Below, piece after piece: positions 1 through 45,595 of a stretch of 45,595 bases of DNA (position 1 is the stretch's first letter; the number at the start of each line of letters is the position of its first letter). Below the pieces are notes generated by a model that worked only from the letters and a program-made list of their open reading frames with translations, made no database searches and was not told where the DNA came from. Origin of the DNA: an uncultured Spirochaetaceae bacterium (GTDB taxonomy: Bacteria; Spirochaetota; Spirochaetia; Sphaerochaetales; Sphaerochaetaceae). The stretch covers positions 1-45,595 of the forward strand of contig CALXLI010000098.1 in assembly GCA_944389155.1 (NCBI GenBank), written 5' to 3'. A program made the position numbers and the translations under genes.

Positions 1-135
1 TCTTTTATCTCTGTGATGAAGGAAATACTGGAAGAGGGCAGTCCTCTTTTCGGCAGATTTGGAAGAGTTCTTGAACTAAAGCCGTTTTCCTATTCTGACC
101 TGCTCCTGTTTATATCTGGAGATAAGCATATTTGA
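1..135 (+). pseudogene. Fragment of an AAA-family ATPase (truncated at both ends)
   Basis: An open frame enters from the left edge and stops at 133-135. Its 44 residues include SVMKEILEEGSPLFGRFGRV followed by LELKPFSYSD. This is the stretch after the sensor region in archaeal-type AAA ATPases, where a GSS.S.M....L...SPL.GR pattern leads into a conserved proline/phenylalanine segment. A complete protein would continue for another 200 or more residues with a DUF234 or DUF4143 domain, but the frame ends and no continuation is seen in another frame before the next gene. I therefore read it as a decayed or truncated copy. The part before the window cannot be judged. Confidence 0.55.
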
Positions 136-161
136 ACGCTTAGCTGTTTTCAGAATTATTA

Positions 162-204
162 CTTTGCAACTCAGGGTGTTTTGCTGATTTATTTCTTTGC
201 AACT
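162..204 (+). repeat. Direct repeat CTTTGCAACT x2 upstream of the ATPase gene
   Basis: The 10-mer CTTTGCAACT occurs at 162-171 and again at 195-204, start-to-start 33 bp, about three helical turns. Both copies lie in the 106-bp gap before the ATPase start at 242. A protein-binding role is inference from the phasing. The gap shows nothing else clear. Confidence 0.35.
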
Positions 205-241
205 TTGAATATGTAGCATATATTTTAATAGAGGAGATGCT

Positions 242-1573
242 ATGTATATCAGAAGAGATGTTGATAATGAACTCAGGATATGGAAAGAAGACGAATACAG
301 AAAACCTCTTCTGCTTCGAGGTGTAAGGCAGTGTGGTAAGACTTCCTCTGTGCGTGAACTAGGGGCATCATTCTATTATTTCATAGAGATCAATTTTGAG
401 AAGACTCCAGCAGCAAAGAAGATCTTTGATGATGATTTTGATATACAGCGCATATTGGCAGAGATTGAGGAGCTGTCGGGAATACCTGTTGTGGATGGTG
501 AGACGTTGCTGTTCCTTGATGAACTTCAGGAAGCACCTTCTGCAATCACTTCTTTAAGATATTTCTATGAAGAGCGGCCATCTCTCCACGTGATAGGAGC
601 TGGTTCATTGCTTGAATTTGCCTTGGATAATATATCATCATTTGGTGTTGGAAGAATCAGCAGCCTGTATATGAAGCCGTTTTCTTTTGCTGAATTTCTT
701 GAGGCATTAGGTGAGAGTATTCTTCTGTCATCGTTAAGAAAGGCATCGCCTTCATCTCCTCTTTCAGACATAGCCCATGAGAAACTATTGAAGTTATATA
801 AGATATTCCTTGTTGTTGGAGGAATGCCTGAGGCCGTGCTTCGATATGTTGAGACAAAAAGCATATTGCAGGCAAGATTGGCTCAAGAGGACATCATCTC
901 TACGCTATTGGATGATTTCGGAAAATACAGCAAGGAGGTGGTTCCTGAAATCCTCAGGCTTATATGGGGTTTTGCAATCAGCAGGATGGGCGAGCAGATA
1001 TCCTACAATAAGAATACGATTCCCGGTCTTGATTCAAAAACAATAGCAAAAGGGCTGGAGATATTATCAAGGGCAGGATTGATATATACAGTATATGCCT
1101 CAGCTTGTGCATCTCTTCCGATCTCCTCTTCCGTGAATTTAAAACGCAGAAAGCTTCTCTGCGCCGACACAGGGCTGTATCTTAGCGCAAGTGGACTGGA
1201 TGTATCACAGCTTACGCTTGAAACTGATTTTTCCCGTCTGAATATCGGAAACCTATGTGAGCTTTCCGCCGGGCTTGAATTGATAAAGGCAATGGATGTT
1301 CATTTCAGGCCTGAGTTGTTTTTCTGGACCCGTGATTCCGATGGATCCAACAGGGGAACGGCAGAGGTTGATTATGTCGTACAGAACGGGAAGGATATCA
1401 TTCCCGTTGAGGTCAAAGCCCGTGTGCAAGGTGGGATGAAAAGCTTATGGGCTTTCTTGGAAAAGAGCTGTGCCGAATATGGTATAAGAGCATCCCTTGA
1501 GAACTTTGGAATCATGGATAGAATCCAGATCTATCCGCTGTACGCCATAGGAAAGGCTGTGATGAAGAATTAG
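242..1573 (+). CDS. AAA ATPase with C-terminal DUF4143 (nuclease-like) domain
   Basis: The 443-residue protein has a Walker A motif GVRQCGKT near residue 28, a Walker B motif LLFLDELQE near residue 90, and the sensor-like GAGSLLEFAL. This is the AAA_14 domain typical of the family. The C-terminal third matches DUF4143, with EVDYVVQNGKDIIPVEVKA forming the E-V-D...E-V-K core of a restriction-endonuclease-like fold. Proteins of this architecture are very abundant in gut anaerobes and spirochaetes and their role is unproven; links to defence or mobile elements have been suggested. The start has a good Shine-Dalgarno (GAGGAG) at 231-236. A fragment of a related ATPase lies just upstream, and a second complete member is encoded on the other strand at 22936-24237. 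Family assignment is secure, function unknown. Confidence 0.85.
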   Translation: MYIRRDVDNELRIWKEDEYRKPLLLRGVRQCGKTSSVRELGASFYYFIEINFEKTPAAKKIFDDDFDIQRILAEIEELSGIPVVDGETLLFLDELQEAPSAITSLRYFYEERPSLHVIGAGSLLEFALDNISSFGVGRISSLYMKPFSFAEFLEALGESILLSSLRKASPSSPLSDIAHEKLLKLYKIFLVVGGMPEAVLRYVETKSILQARLAQEDIISTLLDDFGKYSKEVVPEILRLIWGFAISRMGEQISYNKNTIPGLDSKTIAKGLEILSRAGLIYTVYASACASLPISSSVNLKRRKLLCADTGLYLSASGLDVSQLTLETDFSRLNIGNLCELSAGLELIKAMDVHFRPELFFWTRDSDGSNRGTAEVDYVVQNGKDIIPVEVKARVQGGMKSLWAFLEKSCAEYGIRASLENFGIMDRIQIYPLYAIGKAVMKN

Positions 1574-1714
1574 CACAATGATGTAAGGCCTTTGATTATA
1601 ATCAATTATCATCATAAGTCTAAGGCTCATAGTGAAAATATCTGACGAAATACAGGAAAACATCCAGTCATTTGCAGAATTATGGTATTTAAGATTTTGG
1701 ATGTAATATCTATT

Positions 1715-2902
1715 ATGGAAACATTGAAGGAAATACGTACTCGATATCTTCATGAACTGCAGGATAATATCCTTCCATTCTGGCTTGAGCATGGTCTTGA
1801 TAGGAAAAATGGTGGAATATATACCTCTCTTGATAGAGATGGGGCTCTGATAGAGACCGATAAATCGGTTTGGTTCCAAGGACGTGCCCTATGGGTATTC
1901 AGTACTGCATATAATCAGATTGAGAAGCGAGCGGAATATCTTGAAGCTGCAGGGAACATCGTTGGATTCATTGATGAGCACTGCTTTGATTCTGATGGAA
2001 GGATGTTCTTTCGCGTTACAGCAGAAGGCCTACCTGTCATAAAGCGCATCAGATATTTCTTCAGTGAGGCATTCACAATCATTGGCTATGCCGCATATTC
2101 TGAAGCAACAGGAGATGAAAGCTATAAGCGCAAGGCTTTCGAGCTTTATAAGAAAGCAAAGGCAATCAGGGATACTACTGGAATCCTCATTCCCAAGTTT
2201 GATATCTCAACACGTCCGATGAGGAGTCATGCGGACTCTATGATAATGATAAATGTTCTTTCTGAGCTTAGAAAGGCATGGCCTGAAAGGGAGGCGTTCC
2301 TTACATCTGAGATATCACAGGAGATAGAGGCCTGCAGAAAGTATTTCATACATCCAGAGCTTCGCTTGGTACTTGAATCAGTCGGCCCGAATGGGGAGTT
2401 CCTGTCCGATCATTTTGAAGGAAGGATAGTCAATCCCGGTCATGCGATCGAAGGTTCTTGGTTCATTATGAACGAAGGTTTGCGGGAAAACAGAAAGGAT
2501 TATATAGAAACGGGACTGAATGTGCTGGACTGGATGTGGAATATAGGCTGGGATAGCGAGTTCGGCGGAGGAATGATCCAGTACAGGGATGCCTTAGGCA
2601 AGAGCTTGTCGGAGTATCATCAGGATATGAAGTTCTGGTGGCCCCAATGTGAGGCCGCAATAGCAGCTCTCATGGCCTATTCAATAACCAAGGATGATAG
2701 ATACTTGGAGCATTTCCTTGCAGTCGATGAATATATATCAGAGAGATTCATAGATAGGGAATACGGTGAGTGGTTTGGCTATCTGCATAGAGATGGAACA
2801 TTGGCGACACCTCTTAAGGGCAATCTGTATAAAGGCCCTTTCCATATACCTAGGATGTATATGAAGGCAATTGAGATTATAGATAGCATCAAGTGGGATT
2901 GA
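1715..2902 (+). CDS. N-acylglucosamine 2-epimerase (AGE) family protein
   Basis: About 395 residues of an alpha/alpha-barrel sugar epimerase. The family N-terminus is clear (ETLKEIRTRYLHELQDNILP then WLEHGLDRKNGG), as are WFQGRALWVFS, the catalytic-region NPGHAIEGSW, the YHQDMKFWWPQCEA segment and the C-terminal GPFHIPRMYM. These histidine-bearing motifs line the active site in AGE and cellobiose 2-epimerases. It probably epimerises or isomerises an aldose or N-acyl sugar in the cytoplasm; the substrate cannot be read from sequence. An upstream in-frame ATG at 1682 would add eleven residues not expected in the family, so I prefer 1715, although neither start has a strong ribosome-binding site. 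The next gene follows 29 bp downstream. Confidence 0.85.
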   Translation: METLKEIRTRYLHELQDNILPFWLEHGLDRKNGGIYTSLDRDGALIETDKSVWFQGRALWVFSTAYNQIEKRAEYLEAAGNIVGFIDEHCFDSDGRMFFRVTAEGLPVIKRIRYFFSEAFTIIGYAAYSEATGDESYKRKAFELYKKAKAIRDTTGILIPKFDISTRPMRSHADSMIMINVLSELRKAWPEREAFLTSEISQEIEACRKYFIHPELRLVLESVGPNGEFLSDHFEGRIVNPGHAIEGSWFIMNEGLRENRKDYIETGLNVLDWMWNIGWDSEFGGGMIQYRDALGKSLSEYHQDMKFWWPQCEAAIAALMAYSITKDDRYLEHFLAVDEYISERFIDREYGEWFGYLHRDGTLATPLKGNLYKGPFHIPRMYMKAIEIIDSIKWD

Positions 2903-2931
2903 GGTAGCTGTTCTTTTGATTCTGGAGGGCA

Positions 2932-4155
2932 ATGAGAAAAGCATTCTTATTAGCGTTGGTTGTAATATCATCTTTGAGTGGACTGCAGGCTGAGTATATA
3001 ACAGAAGCAGTTGGTGATAGTCTGTATATCATCAACAATCGAACTGGCGAAATACATTCATTCGTCCGGAATGGAGAGATCCTGCCAATTACTGAGAGTT
3101 CTGGAAGAAAAGATATAGAGAAAACGCTTTCCTCTGAAATATCGATATATGGCATAGAAGTTGACGTGAAGGCGAAATTCACAGAAAGCAAGATCTATAT
3201 GACTCTGACTGTAGATACAGGTGAAGATGCAAATGAGGGAGTCCTTGAGGATCTTAAGAGGTATTCATCGGCTATTGTCGTTGAATATTACGATTCTGAT
3301 AACTTCCTTCTCGGTGAAGATAGAATAGAGCTGAAAGACGCTGTTTCGATTGTCAATGATAAAGATGAGATTGTATCTCTCAGGAAATCTGTGATTCTGG
3401 ATGGAGATCATGACCTTTTGAGGTTGGTTGATGAAATCGATTATACATATAGCATCAGTGATAGCGTGATTCCATCTAAATCCTATTTCAAAGACAATCT
3501 TGAAAAAGGAGGTATCATAGGACACTTCTATGCCAAGGATAGTTTCATCAACATGTTCCTGAATGAAGATTTTGATATATTGATTGATGGCGTGTCTTTG
3601 GATGATCAGATTGCAGAATCAAGGACAGAGGCCTTCAGAAGCGGTCTTGATCCAGATGATGTATATTCCATTGAATATGGGGAATTCGATTCATATTACC
3701 GGGTTGAATATGGAGAACATTTATTTGAGATCAGGAAATCTGAGGATCCTGCCGCAATAAATGACTACTTTGTTTCTTTTGATGATGCTGAACCTGTCAT
3801 TTACAAGGGTGATAGAGCTTTCAGCTTCATCCCGAAGTTCCCTGTCTGGCTATTAGGTACTTGGGAGGCCCCTGAAGTTGATGGCATTATCAAATTCCTA
3901 TCGGATGATCTGAGGTTAGATGAAGATTATTTTGGTGCAGATCTCTATGATTACTGGACAAACAAATATTATGAAACCGGTGTTTATGAAGAGGTGTACA
4001 GTCAGGAAACAACAGAGAATACATATACCTTGACTATACTTGATGATGAATTGGACGAAGGTTTCATGATGTTTACCAATACTGATGATCCGGATATTGT
4101 CACGATGACTTTTTCAGAGGGGGAGTGCTATCAGTTGGTACGAGTACAGCAATAA
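2932..4155 (+). CDS. Secreted or periplasmic protein of unknown function
   Basis: 407 residues beginning with a clean signal peptide: positive MRK, hydrophobic FLLALVVISSLSGL, then a likely signal peptidase I site after LQA. There is no lipobox cysteine. The rest is acidic and beta-rich, full of Asp and Glu. The last ~110 residues start with WLLGTWEAPEVDG and continue as alternating strands ending in ECYQLVRVQQ, reminiscent of a lipocalin-like beta-barrel ending, but I cannot assign a family. The start is supported by GGAGGG at 2923-2928. It follows the AGE-family gene closely and is ended by a hairpin terminator, so the two are probably cotranscribed. Confidence 0.7.
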   Translation: MRKAFLLALVVISSLSGLQAEYITEAVGDSLYIINNRTGEIHSFVRNGEILPITESSGRKDIEKTLSSEISIYGIEVDVKAKFTESKIYMTLTVDTGEDANEGVLEDLKRYSSAIVVEYYDSDNFLLGEDRIELKDAVSIVNDKDEIVSLRKSVILDGDHDLLRLVDEIDYTYSISDSVIPSKSYFKDNLEKGGIIGHFYAKDSFINMFLNEDFDILIDGVSLDDQIAESRTEAFRSGLDPDDVYSIEYGEFDSYYRVEYGEHLFEIRKSEDPAAINDYFVSFDDAEPVIYKGDRAFSFIPKFPVWLLGTWEAPEVDGIIKFLSDDLRLDEDYFGADLYDYWTNKYYETGVYEEVYSQETTENTYTLTILDDELDEGFMMFTNTDDPDIVTMTFSEGECYQLVRVQQ

Positions 4156-4181
4156 TTGCTTAAGATGAGAAATCCTTTGAT

Positions 4182-4210
4182 AAATGCGGGAAACTCCCGC
4201 ATTTGTTCTT
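4182..4210 (+). terminator. Intrinsic terminator after the secreted-protein gene
   Basis: Nine-base-pair stem AAATGCGGG (4182-4190) with CCCGCATTT (4196-4204), a five-base loop and a T-rich tail. It lies 27 bp after the preceding stop codon. Confidence 0.75.
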
Positions 4211-4238
4211 GCACCGCAAGCGCATGCTGATAGAATTA

Positions 4239-4254
4239 GATTAATCGATTAATC
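4239..4254 (+). promoter_or_regulatory. LacI-type operator (perfect 16-bp palindrome)
   Basis: GATTAATCGATTAATC is a perfect inverted repeat centred on CG, the hallmark of LacI-family operators. It ends directly before the Shine-Dalgarno of the FAD oxidoreductase gene, whose downstream partner encodes a LacI-family regulator. Autoregulation is inferred. The 10-mer CGATTAATCA recurs at 39571-39580, upstream of the third binding-protein gene. Confidence 0.65.
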
Positions 4255-4266
4255 AGAGGTGTATTG

Positions 4267-5622
4267 ATGAATACTGTGCTTGATTATGATGTTGTAGTAG
4301 TAGGTGGAGGAATAGCTGGATCCCTGGCCGCGGTAGCCTCTGCAAGACATGGAGCCAGGACTCTTGTCATCGAGGAATCGGGTTTCCTTGGAGGAAGCTT
4401 GACGCTATGCGGGACAGGCCCGATGATGACTTTCCATGCAGGGGATAAGCAGGTGATAAAAGGGCTGGGCGATGAGCTTATCGGAAGATTGAAGAAGAAA
4501 GGGCTATCTCCTGGGCATACTGTTGATACCACTGGCTATACATATACAGTGACACCGTTCGATGCTGAGGGAATGAAAAGGGAACTTGAGATGATGGTAA
4601 GGGAAAGCGGTGCTTCTGTCCTTTATCATGCAAAGCTTGTTGACGTAATGCTTGATGAAGGGCGTGCTGTTTCTGTTGCAGTCTCTTCATTAGGATACCG
4701 CATAGAGATAAAAGGCAGTGTTTTCATAGATTCAACAGGCGATGCTGTCCTTTCAAGGCTGGCTGGTGTTCCAGTCGCTTCTGGTAGAGATGGAGATGGT
4801 GTCAATCAGCCTATGACCATGAACTTCAAGCTCTCAGGTGTGGATATTTCGCTGCTTCGTTCGCTGATGGAGAAGGATATCAAGCTGTTTCCGCTTCTTG
4901 AAAATCATCCAAAAGGGCTTGAGAAAAAGGCCGCAAGGCTATCAGTTTCAGGATTCAATGACATAATGGAGCAAGGAAGAGCATCAGGAGAACTTGATAT
5001 AGATCGTGATATTGTACTGTGCTTTGAGACGAATAATCTTAATGAGGTTATCGTTAATATGACCCGTATCCATAAGCTGGATCCGCTCAATCCTTTTGAT
5101 CTTTCAGCGGCTGAGATTGAGGGAAGACGGCAGGTCTGGGAGATGTATGGATTTCTCAGAAAGCATGTTCCCGGCTTCTCTGATGCTGTTCTTATCGCAT
5201 CGGGGCCACGTGTTGGCGTGAGAAGTTCTGGCCGGATGGTCGGTGTATATACAATCACTGCTGATGATATCCTTTCAGAGACAAAGTTCAGTGATGGCAT
5301 TGCATGCTGCGGTTATCCGATTGATGTGCATTCAGATGGAGCTGAGACAAAGACGACATTCCTAAGATGGGGTGGGTATTATTCGATACCCTATAGATGC
5401 CTTATCAATAGCAATGTGCCGAATATAATGTCCGCAGGAAGAGATATATCGTGTACTTTCGAAGCACACGCATCCCTTCGTGTCAGTCCATGCTGTACAG
5501 CAACAGGACAGGCTGCAGGAACAGCTGCTGCTCTTGCTGTTTCCTCTTCCGTATCTCCTTTGGATATCAGCATAAGTGATCTGAGAAGAGTTCTTTCAGA
5601 GGATGGTGCAGTAATTGAATAA
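4267..5622 (+). CDS. FAD-dependent oxidoreductase (FAD_oxidored, PF12831-like)
   Basis: 451 residues. The N-terminus YDVVVVGGGIAGSLAAVASA is a textbook Rossmann dinucleotide motif (GxGxxG) followed by the acidic end of strand 2 (LVIEE). FLGGSLTLCGTG, FIDSTGDAVLSRLAG and the C-terminal SAGRDISCTFEAHASLRVSP with TGQAAGTAAALA are typical of the PF12831 group, often found in sugar and polyol gene clusters. The substrate is unknown. Start: ATG 4267 sits 7 bp after AGAGG (4255-4259); a TTG one codon earlier is too close. The 3' end overlaps the LacI gene by eight bases, so the two are cotranscribed and probably translationally coupled. Confidence 0.85.
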   Translation: MNTVLDYDVVVVGGGIAGSLAAVASARHGARTLVIEESGFLGGSLTLCGTGPMMTFHAGDKQVIKGLGDELIGRLKKKGLSPGHTVDTTGYTYTVTPFDAEGMKRELEMMVRESGASVLYHAKLVDVMLDEGRAVSVAVSSLGYRIEIKGSVFIDSTGDAVLSRLAGVPVASGRDGDGVNQPMTMNFKLSGVDISLLRSLMEKDIKLFPLLENHPKGLEKKAARLSVSGFNDIMEQGRASGELDIDRDIVLCFETNNLNEVIVNMTRIHKLDPLNPFDLSAAEIEGRRQVWEMYGFLRKHVPGFSDAVLIASGPRVGVRSSGRMVGVYTITADDILSETKFSDGIACCGYPIDVHSDGAETKTTFLRWGGYYSIPYRCLINSNVPNIMSAGRDISCTFEAHASLRVSPCCTATGQAAGTAAALAVSSSVSPLDISISDLRRVLSEDGAVIE

Positions 5623-6607
5623 AAGAGTTACGCTTTCTGATGTTGCTTCTGAAGCAGGGGTTTCCGTAGCGACGGCCTCTGCAGTGCTTAGCGGAAAGGG
5701 AACTGGGAATATAAGGGTAAGCGATGCCAGGAAGGCGGAGATAGTCAGGGCCGCCAGCAATCTGGGTTATGTGCCTAATACTGCTGCCCAGAGCCTGAAA
5801 GCAGGTGGAGACAATCATATTATCGCAGTCTTTACGTATGAGAATATCTTTCCGGTTGATGCTCGTAGTGAGTATTATCTCTTCTTTTCAGGAATACAGC
5901 AGGAAGCAGAGCGTGAAGGATATGATATCCTCATACTCAATAATTGGGGACAGGGTAAATCCAGAAGCTCCCGTATCCGTCTTGCCTCCGGTGCGATAAT
6001 GATCGGCATCAATAGGGATGATGATCATATAACATCGCTCGTCAGGCAAGGCTTCCCTCTGCTGTTCGTTGGACGGAGGAAGATAGGTGATGGCCTTCGT
6101 GTGAATTGTGTTCGATTTTGCTATGAAAGGGCTGTGGAAGGAATAGTAGATGCGGTATCAAGATGTTCTGATGGAAGACTATGCTATGTCTCATCGTTGC
6201 TTTCCCAAGCTGAACCAACCGAGGAAAAGAGCTTCTTCCTGCACAGGCTTTGCAAAGAGCGGGGTATAGATATTGTTGATATCACAATTTCTGATACAGC
6301 AACAGAAGAGAGCATAGATACAATTCTTTCAGTTGGCGTTGTTGTCTTTGACAGACTCTTTATCGCAGATGCTTTTGCCGACGAGCTGAGCAAAAGAGGA
6401 GCTGTCATTGGCAGGAATCTATTCGGGGCCATTCTGGAGGATGACTGGACAGGAACCCACGAAGCATGGACGCGTTGGGAGAATAAGCGGTTAGAGCTAG
6501 GAGCACTGTCTGCAAAGAACCTTATCGCATATCTTTCAGGATGCAAGGTCGAGGATAATAGTCTGGATCTTCAGATACTTGAGAGCAAAAGCACAATGGG
6601 GTGGTAA
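5615..6607 (+). CDS. LacI-family transcriptional regulator
   Basis: 330 residues. RVTLSDVASEAGVSVATASAV is the LacI helix-turn-helix, followed by the hinge-helix region GYVPNTAAQSLKAG. A periplasmic-binding-protein-like effector domain begins at NHIIAVFTYENIFPVDARSE. The start is TTG at 5615, because the helix-turn-helix must begin almost at the N-terminus and no ATG is available; this gives an eight-base overlap with the preceding gene. The perfect palindrome at 4239-4254 is the probable operator. The effector domain is somewhat divergent, so the ligand cannot be guessed. Confidence 0.88.
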   Translation: MNKRVTLSDVASEAGVSVATASAVLSGKGTGNIRVSDARKAEIVRAASNLGYVPNTAAQSLKAGGDNHIIAVFTYENIFPVDARSEYYLFFSGIQQEAEREGYDILILNNWGQGKSRSSRIRLASGAIMIGINRDDDHITSLVRQGFPLLFVGRRKIGDGLRVNCVRFCYERAVEGIVDAVSRCSDGRLCYVSSLLSQAEPTEEKSFFLHRLCKERGIDIVDITISDTATEESIDTILSVGVVVFDRLFIADAFADELSKRGAVIGRNLFGAILEDDWTGTHEAWTRWENKRLELGALSAKNLIAYLSGCKVEDNSLDLQILESKSTMGW

Positions 6608-6753
6608 ATATATTGGATCATTAGAAGGGGATAAGTATATTTTACTTCATTTTTGGATGAGCCAATTTGTTTTGTATCAATCAGTTACCTATTCCAATAT
6701 TAAAAGTCTTACAGTTGATGTCCTAGTATAATTTTATATATTGCAAAAAAATG

Positions 6754-6806
6754 TTGACAAATTCTAAATCTGATATGAATACTAATATTAACACTGATAA
6801 TATCAG
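6754..6806 (+). promoter_or_regulatory. Promoter region and inverted repeat before the methyltransferase/ABC/sulfatase operon
   Basis: The 214-bp gap 6608-6821 is AT-rich. It contains a consensus -35 TTGACA at 6754-6759, though the -10 is not well defined (TGAATA or GAATAC around 6776-6782). The inverted repeat CTGATA-A-TATCAG at 6794-6806 overlaps the likely transcription start and abuts the Shine-Dalgarno AGAAGGA at 6805-6811. Binding by the operon's own GntR regulator is a reasonable guess but unproven. Nothing else is evident in the gap. Confidence 0.45.
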
Positions 6807-6821
6807 AAGGATTTGATAGTA

Positions 6822-7799
6822 ATGACAAAACGGGAAAGAGTAATTAAGGCTATTAGAAAACAGGATGTGGATTTTGTTCCAAGCTGCTTTTCTCTTCATT
6901 TTCCAAAGGATAGGAACAGTGGAAGTGCTGGGGTAAAGGCACATTTGGATTTTTTCCATGAGAGTGATGTTGATATTGCGAAAATCATGAATGAGAATCT
7001 TGTCCCTGCATTAGAGTCAGGTGCTGTTTTCCCCGGGGCTTATTCAGAGGTCAGGTCCTTTGATTGCAATTCTGATTTCATATCAGCACAGCTGGATTTT
7101 ACAAAGAGGATACTGGATGGTCTTGATGACATTTATTTCACATCAGGAACATTGCATGGAATATGTGCTTCTGCTCTGCATCCTATCGAAAAGAGCGGGA
7201 TAGATTATGAGAAAGCAAGGGATATACAGCTTCAAGCTCTTAGGGATGACGAGGATATTGCTTTAGCTGCCTTCCATCGCATTGCTGATGGCCTTTGCTG
7301 TTTAGTTGATGGCTATAGGAAAGCCGGAGTCGATTCTGTTTATTATGCAGCTCTCGGCGGTGAATATCGTTGGTTTACGGATGAAGAGTTCGATAAATGG
7401 ATAAGACCGTTTGATATTCAGATTATGAAAGCAATCAAGGATGCTGGCATGTATTGCATACTTCATATCTGCAAAGATGGCCTTAATATGCAGCGTTATC
7501 AAGGTTATGGCGATTTTGCGGATGTTGTTAATTGGGGCGTTTACGAAGTTCCATTCTCAATGGAGGCAGGAAGAGCCTTGTTCAGCGATTGTACGATAAT
7601 GGGAGGTCTCAGAAATAGATCAGGTGTCCTTGTCGATGGAACGGATGAGGAAATTGAATCTGAAGTTCATTCAACAATCGAAGCGTTTGGTGAGAAAGGC
7701 TTGATACTTGGAGCGGACTGTACTCTTGCCACCGAACAGGATATGAGGAAACTGCGCATCGCGGTAGAAGCTGCACATAATTTTAAGGAGGGAAAGTGA
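6822..7799 (+). CDS. MtaA/UroD-family protein (corrinoid methyltransferase-like), copy 1
   Basis: 325 residues of the uroporphyrinogen decarboxylase / MtaA / CmuA fold. MTKRERVIKAIRKQDVDFVP is the usual N-terminus. The protein carries LHICKD (H215, C217) and GADCTL (C300), the H-x-C-x(n)-C zinc signature of methylcobamide:thiol methyltransferases, rather than the residues of true haem-pathway UroD. A role in methyl transfer from a corrinoid protein to a thiol, or in demethylating a substrate, is inferred; no corrinoid protein gene is in the window. ATG 6822 is chosen because AGAAGGA lies 10 bp upstream; the in-frame TTG at 6813 is too close. It is the first gene of a long operon and has a tandem paralogue next. 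Confidence 0.8.
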   Translation: MTKRERVIKAIRKQDVDFVPSCFSLHFPKDRNSGSAGVKAHLDFFHESDVDIAKIMNENLVPALESGAVFPGAYSEVRSFDCNSDFISAQLDFTKRILDGLDDIYFTSGTLHGICASALHPIEKSGIDYEKARDIQLQALRDDEDIALAAFHRIADGLCCLVDGYRKAGVDSVYYAALGGEYRWFTDEEFDKWIRPFDIQIMKAIKDAGMYCILHICKDGLNMQRYQGYGDFADVVNWGVYEVPFSMEAGRALFSDCTIMGGLRNRSGVLVDGTDEEIESEVHSTIEAFGEKGLILGADCTLATEQDMRKLRIAVEAAHNFKEGK

Positions 7800-7801
7800 T
7801 C

Positions 7802-8764
7802 ATGACCAAAAGGGATATCGTATTGAGTGTGATAAATGGTGAGCTTGAAGGATATGTCCCTTCTTGTTTCTCCCTTCATTTTCCGCCGGAAGACTCATAT
7901 GGAGATAAAGGTGTAGCTGCCCATATAAAATTCCATGAAGAGACCGACATGGATATACTGAAGATAATGAATGAGAACCTAGTCCCTTATTGTGGGCCAT
8001 TCATTGATGGACGTTCATACAAGCAGATACCTGCATTCTCAATGAAAGATGATTTCATGAAGGCACAGATTGCATTCTCAGAAGAAATCCTCAGACAATG
8101 CAAAGATAATCCATTCACTATCGGAACCCTTCATGGTGTTGTAGCTTCTGCTGTTCATCCACTTCGCAAGGCTGGTTTCTCTCCGGAGGAGGCCAGAACC
8201 TTCCAGACAGAAGCCTTGCGTTCTGATCGACAGGTTCTTGTAGATGCTTATCATCGTATAGCCGATGGTATGAGTGAATTGGCTCAGGCTTATATTAAAG
8301 CCGGGGTTGATGGCGTTTATTTCGCAGCATTAGGAGGTGAGTACAGATATTTCACTGATGAAGAATTTGCAGAGTGCATTGAGCCTTTCGATAAACAGAT
8401 ATTGATGGCTATAAGGGAAGCTGGAGGAAAGGTCTTCCTTCATATCTGCAAGGATCATCTCAATATGGAGAGATATGCCTCTTATGTGGATTACTGCGAT
8501 GTTGTTAACTGGGGTGTATATGAAGCTCCCTTTTCCCTTGATGCCGGCAAGAAGATGTTCCCGTATAAAACCATAATGGGAGGGCTTGCCAATCGTTCTG
8601 GAGTGCTTATTGATGGGACAGATGACGATATCAGGAAGGAAGTCCGTCGTATTATCGAGTGGTCTGGCAGGAAACAATTCATACTTGGCGCAGATTGCAC
8701 GCTCCCAACTGATCAGGACCTGCATAAGCTGAAGGTCTGCATTGATGAGGCAAGAAAGCAATAA
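7802..8764 (+). CDS. MtaA/UroD-family protein (corrinoid methyltransferase-like), copy 2
   Basis: 320 residues, clearly paralogous to the preceding protein along its whole length (shared PSCFSLHFP, KIMNENLVP, YFTDEEF, LHICKD, DVVNWGVYE, IMGGLANRSGVL). The zinc signature is intact at H214-x-C216 and C299. Start ATG 7802 follows AAGGAGG (7785-7791), and only 2 bp separate it from the previous stop. Retention of both copies with intact metal ligands suggests either a heterodimer or two related substrates. This is inference; the family includes many enzymes of unknown reaction. Confidence 0.8.
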   Translation: MTKRDIVLSVINGELEGYVPSCFSLHFPPEDSYGDKGVAAHIKFHEETDMDILKIMNENLVPYCGPFIDGRSYKQIPAFSMKDDFMKAQIAFSEEILRQCKDNPFTIGTLHGVVASAVHPLRKAGFSPEEARTFQTEALRSDRQVLVDAYHRIADGMSELAQAYIKAGVDGVYFAALGGEYRYFTDEEFAECIEPFDKQILMAIREAGGKVFLHICKDHLNMERYASYVDYCDVVNWGVYEAPFSLDAGKKMFPYKTIMGGLANRSGVLIDGTDDDIRKEVRRIIEWSGRKQFILGADCTLPTDQDLHKLKVCIDEARKQ

Positions 8765-8774
8765 AGGGGTGTTT

Positions 8775-10049
8775 GTGGAACAGTCTTTCTATACTGAAAT
8801 CCTCCGTTCGGAACTTATTCCGGCTATGGGATGTACAGAACCTATATCTTTGGCTTATGCAGCGGCTGAGTGCCGGTCGCTTCTTGGCGAATTGCCTGAA
8901 AAGACGATTGCCGAATGCAGCGGTAACATAATAAAGAATGTGATGGGAGTCACTATCCCTAATACAGATGGCATGAAAGGAATAGAGTCTGCTGTTGCAT
9001 CAGGTATCATCATCAATGATCCGACAAAGGGGCTTGAGATACTTTCAGGTATGGATGATACACTTCTCCGGGAAGTATGTGCATATAAGGAAAGGTATCC
9101 TATAGATGTAAAGCTTTTAGAGAGCGAGAAGCCTCTTCATTTTATCTTGTCGATGTTCTGCAATGGCAATTATGCAAAAATTGAAGTGATGGATACACAT
9201 ATGAATATTGTCAGAAAGGAATTGAATGGCAATATTGTATTCTCTGCAGAATGCTGCAGCAGCAATGTTGAATCAAGTATGAACGGAGCTTGCAGCATGA
9301 GCATTGATGGAATAATAAGGTATAGCGAAAGTGTCCCGTTGGATGCTATTGAACCAATTCTATCTTCCCAGCTTGAGATGAATTCCAGAATATGCTCCTT
9401 GGGGTTGGCTGATCAATGGGGGGCCGAGATAGGAAAGCTCATACTCCAGACTGAAGACAACAGTATTCTTGCTAAAATGAAAGCTTATGCTGCTTCTGGT
9501 TCCGATGCCAGAATGAGTGGCTGTGTATCTCCTGTTGTCATAAACAGCGGAAGCGGGAATCAAGGTATAACCGCTAGTATGCCTGTGAAGGTTTTTGCAG
9601 AAGAAAAAGGGTATTCCAGGGAATTGCTTATAAGAGCGCTTGCAATCAGCAATCTTGTAGCAATTCATGAAAGACGCAAGATCGGCAGACTGTCCGCATT
9701 CTGTGGTGCAGTCAATGCTGCTTCTGGGGTCAGTGCAGCCATAACATGGCTTGTGGCAAGATCTCCAGATAAGGTAAAGGCAGCTGTTTCAAATACTTTA
9801 GCAATTGCTGCTGGACTCATTTGTGATGGGGCAAAGCCATCATGTGCTGCGAAAATCTCCATTGCGATAGAAAGTGCATATCTTGGATTCATTATGGCAT
9901 CTGCCGGGGAATCGTTCAAACCATATGAGGGAATCGTCAAATCAGACGTTGAGAGGACAATTGATGGAGTGGCGGAGATTGCCCGTGATGGGATGAGAGG
10001 TACTGATACAGAGATACTTCGTGTCATGTTGGATAAATCATCTCGATGA
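8775..10049 (+). CDS. L-cysteine desulfidase family protein (UPF0597, CyuA/YhaM-like)
   Basis: 424 residues with the family signatures LIPAMGCTEPISLAYAAAE near the N-terminus, SGNIIKNVMGVTIPNTDGMK, SGCVSPVVINSGSGNQGI, SAFCGAVNAASG and ICDGAKPSCAAKISIAIESA. Characterised members degrade cysteine to sulfide, ammonia and pyruvate using an iron-sulfur cluster. C20 in AMGCTEP and the later cysteines are the expected ligands. GTG 8775 is chosen because AAAGGGG just precedes it; in-frame codons upstream overlap the previous gene. Within the operon it may process a sulfur-containing product of the imported compound, or act in a C-S lyase side reaction. Other activities in this family are possible. 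Confidence 0.8.
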   Translation: MEQSFYTEILRSELIPAMGCTEPISLAYAAAECRSLLGELPEKTIAECSGNIIKNVMGVTIPNTDGMKGIESAVASGIIINDPTKGLEILSGMDDTLLREVCAYKERYPIDVKLLESEKPLHFILSMFCNGNYAKIEVMDTHMNIVRKELNGNIVFSAECCSSNVESSMNGACSMSIDGIIRYSESVPLDAIEPILSSQLEMNSRICSLGLADQWGAEIGKLILQTEDNSILAKMKAYAASGSDARMSGCVSPVVINSGSGNQGITASMPVKVFAEEKGYSRELLIRALAISNLVAIHERRKIGRLSAFCGAVNAASGVSAAITWLVARSPDKVKAAVSNTLAIAAGLICDGAKPSCAAKISIAIESAYLGFIMASAGESFKPYEGIVKSDVERTIDGVAEIARDGMRGTDTEILRVMLDKSSR

Positions 10050-10076
10050 GATGAAAAATAAAAGGAGGAGAAGGAT

Positions 10077-11423
10077 ATGAGGAGAATAATTGCTATTCTT
10101 TTGATTTCTGTAATGCTGATACCTTTGATGGCAAGTGGAGGAACCGAGAAGGCATCTGCAGATGGTACGTATCCTGCTGGAGATATTGTGTTCTGGGGAA
10201 CAGGCCAGCCAGGATATAGGCAGCCATATTATCAGAACTATGTAGAAGAACATAGGGATATAGCACCAGAGGTGAATGTTGTTGCTGATAACATGTCATC
10301 AATGGCGGATGGGCAGCAGAAGATAGCAATGTATGCTTTAGCTGGTGATTATGAGTCCATGCCTGAATTCCTTATGCTTGATACCGTTGGTATTATCGAT
10401 CTTGCATCTTCAGGGCTTCTTGTTGATGTAACTGATTATTGGAATTCGGTTTCCGGTGAATTCATAGAAGGATCTGCTTCTGATGCAATAATAAATGACA
10501 GAGTATGGGGACTTCCTGATGCTGTACGTCCGCAGGTGCTTTTCTATAATGCGGAAATATTCGAGAAGTATGATATTGATCCAGCTATGATGTCTACGTT
10601 TGAAGGATATCTTGAAGCTGGACGTCTTCTCAAAGAGAGAAGTGGCGGAACTGTATATCTATCATATGTCGATCCAGGAAGCTATACATGGCGTTATTGG
10701 GGCCGTCGGGGACTTATGCCACAGGCAAATGCCCGTATATGGGATGAGAATGGCAATGTCGTCATAGGTTCTGATCCTGGTACGAAGCTTGCTTTGGAAT
10801 ATTTCGATCAGCTTTATAGTGAAGGACTTCTGTATAAGACAACGATGATGTCTCAGCCAATTTATGAAGCAGCAGATGATGGAATCATAGCGACATTCTA
10901 TATTGGAGCATTCTGGGATGAATTCATGAGGAAGAATCTCACTGCAACAGCTGGTGACTGGCGTGTTATGAATGCTCCTGTATTTGAGGAAGTTGGCGTT
11001 GGAGGCGCTCCTGTCTCTACATTCTATTGTATTGTTGACAAGAAGCCGAACGCATATACAGGCCTTATTGAGGATATCTGGTATGATTTCCAGACCAATA
11101 CAGAAGATAGAAACGCTTGGGTTATGGAGATGGAAGCTGTAAATGGCCCATACAATAATCCTGTCTCAATCGAAATGCTTAAGGATCCTTTCTGGCAGGA
11201 ACCATCGGATTTCTATGGTGGACAATCATTTAGAAAGGCTGAGTCTGATGGCCTTATAAATGCAGCGAAGAACATGATGGTGACAGCATCCGATGCGGAA
11301 GCAGATACAATCATAAGCGCAGAGCTTGAGAAGTATATTGCTGGCGAACAATCAATACAGGAAGCTATTGCGAATATGGACAAGGAGCTGAAGCTTAGAA
11401 TAGGTACAGCTGTTCTTCCTTGA
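10077..11423 (+). CDS. Extracellular carbohydrate-binding protein of an ABC importer (system 1)
   Basis: 448 residues with signal peptide MRRIIAILLISVMLIPLMAS followed by GG. It has the two-lobed family-1 solute-binding pattern, including GLPDAVRPQVLFYNAEIFEKY and, towards the end, FWQEPSDFYGGQ. There is no lipobox cysteine at the cleavage site, so it is either released to the periplasm or anchored another way; the same is true of the two other binding proteins in the window. ATG 10077 follows an AAGGAGGAGAAGG Shine-Dalgarno tract. The gene is followed by a hairpin and two permease genes. The ligand is unknown; the downstream sulfatase suggests a sulfated sugar. Confidence 0.85.
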   Translation: MRRIIAILLISVMLIPLMASGGTEKASADGTYPAGDIVFWGTGQPGYRQPYYQNYVEEHRDIAPEVNVVADNMSSMADGQQKIAMYALAGDYESMPEFLMLDTVGIIDLASSGLLVDVTDYWNSVSGEFIEGSASDAIINDRVWGLPDAVRPQVLFYNAEIFEKYDIDPAMMSTFEGYLEAGRLLKERSGGTVYLSYVDPGSYTWRYWGRRGLMPQANARIWDENGNVVIGSDPGTKLALEYFDQLYSEGLLYKTTMMSQPIYEAADDGIIATFYIGAFWDEFMRKNLTATAGDWRVMNAPVFEEVGVGGAPVSTFYCIVDKKPNAYTGLIEDIWYDFQTNTEDRNAWVMEMEAVNGPYNNPVSIEMLKDPFWQEPSDFYGGQSFRKAESDGLINAAKNMMVTASDAEADTIISAELEKYIAGEQSIQEAIANMDKELKLRIGTAVLP

Positions 11424-11436
11424 TTTCTCGATTGCC

Positions 11437-11466
11437 GGGCTGGCTGGATTGGCCAGCCCAATATTT
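11437..11466 (+). terminator. Hairpin between binding-protein and permease genes (system 1)
   Basis: Eight-base-pair GC-rich stem GGGCTGGC (11437-11444) with GCCAGCCC (11452-11459) and a seven-base loop, followed by AATATTT. The tail is poor for full termination, so it may partially terminate or stabilise the upstream mRNA 3' end. Confidence 0.55.
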
Positions 11467-11478
11467 CAGGAGTTTTAT

Positions 11479-12354
11479 ATGAATATCATGAAAACCTTAA
11501 AGAAATACAGAGCTCCATATTTATTTATACTGCCGTTTTTCCTGTTGTTTTTTGTTTTTCAGCTTATACCGATAGTATGGACAGGATACATAAGCTTTAC
11601 AAATTGGAAGGGGCTTGGAGAACCGCAATTCTGTGGGCTTGATAATTACAGGCTCCTTGTTAATGACTATATGGTACTTGATGCCCTGACTAATACAACA
11701 ATATATTGGGTTTCAAGCCTTGTAATCATAATTGTAATATCAATTGCAATAGCATTATGCCTGCAAAGCTCTCGGCTTAAGTTCAGGCATTTCTTTCAAA
11801 CCGCAACCTTCTTACCATATGTATGTGCATCAGTTGCAATGGGCTTGATTTTCGGTATGCTTTTTGATGAAAATGCAGGCCTTATCAATGAGATCCTCGT
11901 TTCCATCGGCTGGGATAGAGTACCTTGGCTGACAAGCAGCAAATACGCAAGGATTCCCGTAATCATTCTTTTCAATTGGCGTATAATCCCATGGTTTACG
12001 GTCATAATATATTCTGCACTTCTTAACATCCCTTCTGATTATTATGAAGCAGCAACAGTTGATGGTGCATCAGAATTCCAGCAGTTCTTCCGTATTACAT
12101 TACCGCTGCTGAAGAATATGCTGTTTTTCTGCATGCTCACAATCACGGTTGATGTTTGGAAAATGTTCAATGAGTCGTATACGCTTTCTGGTCCAGGATC
12201 CTCTAATACTTCATTATTCCAATTGATTTATGAATATGCTTTCAAGATTTTCCGTCTTGGATATGCATCCAGCCTGAGTATGCTGCTTATTGTCATATTG
12301 CTTGCTATTTCAATACTGCAGTTCATCCTGAAAAGGAGGGAGGGGGAGATATAA
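11479..12354 (+). CDS. ABC carbohydrate permease, MalF/UgpA type (system 1)
   Basis: 291 residues and about six membrane segments (for example YLFILPFFLLFFVFQLIPIV). The cytoplasmic coupling-loop EAA motif reads EAATVDGASEFQQFFRITLP. ATG 11479 follows CAGGAG (11467-11472); an in-frame TTG at 11449 lies inside the intergenic hairpin and is unlikely. It pairs with the next permease gene, which starts one base after this stop codon. No ATPase gene is present in the cluster. Confidence 0.87.
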   Translation: MNIMKTLKKYRAPYLFILPFFLLFFVFQLIPIVWTGYISFTNWKGLGEPQFCGLDNYRLLVNDYMVLDALTNTTIYWVSSLVIIIVISIAIALCLQSSRLKFRHFFQTATFLPYVCASVAMGLIFGMLFDENAGLINEILVSIGWDRVPWLTSSKYARIPVIILFNWRIIPWFTVIIYSALLNIPSDYYEAATVDGASEFQQFFRITLPLLKNMLFFCMLTITVDVWKMFNESYTLSGPGSSNTSLFQLIYEYAFKIFRLGYASSLSMLLIVILLAISILQFILKRREGEI

Positions 12355-12355
12355 C

Positions 12356-13195
12356 ATGAAAAATAAAGGACAGGAAATAACAAAAGGAGTTATTGTAAAT
12401 ATTTTCATGATAATTGTGGTCGTTATCTGCCTATTCCCTGTTTTATGGATGTGTGCAATATCCATAAAAACTGTAGGGGAGAAGGTATCAGGCTTCAATG
12501 CCCTTGTCATAAACGAACCAACGCTCGAAAATTTCAAACACCTTTTTACTTTGGTTCCCATCTGGAACAACCTGTATAATAGTCTTTTTACGACGATAAT
12601 CGGAACCATTACAACATTGTTCTTCTGTGCCCTTGCTGGTTTTGCTTTTGCGAAATATAGATTTCCTGGTCGCGATATTCTTTTCTGTTTCGTTGTAGCA
12701 ACGATGATGATAAGCGCAGAGGCTGGAGCGATTCCTCTGTTTGTCATAATGAGAAAAATGGGTTTGATAAACAGCTTATGGTCATTGATAATCCCAAGGA
12801 TAGCTACTGCAGTTGGAATCTTTTATCTCAGACAGTATATGCTTGATGTGCCTGACGAGCTTATTGACGCAGCCAAGATTGATGGCTGTCACGATTTTTC
12901 CATCTTCTACAAAATTGTCTGTCCTATAATAACTCCAGCTCTTGCTTCATGGGCTTCCATTACTGTAATTGCAAGGTGGAATGATTATTTCTGGCCGCTT
13001 CTTTTCCTGAATAAGACAGATAAGTATACCCTTATGGTTTCTGTTGCTATGCTTCCGGTAAGTGATGGGCTTGCGACTCCATGGCAGACAATACTTGCAG
13101 GAACAACCATCGTCATACTTCCGAGCATTATTCTTTATCTATTTATGCAGCTTTTCCAGAAATCGGGGAATTTTGCAGGAGCAGTAAAGGGATGA
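12356..13195 (+). CDS. ABC carbohydrate permease, MalG/UgpE type (system 1)
   Basis: 279 residues, several membrane segments (IVNIFMIIVVVICLFPVLWM at the start), and the EAA loop DAAKIDGCHDFSIFYKIVCP. It ends with GNFAGAVKG, a usual C-terminus in this family (compare GMTAGAVKG in the second system). Its last four bases overlap the sulfatase start (ATGA), giving tight translational coupling and linking transport directly to the hydrolase. Confidence 0.87.
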   Translation: MKNKGQEITKGVIVNIFMIIVVVICLFPVLWMCAISIKTVGEKVSGFNALVINEPTLENFKHLFTLVPIWNNLYNSLFTTIIGTITTLFFCALAGFAFAKYRFPGRDILFCFVVATMMISAEAGAIPLFVIMRKMGLINSLWSLIIPRIATAVGIFYLRQYMLDVPDELIDAAKIDGCHDFSIFYKIVCPIITPALASWASITVIARWNDYFWPLLFLNKTDKYTLMVSVAMLPVSDGLATPWQTILAGTTIVILPSIILYLFMQLFQKSGNFAGAVKG

Positions 13196-14652
13196 AAGAT
13201 AAAAGACCAAATATTGTGATGATATTAGCTGATGATATGGGTGCATGGGCAATGCATTCTGCTGGAAATGATGATGTCATTACGGACAATATAGATAAAC
13301 TTGCTGAAGGTGGTATTTGTTTTAGCAGCTTTTTCTGTGTTTCTCCTGTATGTTCTCCAGCAAGAGCATCCATACTGAGTGGATTGATTCCTTCTAGACA
13401 TGGTGTCCATGATTGGCTGAGATCCGGAAATGTAGATAAAGGGATCCTGGGAAAGCTGGCTGATGATGCATATTATAGGGATGAGGATCATGCAATACAG
13501 TATCTCGATGGCTGTGAATGTTATACCGATATATTAGCTGAAAATGGATATTCCTGTGCTTTATGTGGAAAATGGCATCTAGGAGATAGCCTGCATCCAC
13601 AGCATGGATTTTCAAAATGGTTTACAATAGGGAGGGGTGGGTGTGAATATTATCGCGCTGATCTTGTTGAAGATGGCAAATTGGCAATTTCGGATGAATA
13701 TGTTACTGACAGCATAACGGATAAGGCAATAGATTTCATCGATGAACTATCATCGGCTTGTTCTCCTTTTTATCTATCTGTGCATTACACAGCTCCTCAT
13801 TCACCTTGGGATGAGGAACAGCACCCATCAGATATATATGAGAAATATTCTGATTGCAGTTTCCAATCGACTCCAGATCTTCCAGTAAACCGGAATCAGG
13901 TAAAAAGCGCACCTTTTGGAGAAGGTCCTGAACGGAAAAGGTTATTGCGTGGATATTATTCAGCCATAACTGCAATGGATATTGGAATAGGACGGATCAT
14001 ACAATATCTGGAAACAAAGGATTTGCTGTCAGACACAATAGTGATTTTCTCAAGTGACAATGGAATGAACATGGGGCATCATGGAATCTGGGGTAAGGGA
14101 AACGGTACATTCCCCTTGAATATGTATGATACATCGGTGAAGGTTCCAATGATCTTTTTCTGGAAGGACCATATAAAGCCGGGTGTATCGGATGTAATGC
14201 TCAGCCATTATGACCTATTCCCAACAATCCTTGATATTGCAGGTATAGAATATAACAATGATCCGAAACGGCCTGGCCGTTCCTTTGCTTCAATCCTCCA
14301 TGGAAACAGGCAGAGTGATCGTGACATTGTAGTGTTTGATGAATATGGACCTACTAGAATGATAAGGACAGATAGTGCGAAACTTGTTTATAGGTATCCT
14401 TATGGGCCTCATGAACTTTACGATCTCACAATTGACCCAAACGAAGAGTACAATCTTTATGAAGATGAAAGATATGAACAGTTGAAATCCAGTCTTCTCA
14501 GGAAATTAGGCAGCTGGTTCCTGCAGTATACAGATCCTGCTGTTGATGGGACAAAGGAAGCAGTTTATGGCTTTGGCCAGATCGATAAAGCAGGAATCAA
14601 TAGTGATAGCATGGATTCGTATATGCCGATTCTTGATGAATTATTTGTATAG
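13192..14652 (+). CDS. Sulfatase (type I, formylglycine-dependent), cytoplasmic
   Basis: 486 residues. NIVMILADDMG supplies two metal-binding aspartates (D14, D15). CSPAR at C54-R58 is the C-x-P-x-R signature whose cysteine is converted to formylglycine, followed by ASILSGLIPSRHG. CGKWHLG and IFSSDNGMNMGHHG are further conserved blocks, and the C-terminus has YDLTIDPNEEYNLYED. There is no signal peptide, so it should act on an imported sulfated sugar. The maturation enzyme (anSME or FGE) is not in the window. The start overlaps the permease stop; a longer frame from 13081 lies inside the permease gene and is rejected. Confidence 0.9.
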   Translation: MKDKRPNIVMILADDMGAWAMHSAGNDDVITDNIDKLAEGGICFSSFFCVSPVCSPARASILSGLIPSRHGVHDWLRSGNVDKGILGKLADDAYYRDEDHAIQYLDGCECYTDILAENGYSCALCGKWHLGDSLHPQHGFSKWFTIGRGGCEYYRADLVEDGKLAISDEYVTDSITDKAIDFIDELSSACSPFYLSVHYTAPHSPWDEEQHPSDIYEKYSDCSFQSTPDLPVNRNQVKSAPFGEGPERKRLLRGYYSAITAMDIGIGRIIQYLETKDLLSDTIVIFSSDNGMNMGHHGIWGKGNGTFPLNMYDTSVKVPMIFFWKDHIKPGVSDVMLSHYDLFPTILDIAGIEYNNDPKRPGRSFASILHGNRQSDRDIVVFDEYGPTRMIRTDSAKLVYRYPYGPHELYDLTIDPNEEYNLYEDERYEQLKSSLLRKLGSWFLQYTDPAVDGTKEAVYGFGQIDKAGINSDSMDSYMPILDELFV

Positions 14653-14687
14653 ATGTAAGTTAAGTATGTGTAAGGCAAGAGGGCAAA

Positions 14688-15332
14688 GTGGGGAGGAATA
14701 TTTCTACAAAACAGTATGTATATAATCAAGTTGCGCAGGATATCATAACTGGAGTCTATTCTTCTGATGCAATAATCACGGAAAGCATGCTGCTGAAAAA
14801 ATATGATGTCAGCCGTGTGTCTGTCAGAGAAGCTCTGATTGAATTATGCAAAGACAATTATCTGCGCAGCATACCCAGGACAGGCTATATGCTTGTCACA
14901 TATTCTTTGGAAGACGTGATAAACATCTTGGATTTCCGATGTGATCTAGAGGTTTGCAATCTAAAGAGAGCCTTCCCAAAATTGACAGAAGAAAAGCTGA
15001 GAGCCCTAGGGGACGATTTCCTTAATGGATGTTTCCACCAGATCGGACAAGGTTCGATGATCGAACATTGGAATGCAAATATGGAATTTCATCTCAAATT
15101 GTGCTCTTTGAGTGGAAACAAATATGTCTATGATGTCCTTGAGAAGCTGTTGCGCAATTCAAGCTATTATCAGCAATTCTACAGAATCGCTTGGAATGGG
15201 CCATATAGCTTTGACAGAAAGCATAGCAGAATAGTTTCTGCATTGCTCGATCGTGATTTGAATCTGGCTTGTGAGATTCTCGGTTCTGATATCAATGAGG
15301 TGAAGATGTCATTGATAGATAGGCTGAAATGA
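14688..15332 (+). CDS. GntR-family transcriptional regulator with FCD-type domain
   Basis: 214 residues. The winged helix (ITESMLLKKYDVSRVSVREA near residues 28-47) is followed by an alpha-helical FCD-like ligand domain with EFHLKLCSLSGN and RKHSRIVSALL carrying candidate metal-binding histidines. It is the last gene of the methyltransferase/transport/sulfatase operon and likely its local regulator. No ATG is available. GTG 14688 has a modest AGAGGG upstream. A stronger GGGGAGG (14690-14696) lies just inside the frame and would place translation at an ATT codon at 14700; GTG is preferred. There are no other genes between it and the sulfatase. Confidence 0.82.
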   Translation: MGRNISTKQYVYNQVAQDIITGVYSSDAIITESMLLKKYDVSRVSVREALIELCKDNYLRSIPRTGYMLVTYSLEDVINILDFRCDLEVCNLKRAFPKLTEEKLRALGDDFLNGCFHQIGQGSMIEHWNANMEFHLKLCSLSGNKYVYDVLEKLLRNSSYYQQFYRIAWNGPYSFDRKHSRIVSALLDRDLNLACEILGSDINEVKMSLIDRLK

Positions 15333-15364
15333 TCATTATCAGCCTTTGAATATATAAAATGGCA

Positions 15365-15391
15365 TAAGAAACCTCCTGATTTCTCAGGAGG
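15365..15391 (-). terminator. Intrinsic terminator of darA
   Basis: Stem CCTCCTGA (15372-15379) and TCAGGAGG (15384-15391) with a four-base loop. On the minus strand it is followed by TTTCTTA. It lies 15 bp after the darA stop and may also help end the convergent GntR transcript. Confidence 0.75.
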
Positions 15392-15405
15392 AGGCAAATG
15401 ATATT

Positions 15406-15735
15406 TCAGAACTTCTCGGCTTTATCTATATCGAGGACGAATACAACACATCCCCCTGCCGGAACTTCTACCATATTAGAGCCTGTATGCGAGAATATGC
15501 GCATATCGGCGCCAGTTACAGGGCTAAGCTGCATTCTGTGTCCTGCAAACTTCTTAAGCGTATCGATGACTTCATCCACCTTCTCATCTTCTGTTCCGAT
15601 AAGGAGTGTAGTATTCTTGGCTTTCAGGAATCCGCCTGTAGTGGAGAGCTTTGTTACAAAGAATCCTTTTGCATTTAGTTCCTGTACGGTGTCAGCTTCA
15701 TCTGCTGATTGTATTATTGCTAGGATCAGTTTCAT
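15406..15735 (-). CDS. darA: Cyclic-di-AMP receptor DarA (PstA/YaaQ-like, PII-like)
   Basis: 109 residues. MKLILAIIQSADEADTVQEL, GFFVTKLSTTGGFLKAKNTT and LLIGTEDEKVDEVIDTLKK match the DarA/PstA family along its whole length. The family has a PII-like trimeric fold that binds cyclic-di-AMP; downstream targets are generally unknown. Its presence implies cyclic-di-AMP signalling in this organism, although the synthase is not in the window. The start has GGAGA six bases upstream. It is monocistronic, with its own promoter (15758-15786) and terminator. Confidence 0.9.
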   Translation of the reverse strand: MKLILAIIQSADEADTVQELNAKGFFVTKLSTTGGFLKAKNTTLLIGTEDEKVDEVIDTLKKFAGHRMQLSPVTGADMRIFSHTGSNMVEVPAGGCVVFVLDIDKAEKF

Positions 15736-15757
15736 GTTGTCTCCTTACTTTCGCTAT

Positions 15758-15786
15758 ATTTTACCATAGCATCGATTCATACGCAA
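15758..15786 (-). promoter_or_regulatory. Promoter of darA
   Basis: On the minus strand TTGCGT (15781-15786), a 17-bp spacer and TAAAAT (15758-15763), about 22 bp before the start codon. The rest of the gap to 15894 is AT-rich with no further clear signal. Confidence 0.6.
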
Positions 15787-15894
15787 ATATAATTAACATA
15801 TTCTTTACAATTTCTGTGAATGCAATCAATTACCATTCACAATAAGCTATTGATGCAGGAAAAGTTCCTTTTATCTTGCGCATTGCACGGATGA

Positions 15895-16428
15895 ATGCAT
15901 CATTTGAATATGGACAATGAAAGGCTGGAGCAGGCAAAGACAGATCTTGATAAGACAGTCAAAAGCATAAAGGTGAAGAATGGATATGCAGACAGCAAAA
16001 GCATGGGAAAGGAAAGAAAGCGTCTTGCCGCAGCAGTCCTCATATCTGCATCAGTTACTGTATCATTGGCAGTATTCTTTCTTTTGCTTTCATCTGCAGG
16101 TTCTCCTTCCATTCCGTCAATTTCAGAGCAGAAAACGCTTATTGAGGAACTTGATGGAATATATTGGATAAGCAGCAATGAAGGTGAGCTTGCAGAGTTC
16201 TTTGCTATCGATAGAGCAGGGAATATCAAGACTGAGAGGAAAGGTGATTGCCTTGTCCTCGATTTAGGAGAACTGTCTGTATCGTTTTATCCGACACAAT
16301 CAGGCCTTTCTGCAGTCCTTGGCAGGAACAATATCTATCTCTCATATTCAGAAGGGAGAGATGGACGGGCTCGTACCATCTCTCTCCGTTCTCCTTCACG
16401 CCATGTCTCACTCTTTGTTCAGGAGTGA
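15895..16428 (+). CDS. Small single-span membrane protein of unknown function
   Basis: 177 residues. A charged N-terminal segment (about 45 residues, Lys/Asp/Glu-rich, possibly coiled) is followed by one membrane span at roughly 45-67 ([20 protein letters not shown]). A mostly beta C-terminal part then contains [20 protein letters not shown] and repeated strands. I do not recognise a family. The Shine-Dalgarno is weak for both candidate starts (15895 and 15910). The last 21 bases overlap the 3' end of pyrG on the opposite strand. Confidence 0.55.
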
Positions 16429-17994
16429 TGCCTCGATGAATGAAAGAAATGCAGGATGAGGTCTGTTTGGGCGTGATTTGAATTCAGGATGGAACTGCAC
16501 TCCGAGATAGAATGGATGTTCATCTATCTCGACAGCTTCAACAAGGATATTGTCAGGGCTTGTCCCTGCTATTGTCATGCCATGCTCCTCAAAGTCCTTC
16601 CTGCACTCGTTATTGAACTCATATCTATGCCTATGGCGCTCTGAGATATTCTCTTCCCTGTAGACTTTCTCCATCAGTGTTCCCTTCTTGATCCTGCATG
16701 GATAAGCCCCCAGCCTCATCGTGCCGCCTTTTGGTATTATTCCCTTTTGGTCAGGCATGAGGGCAATCACAGGGTGGGTTGTGTCAGGATTGAACTCAGC
16801 AGAATTCGCATCATCCCAGCCAAGGACAGAACGGGCAAATGCTATTACTGCAATCTGCATGCCAAGGCATATCCCAAGATATGGGATGTTGTGTGTACGT
16901 GCATATGTTGCAGCCTGGATCATTCCCTCTATTCCCCTTGAGCCGAAACCTCCGGGAACTAGGATTCCGTCAGCGTCCTTCACATCATCCTCAGTGAATT
17001 TCTCTGAGTCCACCCAGTTGATATCCACAGTGGCATGATGCATCCAGCCTGCATGCTTCAGCGCTTCGTTGACAGATAGGTAAGCATCATGGAGCTCTGT
17101 ATACTTGCCAACCATTGCGATCTTCACATGTTTCCGGCAGTTCTGTGCTCTTGCAAGCATTTCTGTCCATTCCCGCATATCAGAAGGCTTGGCGTTGAGT
17201 CCCAGGCGTTCGATTACTATTGAGTCTATGCGTTCGTGCTGCAGCATAAGAGGAGCTTCGTACAGGATGTTTACAGTACTGTTCTCTATCACGCATTCCC
17301 TTTCAACATTGCAGAACAGAGCGATCTTTGCCTTCACGGATTCTTCGATAGGTTCATCTGAACGGCATACTATGATATCAGGGAAGATACCTGCATTCAT
17401 AAGTTCCTTTACCGAGTGCTGTGTCGGTTTTGATTTGTGCTCTCCCGAGGATTTTATATAAGGGACAAGAGTGACATGGATGAACAGGCAATCCTCTTTC
17501 CTTTCATGGCTTATCTGCCGTATCGCTTCAAGAAAAGGCTGTGATTCTATATCTCCGATAGTTCCGCCGATTTCCGTTATCACGACATCTGCCCCTGTTT
17601 TTTCCCCAAGGGCATAGATGAAGCTTTTTATTTCATTTGTGACATGGGGGATTATCTGCACAGTTGAACCAAGGTATTCTCCGTTCCTTTCTTTCTGCAG
17701 GACATTCCAGAATGTACGGCCGGAGGTTAGGTTTGAGAACTTGTTGAGGTCCTCGTCTATGAATCTTTCATAGTGCCCTAGATCCAGATCGGTCTCGGCC
17801 CCGTCATCTGTTACGAATACCTCGCCGTGCTGAAGCGGGCTCATCGTTCCTGGATCAACGTTCATGTATGGATCAAGCTTCTGAGCGGCAACTTTTATGC
17901 CCCTGCTTTTGAGAAGACGGCCAAGACTTGCGGCTGTGATTCCTTTTCCAAGTCCTGAAACGACACCACCTGTTACGAAAATGTGCTTAGACAT
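16408..17994 (-). CDS. pyrG: CTP synthase (glutamine-hydrolysing)
   Basis: 528 residues, full length. The N-terminal synthetase domain opens with [20 protein letters not shown] (P-loop) and [20 protein letters not shown]. The C-terminal class I glutaminase has the nucleophile-elbow GICLGMQ and the FHPE catalytic segment ([12 protein letters not shown]). It makes CTP from UTP using ATP and glutamine. ATG 17994 shares one base with the stop of the ANTAR gene, and its Shine-Dalgarno GGAGGAG lies inside that gene's last codons, so translation is coupled. Position in the glnA operon places a major glutamine consumer under the same leader control. The 3' end overlaps the convergent small membrane-protein gene by 21 bases. 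Confidence 0.97.
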
Positions 17995-18536
17995 CACTCC
18001 TCCAAAACTATCGAATATGCGGCTTCGCGCAATGTTATCCTATTATCCATAGCCATCTTCTCTATATAGCGATGGCCTTCTTCTTCGCTCATGCCTTTCT
18101 TGAGGGAAAGCATGCATTTTGCCTTGCTTTCTATCCTCATCTCCTCGATGCGGCTTTCAAGCTTTCTTATCCTCTTCTCTGATACAGCAAGACGTTCTCT
18201 TATGGATAATCCAAGACGCAGGGCCTGGAAGAACAATGGCTTTATGATAGGTTTCTCAACGGTTATCGCATTGCTTCCTATCATGGATATGTTCTCGCTT
18301 CTTGCGAGGATTATGCATACAGCTCCTGACTCTTCTTCGATCATGTTGGCAAGTTCTGCTCCTGATTCATCAGAAAGAGGGTAGTTTATCACGACCTCAT
18401 CCCATTCCTCATCCAGGATCTTTCTCCTTGCATCTGATCCAGATAGGCATGGATAAGCCTCGAAGCCAGCCTCTTTGATAAGTGAAATCAGTCCAGAGAG
18501 GCTTTTTTCCGAGGAGGAAACAGCAAGTACCCTCAT
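17994..18536 (-). CDS. ANTAR-domain RNA-binding antiterminator with degenerate receiver
   Basis: 180 residues. The N-terminal receiver-like domain (1-115) lacks the acidic pocket: the early Asp pair is replaced by SSSE, and the phospho-acceptor position reads VVINYPL, with N51 in place of Asp. The lysine of VEKP (K95) is kept. A coiled linker (about 115-135) leads to an ANTAR domain at about 136-178: [20 protein letters not shown] and then [17 protein letters not shown] match the family consensus. ANTAR proteins bind hexaloop hairpins in nascent RNA and prevent terminator formation; versions beside glutamine synthetase genes are known in clostridia. It begins with no gap after glnA. Candidate target hairpins are at 19839-19850, 20188-20203 and 43981-43992. 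Confidence 0.88.
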
Positions 18537-19799
18537 TTACGTCACCAGGAATTCCATATCACGGGCAGCGACTTTCGGATACCCTGATGCAGATGCTGCC
18601 TCCCAGTCCGCTTTCTTTGCGGAGATGAAGCATGAGGCAAGATGTTCGGGCAGCAATGAATGGACAAAGCTGGATCCTTCTGCCTCTTCGATTGCTTCGC
18701 TTAGGTTCTCAGGCAGCTCTTCACCTTCCTTTATCTCTGAAAGCTTCATGTTTTTCTCCAGCCCTTCCTCTGCAGCAGCTGAAAGCAGAAGCAACGCCAG
18801 ATATGGGTTTGAAGAAGGATCTGCTGAACGTATTTCTATGCGTTTGGCATTCTCTGCCTGTACCTCCGGCATCCTTAAAAGAAGACCTCTGTTCCCTGTT
18901 CCCCAGCTTATTGAGCTTGGAGCTTCAAACATACCAAGTCTGTCATATGAGTTTGCGACAGGGTTCAGGAATAGCGTTATTTCCTTGATCCTTGAAAGTA
19001 TTCCAGCGGCCATTGCTTCCTTCATTGAATCGAAAGAAGCGTTTTCAGTCCTGCATGAAAGACTGATGTGAAGACCTGAACCAGAGGCATCAAAAAGAGG
19101 CTTTGGCAGGAATGATGCATAGAGCCCAGCTCTGTTTGCAAGCATTTTTGTCGTTGACTTGAAAGTGATGAGATCATCTGCTGCCCTCATCAAAGGCTCT
19201 GGCCTGAATGTTATCTCATTCTGCCCTGGTCCTTTCTCATGATGGCTTGTATCGATATATATGCCCATCTCTTCGAGCATCAGCGATATTTCCCGCCTTA
19301 TATTCTCACCTTTATCCATAGGGGCCACATCAAGATATCCTGCAGTGTCCATCGGATTGAATGTAGGGAAGCCATTCTCATCGTTGCGGAAGAGGTAGAA
19401 CTCACACTCTGTGCCAGCGATCATCTTTATTGACTTGTCTTTCAGAGCCTTGTCCTTTTGCTTGAGAAGATATCTTGCATCGCCTTCAAAAGGAGTGAGG
19501 TCAGGATGCTTTATGCTGCAGTAAAGCCTGATTACGCTTCCATGGTCTACAGGACGCCAAGGAAGAGGCATGAGTGTTTCTGGCTCGGGAAAGAGGAGCA
19601 GGTCGGAGTCTTCGATATTCAGGAATCCTCTTATTGCTGATGCATCGAACTTAACACCCTCATCAAAGGCTCTTTCAAGAGTCGATGCTGATATCGAGAC
19701 ATTCTTGAGCTGCCCGAAGATATCACAGAATGCAAGCCGTACAAATCGTACACTGTTTTCCTTGATGTAGCTGAGTACATCACTCTTTCCGTATAGCAT
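18537..19799 (-). CDS. glnA: Glutamine synthetase, type I
   Basis: 420 residues, slightly shorter than the usual 440-470. The N-terminal beta-grasp domain (VRFVRLAFCDIFGQLKNVSI) and catalytic barrel are complete: GTECEFYLF, HHEKGPGQNEITFRP, GSGLHISLS, NPVANSYDRL and RIEIRSADPSSNPYLA supply the metal and nucleotide ligands. There is no adenylylation-type Tyr loop, consistent with a GSI-alpha enzyme. It converts glutamate and ammonia to glutamine. It is first in an operon with the ANTAR regulator and pyrG and is transcribed divergently from glnN. Its leader contains a hexaloop hairpin overlapping a terminator just before the Shine-Dalgarno GGAGGG. Confidence 0.95.
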   Translation of the reverse strand: MLYGKSDVLSYIKENSVRFVRLAFCDIFGQLKNVSISASTLERAFDEGVKFDASAIRGFLNIEDSDLLLFPEPETLMPLPWRPVDHGSVIRLYCSIKHPDLTPFEGDARYLLKQKDKALKDKSIKMIAGTECEFYLFRNDENGFPTFNPMDTAGYLDVAPMDKGENIRREISLMLEEMGIYIDTSHHEKGPGQNEITFRPEPLMRAADDLITFKSTTKMLANRAGLYASFLPKPLFDASGSGLHISLSCRTENASFDSMKEAMAAGILSRIKEITLFLNPVANSYDRLGMFEAPSSISWGTGNRGLLLRMPEVQAENAKRIEIRSADPSSNPYLALLLLSAAAEEGLEKNMKLSEIKEGEELPENLSEAIEEAEGSSFVHSLLPEHLASCFISAKKADWEAASASGYPKVAARDMEFLVT

Positions 19800-19810
19800 G
19801 ATCCCTCCAT

Positions 19811-19847
19811 AAAAAGAGAAAAAGGCGCCATAACACCTGACGCCTTT
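19811..19847 (-). terminator. Leader terminator (attenuator) of glnA
   Basis: Minus-strand stem AAAGGCGTCA (19847-19838) with TGGCGCCTTT (19830-19821), one G-U pair, a seven-base loop, then TTCTCTTTTT (19820-19811). It ends three bases before the glnA Shine-Dalgarno, and the gene upstream is divergent, so it cannot serve a preceding gene. It overlaps the hexaloop hairpin at 19839-19850. Confidence 0.85.
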
Positions 19848-19850
19848 GTC
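19839..19850 (-). promoter_or_regulatory. ANTAR-type hexaloop hairpin in the glnA leader
   Basis: Minus strand GAC-AAAGGC-GTC: a three-base-pair stem closing a six-base loop with A at position 1 and G at position 4, the ANTAR recognition pattern. Its loop and right arm are the left arm of the terminator, so only one structure can form. The stem is short; the case rests on the near-identical element in the symporter leader. Confidence 0.6.
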
Positions 19851-19856
19851 TATTTA

Positions 19857-19885
19857 AGGATAATTATTACCATTGCTCTTTTCAA
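19857..19885 (-). promoter_or_regulatory. Promoter-like block of the glnA operon
   Basis: Minus strand TTGAAA (19885-19880), 17-bp spacer, TATCCT (19862-19857). Exactly six bases separate the final CCT from the hexaloop hairpin, as in the glnN and symporter leaders. Confidence 0.5.
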
Positions 19886-20151
19886 GATTAAAGCATTCCT
19901 TATCTGAGAGTTTCTGTAAATCTTATTCTTCCATAGAGCTGGTCCGGCAGGTTGATGACAGCCAGGATCCTGCTATATTCGGCAAAACTGTGAGACAGGC
20001 AATGCCGTAACCAACCAAGGGGGCAAAAGCTGAAAAAGCCGATTCATCCTGCACTGAGGCACATAACTATGATATCAGCAGAAGAGGTGATTTCCAGTTG
20101 ACAGAGGTCCCATCATATGAACTTCTTGGAAAGATTTTCATTTCTGTACTG
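19886..20151. other. Divergent glnA-glnN intergenic core, structured, no gene assigned
   Basis: The stretch 19935-20060 is richer in GC than its surroundings. It holds a nested hairpin CGGCA...TGCCG (19980-19984 with 20003-20007) enclosing CTGT-GAG-ACAG (19988-19998), and the palindrome CAGGATCCTG near 19963. Short open frames exist on both strands, without a convincing start or ribosome-binding site. It could be an undescribed RNA element, a decayed gene or simply spacer; I find no match to a riboswitch class I know. A three-base-pair hexaloop hairpin TGC-ACTGAG-GCA at 20051-20062 fits the ANTAR loop rule but lies about 125 bases from the glnN hairpin. Confidence 0.3.
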
Positions 20152-20180
20152 TTGACTATATTCCTTTTCTTTGATAATCC
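20152..20180 (+). promoter_or_regulatory. Promoter-like block of glnN
   Basis: TTGACT (20152-20157), 17-bp spacer, TAATCC (20175-20180) plus T. Six bases separate the CCT from the hexaloop hairpin, matching the glnA and symporter leaders. GATAAT at 20173-20178 is an alternative -10 with a 15-bp spacer. Confidence 0.5.
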
Positions 20181-20187
20181 TATGAAC

Positions 20188-20203
20188 ACAACAAGGGTGT
20201 TGT
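20188..20203 (+). promoter_or_regulatory. ANTAR-type hexaloop hairpin in the glnN leader
   Basis: ACAAC-AAGGGT-GTTGT: a perfect five-base-pair stem with a six-base loop, A at position 1 and G at position 4. Bases 20193-20203 are also the left arm of the terminator at 20193-20225, so hairpin and terminator exclude each other. This is the arrangement of ANTAR antitermination (hairpin P2). Confidence 0.7.
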
Positions 20204-20233
20204 AGCTATATGCTATAGCACCCTTTTTATTTT
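20193..20233 (+). terminator. Leader terminator (attenuator) of glnN
   Basis: A 14-base-pair stem, AAGGGTGTTGTAGC (20193-20206) with GCTATAGCACCCTT (20212-20225), two G-U pairs and a TATAT loop, followed by TTTATTTT. The glnN Shine-Dalgarno starts three bases after the U-tract. The upstream gene is divergent, so the terminator can only control glnN. Confidence 0.9.
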
Positions 20234-20245
20234 CCAGGAGGAAAT

Positions 20246-22336
20246 ATGGAGACTGTGTCAGATTATTTTGGCTCAATGGTGTTTAACGATGAGGTGATGA
20301 AGGAGAGGCTTCCTAAAGATGTGTATAAGACCCTCAGGCGTACTGTTGATGAAGGGAAGGACCTGGATATCAACGTGGCTAACAGCGTTGCCAATGCTAT
20401 GAAGAACTGGGCGCTCGAGAAGGGGTGCACACATTATACCCATTGGTTCCAGCCAATGACTGGGATAACTGCTGAGAAACATGAGGCTTTTATATCTCCA
20501 GCTCCAGGTGGAAAGGTGCTGCTGGAATTCTCTGGAAAGGAACTTATCAAGGGTGAGCCTGACGCATCATCATTCCCTTCGGGGGGGCTTCGTGCAACAT
20601 TTGAAGCACGTGGATATACTGCATGGGATCCTACAAGCTATGCATTCATCAAGGATGGTACGCTCTGCATCCCTACAGCTTTCTGCTCATATTCCGGTGA
20701 AGTGCTGGATAAGAAGACTCCGCTTCTCAGAAGCATGGAGGCTATATCAGATGAAGCTGTGAAGATCCTTCATCTTTTCGGAATAACAGATGTAAAGAGG
20801 GTAAATACGACTGTTGGACCAGAGCAGGAGTATTTCCTCATCGACAAGAAGGACTTTGCGAAGAGAAAGGACCTCATCTATACAGGACGCACTCTTCTTG
20901 GTGCGCGTGCACCTAAAGGACAGGAAATGGAGGACCATTATTTCGGAGCTTTGAAGACAAGGGTATCTGAATATATGCAGGACCTTGATAAGGAGCTTTG
21001 GAAGCTTGGCGTATATGCAAAGACATCCCACAACGAGGTCGCACCATCACAGCACGAGCTTGCTCCAGTATTCACCACAGCCAATATCGCAGTGGATAAC
21101 AACCAGCTTACAATGGAGATAATGAAGAAGGTCGCAGAACGTCATGGCTTCGTATGCCTCCTGCATGAAAAACCGTTTGCAGGCGTAAACGGCTCAGGAA
21201 AGCACAATAACTGGGCTATTTCCACAGATACCGGCAAGAACCTTCTCGATCCAGGTGATAATCCGAAAGACAATGCTGTATTCCTCCTTTTCATAAGCGC
21301 GGTCATAAAAGCTGTTGATGAGTATCAGGATCTGATAAGGATGAGTGCGGCATCAGCTGGAAATGACCACAGGCTTGGTGCTAACGAGGCGCCTCCTGCT
21401 ATTGTTTCCATGTTCCTTGGAGATGAGCTGACAGAGATTCTTGAATCAATAGCTTCCGGCAAGGCTACAAGCGGAAAGAGCAAGGAGCAGATGAAGCTTG
21501 GCGTTCATGTACTTCCTGTATTCCCGAAGGATACGACTGATAGGAACAGGACAAGCCCATTTGCCTTCACCGGCAATAAGTTTGAGTTCAGGATGCTTGG
21601 ATCTTCATTCTCAGTTGCTGGACCGAATACAGTTCTCAACACAGCTGTTGCAAAGGAGCTTAAGGAGTTCTATTCCGAACTATCCGGTGCAAAGGATCTG
21701 GACGCAGCCGTAACGGAAATCGTAAGAAAGACATATAACGAGCATAAGAGAATCATATTCAATGGCAACAACTATTCAGATGAGTGGGTTGCGGAAGCTG
21801 AGAAGAGGGGACTGATGAACCTCAGATGCTCTCCGGATGCTTATGATACTCTGATCTCTCCTAAGAACATCTCTGTATTCGAGGAGTTCGGAATCTATTC
21901 TTCGGTTGAGCTTCATTCCCGTTACGAGATTCTCAATGAAGAGTATTCGAAGACGATACATATCGAGGCTTTGACACTTATAGATATGATAAACCGTCAG
22001 GTCCTTCCTGCCGTGTTTGGATATGCAAATGAAATTGCAGCTGGCATAGCTACCAAGAAGCAGGTTCTTCCCGAGATGTCATTTGATGCAGAGACAGACA
22101 GGCTTGCAAAGATTGAATCTTTTGCCTCTGAGCTTCACAGAGCAACCGAAGAGCTTGATAAGGCAGTTGTCCTTTCAGGTGAAAGGGAAGGATCGGCCCT
22201 TGCTCATTACTCACACAATGAGATAATTCCTGCAATGGAAGAGGTCAGGAAATATGCTGATGAGCTTGAGCTGATCGTAGGACAGAAGAACTGGCCGTAT
22301 CCAACATATGGTGAGATGCTTTTCTATATAGATTAA
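20246..22336 (+). CDS. glnN: Glutamine synthetase, type III
   Basis: 696 residues, the expected length for the large GSIII class. Signatures include FPSGGLRATFEARGYTAWDP, TVGPEQEYFLID, TSHNEVAPSQHELAPVF, KPFAGVNGSGKHNNW and GNDHRLGANEAPPA, giving the complete active site. It makes glutamine and is typically induced under nitrogen limitation in Bacteroides and clostridia. It is monocistronic, with AGGAGG before ATG 20246, its own terminator at 22361-22391, and a leader with the hexaloop/terminator switch. The window therefore has two unrelated glutamine synthetases with the same leader logic, divergently transcribed from a 446-bp region. Confidence 0.97.
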   Translation: METVSDYFGSMVFNDEVMKERLPKDVYKTLRRTVDEGKDLDINVANSVANAMKNWALEKGCTHYTHWFQPMTGITAEKHEAFISPAPGGKVLLEFSGKELIKGEPDASSFPSGGLRATFEARGYTAWDPTSYAFIKDGTLCIPTAFCSYSGEVLDKKTPLLRSMEAISDEAVKILHLFGITDVKRVNTTVGPEQEYFLIDKKDFAKRKDLIYTGRTLLGARAPKGQEMEDHYFGALKTRVSEYMQDLDKELWKLGVYAKTSHNEVAPSQHELAPVFTTANIAVDNNQLTMEIMKKVAERHGFVCLLHEKPFAGVNGSGKHNNWAISTDTGKNLLDPGDNPKDNAVFLLFISAVIKAVDEYQDLIRMSAASAGNDHRLGANEAPPAIVSMFLGDELTEILESIASGKATSGKSKEQMKLGVHVLPVFPKDTTDRNRTSPFAFTGNKFEFRMLGSSFSVAGPNTVLNTAVAKELKEFYSELSGAKDLDAAVTEIVRKTYNEHKRIIFNGNNYSDEWVAEAEKRGLMNLRCSPDAYDTLISPKNISVFEEFGIYSSVELHSRYEILNEEYSKTIHIEALTLIDMINRQVLPAVFGYANEIAAGIATKKQVLPEMSFDAETDRLAKIESFASELHRATEELDKAVVLSGEREGSALAHYSHNEIIPAMEEVRKYADELELIVGQKNWPYPTYGEMLFYID

Positions 22337-22360
22337 TTACCTCCAGAAGTTTCTTTTCCT

Positions 22361-22391
22361 GGGACTGCCTGAAAGGGTGGTCCCTTTTCTT
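22361..22391 (+). terminator. Intrinsic terminator of glnN
   Basis: GGGAC (22361-22365) pairs with GTCCC (22380-22384), with additional inner pairing, followed by TTTTCTT. It lies 24 bp after the glnN stop codon. Confidence 0.75.
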
Positions 22392-22423
22392 ATGTATGAT
22401 GGGCATATCGCGTATCTATGAAC

Positions 22424-22850
22424 TAAAAGACCGCTGCGGGAGTTGCAGTGCTTACCGCTAGCTGAACACCAAGGGTGTCCATCGTGAGGTGGAATCTGAA
22501 GGAAGGTGCAGGCAAAGCCACGGGCTTATATCGAGAGAGGCATCTCTGGATGGATGAGGGTGCATTACAGGCCGAAATCCAACACTGCACGGAATCCAAG
22601 GATGCAAATGGCACAGGTTATATGAGATACGGGACTTACCCAGTGAGGTCTCACCGGTGCCGAGGCTGCAACATAGCCTAAGACAGTATAGCAACAGCGA
22701 ACGGTGAGAAGTCAGCAGCGGCAATAGTGCTTCCGGGAGATGGTACGGAGGGAAGGGCCGAAACAGAGTCGGGCCGAGTACCAAAAGGAGTACCGATGCA
22801 GGATAGCAGGAATCAATATATTGTGAATTCGTCACCAAAACTTAACTGAT
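22424..22850 (+). mobile_element. Group II intron remnant (5' RNA part, reverse-transcriptase ORF deleted)
   Basis: The segment reads like the 5' domains of a bacterial group II intron. CACCAAGGGTGTCCATCGTG followed by AGGTGGAATCTGAAGGAAG is a conserved domain I stretch. GTGAGAAGTCAGCAGCGGCA near 22703 is the conserved stretch just upstream of an intron-encoded protein. A start-like ATG at 22796 opens a frame that stops after 17 codons instead of continuing into a reverse transcriptase/maturase. Domain V and the 3' end are not found. Boundaries are approximate; 22392-22423 shows nothing else. Such debris marks a past insertion next to the glnN terminator, a usual landing site for one intron class. 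Confidence 0.7.
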
Positions 22851-22934
22851 ATGATGTGACCTCTTGTTAAGCTGTCTTGCAACCGCACCACCAATATCAG
22901 TATGTGGCAGTTTCATTGCAATGCTTTTTAACAT
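22842..22934 (-). other. Possible 30-codon ORF or gene remnant
   Basis: Directly after the ATPase stop on the minus strand, ATG 22934 opens a 30-codon frame (contains AMKLPHTDIGGAVARQLNKR) ending at 22842, at the edge of the intron remnant. Its composition looks coding, but I recognise no family and see no Shine-Dalgarno. It may be the beginning of a gene cut by the intron event. Confidence 0.25.
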
Positions 22935-22935
22935 G

Positions 22936-24237
22936 TCAGCTATCAATAGCTTTTTCATCAAGGAGGAACTCCTCTATTCCGATATAAAATATCCCCTGCT
23001 CATCATACCAAGGGATAATCCCATCTTTGACAACTACAATCTTCTTGAAGGAGTCCTCCACTCTGTTCAGGGAATTAGTCTCCTGAATTCTTTTTCTCTC
23101 ATCATCTACGGAGAGGGCAGATTGGATGTAGTAACGTTTGCTCCCCTTGTTCGCAACGAAGTCTATCTCCAGCTGAGTGCGGATCTTCTTTCCATTTCCA
23201 TCTTTTGAATTGTATTCGACCACACCTACATCGACATCAAAACCTCTTGCTATAAGCTCATTGTAGATGATGTTCTCCATTATGTGATTCTCTTCCTGCT
23301 GTCTGAAATTCAGCCTTGCATTTCTTAGTCCAACATCGGAAAAGTAGTATTTAAGAGGTGTCTCTATATATTTCTTCCCCTTGATATCATAACGGCAAGC
23401 CTTTGACAGAATGAAAGCATCAATGAAACAGTCAAGATATCTATTGATCGTATTTGCATTGATCTGCACATGCTTAACACTCTGGAAAGTATTCGAGAGC
23501 TTTGTCGGATTTGTAAGCGAACCAACGGAGGATGATATGATATTCAAGAGATCCTCAAGGATTGATTTGTCATTCAGTATACGATTACGCTCCAGAACAT
23601 CCTTGATATATACGTTCTCAAAAAGATCTTTGAGGTATTTGCTCTTATCCTCATGGTTCTTTAAATATAGCACATAAGGCATCCCTCCATATGTAAGATA
23701 CTCTCTCCATGCATATCTTTTTTCTCCATCAAAAGCATCATGGAATTCCTTGTATGAGAGGGGAAGTACGTGTATCTCATCGCCACGCCCTCTGAATTCA
23801 GTCAATATGTCGGAAGAGAGCATGTGCGAATTGCTTCCAGTGACGTAGAGGTCGACATTCTTCAGCTTCATCAGGCCGAGGATTGCATCGATAAAGCCTA
23901 TCCTGGCACCCCTTTCATCAAGATATGGATTCTTTATGTCCTTGACGAACTGGATCTCATCAAGAAAGACATAGAATCTCCCACTCTTATCAGATACTTT
24001 AGTTCGTATATATGCATCAAGCTCAAGCGGATTGCGGTATCTTGCGTTTGCAGCCTCATCCAATGCAAGCTCGATAATGTTCTCATCTGCAATTCCGATT
24101 GAGTTCAGATATGAATGATACAGATTGAAAAGCAGGAAAGACTTGCCACACCTTCTTATGCCAGTGATTACTTTGACCATTCCATTATCTTTCTTTGAAA
24201 TGAGCTTATCTAGATAATGCCTGCGTTCAATAATCAT
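22936..24237 (-). CDS. AAA ATPase with C-terminal DUF4143 domain
   Basis: 433 residues. Walker A is GIRRCGKS near residue 24, Walker B YVFLDEIQFV near residue 97, then VTGSNSHMLSSDILTEFRGR and LPLSYKEFHDAF, the classic order for AAA_14. DUF4143 follows, with QLEIDFVANKGSKRYYIQSA as its nuclease-like core. The start is ATG 24237: GAGGAG lies 7 bases upstream, and the family N-terminus MIIERRHYLDKL begins there. An in-frame extension to 24360 runs through the promoter and repeats and is rejected. It is a distant relative of the 242-1573 protein. Role unknown; possibly linked to mobile or defence regions given the intron debris alongside. Confidence 0.85.
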   Translation of the reverse strand: MIIERRHYLDKLISKKDNGMVKVITGIRRCGKSFLLFNLYHSYLNSIGIADENIIELALDEAANARYRNPLELDAYIRTKVSDKSGRFYVFLDEIQFVKDIKNPYLDERGARIGFIDAILGLMKLKNVDLYVTGSNSHMLSSDILTEFRGRGDEIHVLPLSYKEFHDAFDGEKRYAWREYLTYGGMPYVLYLKNHEDKSKYLKDLFENVYIKDVLERNRILNDKSILEDLLNIISSSVGSLTNPTKLSNTFQSVKHVQINANTINRYLDCFIDAFILSKACRYDIKGKKYIETPLKYYFSDVGLRNARLNFRQQEENHIMENIIYNELIARGFDVDVGVVEYNSKDGNGKKIRTQLEIDFVANKGSKRYYIQSALSVDDERKRIQETNSLNRVEDSFKKIVVVKDGIIPWYDEQGIFYIGIEEFLLDEKAIDS

Positions 24238-24277
24238 TTTGCAACTCCTCTGCAAACAATGCATTTTTTTTGTGCCA

Positions 24278-24375
24278 ATCCGCATTTTCAGTTCAAGTAA
24301 ATTATAGCATATCATTCTAGAATGGCAATATTGCCAAAATATTTTATCACCTATCCGCATTTTTAATTCGACTTA
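24278..24375 (-). promoter_or_regulatory. Promoter with flanking direct repeats and palindromes before the ATPase gene
   Basis: Minus strand TTGCCA (24328-24323), 16-bp spacer, TATAAT (24306-24301). The -35 lies within the perfect palindrome GGCAATATTGCC (24324-24335), and the spacer holds ATTCTAGAAT, a second palindrome. Two near-identical copies of a ~22-bp sequence starting ATCCGCATTTT on the plus strand lie at 24278-24300 and 24353-24375, one on each side of the promoter, 75 bp apart. Confidence 0.65.
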
Positions 24376-24732
24376 CTTGTTTGATGCACCAAGGATGCTG
24401 TAAGCCGTAAGATGAAGGAGTCATGGAGTACTGGCCATGCACTGGTAATTGGGAACTTGAGAGTGCAAAATTTGAATGTCATTCTGAGGCTCATTGCATA
24501 AATTGAAGCATGTGATGCTGTTGTGCACAGTATGAAATCCAATTGCTCATTAACGAAAGCTGTTCCCCTATGGAAATGCCTTTTTGGGCATATCTTTCTG
24601 GATTGTAATGTCTCATAGGTAAGATTTATTGTGCTAAAAGTCTAAAGACGGGATAATAAATTTGGTTATACTCACCCTAAGCAACTTGAGAATATCCTGT
24701 AAAACTTCTCTGTTAGGTAATATTATAAGAGC
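24376..24732. other. Intergenic stretch without a recognised gene
   Basis: About 357 bp between divergent genes. It contains a weak hairpin ATGCC-TTTTTG-GGCAT (24576-24591) followed by ATCTTTCT, which could be a plus-strand terminator, and AT-rich sequence before the epimerase gene. No coding frame of interest and no clear promoter are seen. It may be debris from the same rearrangements as the intron remnant. Confidence 0.3.
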
Positions 24733-25566
24733 ATGGTAGAAATTCATGCTGGAAACATAAAACTCATTGCTGATCCTGACGATGGTATGACAGTTACCTC
24801 ACTTCTTTATAAAGGAATGGAGACAATAGAAGCTGATGAAGAGAGGAAGAGAGCTGGTTCAACTTACGGTATTCCTATTCTTTTCCCTACGCCTAACAGG
24901 GTGAGTGGAGACGCATATACGTTCAACGGGAAGACCGTGCAGGGCGTTATGCATGGCAATCTCAGGCATTCAGTGTTCACGATTGCAGATAAGGAACCAG
25001 GAAAGGTGAAGGCGGTCCTTCCGTTCGATGCATTAGGGGAGTGCTTCCCATATGAAGGAGAGTTCGCACTGATTCTCTCTATCGCTGATGATTCTGTCAT
25101 ATGGGATATCTCTGTTGCAAACAAAGGAAATGAGATGCTCTCGTTTGGCCTTGCGCTTCATCCATTCTTCTGCAAGAGAGAGGGAATGGTTTTCTCATCA
25201 ACCATTGAGTATGAGATGGAAGCTGGCAGCGATAAGATCCCGACTGGCAGATGGTGGAGAACGGATTTTGGCATGGAGAAAAAGGCTGATGGCATCGATA
25301 CTGATACAGTCTTCTTTTCTGATAGCTCAATAAGAAGCGTGCTTTCATCGCCCGATTATTCAATCACGATTGCAGGAAGCCCTGATTTCAACCATGCAGT
25401 GGTCTTCACCTCACCAGAGCGTTCTTTTATATGCGTTGAGCCTCAGACCTGTTCGACTGATGCCCATAATATGTACAGCAAAGGCTTTGTGAAGGAGTCA
25501 GGCCTTATAATTGTCCCGCCTCATTCATCCCATGATCTTTGGGTGAAGATGGCATTTGGATCATAA
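24733..25566 (+). CDS. Aldose 1-epimerase family protein
   Basis: 277 residues of the GalM-like galactose-mutarotase fold: PILFPTPNRVSGDAYTFNGK near residue 48, VMHGNLRHSVF with the catalytic-type histidine, GLALHPFF with the second, and the ICVEPQTCSTDAHNMYSKG segment near the C-terminus. It probably interconverts sugar anomers in the cytoplasm, helping the importer systems around it. The Shine-Dalgarno before ATG 24733 is weak. Its last 62 bases overlap the 3' end of the convergent sensor-kinase gene. Confidence 0.83.
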   Translation: MVEIHAGNIKLIADPDDGMTVTSLLYKGMETIEADEERKRAGSTYGIPILFPTPNRVSGDAYTFNGKTVQGVMHGNLRHSVFTIADKEPGKVKAVLPFDALGECFPYEGEFALILSIADDSVIWDISVANKGNEMLSFGLALHPFFCKREGMVFSSTIEYEMEAGSDKIPTGRWWRTDFGMEKKADGIDTDTVFFSDSSIRSVLSSPDYSITIAGSPDFNHAVVFTSPERSFICVEPQTCSTDAHNMYSKGFVKESGLIIVPPHSSHDLWVKMAFGS

Positions 25567-27244
25567 ACTTTATCGTGTTCTCGAAATATGGATATGATGT
25601 GATCGATACAGAGACAGAGCCAAAGTGGAGCTTCAGGCGTTCATATACGTTCTTAAGCCCCACATGCGGTGTCCTGCTTCCGTTCTCTATAGCTTTCATG
25701 ACTTTATCCGAATCTATGCCGCTGCCGTTATCTGATATGCTGATCGAGAAGAGCTTGTCCTTTTTCTCGATAACTATGCTTATTTCGGGTTCTGCTATGC
25801 CGTTTTCCGGTGAAATATCCCCAAAGCCATGCTTGATTGAGTTCTCGACAAGGGGCTGGAGGATGGATTTTGGAACGGAAAAGCTTTCAAGGTCCTTGTC
25901 CATTGATATCCGGAGCTTTATCTTTCTTTTCAGCCTTTTGTTCATTATCCTCACATAGGCCTCAACGTTCATTATCTCATTTGACAGCAGTATTGCTGAT
26001 TCCCCATGGTTGAGCATTGTACGCAGGAACTGTGCAAGATCGGTTATCATCAGGGAGGCTTCCTCTCTTTTACCGGATGCTATCTCCATGTTTATCGTTT
26101 CAAGGGTGTTGTAGAGGAAATGAGGATTTATCTGCTCTGTCAGCATTGCAGCCAGATATGTGTATTTCTGCCTTTCCTCTTCCTTTATCCTCTCTGTCTG
26201 CCTCCATATGGTTGCATACATATCATTGAGCTCCTCGATAAGCTTTCCTGTCTCATCCTGGAACTTCGGTTTTGTCCCGTAGTCGTAGGCGCCGCTCTTC
26301 ATGCTGTCGATCATGTGCATTATCATCGAGAGTGGGTTCGTCAGGAACACGGATATCCGCCGTATTGAAAGTATGCCGATCGCACTGATTGCCAACAGGC
26401 AGATTATCGAAATGATGAGTATCGGAAGAAGCTGCGGCATGAATGATGGTATGCGGATATCCATAGTGACGGATAGGTTGGGAACTACAGTCTCCGTGCT
26501 CAGTGATATCGCGGATTCATCAGACTTGTCCCGGAAAATCGGCACGGACAGGAAACGCAGGCCATTGCTGCTTTGGAAGAACGCGCTTTTTGTATTGCTT
26601 ATGATGCTTTGTATCCTGCTGCTGTTGAGAAGATATATTATGATGAAATCAGGATTGCCGTCATTGTCTATGCTCAGATATCTTTCAGAACCTAATCTCT
26701 CTATAGGGATGATCACGGGAATGACAGTTCCGCCATGCTTGAAAGGTGAGGAGGTTTCCGGCAGCAATGCCATTCCATTGACAGACTTGAGTGTGTCATA
26801 ATCAAAAAGCACGGACGCAGGATCGGCAGGTATGCTGTCATAGCTTCTGATAACGCTGCCATCATTGAATAGTATGTATATATCGGAGATTGACTGTGCA
26901 CTGCTTTTTGCTTTCTCTATATAAGGTTGCATATCAATAAGAAGGGATATGTAGGAGTTATCCTCCTTTGCGATATTATTTGAGAATGATCTATCCGTGA
27001 CTGTCCTGAGGATGCTGTCATAGATCATGCTCCATTCCTGGTTGAATGCCTCCGCGGAAACCTCAAGCCATTCAGCTGAGCTCATGAGCGCTTCCTGTCT
27101 GTATAGATATGAGAACATGAAAAGCTCAGCTATGCAGATTACGGAACATAGAAGGATGAGCAGGACAATCATCACGATTGAGATCTTGTCCTTCAGCTTC
27201 AGGTTTGAATAGCGCTGCCTTATTTTGCGGAATGCTTTTTCCAT
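25505..27244 (-). CDS. Sensor histidine kinase, YesM type
   Basis: 579 residues. Membrane spans at about 22-46 and 271-294 flank a ~225-residue extracytoplasmic sensor (dCache-like). A HAMP-like segment follows, then the His_kinase domain with QINPHFLYNTLETINMEI (phospho-acceptor H375) and the HATPase domain with LVENSIKHGF and ISDNGSGID. Its start overlaps the response-regulator gene by 25 bases, so the two are one operon with the regulator first. The likely stimulus is a sugar or sugar-loaded binding protein of the adjacent divergent importer (28891 on). The 3' end overlaps the epimerase gene on the other strand by 62 bp. Confidence 0.9.
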   Translation of the reverse strand: MEKAFRKIRQRYSNLKLKDKISIVMIVLLILLCSVICIAELFMFSYLYRQEALMSSAEWLEVSAEAFNQEWSMIYDSILRTVTDRSFSNNIAKEDNSYISLLIDMQPYIEKAKSSAQSISDIYILFNDGSVIRSYDSIPADPASVLFDYDTLKSVNGMALLPETSSPFKHGGTVIPVIIPIERLGSERYLSIDNDGNPDFIIIYLLNSSRIQSIISNTKSAFFQSSNGLRFLSVPIFRDKSDESAISLSTETVVPNLSVTMDIRIPSFMPQLLPILIISIICLLAISAIGILSIRRISVFLTNPLSMIMHMIDSMKSGAYDYGTKPKFQDETGKLIEELNDMYATIWRQTERIKEEERQKYTYLAAMLTEQINPHFLYNTLETINMEIASGKREEASLMITDLAQFLRTMLNHGESAILLSNEIMNVEAYVRIMNKRLKRKIKLRISMDKDLESFSVPKSILQPLVENSIKHGFGDISPENGIAEPEISIVIEKKDKLFSISISDNGSGIDSDKVMKAIENGSRTPHVGLKNVYERLKLHFGSVSVSITSYPYFENTIKFMIQMPSSPKDHGMNEAGQL

Positions 27245-28752
27245 TGCGATGGCGATACTCCGTTCATTCTCTTGAATATCCTGTGGAAGCTCCTGTAGTC
27301 AGAGTAGCCAAGCGATTCGGATATCTCATCTATACGTTTTCCGCTTCCAAGCATATTCTTTGCCTCCTCATTCCGTATCCTGTTTACATAAGAACGGAAC
27401 GTCTCTCCTGTTGTCCTGCTGAAATAAGCACTGAGATAGGGCTGGCTTATTCCAAGCATGGATGCAAGCTCATCTTCTGAGATCTTTCCTTTTATATTCT
27501 CATCGACATATTTCCTGCACTCCTTGATTATCCTGTCGCTGCTGAGCCTTGCTTCCGGGATGATCGATTGGCTTATAGCGATGAAATACTCCGAGATCCT
27601 TTCCTTGATCTCTTCGAACATGAGCATAGGTTCTGCGATGCTTGGCCGTATCCTGTCGAATGCCTCCTGCTTGATATCCTCATCTTCAGCAAGCCCTCGC
27701 TCGACTCCGTTCATCAGGAACAGGAGCATTCCCTTTACGTAGCTTGGCGGGGGTGTTTCAGCAAATAGCATCGAATTGAAGAAATCATCCATATAGGATG
27801 TGATTGCCTCCGCATCTGATGCTTTTATGGCCTCCTTCAGCTTTCCGATGTCTATGTTTGATGTTGACAGCGCAGGACGGTCCTTGCTTATATCGCACTG
27901 CGTGAATATCTTCTTATCCCCTCCGTATGCCTGATACGAAAGCGCCGCTATGGCTTCCATGTATGATTGGCTTATGCTTATAAGGTGAGGCTGTGTTGAG
28001 CCTACACCCGCAACGAAATCCTTCAGTCCGTCCTTTGATAGAAGCTCTATAAGCTGCCGGGCGAAATGGATGACAACACGCTCGCTCCCATTCATTATGA
28101 TTATCGTACGTGTCTTATCATCTATTGCCTCGATTCTTTCCTTGCCCATATATAAGGCTGCTGATGGAGAATCACATACATGCCTGCCGCTTCTCGATGC
28201 AATTGCGATCACCGCCGCTTCGCTGTCTTCAAGGGCCGCACTGAAGCTTTCCAGGCCTTCTTCTATTTCGGCATCGCTTCGCAGGTCTCCGTTTACCATG
28301 TGCTGAAGGAACAGCATCCTGGCATTCCTCTTGAGTATCTCTATGTCAGTTGAGGCCGTATTTGAGGCGGCTATCCTGCTTTTTGCTTTCAATACAGCTT
28401 TTTCAAGCTCATCTTTATCTACAGGTTTGAGAATATAGTTCGATGCGCCAAGCGCAATGGCTTTCTGCGCATATTTGAACTCGTTATATCCTGATATAAG
28501 TATGAATTGGGCCTCAATGCCTTCATCTGCTGCCCTTTCTATCAGATCCAGTCCGGACATTCCGTTCATGACGATATCAGAGAGCACTATATCGGGGTGA
28601 AGGGATCTGATTATAGGAAGGGCCTCTTCTCCTGAAGATGCCGTCCCGATTATCGTAAGCCCCATCCCGTCCCAATCCAGGATATGCCTGAAGCCTTCCC
28701 TTATATCTGGTTCATCATCAACAATGAGTACTTTTCCTTTATCCATTACCAT
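27220..28752 (-). CDS. Response regulator, AraC-type (YesN-like)
   Basis: 510 residues. Receiver domain at 1-125 with KVLIVDDEPDIREGF and phospho-acceptor D59 in DIVLSDIVM. A long helical linker is followed by a C-terminal AraC/XylS double helix-turn-helix (about 410-505: EDELASMLGISQPYLSAYFS and then LGYSDYRSFHRIFKRMNGVS). It should activate the importer operon that starts divergently at 28891 when phosphorylated by the downstream kinase. The start could be 28752 or the ATG two codons later. The 138-bp divergent gap contains TTGACA (near 28799) and an AGTTAC/GTAACT inverted pair, but no repeat as clear as that of the second regulator. Confidence 0.9.
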   Translation of the reverse strand: MVMDKGKVLIVDDEPDIREGFRHILDWDGMGLTIIGTASSGEEALPIIRSLHPDIVLSDIVMNGMSGLDLIERAADEGIEAQFILISGYNEFKYAQKAIALGASNYILKPVDKDELEKAVLKAKSRIAASNTASTDIEILKRNARMLFLQHMVNGDLRSDAEIEEGLESFSAALEDSEAAVIAIASRSGRHVCDSPSAALYMGKERIEAIDDKTRTIIIMNGSERVVIHFARQLIELLSKDGLKDFVAGVGSTQPHLISISQSYMEAIAALSYQAYGGDKKIFTQCDISKDRPALSTSNIDIGKLKEAIKASDAEAITSYMDDFFNSMLFAETPPPSYVKGMLLFLMNGVERGLAEDEDIKQEAFDRIRPSIAEPMLMFEEIKERISEYFIAISQSIIPEARLSSDRIIKECRKYVDENIKGKISEDELASMLGISQPYLSAYFSRTTGETFRSYVNRIRNEEAKNMLGSGKRIDEISESLGYSDYRSFHRIFKRMNGVSPSQWKKHSAK

Positions 28753-28890
28753 AAGTATAGCTTACGGATCTTCTGCATTGTTGCTCTTTGGATTTCAATT
28801 GACAATAAAAAAAGTTACATAGTTTGCAAGAACTGTCATGGTAAGTAACTGATAGCATCTTATCCTGACTTATACAGAAAGGAGGTATCC

Positions 28891-30273
28891 ATGAAAAAAA
28901 TACTCTCTGTCATGATGATTATGCTTGTACTTGCAGGCTCTGTCTTCGCAGGTGGTGCAAGCGATAAATCTTCTTCGGCTCAGTCTAACGGTAAGACTGT
29001 TGTTAATATCTGGACAAATGATAGGCATGATGCTGAATACTTCAATGAGAAGATTGCAGAATTCAATGCGTCCAATCCTGATATCGAGATAAAGATCACG
29101 ACAATTGTCGAGGATTATCCGAACATGCTCGTAATGGGCTATACAAGCGGAAATGCTCCAGACCTCTTCTATATGAACGCAAGGGGAACTGGCTTTGATA
29201 TCAAGACATTTGTTGATGGCGGAATGCTTGTCCCATATCCAGATGAGGTCCTTGATGATCCTGAGTTCGCGAAGGTAACAGATGCAAGGAATCATGTTAT
29301 TGAAGGTATCAATGCAGTCGATGGCGTCCCTTATGGTGTATACAACGTGCTCAGAAGCGGTACAAGGATGATCTATAATATGGATCTTCTCAAACAGGCA
29401 GGCATTACAGAGCTTCCAAAGACCCTTCAGGAACTTGTTGATGCAGCAGCTGCTGTAACAGCTGTCGGAAATGGGAATTTCTATGGAATCGCTACATGCA
29501 GTTCTGCACAGTTCGAGAGATGGCTTGAGGGAATCTGCAATAAGAGCGGTATCTATCATTACGACTACAAGAACGGCAGATTCGACTTCTCAGGCTACGC
29601 AGAGCCTATAAAGCTTGCGCAGAAGTTCTTTACTGATGGATCTATGTTCCCTGGATCGAACACACAGGGTGTTGATGCTATGAGAGCTCAGTTCGCCAAT
29701 GGCACATTCGCAATCTGGGGCAATGCAAGCCAGGAGGCAGGAGTATTCACAGATCAGTTCCCGATCACATCTTTTGAGTGGGCAGTCAGTGAGCTTCCTT
29801 CCATGGATGGCAATACATACGGTGCTGTAGAGGCTCGTCCTCAGAAGGGACTGTTCATGTTCTCATCATGCAAGAATCAGGATGCAGCATGGGAAGTAGT
29901 CAAGTATCTCAACAGCGAGGATTTCGTAAAGGGATATATCGAACATGGCTACGCACTTCCTCTTACAGAGTACATGGCATCTGTTGTTGATATGAGCAAG
30001 ATCGGCCGTCTGGCTGACTTCTATCTTGTACCATATGAGGCTATGTATCCAGCAGCACCTGCTGTAACTGTTGCAGGCGATCCGTATGCAGTGGCTCTTT
30101 GGAACGTGGTTGTGAGCGGCGGTGATGTTGATAAGGTCATTGCTGATCTCAACAAGTCCTATAATGAGGCTTTGGACCGCGATGTGCAGATCGGCAAGGT
30201 GAAGAGGCTGGTAATTGCAGACTTCGATCCTCTTAACCCAACTGCTGGAACGATCGAGTATCTTGATAAATAA
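28891..30273 (+). CDS. Extracellular carbohydrate-binding protein of an ABC importer (system 2)
   Basis: 460 residues. The signal peptide MKKILSVMMIMLVLAGSVFA ends before GGASDKSS; there is no lipobox cysteine. The mature part has the family-1 solute-binding pattern: VNIWTNDRHDAEYFNEKIAE, then NAPDLFYMNARGTGF, GVPYGVYNVLRSGTRMIYNM and, later, NGTFAIWGNAS. AAAGGAGG precedes ATG 28891. It is followed by a strong terminator hairpin, two permeases and a 1,327-residue fusion protein. Expression is probably governed by the divergent kinase/regulator pair. Ligand unknown; an oligosaccharide is likely. Confidence 0.88.
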   Translation: MKKILSVMMIMLVLAGSVFAGGASDKSSSAQSNGKTVVNIWTNDRHDAEYFNEKIAEFNASNPDIEIKITTIVEDYPNMLVMGYTSGNAPDLFYMNARGTGFDIKTFVDGGMLVPYPDEVLDDPEFAKVTDARNHVIEGINAVDGVPYGVYNVLRSGTRMIYNMDLLKQAGITELPKTLQELVDAAAAVTAVGNGNFYGIATCSSAQFERWLEGICNKSGIYHYDYKNGRFDFSGYAEPIKLAQKFFTDGSMFPGSNTQGVDAMRAQFANGTFAIWGNASQEAGVFTDQFPITSFEWAVSELPSMDGNTYGAVEARPQKGLFMFSSCKNQDAAWEVVKYLNSEDFVKGYIEHGYALPLTEYMASVVDMSKIGRLADFYLVPYEAMYPAAPAVTVAGDPYAVALWNVVVSGGDVDKVIADLNKSYNEALDRDVQIGKVKRLVIADFDPLNPTAGTIEYLDK

Positions 30274-30289
30274 AAGTTCTTACTACATT

Positions 30290-30329
30290 AAGGCCCTGTT
30301 CTGTCAGGCAGGGCCTTATTTCCTTTTTT
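30290..30329 (+). terminator. Terminator between binding-protein and permease genes (system 2)
   Basis: Nine-base-pair stem AAGGCCCTG (30290-30298) with CAGGGCCTT (30309-30317), then ATTTCCTTTTTT. It lies 16 bp after the binding-protein stop and directly before the permease Shine-Dalgarno, so it should keep permease expression below that of the binding protein. Confidence 0.85.
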
Positions 30330-30340
30330 GAGGAGGCAAT

Positions 30341-31249
30341 ATGAGAAACAGCGCACGGACTATCCGACGTAAAGGAGATGGCGGAATCGCGGCAACGCTG
30401 ATGATGAGCCCTGCGGTTCTTATGCTTATAATCACATCAATCTATCCTTTTTTCTGGCTTTTCCGGTATGTCCTTTATGACTACAACGGATTTGTCGCTT
30501 ACTTTACTGGACTGGACAACATAAAGCGCATGCTTACAGATAGGATATTCTGGGCAAGCGTTGGCCATACGTTTGAGTATGCTGTCCTGAAGCTTATAAT
30601 AACGCTTCCGCTTTCGCTTCTGATTGCTGTCGTGATAAGCCACAACATTCCAGGAAGTTCCGTTTTCAGGGGGATATTCTTCCTCCCGACTGTCATAAGC
30701 GCATCTGTATATAGCCTTATATTCACATTCATCTATGCTGTCTTCCGCGGCCCGCTCAATACGATGCTGCAGACAATCGGATTGATATCGTCCCCGATCG
30801 ACTGGCTTGGCGACCCGAACTGGGTGATGATCTCGATTGTCATTGTTGCTGTCTGGGGTGGCCTTGGAAACTATATGGTCTATTTCCTCTCAGGACTGTC
30901 CAGCATATCATCAGAAGTGTATGAGAGTGCGATGATAGATGGTGCCAATGCCCGTCAGACGTTCTTCCGCATAACGCTTCCGATGCTTTCTCCTATGCTT
31001 AAGGTGATACTTCTCCTGGCTATCACGACATCCTTCAAGGATTATCAGTCAATACTGGTCCTGACAAATGGCGGTCCGAACAACAGAAGCCATGTTATGT
31101 TCTCTTACATCTATAACCTGATCTTCTCATCTACGACGACACCGCAGATAGGTTATGCGACTGTGCTCAGCATCGTTGCAGCTCTTATCATCGGTGCGGT
31201 GACAGCACTGTATATGGTGCTTGCCAGAAAGCTTGATGATGTGGTGTAA
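30341..31249 (+). CDS. ABC carbohydrate permease, MalF/UgpA type (system 2)
   Basis: 302 residues, about six membrane segments (LMMSPAVLMLIITSIYPFFW first), and the coupling loop ESAMIDGANARQTFFRITLP. AGGAGG precedes ATG 30341. It is followed after 10 bp by the second permease gene; no ATPase is encoded in the operon. Confidence 0.88.
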   Translation: MRNSARTIRRKGDGGIAATLMMSPAVLMLIITSIYPFFWLFRYVLYDYNGFVAYFTGLDNIKRMLTDRIFWASVGHTFEYAVLKLIITLPLSLLIAVVISHNIPGSSVFRGIFFLPTVISASVYSLIFTFIYAVFRGPLNTMLQTIGLISSPIDWLGDPNWVMISIVIVAVWGGLGNYMVYFLSGLSSISSEVYESAMIDGANARQTFFRITLPMLSPMLKVILLLAITTSFKDYQSILVLTNGGPNNRSHVMFSYIYNLIFSSTTTPQIGYATVLSIVAALIIGAVTALYMVLARKLDDVV

Positions 31250-31259
31250 GGAGGGAAAT

Positions 31260-32126
31260 ATGGAAAAGGCACATGCAATAAAATCCAGAAAGCAGATAAT
31301 CGAGATGTGGATAGGAATTGCCTTCCTTGCATTCTTTGCGGCTGTCATGCTCTATCCCGTTGTTTATATAACGCTTGGCTCCTTCAAGGAAAACCAGGAG
31401 CTGCTGCTTGGCGGAGCAAGTCTGCTTCCTCGGAAATTCGTATTCTCAAACTATACACAGGCATGGGAGACTGCAAATTTCTCCGTATATACGATCAACA
31501 GTATATTCCTTGGTATTGGCACTATGGTCCTTTCTGTCATTTCCTGTACAATGGCGGGGTATGTGTTCGCCAGGAAGAATTTCAGGTTCAAGGAGCTTCT
31601 GTACAGCACGTTTGTCGCTTTCATGTTCGTGAATGTTGGTTCTGTAACGCTCCGTCCGCTGTTTGAGCTTGCGATAAAGATACATATGAACACAAGCCTG
31701 TGGTTCGTTGTGTTTGTCATAGCAGGTACCAGCCAGGCTACCTGGATATTCCTCTGCCGTGGATACGTAAACAGCATACCGAAGGAGCTGGATGAAGCTG
31801 CCAAGATAGATGGCTGCACATTCTTCCAGACGTTCTATAAGATACTTTTCCCTCTCCTGAAGCCTATAACCGCAACAGTTGCGCTTCTGTCATTCAGGGC
31901 AGGATGGAATGAATACATACTTCCTTTGGTATTCACCATGACGAATGATTCCCTGCGTCCTTTGACTGTAGGCGTCAATATGCTCAAGAACAACGGCGAT
32001 GGAGCTGCTGCCTGGAACATCATGTTTGCAGGTGCGACTCTGGCAATTGTGCCGATGATCGTAATCTACTGCATATTCAGCAGATACTTCATGCAGGGAA
32101 TGACAGCGGGTGCTGTAAAGGGTTGA
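31260..32126 (+). CDS. ABC carbohydrate permease, MalG/UgpE type (system 2)
   Basis: 288 residues with several membrane spans and the coupling loop EAAKIDGCTFFQTFYKILFP. It ends in GMTAGAVKG, like its counterpart in system 1. ATG 31260 has AAGGAGGG upstream; an in-frame TTG at 31221 lies inside the previous gene and is rejected. The fusion-protein gene begins one base after the stop codon. Confidence 0.88.
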   Translation: MEKAHAIKSRKQIIEMWIGIAFLAFFAAVMLYPVVYITLGSFKENQELLLGGASLLPRKFVFSNYTQAWETANFSVYTINSIFLGIGTMVLSVISCTMAGYVFARKNFRFKELLYSTFVAFMFVNVGSVTLRPLFELAIKIHMNTSLWFVVFVIAGTSQATWIFLCRGYVNSIPKELDEAAKIDGCTFFQTFYKILFPLLKPITATVALLSFRAGWNEYILPLVFTMTNDSLRPLTVGVNMLKNNGDGAAAWNIMFAGATLAIVPMIVIYCIFSRYFMQGMTAGAVKG

Positions 32127-32127
32127 T

Positions 32128-35100
32128 ATGTCAAAATTCATTGATCGTTTCATGGTCACAGATGTTACGGAGCGTCCTTACGTCGATGATAGCAATGATA
32201 AGGACCAGCTTAGGTATGAGAACTACCTCAGAAGCAGGATCGCTGTAAGGAATATAGAGTATCCTGGTCCATTTTCCGATGATGGATCATGGCACTTCTA
32301 TTATTCACATGGTGATTATTTTGTTGATTTCAGCACATTCTACTCAACGCTTTCGTACATTGCGTTCGATGCAGTCTCGCAGCTTGAAGCCGAAGAGGAT
32401 TGTGTCCGCCATATGACGCTTTGGACATATGGTGCCGTCGATGTATGGGTGAACGGAGAGAAATGGGCAGAAGTAGCTGTCCCAGTCTGTGAACCCGTAA
32501 CAAAACGTGAGTTTTCTGCAAAGCTGAAGAAAGGCGCGAACGAAATCTATGTGCGTCTGCAGAATCTTGGCGTAAGGGATACTAGAAACCTTTTCGCAAT
32601 TGAAGTAATGGAAGATGAGGGAGTTTCATTCACCATCCCTCAATCCGCTGAAAAGGATGAACTGCTTTCTGCTGCAGCATTCCTCGATGGGACGACAATG
32701 CAGGATGGATGCATCATGTTCCCTTGCAGGCGCAGCGGCGTAAGCATTGGATGCGATAGCGGCAGCCCTGATATCGCAAAGGTCATTTCAAAGACCGTGT
32801 GGGTGGATGCCTCTGATGTCATTTCATGGAAGATGCATGATGATTGCTATATCTACCATATAAAGCTTTCAGTCGGGAATGAAACGCTGAGAAGGACGAT
32901 TGAGAATATAGCATCCGTCAAACCTGTGTATTCCGGAGCATCCTCATGGGAGGATAATTTCCGCAGGAAGCTTGCGGCTATTGCCTCTGTTGAAGGTTTG
33001 AGCCGTGGCGGCAAGTTCGGTTTCTATATACAGAACATACTTGCACGCAAGGCCTTGGGGATAGAGAATCCTAACGACAGGGCATATTTCATGACGACCC
33101 TTGATCAGATCGAGAGCCGCTTTGACTGTTCTGATTTCCTTGTTTCCGGTGTCATAAGATACCTGAAGAACTACAGTGTTGATCCAGAGCTTAAAGCACG
33201 TATCGACGAGGTTCTGCTTGGCTATAGATACTGGATGACGATGGAAGGTTCTGATGCCATGTGCTTCTGGAGCGAGAACCATTCGCTTCTGTTCTATTCG
33301 TCGGCAATGCTTGTCGGTGCGATGTATCCTGATTCATATTTTACAAGAGCGAAGATGACAGGACGCGAACTTGAGGCTTTTGGCAGGACTCTTGTTTCAC
33401 AGTGGTTCGATGATTTTGAGGAGTATGGCTTCGAAGAATTCCTGAGCACTGTATACATGAATGTCACGTTTGCATGTCTGCTGAATATCATAGACTATGC
33501 TGACAAGGATATTTCAGAAAGAGCAAGAAAGGCTGCAGATCTGATGCTCGAGGAGCTGAGCCTGCATACATTCCGTGGCGCAATAGTGGCTCCAATGGGC
33601 AGGGTATACCGTTCTGTGATATATCCGACAATGCAAGGTGCGGCATCTCTCATGAACCTTGTGAACCCAGATGTGCCTACTTCATTTGGAGAAGGGTGGC
33701 TCTCATACTATGCGACATCTTCATATGCTATTCCTGATAGGCTCGTATCGCTTATGAACGATGCTGTTGACTCTGTGTATTCAACAGGAAATGCGTTGAT
33801 TTCAATCCGTAAAAGCAATGATTATATATTGACTTCTGTTCAATCTCCTAGGCTTGATGGCAAGGGACGTTGGACTAATGTCATGCTTTCCGGGAAGAGA
33901 GCCAGCGAGGAAAGCCACGAATATACAAAGTCCTTCAATGAGAGATTCCATGGAACAACATATTTTGAACCTGGGGTATATGGCTATCAGCAGCATATGT
34001 GGTCAGCTGCACTATCTGCGGAGGCGCTTGTCTTCGTGAACCATCCAGGTGCTTTCTCTGATTCCAGCTCCTCACGCCCTGGATACTGGTATGGGAATGG
34101 TGTGATGCCAGCTATCAGGCAGGATGGAAGGATGCTCGGTGCTGTATATTCGATCCCGCTTACGCATCCTGTGCCGTTTACCCATATCTTCCTTCCTGAG
34201 TGTAAATTCGATGAGATCCGCAAAGATGGCAGCTGGATTTTCCTCAGAAAAGGAAATGGATTCCTCGCTCTGTGGATAAGCGGAGATGCTGTGCCGTACA
34301 ATGACCAGCTCTTTGATTCCGAGCTTCGCGTATATGACAGAGAAGCTGCTTACTTTGTGTTTGCAGGCTCTGTCGCGGAGGATTCTTCATTCCCGGCATT
34401 CATTGATAAGGCAAAGTCCCTTTCTCCGGTATTCGACAGGAAGGAACGGACCCTTGCTGTATCAGGTCGGATATTCACATCGTTTGCAGATTCATCTGAC
34501 CGTACGCAGTATGTGGAAGGCATAAAGCCGCTTACGCTTTCTGAGGTTTTCTCTTCATCCCTTGCAGCAAAGCCTGAGGAGAGGAACTGGATTGAAAACC
34601 ATCAGCTTCTGCTTGGTGATGTACATAACCACTCAGGTATAAGCTACGGGCATGGTACGCTTGAAAGGGCAATAGCATTTGCAGGCGGGCAGCTTGATTT
34701 CTTCTCTGTCACAGGGCACTTCGCCTGGCCTGATATGGATAAGGAAGGCATGAGGATACCTGATGAGGTGAAGGCTTATCATAGGGAGGGATTTGCGAAG
34801 CTCAGAAGAGTCTGGCCTGAGTATCTTAAGGCAATGGCCGCATCCGAATCCCTTGGTCTTGTCCCGTTTGCAAGCTATGAGTACCACAGCTTCGATTACG
34901 GTGATTATACAGTAGTCGCCAAAGCGATTGATGAGAAACTCCCTGCAGATCCAGAAGGGGAAGATAATAGGCTTTCCGAGCTTGTAGCTTCAAATGATCC
35001 TGGGAAAAGCGGGCTTTTGCCGATTCCTCACCACATCGGATACAAAGAGGGTTATAGGGGGATCTCCTGGAAGAGATTCAATCAGAATGCAAGCCCATTG

Positions 35101-36111
35101 GTTGAGATTGTATCGATGCACGGAGCTGCCGAGAGCGAGAATGCATTCCCTGCCTATCTCCATACGATGGGACCACGCTCTGGAGAGAATACAATGCAAG
35201 GAGGCCTTGCGGAAGGTCTTGTGTTCGGTGTTGTCGGGAATACCGATCATCATAGCTCATCTCCAGGAAGCTATGGCTCGGGCCGAACTGGGCTTTGGGC
35301 AGTAGGAAAGGATAGGGAGAGCATCTGGAAGGCGCTTCTGGAAAAGCATACCGTAGCTTTGACCGGAGACAGGATCGAGACTGCGTTCTTCCTGAATGGA
35401 AAGACATTCGGAAGCATCGTTGAGGTATCAGATAGCGTGGATGTTGATCTGTATCTTCTTGCAAGGTCCAGGCTTTCACGTGTAGAGATCATCCAGGATG
35501 GAGAGGTCGTGCTGAGCGAAAGCAGCTTCAGGCCGAATCATGGGGATATCAAGCTGTATGACTTTGCAGTAGGCTGGGGCGGAAGAGGCAAGCTCTGCGA
35601 ATGGACTGTGACACTCACTGTAAGCGGTGCTGACCTTAAGGATGTGCAGCCGAGGCTGAAAGGTGAGATGATCGTTGATCCTCTTGCCAAGTCAAAAGAT
35701 GATGGATATGTCCCTAAAGTTGAAAGAAAGGCAAATTCGATTGTCCTGAAAGCCCGGACAGATGGAAATCCGACCCCGACGACTGATTGTACGCAGGGAT
35801 TCTCTTTCTCTGTTGAGCGCAATTCTGAGTACAGCATAGCCATAGACGTGGTGTGTGAGTATGAAGGCAAGAAGGTTGAAAGGCATTATTCATATGATTC
35901 TGCAGCCTTATCCAAAGGCAGTGCTGCAGAGTACATAGACGGCTTTGTTTCACCTGCGCTGCTTCTTTCCAGGGAGATGGACAGTGCAGAGTGCTCTTAT
36001 GAGCTTCATCGTTCATTTGATGTCAGGAAAGATGGCTATATGTACGTAAGGGCAACCGAGGAGAGAGGTGACGAGGTCTGGACGACGCCGATATGGGTAA
36101 GGAGGAAATGA
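32128..36111 (+). CDS. Large multidomain protein: carbohydrate-active-like toroid fused to a PHP/DUF3604-like hydrolase
   Basis: 1,327 residues without signal peptide. The N-terminal ~180 residues are a beta-sandwich resembling sugar-binding modules (LWTYGAVDVWVNGEKW near 97). Residues ~280-560 are helical, like an alpha/alpha toroid of lyases or hydrolases, with the motif WSENHSLLFYSS (S382-E383-N384-H385) and YGFEEFLSTVY. A beta-rich stretch follows to ~780. From ~826 a metal-hydrolase domain of the PHP/DUF3604 type begins: GDVHNHSG (D831, H833, H835), SVTGHFAW (H864), SYEYHSFD (E918), PIPHHIGY (H968, H969), SMHGAAE (H998) and GNTDHHSSSPGSYGSG (D1040-H1042). The last ~200 residues are beta-rich. 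Substrate probably an imported oligosaccharide, but the reaction cannot be named. It is last in the system 2 operon. Confidence 0.75.
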   Translation: MSKFIDRFMVTDVTERPYVDDSNDKDQLRYENYLRSRIAVRNIEYPGPFSDDGSWHFYYSHGDYFVDFSTFYSTLSYIAFDAVSQLEAEEDCVRHMTLWTYGAVDVWVNGEKWAEVAVPVCEPVTKREFSAKLKKGANEIYVRLQNLGVRDTRNLFAIEVMEDEGVSFTIPQSAEKDELLSAAAFLDGTTMQDGCIMFPCRRSGVSIGCDSGSPDIAKVISKTVWVDASDVISWKMHDDCYIYHIKLSVGNETLRRTIENIASVKPVYSGASSWEDNFRRKLAAIASVEGLSRGGKFGFYIQNILARKALGIENPNDRAYFMTTLDQIESRFDCSDFLVSGVIRYLKNYSVDPELKARIDEVLLGYRYWMTMEGSDAMCFWSENHSLLFYSSAMLVGAMYPDSYFTRAKMTGRELEAFGRTLVSQWFDDFEEYGFEEFLSTVYMNVTFACLLNIIDYADKDISERARKAADLMLEELSLHTFRGAIVAPMGRVYRSVIYPTMQGAASLMNLVNPDVPTSFGEGWLSYYATSSYAIPDRLVSLMNDAVDSVYSTGNALISIRKSNDYILTSVQSPRLDGKGRWTNVMLSGKRASEESHEYTKSFNERFHGTTYFEPGVYGYQQHMWSAALSAEALVFVNHPGAFSDSSSSRPGYWYGNGVMPAIRQDGRMLGAVYSIPLTHPVPFTHIFLPECKFDEIRKDGSWIFLRKGNGFLALWISGDAVPYNDQLFDSELRVYDREAAYFVFAGSVAEDSSFPAFIDKAKSLSPVFDRKERTLAVSGRIFTSFADSSDRTQYVEGIKPLTLSEVFSSSLAAKPEERNWIENHQLLLGDVHNHSGISYGHGTLERAIAFAGGQLDFFSVTGHFAWPDMDKEGMRIPDEVKAYHREGFAKLRRVWPEYLKAMAASESLGLVPFASYEYHSFDYGDYTVVAKAIDEKLPADPEGEDNRLSELVASNDPGKSGLLPIPHHIGYKEGYRGISWKRFNQNASPLVEIVSMHGAAESENAFPAYLHTMGPRSGENTMQGGLAEGLVFGVVGNTDHHSSSPGSYGSGRTGLWAVGKDRESIWKALLEKHTVALTGDRIETAFFLNGKTFGSIVEVSDSVDVDLYLLARSRLSRVEIIQDGEVVLSESSFRPNHGDIKLYDFAVGWGGRGKLCEWTVTLTVSGADLKDVQPRLKGEMIVDPLAKSKDDGYVPKVERKANSIVLKARTDGNPTPTTDCTQGFSFSVERNSEYSIAIDVVCEYEGKKVERHYSYDSAALSKGSAAEYIDGFVSPALLLSREMDSAECSYELHRSFDVRKDGYMYVRATEERGDEVWTTPIWVRRK

Positions 36112-36114
36112 GCG

Positions 36115-36132
36115 CAGGAGCATCAGCTCCTG
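36115..36132. terminator. Hairpin shared by two convergent genes
   Basis: CAGGAGC-ATCA-GCTCCTG, a perfect seven-base-pair stem, sits between the fusion-protein stop and the response-regulator stop and includes the latter's last codons. There is no strong T-tract on either side, so termination efficiency is uncertain. Confidence 0.45.
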
Positions 36133-37706
36133 TGGCTGTTCTGATATGTTGATGGCGAGACTCCGGTGATTTTCTTGAATACCTTCGAGAAATAGAACTG
36201 TGATTCAAAGCCAAGGCTTGTCGCAACCTCGTATATCATGGCATTTGGATCTGAGAGAAGCTGCTTTGCCTTCTTTATCTTTGCATTGTTGACATAGTCG
36301 ACAAAGCTTATGGAGGCATAGCGGCTGAAGAGCGAGGACAGATAGCCTTGGCTATAGCCGAATATCGAAGCAACTGATGTCAGCGTGAGTTTTTCAGATA
36401 CGTTCTCATCGATGTATGTCTGTATCCGCTGTACAGTCTGCATCCTGTAATCCTGCTTCTTCTCGTTGAATATCTGCCTGAATCCAGCTGCAAACTTCGT
36501 AAGCCATTGCGCTATCTCATCTGTATTGCATGCCTGATAAAGCGAACGGTATGAATATGGATTCCTGCTGTCGCGGAAGATTCTCATCAGGCTGCTTTCC
36601 GCTTCAGGCGCCAGGTTTATAGCCATATAAAGCATTGTGCTTGCTGCATCCATTGCAAGAACCCGGCTGATTGCCTTGCTCTTCATCTCTTCTACGGCTT
36701 TCATTATCTCACTCTCAAGAAGAACGCCATCAAGCTCTTCGAATGCTTTTGTAATAAGAGCTGTATCCAGGATAAGCTTCTCCTCTGATATATCATGCGC
36801 ATGATCGTAGAATACGATGTGGCTTGACTTCTTGGTGTCCTCTCTTGCAACGAGCTTTGCCTTGGCAAATGACTCGGAAAGAAGGTTTATATTGTCCACA
36901 AGCGGGCCGCAATAGGCAAAAGCCTCAAGCGACAGGTAGTTCTTAAGGCTTTCGAAGCTTGCCTTGAATGCAGAGTGCAGATAGCTTCTATACCCTGATC
37001 TGCTTTCTTCCCTGAATGGTATTATCACAGCTATGTATGCTATATCGAGCTGGACGATATGGCAGGGGATATAGCGTTCAGCTGTCTCTTTTATCAGATG
37101 GCATGCGCTTGAGTAAAGGCTGATCATCTGATCCTTCCCAAGTTCGAGAAGCGATGGGATTGTCACATATGCAACGGAGAAGGAATCATCCTGGTTCATA
37201 TTGAGGCCGATCTCATCAGGTGTGAATGCTGCCTGTTCAATCGAGAACAGCTTCCTCATCAGGAACTGTTCCTGCAGCATCTTCATTTCATTGAATGTAC
37301 TGCCTTCGCTGCTGCCTTTTATTTCCTCTATCTTCTTCTTTGCCCTTCGGAGAGCAGCCTTCAGCTGTTCAGGTTCAAGCTCAAGCTTTACAAGATAGTC
37401 TATTGCATCAAGGCCGATAGCCTGCTTCACAAGCGAGAATTCCTCGAAGGAGGTGAGGAATATAAAAAGCGGAAGCTCTCGTTTTTCCTCTTTTATCCTC
37501 TCAAGGACTTCCATGCCGCTTGCAATCGGCATCTTTATATCTGTGATGACAAGATCCGGACTGAGTTTCTCTATATCCTCAAGGAGCGCTTTCCCGTTTC
37601 TGGCCTGCGCTATGATCTCAAAACCCTCTTGCTGCCAGTCTATCAGTTCCCTCAGCCCTATAAGGACCAAAGGCTCGTCATCTGCAATAAGGATGCGATA
37701 GCTCAT
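36123..37706 (-). CDS. Response regulator, AraC-type (YesN-like), second pair
   Basis: 527 residues. Receiver with RILIADDEPLVLIGLREL and phospho-acceptor D56 in DLVITDIKM, long helical middle, and AraC/XylS DNA-binding domain at about 425-525 (TLTSVASIFGYSQGYLSSLF then LGFESQFYFSKVFKKITGVS). Its start overlaps the stop of the kinase gene by four bases (ATGA). It probably controls the importer operon starting at 39604, where three phased copies of GATTTT(C/A)CAT lie upstream. Confidence 0.9.
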   Translation of the reverse strand: MSYRILIADDEPLVLIGLRELIDWQQEGFEIIAQARNGKALLEDIEKLSPDLVITDIKMPIASGMEVLERIKEEKRELPLFIFLTSFEEFSLVKQAIGLDAIDYLVKLELEPEQLKAALRRAKKKIEEIKGSSEGSTFNEMKMLQEQFLMRKLFSIEQAAFTPDEIGLNMNQDDSFSVAYVTIPSLLELGKDQMISLYSSACHLIKETAERYIPCHIVQLDIAYIAVIIPFREESRSGYRSYLHSAFKASFESLKNYLSLEAFAYCGPLVDNINLLSESFAKAKLVAREDTKKSSHIVFYDHAHDISEEKLILDTALITKAFEELDGVLLESEIMKAVEEMKSKAISRVLAMDAASTMLYMAINLAPEAESSLMRIFRDSRNPYSYRSLYQACNTDEIAQWLTKFAAGFRQIFNEKKQDYRMQTVQRIQTYIDENVSEKLTLTSVASIFGYSQGYLSSLFSRYASISFVDYVNNAKIKKAKQLLSDPNAMIYEVATSLGFESQFYFSKVFKKITGVSPSTYQNSHRS

Positions 37707-39415
37707 TCTTTGCCGCCTTTCTCTATTCTTATCCTGCAGACTGTACCTGCACCGCTCCAGCTTTCAATTGAAAGGCTTGCCATTCCACCAAGGGAATAAT
37801 CAAGTCTCTGCTTTACGTTCTCTATCCCTATATTCTTGAAGACTCCATCACCTTTCCTTGCCTCTGCCGTCTGAAATCCTGTGCCGTTGTCTGCTATCAT
37901 TATGATAGCATGGTTTTCATAATCCCTTGCTGAAATAACCAAAGCTCCCGTTCCTTTTGGTTCTATGCCATGGAAGATCGCGTTCTCGACAAGCGGCTGC
38001 AGCGTGAACCGCGGAAGCTTTATTCCCTCGCAATCCTTGTCTATTGATTTAACGTAGCTTATCGTATTCCCGTATCTGTATTTCATGATGACCATATAGT
38101 CATCGATGAATGCCACCTCGTCAGAAAGGGTTGCCATGCTTTCATCTTTCTTCGATATATTCTTCATCACCCTCGCAAGAGCCGTGATCATCTCCTCAAT
38201 GCCCTCTGCTCCCTGCAGCTTTGCCATCCATCTTATTGAATTGAACGTGTTGTATAGAAAGTGTGGGTTTATCTGATTCTGCAGCATCCTGTATTCAAGC
38301 TCAAGCTTTGTCTTTTCATCCTGCACTCTCTTGTCCATCAGGTCTGTCACTTCTCCGGAAAGCTTGTTTATCCCACGCCCTATGAGGCCGAACTCATCGT
38401 CTGTATTGATGGTTTCATCGATGCTGAAATCACTATGCTGGATTCTTTCGATCCTTGCAGATAGCTTTCTGATCGGGCGGTATATGGCTCTGTTGAGATA
38501 CAGGTAGAGAATGATTGCAACAGCAGCGGAGAGCAGCGCAAGGGTTGCTGCCAGGAATGCAAGAGGTGATGGAGAGTAGGTGAAGATGGATGGAGTATTG
38601 AAGGCTTCTGTGATGGTGATCTCATCAGCGCGTATCTTTATGCAATACCTTCCGCCATCTTTATAGACAACGCTGTTGTTGATCTCAAGGAATGCTTCAT
38701 GCTCTTCATCCATCGCAGCATCTATCCGCATTATGCTGTTGTCTCCTACACGGTACCCAACCCCTTCTGTGCTGAAATAAAGCTCTGAATTATCGATGCG
38801 CTGATAGGCATAGAGGTTTGAAAGCAGACGATCTATGCTTACTGCGGCATATATATAGCCGAGCGTAAGACCGTTGTTGTAGTTGATTATAGGGGAGAGG
38901 ATGCTTATGACCAGAACATCTCCGTAAGAGAGCTCTGAGAAATATGGCGCTGAGAAATCCCTGTCTGAGATATCAAGATGCTGTGCTTCCCTTAGAAGAT
39001 AATCCTGTCGCAGAGGCCGGCCCTCGCTTATTGAGTTCGAGCCTACCTGTATGAACTCTGAGAAGCTGCTGTCTGTCACTATGAAGCGGTCAATGACTGA
39101 GAACGATGGGTTTGACTGGATCATATCCGAAAACGATTCATAGTATGTACGGAGCGGCCTGTCTCCATATGTGAGTATGCCTTTCAGCTCGTTATCGATC
39201 GCGATTCTTGTCACGAGGGCCTTTATGTTGTCAAGGGATCTTTCCATATCGCTTGCGATCAGGCCTAGGGAGATTGAGAGATTCTGGCTTGTGTTCTCAA
39301 GCGCATAGCTGTTCGCAACAGTCCATATAGTGAATGAGTATGCGAAGAGAAATACAATGAGAAGCAGCAAGCTGATGATTATTATCCGTGCCCTGACTGA
39401 GTGTAATATCCCCAT
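37703..39415 (-). CDS. Sensor histidine kinase, YesM type, second pair
   Basis: About 570 residues. The first membrane span follows almost at once (RARIIIISLLLLIVFLFAYS). Then comes a large extracytoplasmic sensor and a second span near residue 290 (LAFLAATLALLSAAVAIILY). A HAMP-like segment, the phospho-acceptor box QINPHFLYNTFNSIRW, LVENAIFHGI and IADNGTGF complete the kinase. The open frame extends to 39493, but that start lies within the repeat array upstream of the binding-protein gene. I prefer ATG 39415, directly before the membrane span, though its ribosome-binding site is poor. The kinase is the first gene of its two-gene operon, divergent from system 3. Confidence 0.87.
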   Translation of the reverse strand: MGILHSVRARIIIISLLLLIVFLFAYSFTIWTVANSYALENTSQNLSISLGLIASDMERSLDNIKALVTRIAIDNELKGILTYGDRPLRTYYESFSDMIQSNPSFSVIDRFIVTDSSFSEFIQVGSNSISEGRPLRQDYLLREAQHLDISDRDFSAPYFSELSYGDVLVISILSPIINYNNGLTLGYIYAAVSIDRLLSNLYAYQRIDNSELYFSTEGVGYRVGDNSIMRIDAAMDEEHEAFLEINNSVVYKDGGRYCIKIRADEITITEAFNTPSIFTYSPSPLAFLAATLALLSAAVAIILYLYLNRAIYRPIRKLSARIERIQHSDFSIDETINTDDEFGLIGRGINKLSGEVTDLMDKRVQDEKTKLELEYRMLQNQINPHFLYNTFNSIRWMAKLQGAEGIEEMITALARVMKNISKKDESMATLSDEVAFIDDYMVIMKYRYGNTISYVKSIDKDCEGIKLPRFTLQPLVENAIFHGIEPKGTGALVISARDYENHAIIMIADNGTGFQTAEARKGDGVFKNIGIENVKQRLDYSLGGMASLSIESWSGAGTVCRIRIEKGGKE

Positions 39416-39483
39416 TCCTGTATTATTTGCCACAACGTTTTGCATAGCAAGCGTACACTGGAAGAAATTGCATGGTATTGGAA

Positions 39484-39546
39484 GATTTTCCATGCTGCCT
39501 GTTGTTTTCTGTGAAGATTTTCCATCAACTGGCGCAGATTTTACAT
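39484..39546 (+). promoter_or_regulatory. Three helically phased direct repeats, candidate response-regulator sites
   Basis: GATTTTCCAT at 39484-39493 and 39516-39525 (within the longer repeat GAAGATTTTCCAT), and GATTTTACAT at 39537-39546. The start-to-start spacings are 32 and 21 bp, close to three and two turns of DNA. They lie in the divergent region between the sensor kinase and the binding-protein gene. AraC-type regulators bind tandem direct repeats on one face of the helix, so the response regulator at 36123-37706 is the likely ligand. Confidence 0.6.
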
Positions 39547-39603
39547 GTTGAAATCAAAAAACTGCCAATACGATTAATCAAAAACAGCTTTAGGAGGAAA
39601 TAT

Positions 39604-40881
39604 ATGAAAAAGGCACTATCTGTGCTTCTTATAGCTTTGCTTTCCATTTCATCTGCATTCGCAGGCGGAAGCCGGGAGTCAAGCTCTGATGGAACAACTC
39701 TTACATGGGCGGTCTGGGATTACGCCACAACTCCATATTACGATGCGCTTATAAATGCATATGAAGCGGCACATCCTGATGTTGATGTCGAGGTTATTGA
39801 CTTGGGGTCTGCAGATTACCAGACAGCGTTGCAGATCCAGCTTTCAGGCGGCGGCAGTGATTTTGATGTTGTCGCAGTCAAGGATATCCCAGGATACAAC
39901 AACCTTGTCAAAGCGGGGCTTCTTGTAGATCTTTCCCCTCTTGCGGCTGCTGATGGAATCGATACATCCATCTATGGAGGAATTGTAGAGCAGGTATCTG
40001 TCGGCGACAGCTTCTACGAGCTTCCTTTCAGAAGTGATTTCTGGGTGCTTTTCTATAACAAGGATCTCTTTGATGCAGCTGGTGTTCCTTATCCAGACAA
40101 TGATATGACATTCGAGGAATATGATGCGCTTGCACGTTCCCTTACCAGCGGCAGCGGATCTTCCAAGGTTTACGGTGCGCATTATCATACTTGGAGAAGC
40201 GCTATCCAGCTCTTTGGAATCCTTGATGGCCAGCATCAGATTACAGATGGCGGCGATTACAGCTATCTTGCTCCTTATTATGAGATGGCTCTTTCCCAGC
40301 AGAGAGATGGTATCTGCCAGGACTATGCAACGCTCAAGACAAGCAATATCCATTACACTGGCGTATTCTACAACGAGTCCGTTGCTATGATGAACATGGG
40401 GTCATGGTTCATCGCATCGCTCATCGCAGCTAACCAGTCAGGTCAGTCAGATGCTCAGAATTGGGGTATTGTGAAGTATCCTCATGCAGAAGGCGTTGAA
40501 CCAGGCACGACTCTCGGAACAATCACAGCGCTTGCAATCCCTGCCGGAACAGAACAGCAGGATGCTGCATGGGATTTCGTTAAGTTCGTATGCGGAGTTG
40601 AGGGGGCAGAGGTCCTCGCTGGAACTGGCAACTTCCCAGCTGTCACCAACGATGAGATCAACAACATCATCGCATCAATGGAAGGATTCCCTCAGGATCA
40701 GAATTCAAAGGATGCTCTCTCTGTTTCACAGCTCTATCTTGAGATGCCTCTCCATGACAAGAGCGCGGAGATCGAGGTTGTCCTCAATGAGTATCATGAC
40801 CAGATCATGACAGAGAACATGAGCATTGCTGATGGCCTTGCAGAAATGGGTAGGAGGGTTGACGAAGTCCTCGCCAACTGA
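39604..40881 (+). CDS. Extracellular carbohydrate-binding protein of an ABC importer (system 3)
   Basis: 425 residues with signal peptide MKKALSVLLIALLSISSAFA followed by GGSRESS, again without lipobox cysteine. Typical family-1 features are LTWAVWDYATTPYYDALINA, the FRSDFWVLFYNKDLFDAAGV hinge-strand region and MMNMGSWFIASLIAA. ATG 39604 follows AGGAGG; a frame extension upstream to 39472 crosses the operator repeats and is rejected. It heads a three-gene importer operon under probable control of the divergent kinase/regulator pair. Confidence 0.88.
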   Translation: MKKALSVLLIALLSISSAFAGGSRESSSDGTTLTWAVWDYATTPYYDALINAYEAAHPDVDVEVIDLGSADYQTALQIQLSGGGSDFDVVAVKDIPGYNNLVKAGLLVDLSPLAAADGIDTSIYGGIVEQVSVGDSFYELPFRSDFWVLFYNKDLFDAAGVPYPDNDMTFEEYDALARSLTSGSGSSKVYGAHYHTWRSAIQLFGILDGQHQITDGGDYSYLAPYYEMALSQQRDGICQDYATLKTSNIHYTGVFYNESVAMMNMGSWFIASLIAANQSGQSDAQNWGIVKYPHAEGVEPGTTLGTITALAIPAGTEQQDAAWDFVKFVCGVEGAEVLAGTGNFPAVTNDEINNIIASMEGFPQDQNSKDALSVSQLYLEMPLHDKSAEIEVVLNEYHDQIMTENMSIADGLAEMGRRVDEVLAN

Positions 40882-40894
40882 TGAAGAATGACGG

Positions 40895-40928
40895 ATTCAG
40901 CCGCTTCCTCTGCGGCTGGATTCTTTTT
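40895..40928 (+). terminator. Terminator between binding-protein and permease genes (system 3)
   Basis: Ten-base-pair stem ATTCAGCCGC (40895-40904) with GCGGCTGGAT (40912-40921), one G-U pair, seven-base loop, then TCTTTTTC. As in the other two systems it separates binding protein from permeases. Confidence 0.85.
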
Positions 40929-40941
40929 CAATAGGTGTTTT

Positions 40942-41904
40942 ATGAATAATAAAAAGGAGAATATACCAGCTTTCACTGCTGATGGACTGCCTATAGACCG
41001 CAGTATAAAGATAGTGAAGACGAAGGCTGCGAAGAGGGCAGAGATCAAGCTGAATCTTATCGCTTATTCCTTTTTGGCTCCGAACTTCATCGGCTTTGCA
41101 GTCTTTACGCTTGTACCTATTGTCTTTGCGTTTGCCTTGGCTTTCCTGAACTGGAACGGCAATACTGCGATGACATGGGCCGGGCTGGATAATTTCAGAT
41201 ACATATTCTCGAATGAGATGTTCCTTGCATCGCTGCGAAATACATTCGTCTATACGATCGGAACTGTACCGCTGACGCTTGTTGTCTCGCTTTTCCTTGC
41301 GATTGTGCTTAATCAGAAGCTGAAAGGACGTAACTTCTTCAGGACTGTCTCATTCTTTCCATACGTTGGATCGCTTGTTGCTATAACAGCTGTATGGAAC
41401 ATGCTTTTCAATCCATCAATGGGGCCTATAAACGAGATGCTCAGGGCACTTGGTGTTGAGAATCCTCCTCGCTGGATTGCAGATAACGATTGGGCAATGT
41501 TCACCATCGTTCTCTTCTCGATCTGGAAGTATATGGGCTACTACATGGTAATATATCTCGCAGGGCTTCAGGGAATAAATACAGAGCTTTATGAAGCATC
41601 ATCTATTGATGGTGTTAATACCTGGCAGAAATTCTGGTATATAACGCTTCCACAGCTGAAGAACACGACATTCTTCATCCTGATAATGCTTACTATACAG
41701 TGTTTCAAGGTCTACGACATCGTATATATGCTTGCAGGAGCTGGCTCTGGAGCTCTCTCGGAAGCAACAACTGTTCTCGTCTATGAGATATACAACAGCG
41801 CATTCAGGTACTGGAGGCTTGGTGTTGCATCAGCTGAGGCCCTTGTGCTGTTCGCGATAGTCCTTGCCGTAACGATCATCCAGTTCAGGCTGGATAAGGA
41901 ATAA
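40942..41904 (+). CDS. ABC carbohydrate permease, MalF/UgpA type (system 3)
   Basis: 320 residues. A charged cytoplasmic N-terminal tail of ~45 residues precedes the first span (FLAPNFIGFAVFTLVPIVFA). The coupling loop is EASSIDGVNTWQKFWYITLP. ATG 40942 follows AGGTG; an in-frame ATG at 40888 lies within the intergenic hairpin and is unlikely. Confidence 0.87.
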   Translation: MNNKKENIPAFTADGLPIDRSIKIVKTKAAKRAEIKLNLIAYSFLAPNFIGFAVFTLVPIVFAFALAFLNWNGNTAMTWAGLDNFRYIFSNEMFLASLRNTFVYTIGTVPLTLVVSLFLAIVLNQKLKGRNFFRTVSFFPYVGSLVAITAVWNMLFNPSMGPINEMLRALGVENPPRWIADNDWAMFTIVLFSIWKYMGYYMVIYLAGLQGINTELYEASSIDGVNTWQKFWYITLPQLKNTTFFILIMLTIQCFKVYDIVYMLAGAGSGALSEATTVLVYEIYNSAFRYWRLGVASAEALVLFAIVLAVTIIQFRLDKE

Positions 41905-41916
41905 GGAGGAACGCAT

Positions 41917-42753
41917 ATGATGATTGAATCTACAGGACAGAAAATCCTACGTGTCCTTCTGTACGTCTTCCTTGTGATAATGGCAGCAGTGATGCTTCTG
42001 CCTTTCCTGTGGATGCTTTCGGCATCGCTTAAGCAGGATAGGGATGTATTCACATTTCCGATACAGTGGATTCCAGAGAATCCTGAATGGTCGAACTATA
42101 GCAGGATATGGACGCAGATACCGCTTCTTACGTACATATTCAATACATTCAAGCTCACGATCATCGTTACGCTTCTGCAGCTCTTCACGTCATCGTTTGC
42201 AGCTTATGCATTCTCAAAGCTGCGCTTCAAGCTGAGGAATACGCTCTTTCTGGGATACATAGCTACAATCGCTGTTCCATGGCAGGCATACATGGTTCCG
42301 CAGTTCATGATGCTTCGCGGCATGGGGCTTAACAATACGCACCTTGCAATCATAATACTTCAGGCTTTCAGTGCATTTGGAGTATTCATGATGAAGCAGT
42401 TCTATGAAGGCGTGCCTACAGAGCTCTGTGAAGCTGCGAGGATCGATGGCATGACTGAGTATGGTATCTATGCAAAGATCATGCTTCCGCTTGCCAAGCC
42501 AGCGCTTTCAACGCTCACGATATTCACATTCGTAAATACATGGAATGACTTCCTTGGTCCATATATCTACCTGACAAGGGATAGCCTGAAGACAATCCAG
42601 CTTGGGCTGAGAAGCTTTATCGGGCAGTATTCATCTGAGTATGGGCTTATCATGGCAGGAAGCGTCGTTACGATGATACCTGTGCTTGTCGTATTCCTCT
42701 CTCTCCAGAAGTACTTTGTAGAGGGAGTTGCAGCAAGCGGACTTAAAGGATAA
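41917..42753 (+). CDS. ABC carbohydrate permease, MalG/UgpE type (system 3)
   Basis: 278 residues, several membrane spans starting with VLLYVFLVIMAAVMLLPFLW, coupling loop EAARIDGMTEYGIYAKIMLP, and C-terminus FVEGVAASGLKG as usual for the family. AGGAGG precedes ATG 41917 by 8 bases; the adjacent ATG 41920 is an alternative. Confidence 0.88.
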   Translation: MMIESTGQKILRVLLYVFLVIMAAVMLLPFLWMLSASLKQDRDVFTFPIQWIPENPEWSNYSRIWTQIPLLTYIFNTFKLTIIVTLLQLFTSSFAAYAFSKLRFKLRNTLFLGYIATIAVPWQAYMVPQFMMLRGMGLNNTHLAIIILQAFSAFGVFMMKQFYEGVPTELCEAARIDGMTEYGIYAKIMLPLAKPALSTLTIFTFVNTWNDFLGPYIYLTRDSLKTIQLGLRSFIGQYSSEYGLIMAGSVVTMIPVLVVFLSLQKYFVEGVAASGLKG

Positions 42754-42967
42754 CCCATAGGCGAGGGCCTCTCGTGCGCTCAGGCTCTTGCCTTCTGTTT
42801 ATATGCTCCATCCTTCATATTGAATGCTTGGGGGCTTCTGTTTTGGTTTTCCATCATAAGTGCAATCTTGCGGAATGAAAGAAGTCGTCGATGTTTTCCC
42901 AAACAGCTTATTTTATTGCTTTTTATTTAAGATGTAATAGTATTATCAAATATAGGAGGATATTATT
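42754..42967. other. Intergenic stretch before the toxin-antitoxin pair
   Basis: 214 bp. The first ~40 bases are GC-rich with overlapping short inverted pairs (GGCGAGGGCCTCTCG region) that may form a weak terminator for system 3. The last ~70 bases are AT-rich with a promoter-like TTGCTT, 16-bp spacer and TAGTAT (about 42917-42944). No gene is seen. Confidence 0.35.
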
Positions 42968-43252
42968 ATGTCTCAGATGTCGACATACAGCATTAGAATG
43001 GACAGTGAACTCAAGAAGGCTTTCGATTCGGTATGTGAGGATTTTGGAATGTCCTCCACTACTGCGATAAACGTTTTTGCTAAGGCTGTAGTCCGGGAAC
43101 GCCGTATTCCGTTTGAAATCAAATCTGGCAATAGCGGGATGGATGCCTTTAACGCTCTGCGGCTGTCTGCCAAGAGAAATGGAATACAGGATATGAGTTT
43201 GGATGAGATCAATGATGAGATCATGCAGGCTAGGGAAGAAAACAGCGAATGA
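42968..43252 (+). CDS. RelB/DinJ-family antitoxin
   Basis: 94 residues. The N-terminal ribbon-helix-helix reads STYSIRMDSELKKAFDSVCE, then FGMSSTTAINVFAKAVVRER and the RIPFEIK tail typical of DinJ/RelB antitoxins. The C-terminal part, with SLDEINDEIMQAREE, should wrap the toxin. AGGAGG lies ahead of ATG 42968. The stop overlaps the toxin start (ATGA), the usual coupling in such pairs. It is expected to repress its own promoter. Confidence 0.88.
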   Translation: MSQMSTYSIRMDSELKKAFDSVCEDFGMSSTTAINVFAKAVVRERRIPFEIKSGNSGMDAFNALRLSAKRNGIQDMSLDEINDEIMQAREENSE

Positions 43253-43656
43253 TTGCGAAGGTAGTCATCGATACAATCATACTTGTCTCGGCTCTTCTCT
43301 CCAGTAATGATGAAGCGGCAACTGTCAGAGTGTTTGACCTGCCGTTTAAGGGAAACATCATCCCAATTGTCACGAATGATATCCTCATGGAATACGGAGA
43401 TGTTCTCAGACGACGGAAATTCCACTTCCCGGAAGAGTGTGTGTCTGCTCTTCTTGAGGATATTGCCAGAAGGTCAATCTGCGTTGTTCCGCGCCATGCC
43501 GATCTTGAACTGTCTGATGAGAAGGATCGCCCGTTTCTGGAAGCTATGTTTGCAGATGATGATATTATTCTCGTTACAGGCAATATGAAACATTTCCCTG
43601 ATCATGAGAGAATCATGACAGCAAGGGATCTCATTGATCGTATGACAGAATGCTGA
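43249..43656 (+). CDS. PIN-domain toxin (COG1569-like)
   Basis: 135 residues. VVIDTIILVSALLSS carries the first catalytic Asp, ILMEYGDVLRRRKF the conserved Glu, SDEKDRPFLEAM and ADDDIILVTGNMKHFP the later acidic residues and the TGN..HFP signature of this toxin group. The usual Asn after the first Asp (DTN) is replaced by Ile. PIN toxins are Mg-dependent ribonucleases. The partner antitoxin is of the DinJ class, more often paired with RelE/YafQ-type toxins. A bidirectional terminator follows. Confidence 0.85.
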   Translation: MIAKVVIDTIILVSALLSSNDEAATVRVFDLPFKGNIIPIVTNDILMEYGDVLRRRKFHFPEECVSALLEDIARRSICVVPRHADLELSDEKDRPFLEAMFADDDIILVTGNMKHFPDHERIMTARDLIDRMTEC

Positions 43657-43659
43657 AAA

Positions 43660-43689
43660 AAGAGCAGAACCTGTTACGATCCTGCTCTT
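43660..43689. terminator. Bidirectional terminator between toxin and rubredoxin genes
   Basis: AAGAGCAG (43660-43667) pairs with CTGCTCTT (43682-43689). CTTCTTCC follows on the plus strand and TTTTTTC on the minus strand. It lies between the convergent stops of the PIN toxin and rubredoxin. Confidence 0.8.
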
Positions 43690-43694
43690 CTTCC

Positions 43695-43850
43695 TCACTC
43701 CTGTGAGAACTCTTCCTTGCCTGCTCCGCAGAGTGGGCATACCCAATCCTCTGGGACGTCTTCCCATTTTGTTCCTGGAGCGATTCCGTTGTCCGGATCG
43801 CCAGCAGCTTCGTCATATACATATCCGCAAAGATTGCAAACGTACTTCAT
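43695..43850 (-). CDS. Rubredoxin
   Basis: 51 residues: [20 protein letters not shown] followed by [13 protein letters not shown], with the two CxxC pairs that bind one iron. It is a small cytoplasmic electron carrier, typically for oxygen or superoxide reduction in anaerobes. The start is ATG 43850, with GGAGG upstream; the longer open frame to 44108 is untranslated leader and promoter. It is monocistronic and preceded by a Fur-type box overlapping the transcription start, suggesting iron- or peroxide-responsive control. Confidence 0.95.
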
Positions 43851-43867
43851 TGGTATTCCTCCATAAA

Positions 43868-43913
43868 TGATAATCGTTATCAATAAGATAGATGTTAAGG
43901 ACTTTGTAGTCAA
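43868..43913 (-). promoter_or_regulatory. Promoter and Fur-type box of the rubredoxin gene
   Basis: TGATAATCGTTATCA (43868-43882) matches the 7-1-7 Fur-family consensus TGATAATNATTATCA at all but one defined position. It lies just after a promoter on the minus strand with -35 TTGACT (43913-43908), 17-bp spacer and -10 TATCTT (43890-43885), so a bound repressor would block initiation. Fur, Zur and PerR sites look alike, so the metal is uncertain. Confidence 0.7.
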
Positions 43914-43944
43914 TCTTTTCTTTGTTTTTGCGTGTTTTTTTATA

Positions 43945-43973
43945 TTGACGACAGAGTTCATCTTTGGTATGCC
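43945..43973 (+). promoter_or_regulatory. Promoter-like block of the symporter gene
   Basis: TTGACG (43945-43950), 17-bp spacer, TATGCC (43968-43973) plus T. Six bases then lead to the hexaloop hairpin, the same layout as in the glnA and glnN leaders. Confidence 0.5.
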
Positions 43974-43980
43974 TGAGTCA

Positions 43981-43992
43981 GACAAAGGTGTC
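43981..43992 (+). promoter_or_regulatory. ANTAR-type hexaloop hairpin in the symporter leader
   Basis: GAC-AAAGGT-GTC differs from the glnA element (GAC-AAAGGC-GTC) by one loop base. A at loop position 1 and G at position 4. It overlaps the left arm of the following terminator, so the two structures exclude each other. Confidence 0.65.
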
Positions 43993-44018
43993 GTAGCATT
44001 GCTATGGCGCCTTTTTTT
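43984..44018 (+). terminator. Leader terminator (attenuator) of the symporter gene
   Basis: A 13-base-pair stem AAAGGTGTCGTAG (43984-43996) with CTATGGCGCCTTT (44002-44014), three G-U pairs, loop CATTG and a seven-T tail. The upstream genes end at their own terminator (43660-43689) or point away, so it can only act on the symporter transcript. About 100 untranslated bases separate it from the start codon. Confidence 0.88.
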
Positions 44019-44119
44019 ATTTGGATATGAAGCAGAAGATTTCTCACAAAAGCTTTTTTTTGTTGAAAAATGCAGAGTGATGGCTGAAACTTCATATATA
44101 CTACACAAAGGAGGTTCTA

Positions 44120-45589
44120 ATGGACCTTAACATCGGAGCTTTGATAATTGTAACCGGTTATCTTATCGGCATGCTTATCATCGGTTTTGTCGTAGGCAAG
44201 ATCAAGATCAAGAACAGTAAGGACTATATGATTGCTGGCAGGAGAATGGGACTCTTTATGGTTGCATTCTCGCTTTCTGCGAATAATATCGGAGGAGGCT
44301 CAACGACAGGTCTTGCAGATAAGGCATTCGGAAGCTGGGGAATGAGCGCTATATGGTACGTGCTTGCAGCTGCCATTGCAATGATTCCTCTTGCATATTT
44401 TGCTCCTCGCATCAGAAAGACGATGGCTTTGACAATACCTGAGGTTATCGGAAGAAGGTTCGGTTCAGCCAGCTCTGTCTTCTCTGCTGTACTCAATATC
44501 CTCGCGCTATTCTGCCTTACATCAAGCCAAGTTGCAGCATCGGGCTCTGTTGTGCATACGCTCACCGGCATTCCGATGAATGTCTGTCTGATCATCGCAG
44601 GCTTGGTAATCATAATCTATACAACCCTTGGTGGAATGATTGCAGACCAGATCTCAGACCTGGTGCAGTTCATCATCATCCTTGTCGGCCTTGCCATAGC
44701 GACTCCTATTGTCATCCATGGCTGCGGTGGCTGGGATGCTATCTCTGCGGCTCTCCCAGGCGAGAAGCTTGATTTCGACAGCATTGGCTGGGTTGTAATC
44801 ATCGGTTATATATTCAACTATTTCTGTACATTCCTCTCGGGTCCTGAGATGATAAGCCGCTTTGAGAGTGCAAAGGATGAGAAGACTGCTTTCAGATCAT
44901 CTCTTCTCTCAGGTGTTCTGATGGCTGCTATGGCAGTGTTCCCAACCCTTCTTGGCCTTGCAGCTTATGCCCTTCAGGATCAGATTCCTGGAATTACAGG
45001 CGCAACAGCCATGATGAGCGTAACAGAGTATTATGCTCCTACGATCATCACAGGTATTGTCTCTGCGGCTATAATCTCCGCAACTATGAGCAGCGCTGAC
45101 TCAAACCTTCTGTGCATGTCTACGATGTTCATGAATGATATTCTTATCAAATTCAGTGACAAGGCAAAGAGCTTCACGGATAAGGAGACAATCTTCTGGA
45201 CACGCTTCTGCAATGTCACTTTCTGCGTTGTCGCCATGTTCATCTCGCTTTTTGGAATCAATATAGTCATGATGAACACATTTGCATTTGCTATCAGATG
45301 TGCAGGTCCTTTTGCGGCTTACGGCTTGGGAATGGTAGTGCCAAGAGCTACAAAGCATTCAGGAAGCATCTCAATCGTGACAGGTACGATCGGAGTCGTA
45401 TTCTGGCAGATTCTCTCAGGTGGTGACTTCTACCTTGGTATACTTCCTGTTGTATTCGGATGTGCTGTAGGTGCTGTAACGTTCTTCATCGTCAATCTCA
45501 TCGAATGGAAGATGGGTGTTGAACCTGCTCCTTCTGCATTCCTCTCCGATGAGCAGGTAAGGAAAATCGAAGCAGAAGAGAATGCCTGA
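44120..45589 (+). CDS. Sodium:solute symporter (SSS family)
   Basis: 489 residues and about 12-13 membrane spans. The N-terminal part has [20 protein letters not shown] and [20 protein letters not shown], characteristic of the SSS family, with the [20 protein letters not shown] segment and [14 protein letters not shown] (sodium-site region of TM8) later. It couples uptake of a small solute to sodium. The substrate cannot be read, but the shared hexaloop/terminator leader with glnA and glnN suggests a nitrogen-containing compound such as an amino acid. AAGGAGG precedes ATG 44120. The gene is complete, ending six bases before the window edge. Confidence 0.9.
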
Positions 45590-45595
45590 TAATAA

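Follow-up and report, generated by a model that had tools for sequence, protein, structure and literature searches.

A single-frame fusion of a polysaccharide-lyase-like protein and a PHP-type metallohydrolase behind an ABC importer in an uncultured spirochaete

The window analysed here, a 45,595-nucleotide stretch of DNA from an uncultured Spirochaetaceae bacterium of the gut, contains a single open frame at positions 32128-36111 of the forward strand that runs from an ATG to a stop codon and encodes a protein of 1,327 residues (Table 1). The gene starts 2 bp past the end of the second permease gene of an ABC importer consisting of a solute-binding protein (SBP) and two permeases, and a sensor kinase and an AraC-type response regulator are encoded divergently from the importer genes. 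As the N-terminus of the fused protein lacks a hydrophobic stretch, the cytoplasm is the simplest location to assign to it, and the protein is probably cytoplasmic; a sequence-only reading of this DNA had likewise proposed a cytoplasmic protein behind an ABC importer. The window's own sulfatase lies ~17 kb from the fused gene. Six heparinase II/III N matches were counted in the window's own genome against a total of five in 119 others from the phylum, which would fit an organism that breaks down uronic-acid glycans.

Table 1. Features of the fused gene and its surroundings. Positions are those of the window unless another contig or locus is named.
Feature	Position	Strand	Basis or remark
Aldose 1-epimerase-like gene	24733..25566	+	related gene beside unfused PHP gene in G411
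Sensor histidine kinase	25505..27244	-	window annotation, relatives' loci
AraC-type response regulator	27220..28752	-	same family beside L008, L009, L023, L061
ABC solute-binding protein	28891..30273	+	PF01547
ABC permease 1	30341..31249	+	PF00528
ABC permease 2	31221..32126	+	PF00528
Fused gene, lyase-like half and PHP half	32128..36111	+	1327 aa; same-length orthologue L008:10001-13984
Residues 1-165, predicted GH2-type jelly-roll domain	32128..32622	+	model; VIA-align Z ~10 over ~125 residues to GH2 N-terminal domains
Residues 272-545, predicted helical toroid of polysaccharide-lyase type	32941..33762	+	model, fold matches
N384-H385, putative equivalent of catalytic Asn(-His) of toroid lyases	33277..33282	+	conservation, profile alignment
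Y443, putative equivalent of catalytic Tyr of toroid lyases	33454..33456	+	conservation, profile alignment
Residues 546-797, predicted beta-sandwich of lyase-like half; end of unfused family (..TQYV)	33763..34518	+	model, fold matches
Residues 798-826, junction	34519..34605	+	~6 new residues, remainder aligns with start of unfused PHP proteins
Residues 827-1082, predicted PHP metallohydrolase domain	34606..35373	+	2anu Z 16.4, 3e38 Z 14.5; NF038032 E 3.7e-12
D831-V-H833-N-H835, PHP motif I	34618..34632	+	relatives' conservation
H864, metal-ligand candidate	34717..34719	+	relatives' conservation
E918, metal-ligand candidate	34879..34881	+	relatives' conservation
H968, metal-ligand candidate	35029..35031	+	relatives' conservation
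H998, metal-ligand candidate	35119..35121	+	relatives' conservation
D1040-H1041-H1042, last PHP motif	35245..35253	+	relatives' conservation
Residues 1083-1327, predicted C-terminal beta domains, also in unfused PHP relatives	35374..36108	+	model, alignment
G372 unfused pair, lyase-like gene then PHP gene	L132:10037-12418 and 12418-14019		two separate genes

An uncultured Spirochaetaceae MAG representing a second species of the genus (G004) encodes an orthologue, L008, that is 74% identical to the window's protein over 1327 residues without a gap. The identical fused length in this independent MAG rules out an assembly artefact or a chance frame, and bears out the proposal that one frame joins both halves. 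Between the two orthologues dN is ~0.19 (0.185 in the first half), synonymous sites are saturated or near-saturated (saturated in the first half), and dN/dS amounts to 0.06 in the PHP domain and 0.10 in the C-terminal part; by this comparison the fused protein is under purifying selection. The sole loose stretch is the junction, where identity falls to 41%. Unfused first halves terminate in ..TQYV or ..TQYI, and the unfused PHP protein of another genome, G411, begins where approximately residue 803 of the fusion aligns. From these ends and the alignment of the junction it follows that both proteins are complete in the fusion and that only about six residues are new.

The fused state is rare. 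A contig scan of genomes returned one other full-length relative (L008), one locus with the second half only (L061) and 58 loci at which the first half alone was matched. The fusion is present in 2 of the 48 genomes of the genus, and no others were found among the 139 genomes of the family. Long frames at G494 and G711 were considered as further fusions and discarded, the genes there being ~805-840 aa long with no extra domain. The survey for split versions that had been proposed together with the sequence-only reading found the halves as separate genes in all genomes examined outside the two fused ones.

In several of these genomes the separate genes lie close together. The spirochaete G372 carries, in the same order as the window, a kinase, a regulator, an SBP, two permeases, a lyase-like gene and a PHP gene; unlike the fusion, the last two are distinct genes that adjoin within one operon and meet at the stop codon, and the PHP gene is from another clade. 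They join at TAATGGAGGAATTTATG, so that the PHP start either overlaps the stop of the lyase-like gene or sits 11 bases past it. For G411 (also L023), the PHP gene seems to be divided between two contig ends: its head adjoins an epimerase-like gene on one contig, and its tail lies next to the kinase at the beginning of another, on which the importer and the lyase-like gene are also found; we infer that head and tail are one gene. In Clostridium sp. AT4 (L011) the lyase-like and PHP genes are convergent neighbours. In the tree of PHP halves the fusion groups with G043, G407 and G411 (99/99), whereas the G372 gene falls in another clade with sulfatase-linked genes (100/99), so the two halves became associated more than once. 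Within one clostridial family of 298 genomes, with the index genome left out, the first half occurs in eight, the second in five and both in three (P 1.3e-4, a value that treats genomes as independent and ignores kinship). The side-by-side genes of the relatives suggest that the two halves work together.

These data also bear on whether the fusion is a neutral accident, that is, whether two independent operon enzymes were joined by the loss of a stop codon with no coupled catalysis. The addition of only ~6 residues at the junction, the separate genes kept by relatives and the restriction of the fused state to two genomes favour such an origin, but the fused length is identical in two species despite saturated synonymous sites and the genes have been linked more than once, and we consider an accident somewhat unlikely.

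The first half, residues 1-797, belongs to a family of ~800-aa proteins whose stand-alone members are encoded in Lachnospiraceae, Paenibacillus and spirochaetes, in most cases following an ABC importer. Comparison with Pfam, NCBIfam and PDB sequences yielded no assignment for it, and none of 47 members matched a curated lyase family (Pfam Hepar_II_III and others) at E<=1, for which reason the first half is not filed in any existing lyase family. An AlphaFold2 model built on the 47-sequence alignment (mean pLDDT 90, pTM 0.90) shows a fold of the polysaccharide-lyase superfold type (PL17/PL12/PL15-like), in which an antiparallel beta-sandwich comes after a helical toroid as in toroid lyases, with a predicted GH2-type jelly roll in front of it; jelly rolls of GH2/GH78 type make up the top Foldseek rows. 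Modelled residues 272-793 align with the PL17 alginate lyases 7bjt and 4ojz (Z 10.1-10.2, ~420 residues, rmsd 6.8) and with heparinase III 4fnv (Z 9.9 over 410 residues), chondroitinase 9o3q also being among the best structural matches; the best matches to lyase structures span 384-422 residues and are moderate, with Z ~10 and rmsd 5.7-7. Like the toroid lyases of PL17 (Alg17c 4ojz/4nei, 7bjt), PL12 (heparinase III 4fnv, 5jmf) and PL15 (3a0o), the predicted structure combines a toroid with a large beta-sandwich and carries an Asn-His and Tyr motif in the toroid. In contrast to them, it has an additional N-terminal GH2-type jelly roll, is fused to a PHP domain, has no detectable Pfam lyase domain and is only 7-10% identical to them in sequence.

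The catalytic residues of PL12, PL15, PL17 and PL39 are Asn, His and Tyr, in PL39 Asn186, His187 and Tyr239 (PMC12088678). In the 47-sequence alignment of the first-half family, N384, H385 and Y443 show little or no variation, and the SENH motif coincides with the catalytic Asn-His of the lyases. When the family profile is aligned with that of heparinase II/III proteins, N384 and Y443 fall on the conserved Asn and Tyr of the latter (E 0.0025, 166 columns), whereas all of the 21 control profiles in the same comparison did worse (E 0.0069 to 0.92, at most 62 columns), the best of them being a GH2 profile aligned on the jelly roll. Six distant paralogues keep the Asn in five cases, the His in all six and the Tyr in five, a single paralogue being devoid of both Asn and Tyr. 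In the beta domain, H608, H623, H639 and H686 are invariant in the family; since H623 varies among the distant paralogues, the catalytic His of this domain was left unplaced.

Instead of a lyase, the first half might be a glycoside hydrolase or some other sugar-active toroid enzyme, in which case jelly roll and toroid would form a hydrolase scaffold and the PHP half would act as a trimming esterase. The GH2/GH78-type jelly roll in the top Foldseek rows, the Firmicutes neighbours of the lyase-like gene, which are mainly glycoside hydrolases of GH28, GH2 and GH38, and the lack of a curated lyase family match would fit this interpretation. We regard it as quite unlikely, because the toroid and large beta-sandwich stand in lyase order and match PL17/PL12 over ~420 residues, the catalytic residues of lyases line up with the invariant Asn-His and Tyr, and heparinase-like proteins occur beside PHP relatives elsewhere. 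A lyase-type activity is thus the preferred reading for the first half.

For the second half, PHP relatives were also sought in viral contigs in order to deepen the alignment; none were found there, and the model of this half consequently rests on five sequences and is of modest quality (pLDDT 62). At residues ~827-1082 it nevertheless shows a PHP (distorted TIM-barrel) fold: its first 268 residues match TM0559 (2anu) with Z 16.4 over 211 residues, and the model matches BVU_3505 (3e38) with Z 14.5 and EndoQ with Z 12.4. TM0559 and BVU_3505 have the PHP fold in common with the second half, and BVU_3505 likewise has a second domain, but both are without a lyase-type partner domain and are described as predicted phosphoesterases only. 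The PHP ligand set HxH...H...E...H...H...DxH is complete (H833, H835, H864, E918, H968, H998, D1040 and H1042) and conserved among relatives. These eight residues are candidate metal ligands, with roles presumed to be those usual in the PHP superfamily. All of them but H1042, together with D831 and S382-E-N-H385, had been named in the sequence-only reading and lie at the positions given there. The toroid and the PHP-type metal-site pattern that it had proposed were thus both recovered, the former by fold search of the model and the latter by fold search and by ligand conservation, and no characterised homologue of full length came up among PDB sequences or in the literature searched.

The nearest curated model to the second half is the NCBIfam CehA/McbA model NF038032, which matches residues 830-1131 with E 3.7e-12 and also 10 of 11 relatives of the PHP half. 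As its score of 46-50 bits is under the curated cut-off of 80 bits, we treat the second half as a distant relative of CehA/McbA and do not file it as a member. The half had initially been called DUF3604-like; the PHP pattern behind that label stands, and the DUF3604 (PF12228) match scores close to the gathering score of 20.4, at 19.3 in the window, 21.1 in L008 and 21.2 in G043, over a stretch of ~45 positions only. Both CehA/McbA and DUF3604 have the PHP-type ligand pattern in common with the second half, which differs from them in its predicted C-terminal beta domains and in a context of sugar utilisation, not carbamate degradation. Four His residues are important in the CehA enzymes, which act as carbamate esterases (PMC8292978).

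The surroundings of relatives give some indication of the substrate. In most loci the lyase-like gene follows an SBP/permease importer, and GH28, GH2 or GH38 genes are often close by. Unfused PHP genes of other clades, in spirochaetes and Clostridia, lie in modules with GH88, DUF2264 (both recognised in the clostridial loci solely from their length, location and similarity of sequence), sulfatases, importers and a protein of 580-600 aa. This companion has no Pfam hit and matches a heparinase profile (hhalign E 5.6e-6, 187 columns), so that genes of this PHP branch repeatedly neighbour those of lyase-like toroid proteins. Kinase- and GH28-like genes, identified by sequence resemblance, are near the PHP gene of G043. 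Sulfate was considered as a substrate cue for the fused enzyme and set aside: sulfatases accompany unfused PHP genes, yet of the 60 loci collected from relatives of the fused protein, 0 contained one. No sulfatase or GH88 gene adjoins the fused gene in the fused lineage, and the PHP relatives therefore give no direct substrate reading. The substrate could be pectic, given the GH28 neighbours and the genes near the G043 PHP gene, or it could be glycosaminoglycan-like, given the sulfatases and GH88 beside relatives.

That the PHP half is specifically a phosphatase or a sulfate-ester hydrolase, acting on a phosphorylated or sulfated sugar, appears unlikely to us. Many PHP folds are indeed phosphoesterases or nucleases (the 2anu title, EndoQ) and sulfatases adjoin the unfused relatives in many loci, but sulfatases, where present, would already desulfate, none occur around the genes of the lyase-like family, and CehA/McbA, the closest characterised proteins by curated model, are carbamate esterases (PMC8292978). 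The suggestion of a phosphorylated glycan in particular, made from the DNA at the outset, is favoured by nothing that we found; the neighbours of relatives point to uronic-acid glycans that are often sulfated.

On balance, we favour with moderate confidence a cytoplasmic bifunctional enzyme that would act on one imported uronic-acid oligosaccharide by coupled lyase-type cleavage and PHP ester-type hydrolysis. The upstream ABC importer, under the control of the divergent two-component system, would take up the oligosaccharide, and the N-terminal lyase-fold half would cut it by beta-elimination, N384 neutralising the carboxylate and Y443 serving as acid/base, aided by H385 and a beta-domain His. 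The putative PHP metal cluster, formed by the eight candidate ligands, would then hydrolyse an ester-type bond in the same glycan or in the lyase product, and it is through this common substrate that the two steps would be coupled. Neither half's family has a characterised member, which limits the functional reading. Both folds and enzyme classes are already known, whereas their combination in one chain appears to be new; no description of this architecture or of the first-half family turned up in Pfam, NCBIfam, the PDB and open papers.

A broader interpretation can be put forward tentatively, as a possibility that we hold short of even: that the ~800-aa family is an unrecognised polysaccharide-lyase family, that its PHP partner performs an undescribed step common to many lyase-based uronate pathways, and that the fusion unites a lyase and an esterase in one chain, with their sites coupled. 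The results single out a widespread family that has no Pfam model as a uronate lyase candidate, and in two phyla they connect glycan breakdown of the lyase type with a branch of PHP hydrolases about which little is understood. Should this be confirmed, a missing step in the handling of modified uronic-acid glycans by gut bacteria could be assigned to PHP enzymes, and the fused protein would offer a single construct carrying both steps. The shared PHP step would, in this broader interpretation, be combined with the ~800-aa family here, and in other loci with GH88, sulfatases and the heparinase-like family of 580-600 aa.

The lyase-like half of the fused protein has paralogues of about 846 aa, which share about 27% identity with it, retain the SENH motif (S382 to H385) and Y443, vary at H623, and gave no matches in Pfam. 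In spirochaetes and Clostridia, modules that combine GH88, DUF2264, sulfatase and PHP genes include a further family, of 580-600 aa (L115, L136, L154 and relatives); it likewise had no Pfam matches and was matched by a heparinase II/III profile (hhalign, E 5.6e-6). It is another candidate lyase family.

Among the more distant PHP relatives, those at contig loci L120, L121, L128 and L129, in several genomes of the genus, adjoin an amidohydrolase and a different type of ABC importer, and this PHP branch therefore has further roles as well.

The genome that contains the window holds six heparinase II/III N matches, against five across 119 other genomes of the phylum; its organism is likely to be a specialist in breaking down uronic-acid glycans.

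Loci of the lyase-like families and other clusters of the window
Feature	Location	Strand	Remark
~846-aa paralogue	L004:669-3209	-	similar places in many genomes of genus
580-600-aa member	L115:6820-8565	-	no Pfam hit; family matches heparinase II/III profile
580-600-aa member	L136:2363-4111	+	as L115
580-600-aa member	L154:5427-7220	+	as L115
Own-genome heparinase II/III N matches	contigs C2, C4, C18, C67, C128		L141, L146-L150
Second cluster	window 5615-14652
ANTAR regulator region	window 16408-22336

The second cluster of the window comprises a LacI regulator, an importer, a sulfatase and three further proteins, two URO-D-like and one serine-dehydratase-alpha-like. Elsewhere in the window, genes for glutamine synthetase and CTP synthase flank an ANTAR regulator, and a glutamine synthetase of type III lies close by.
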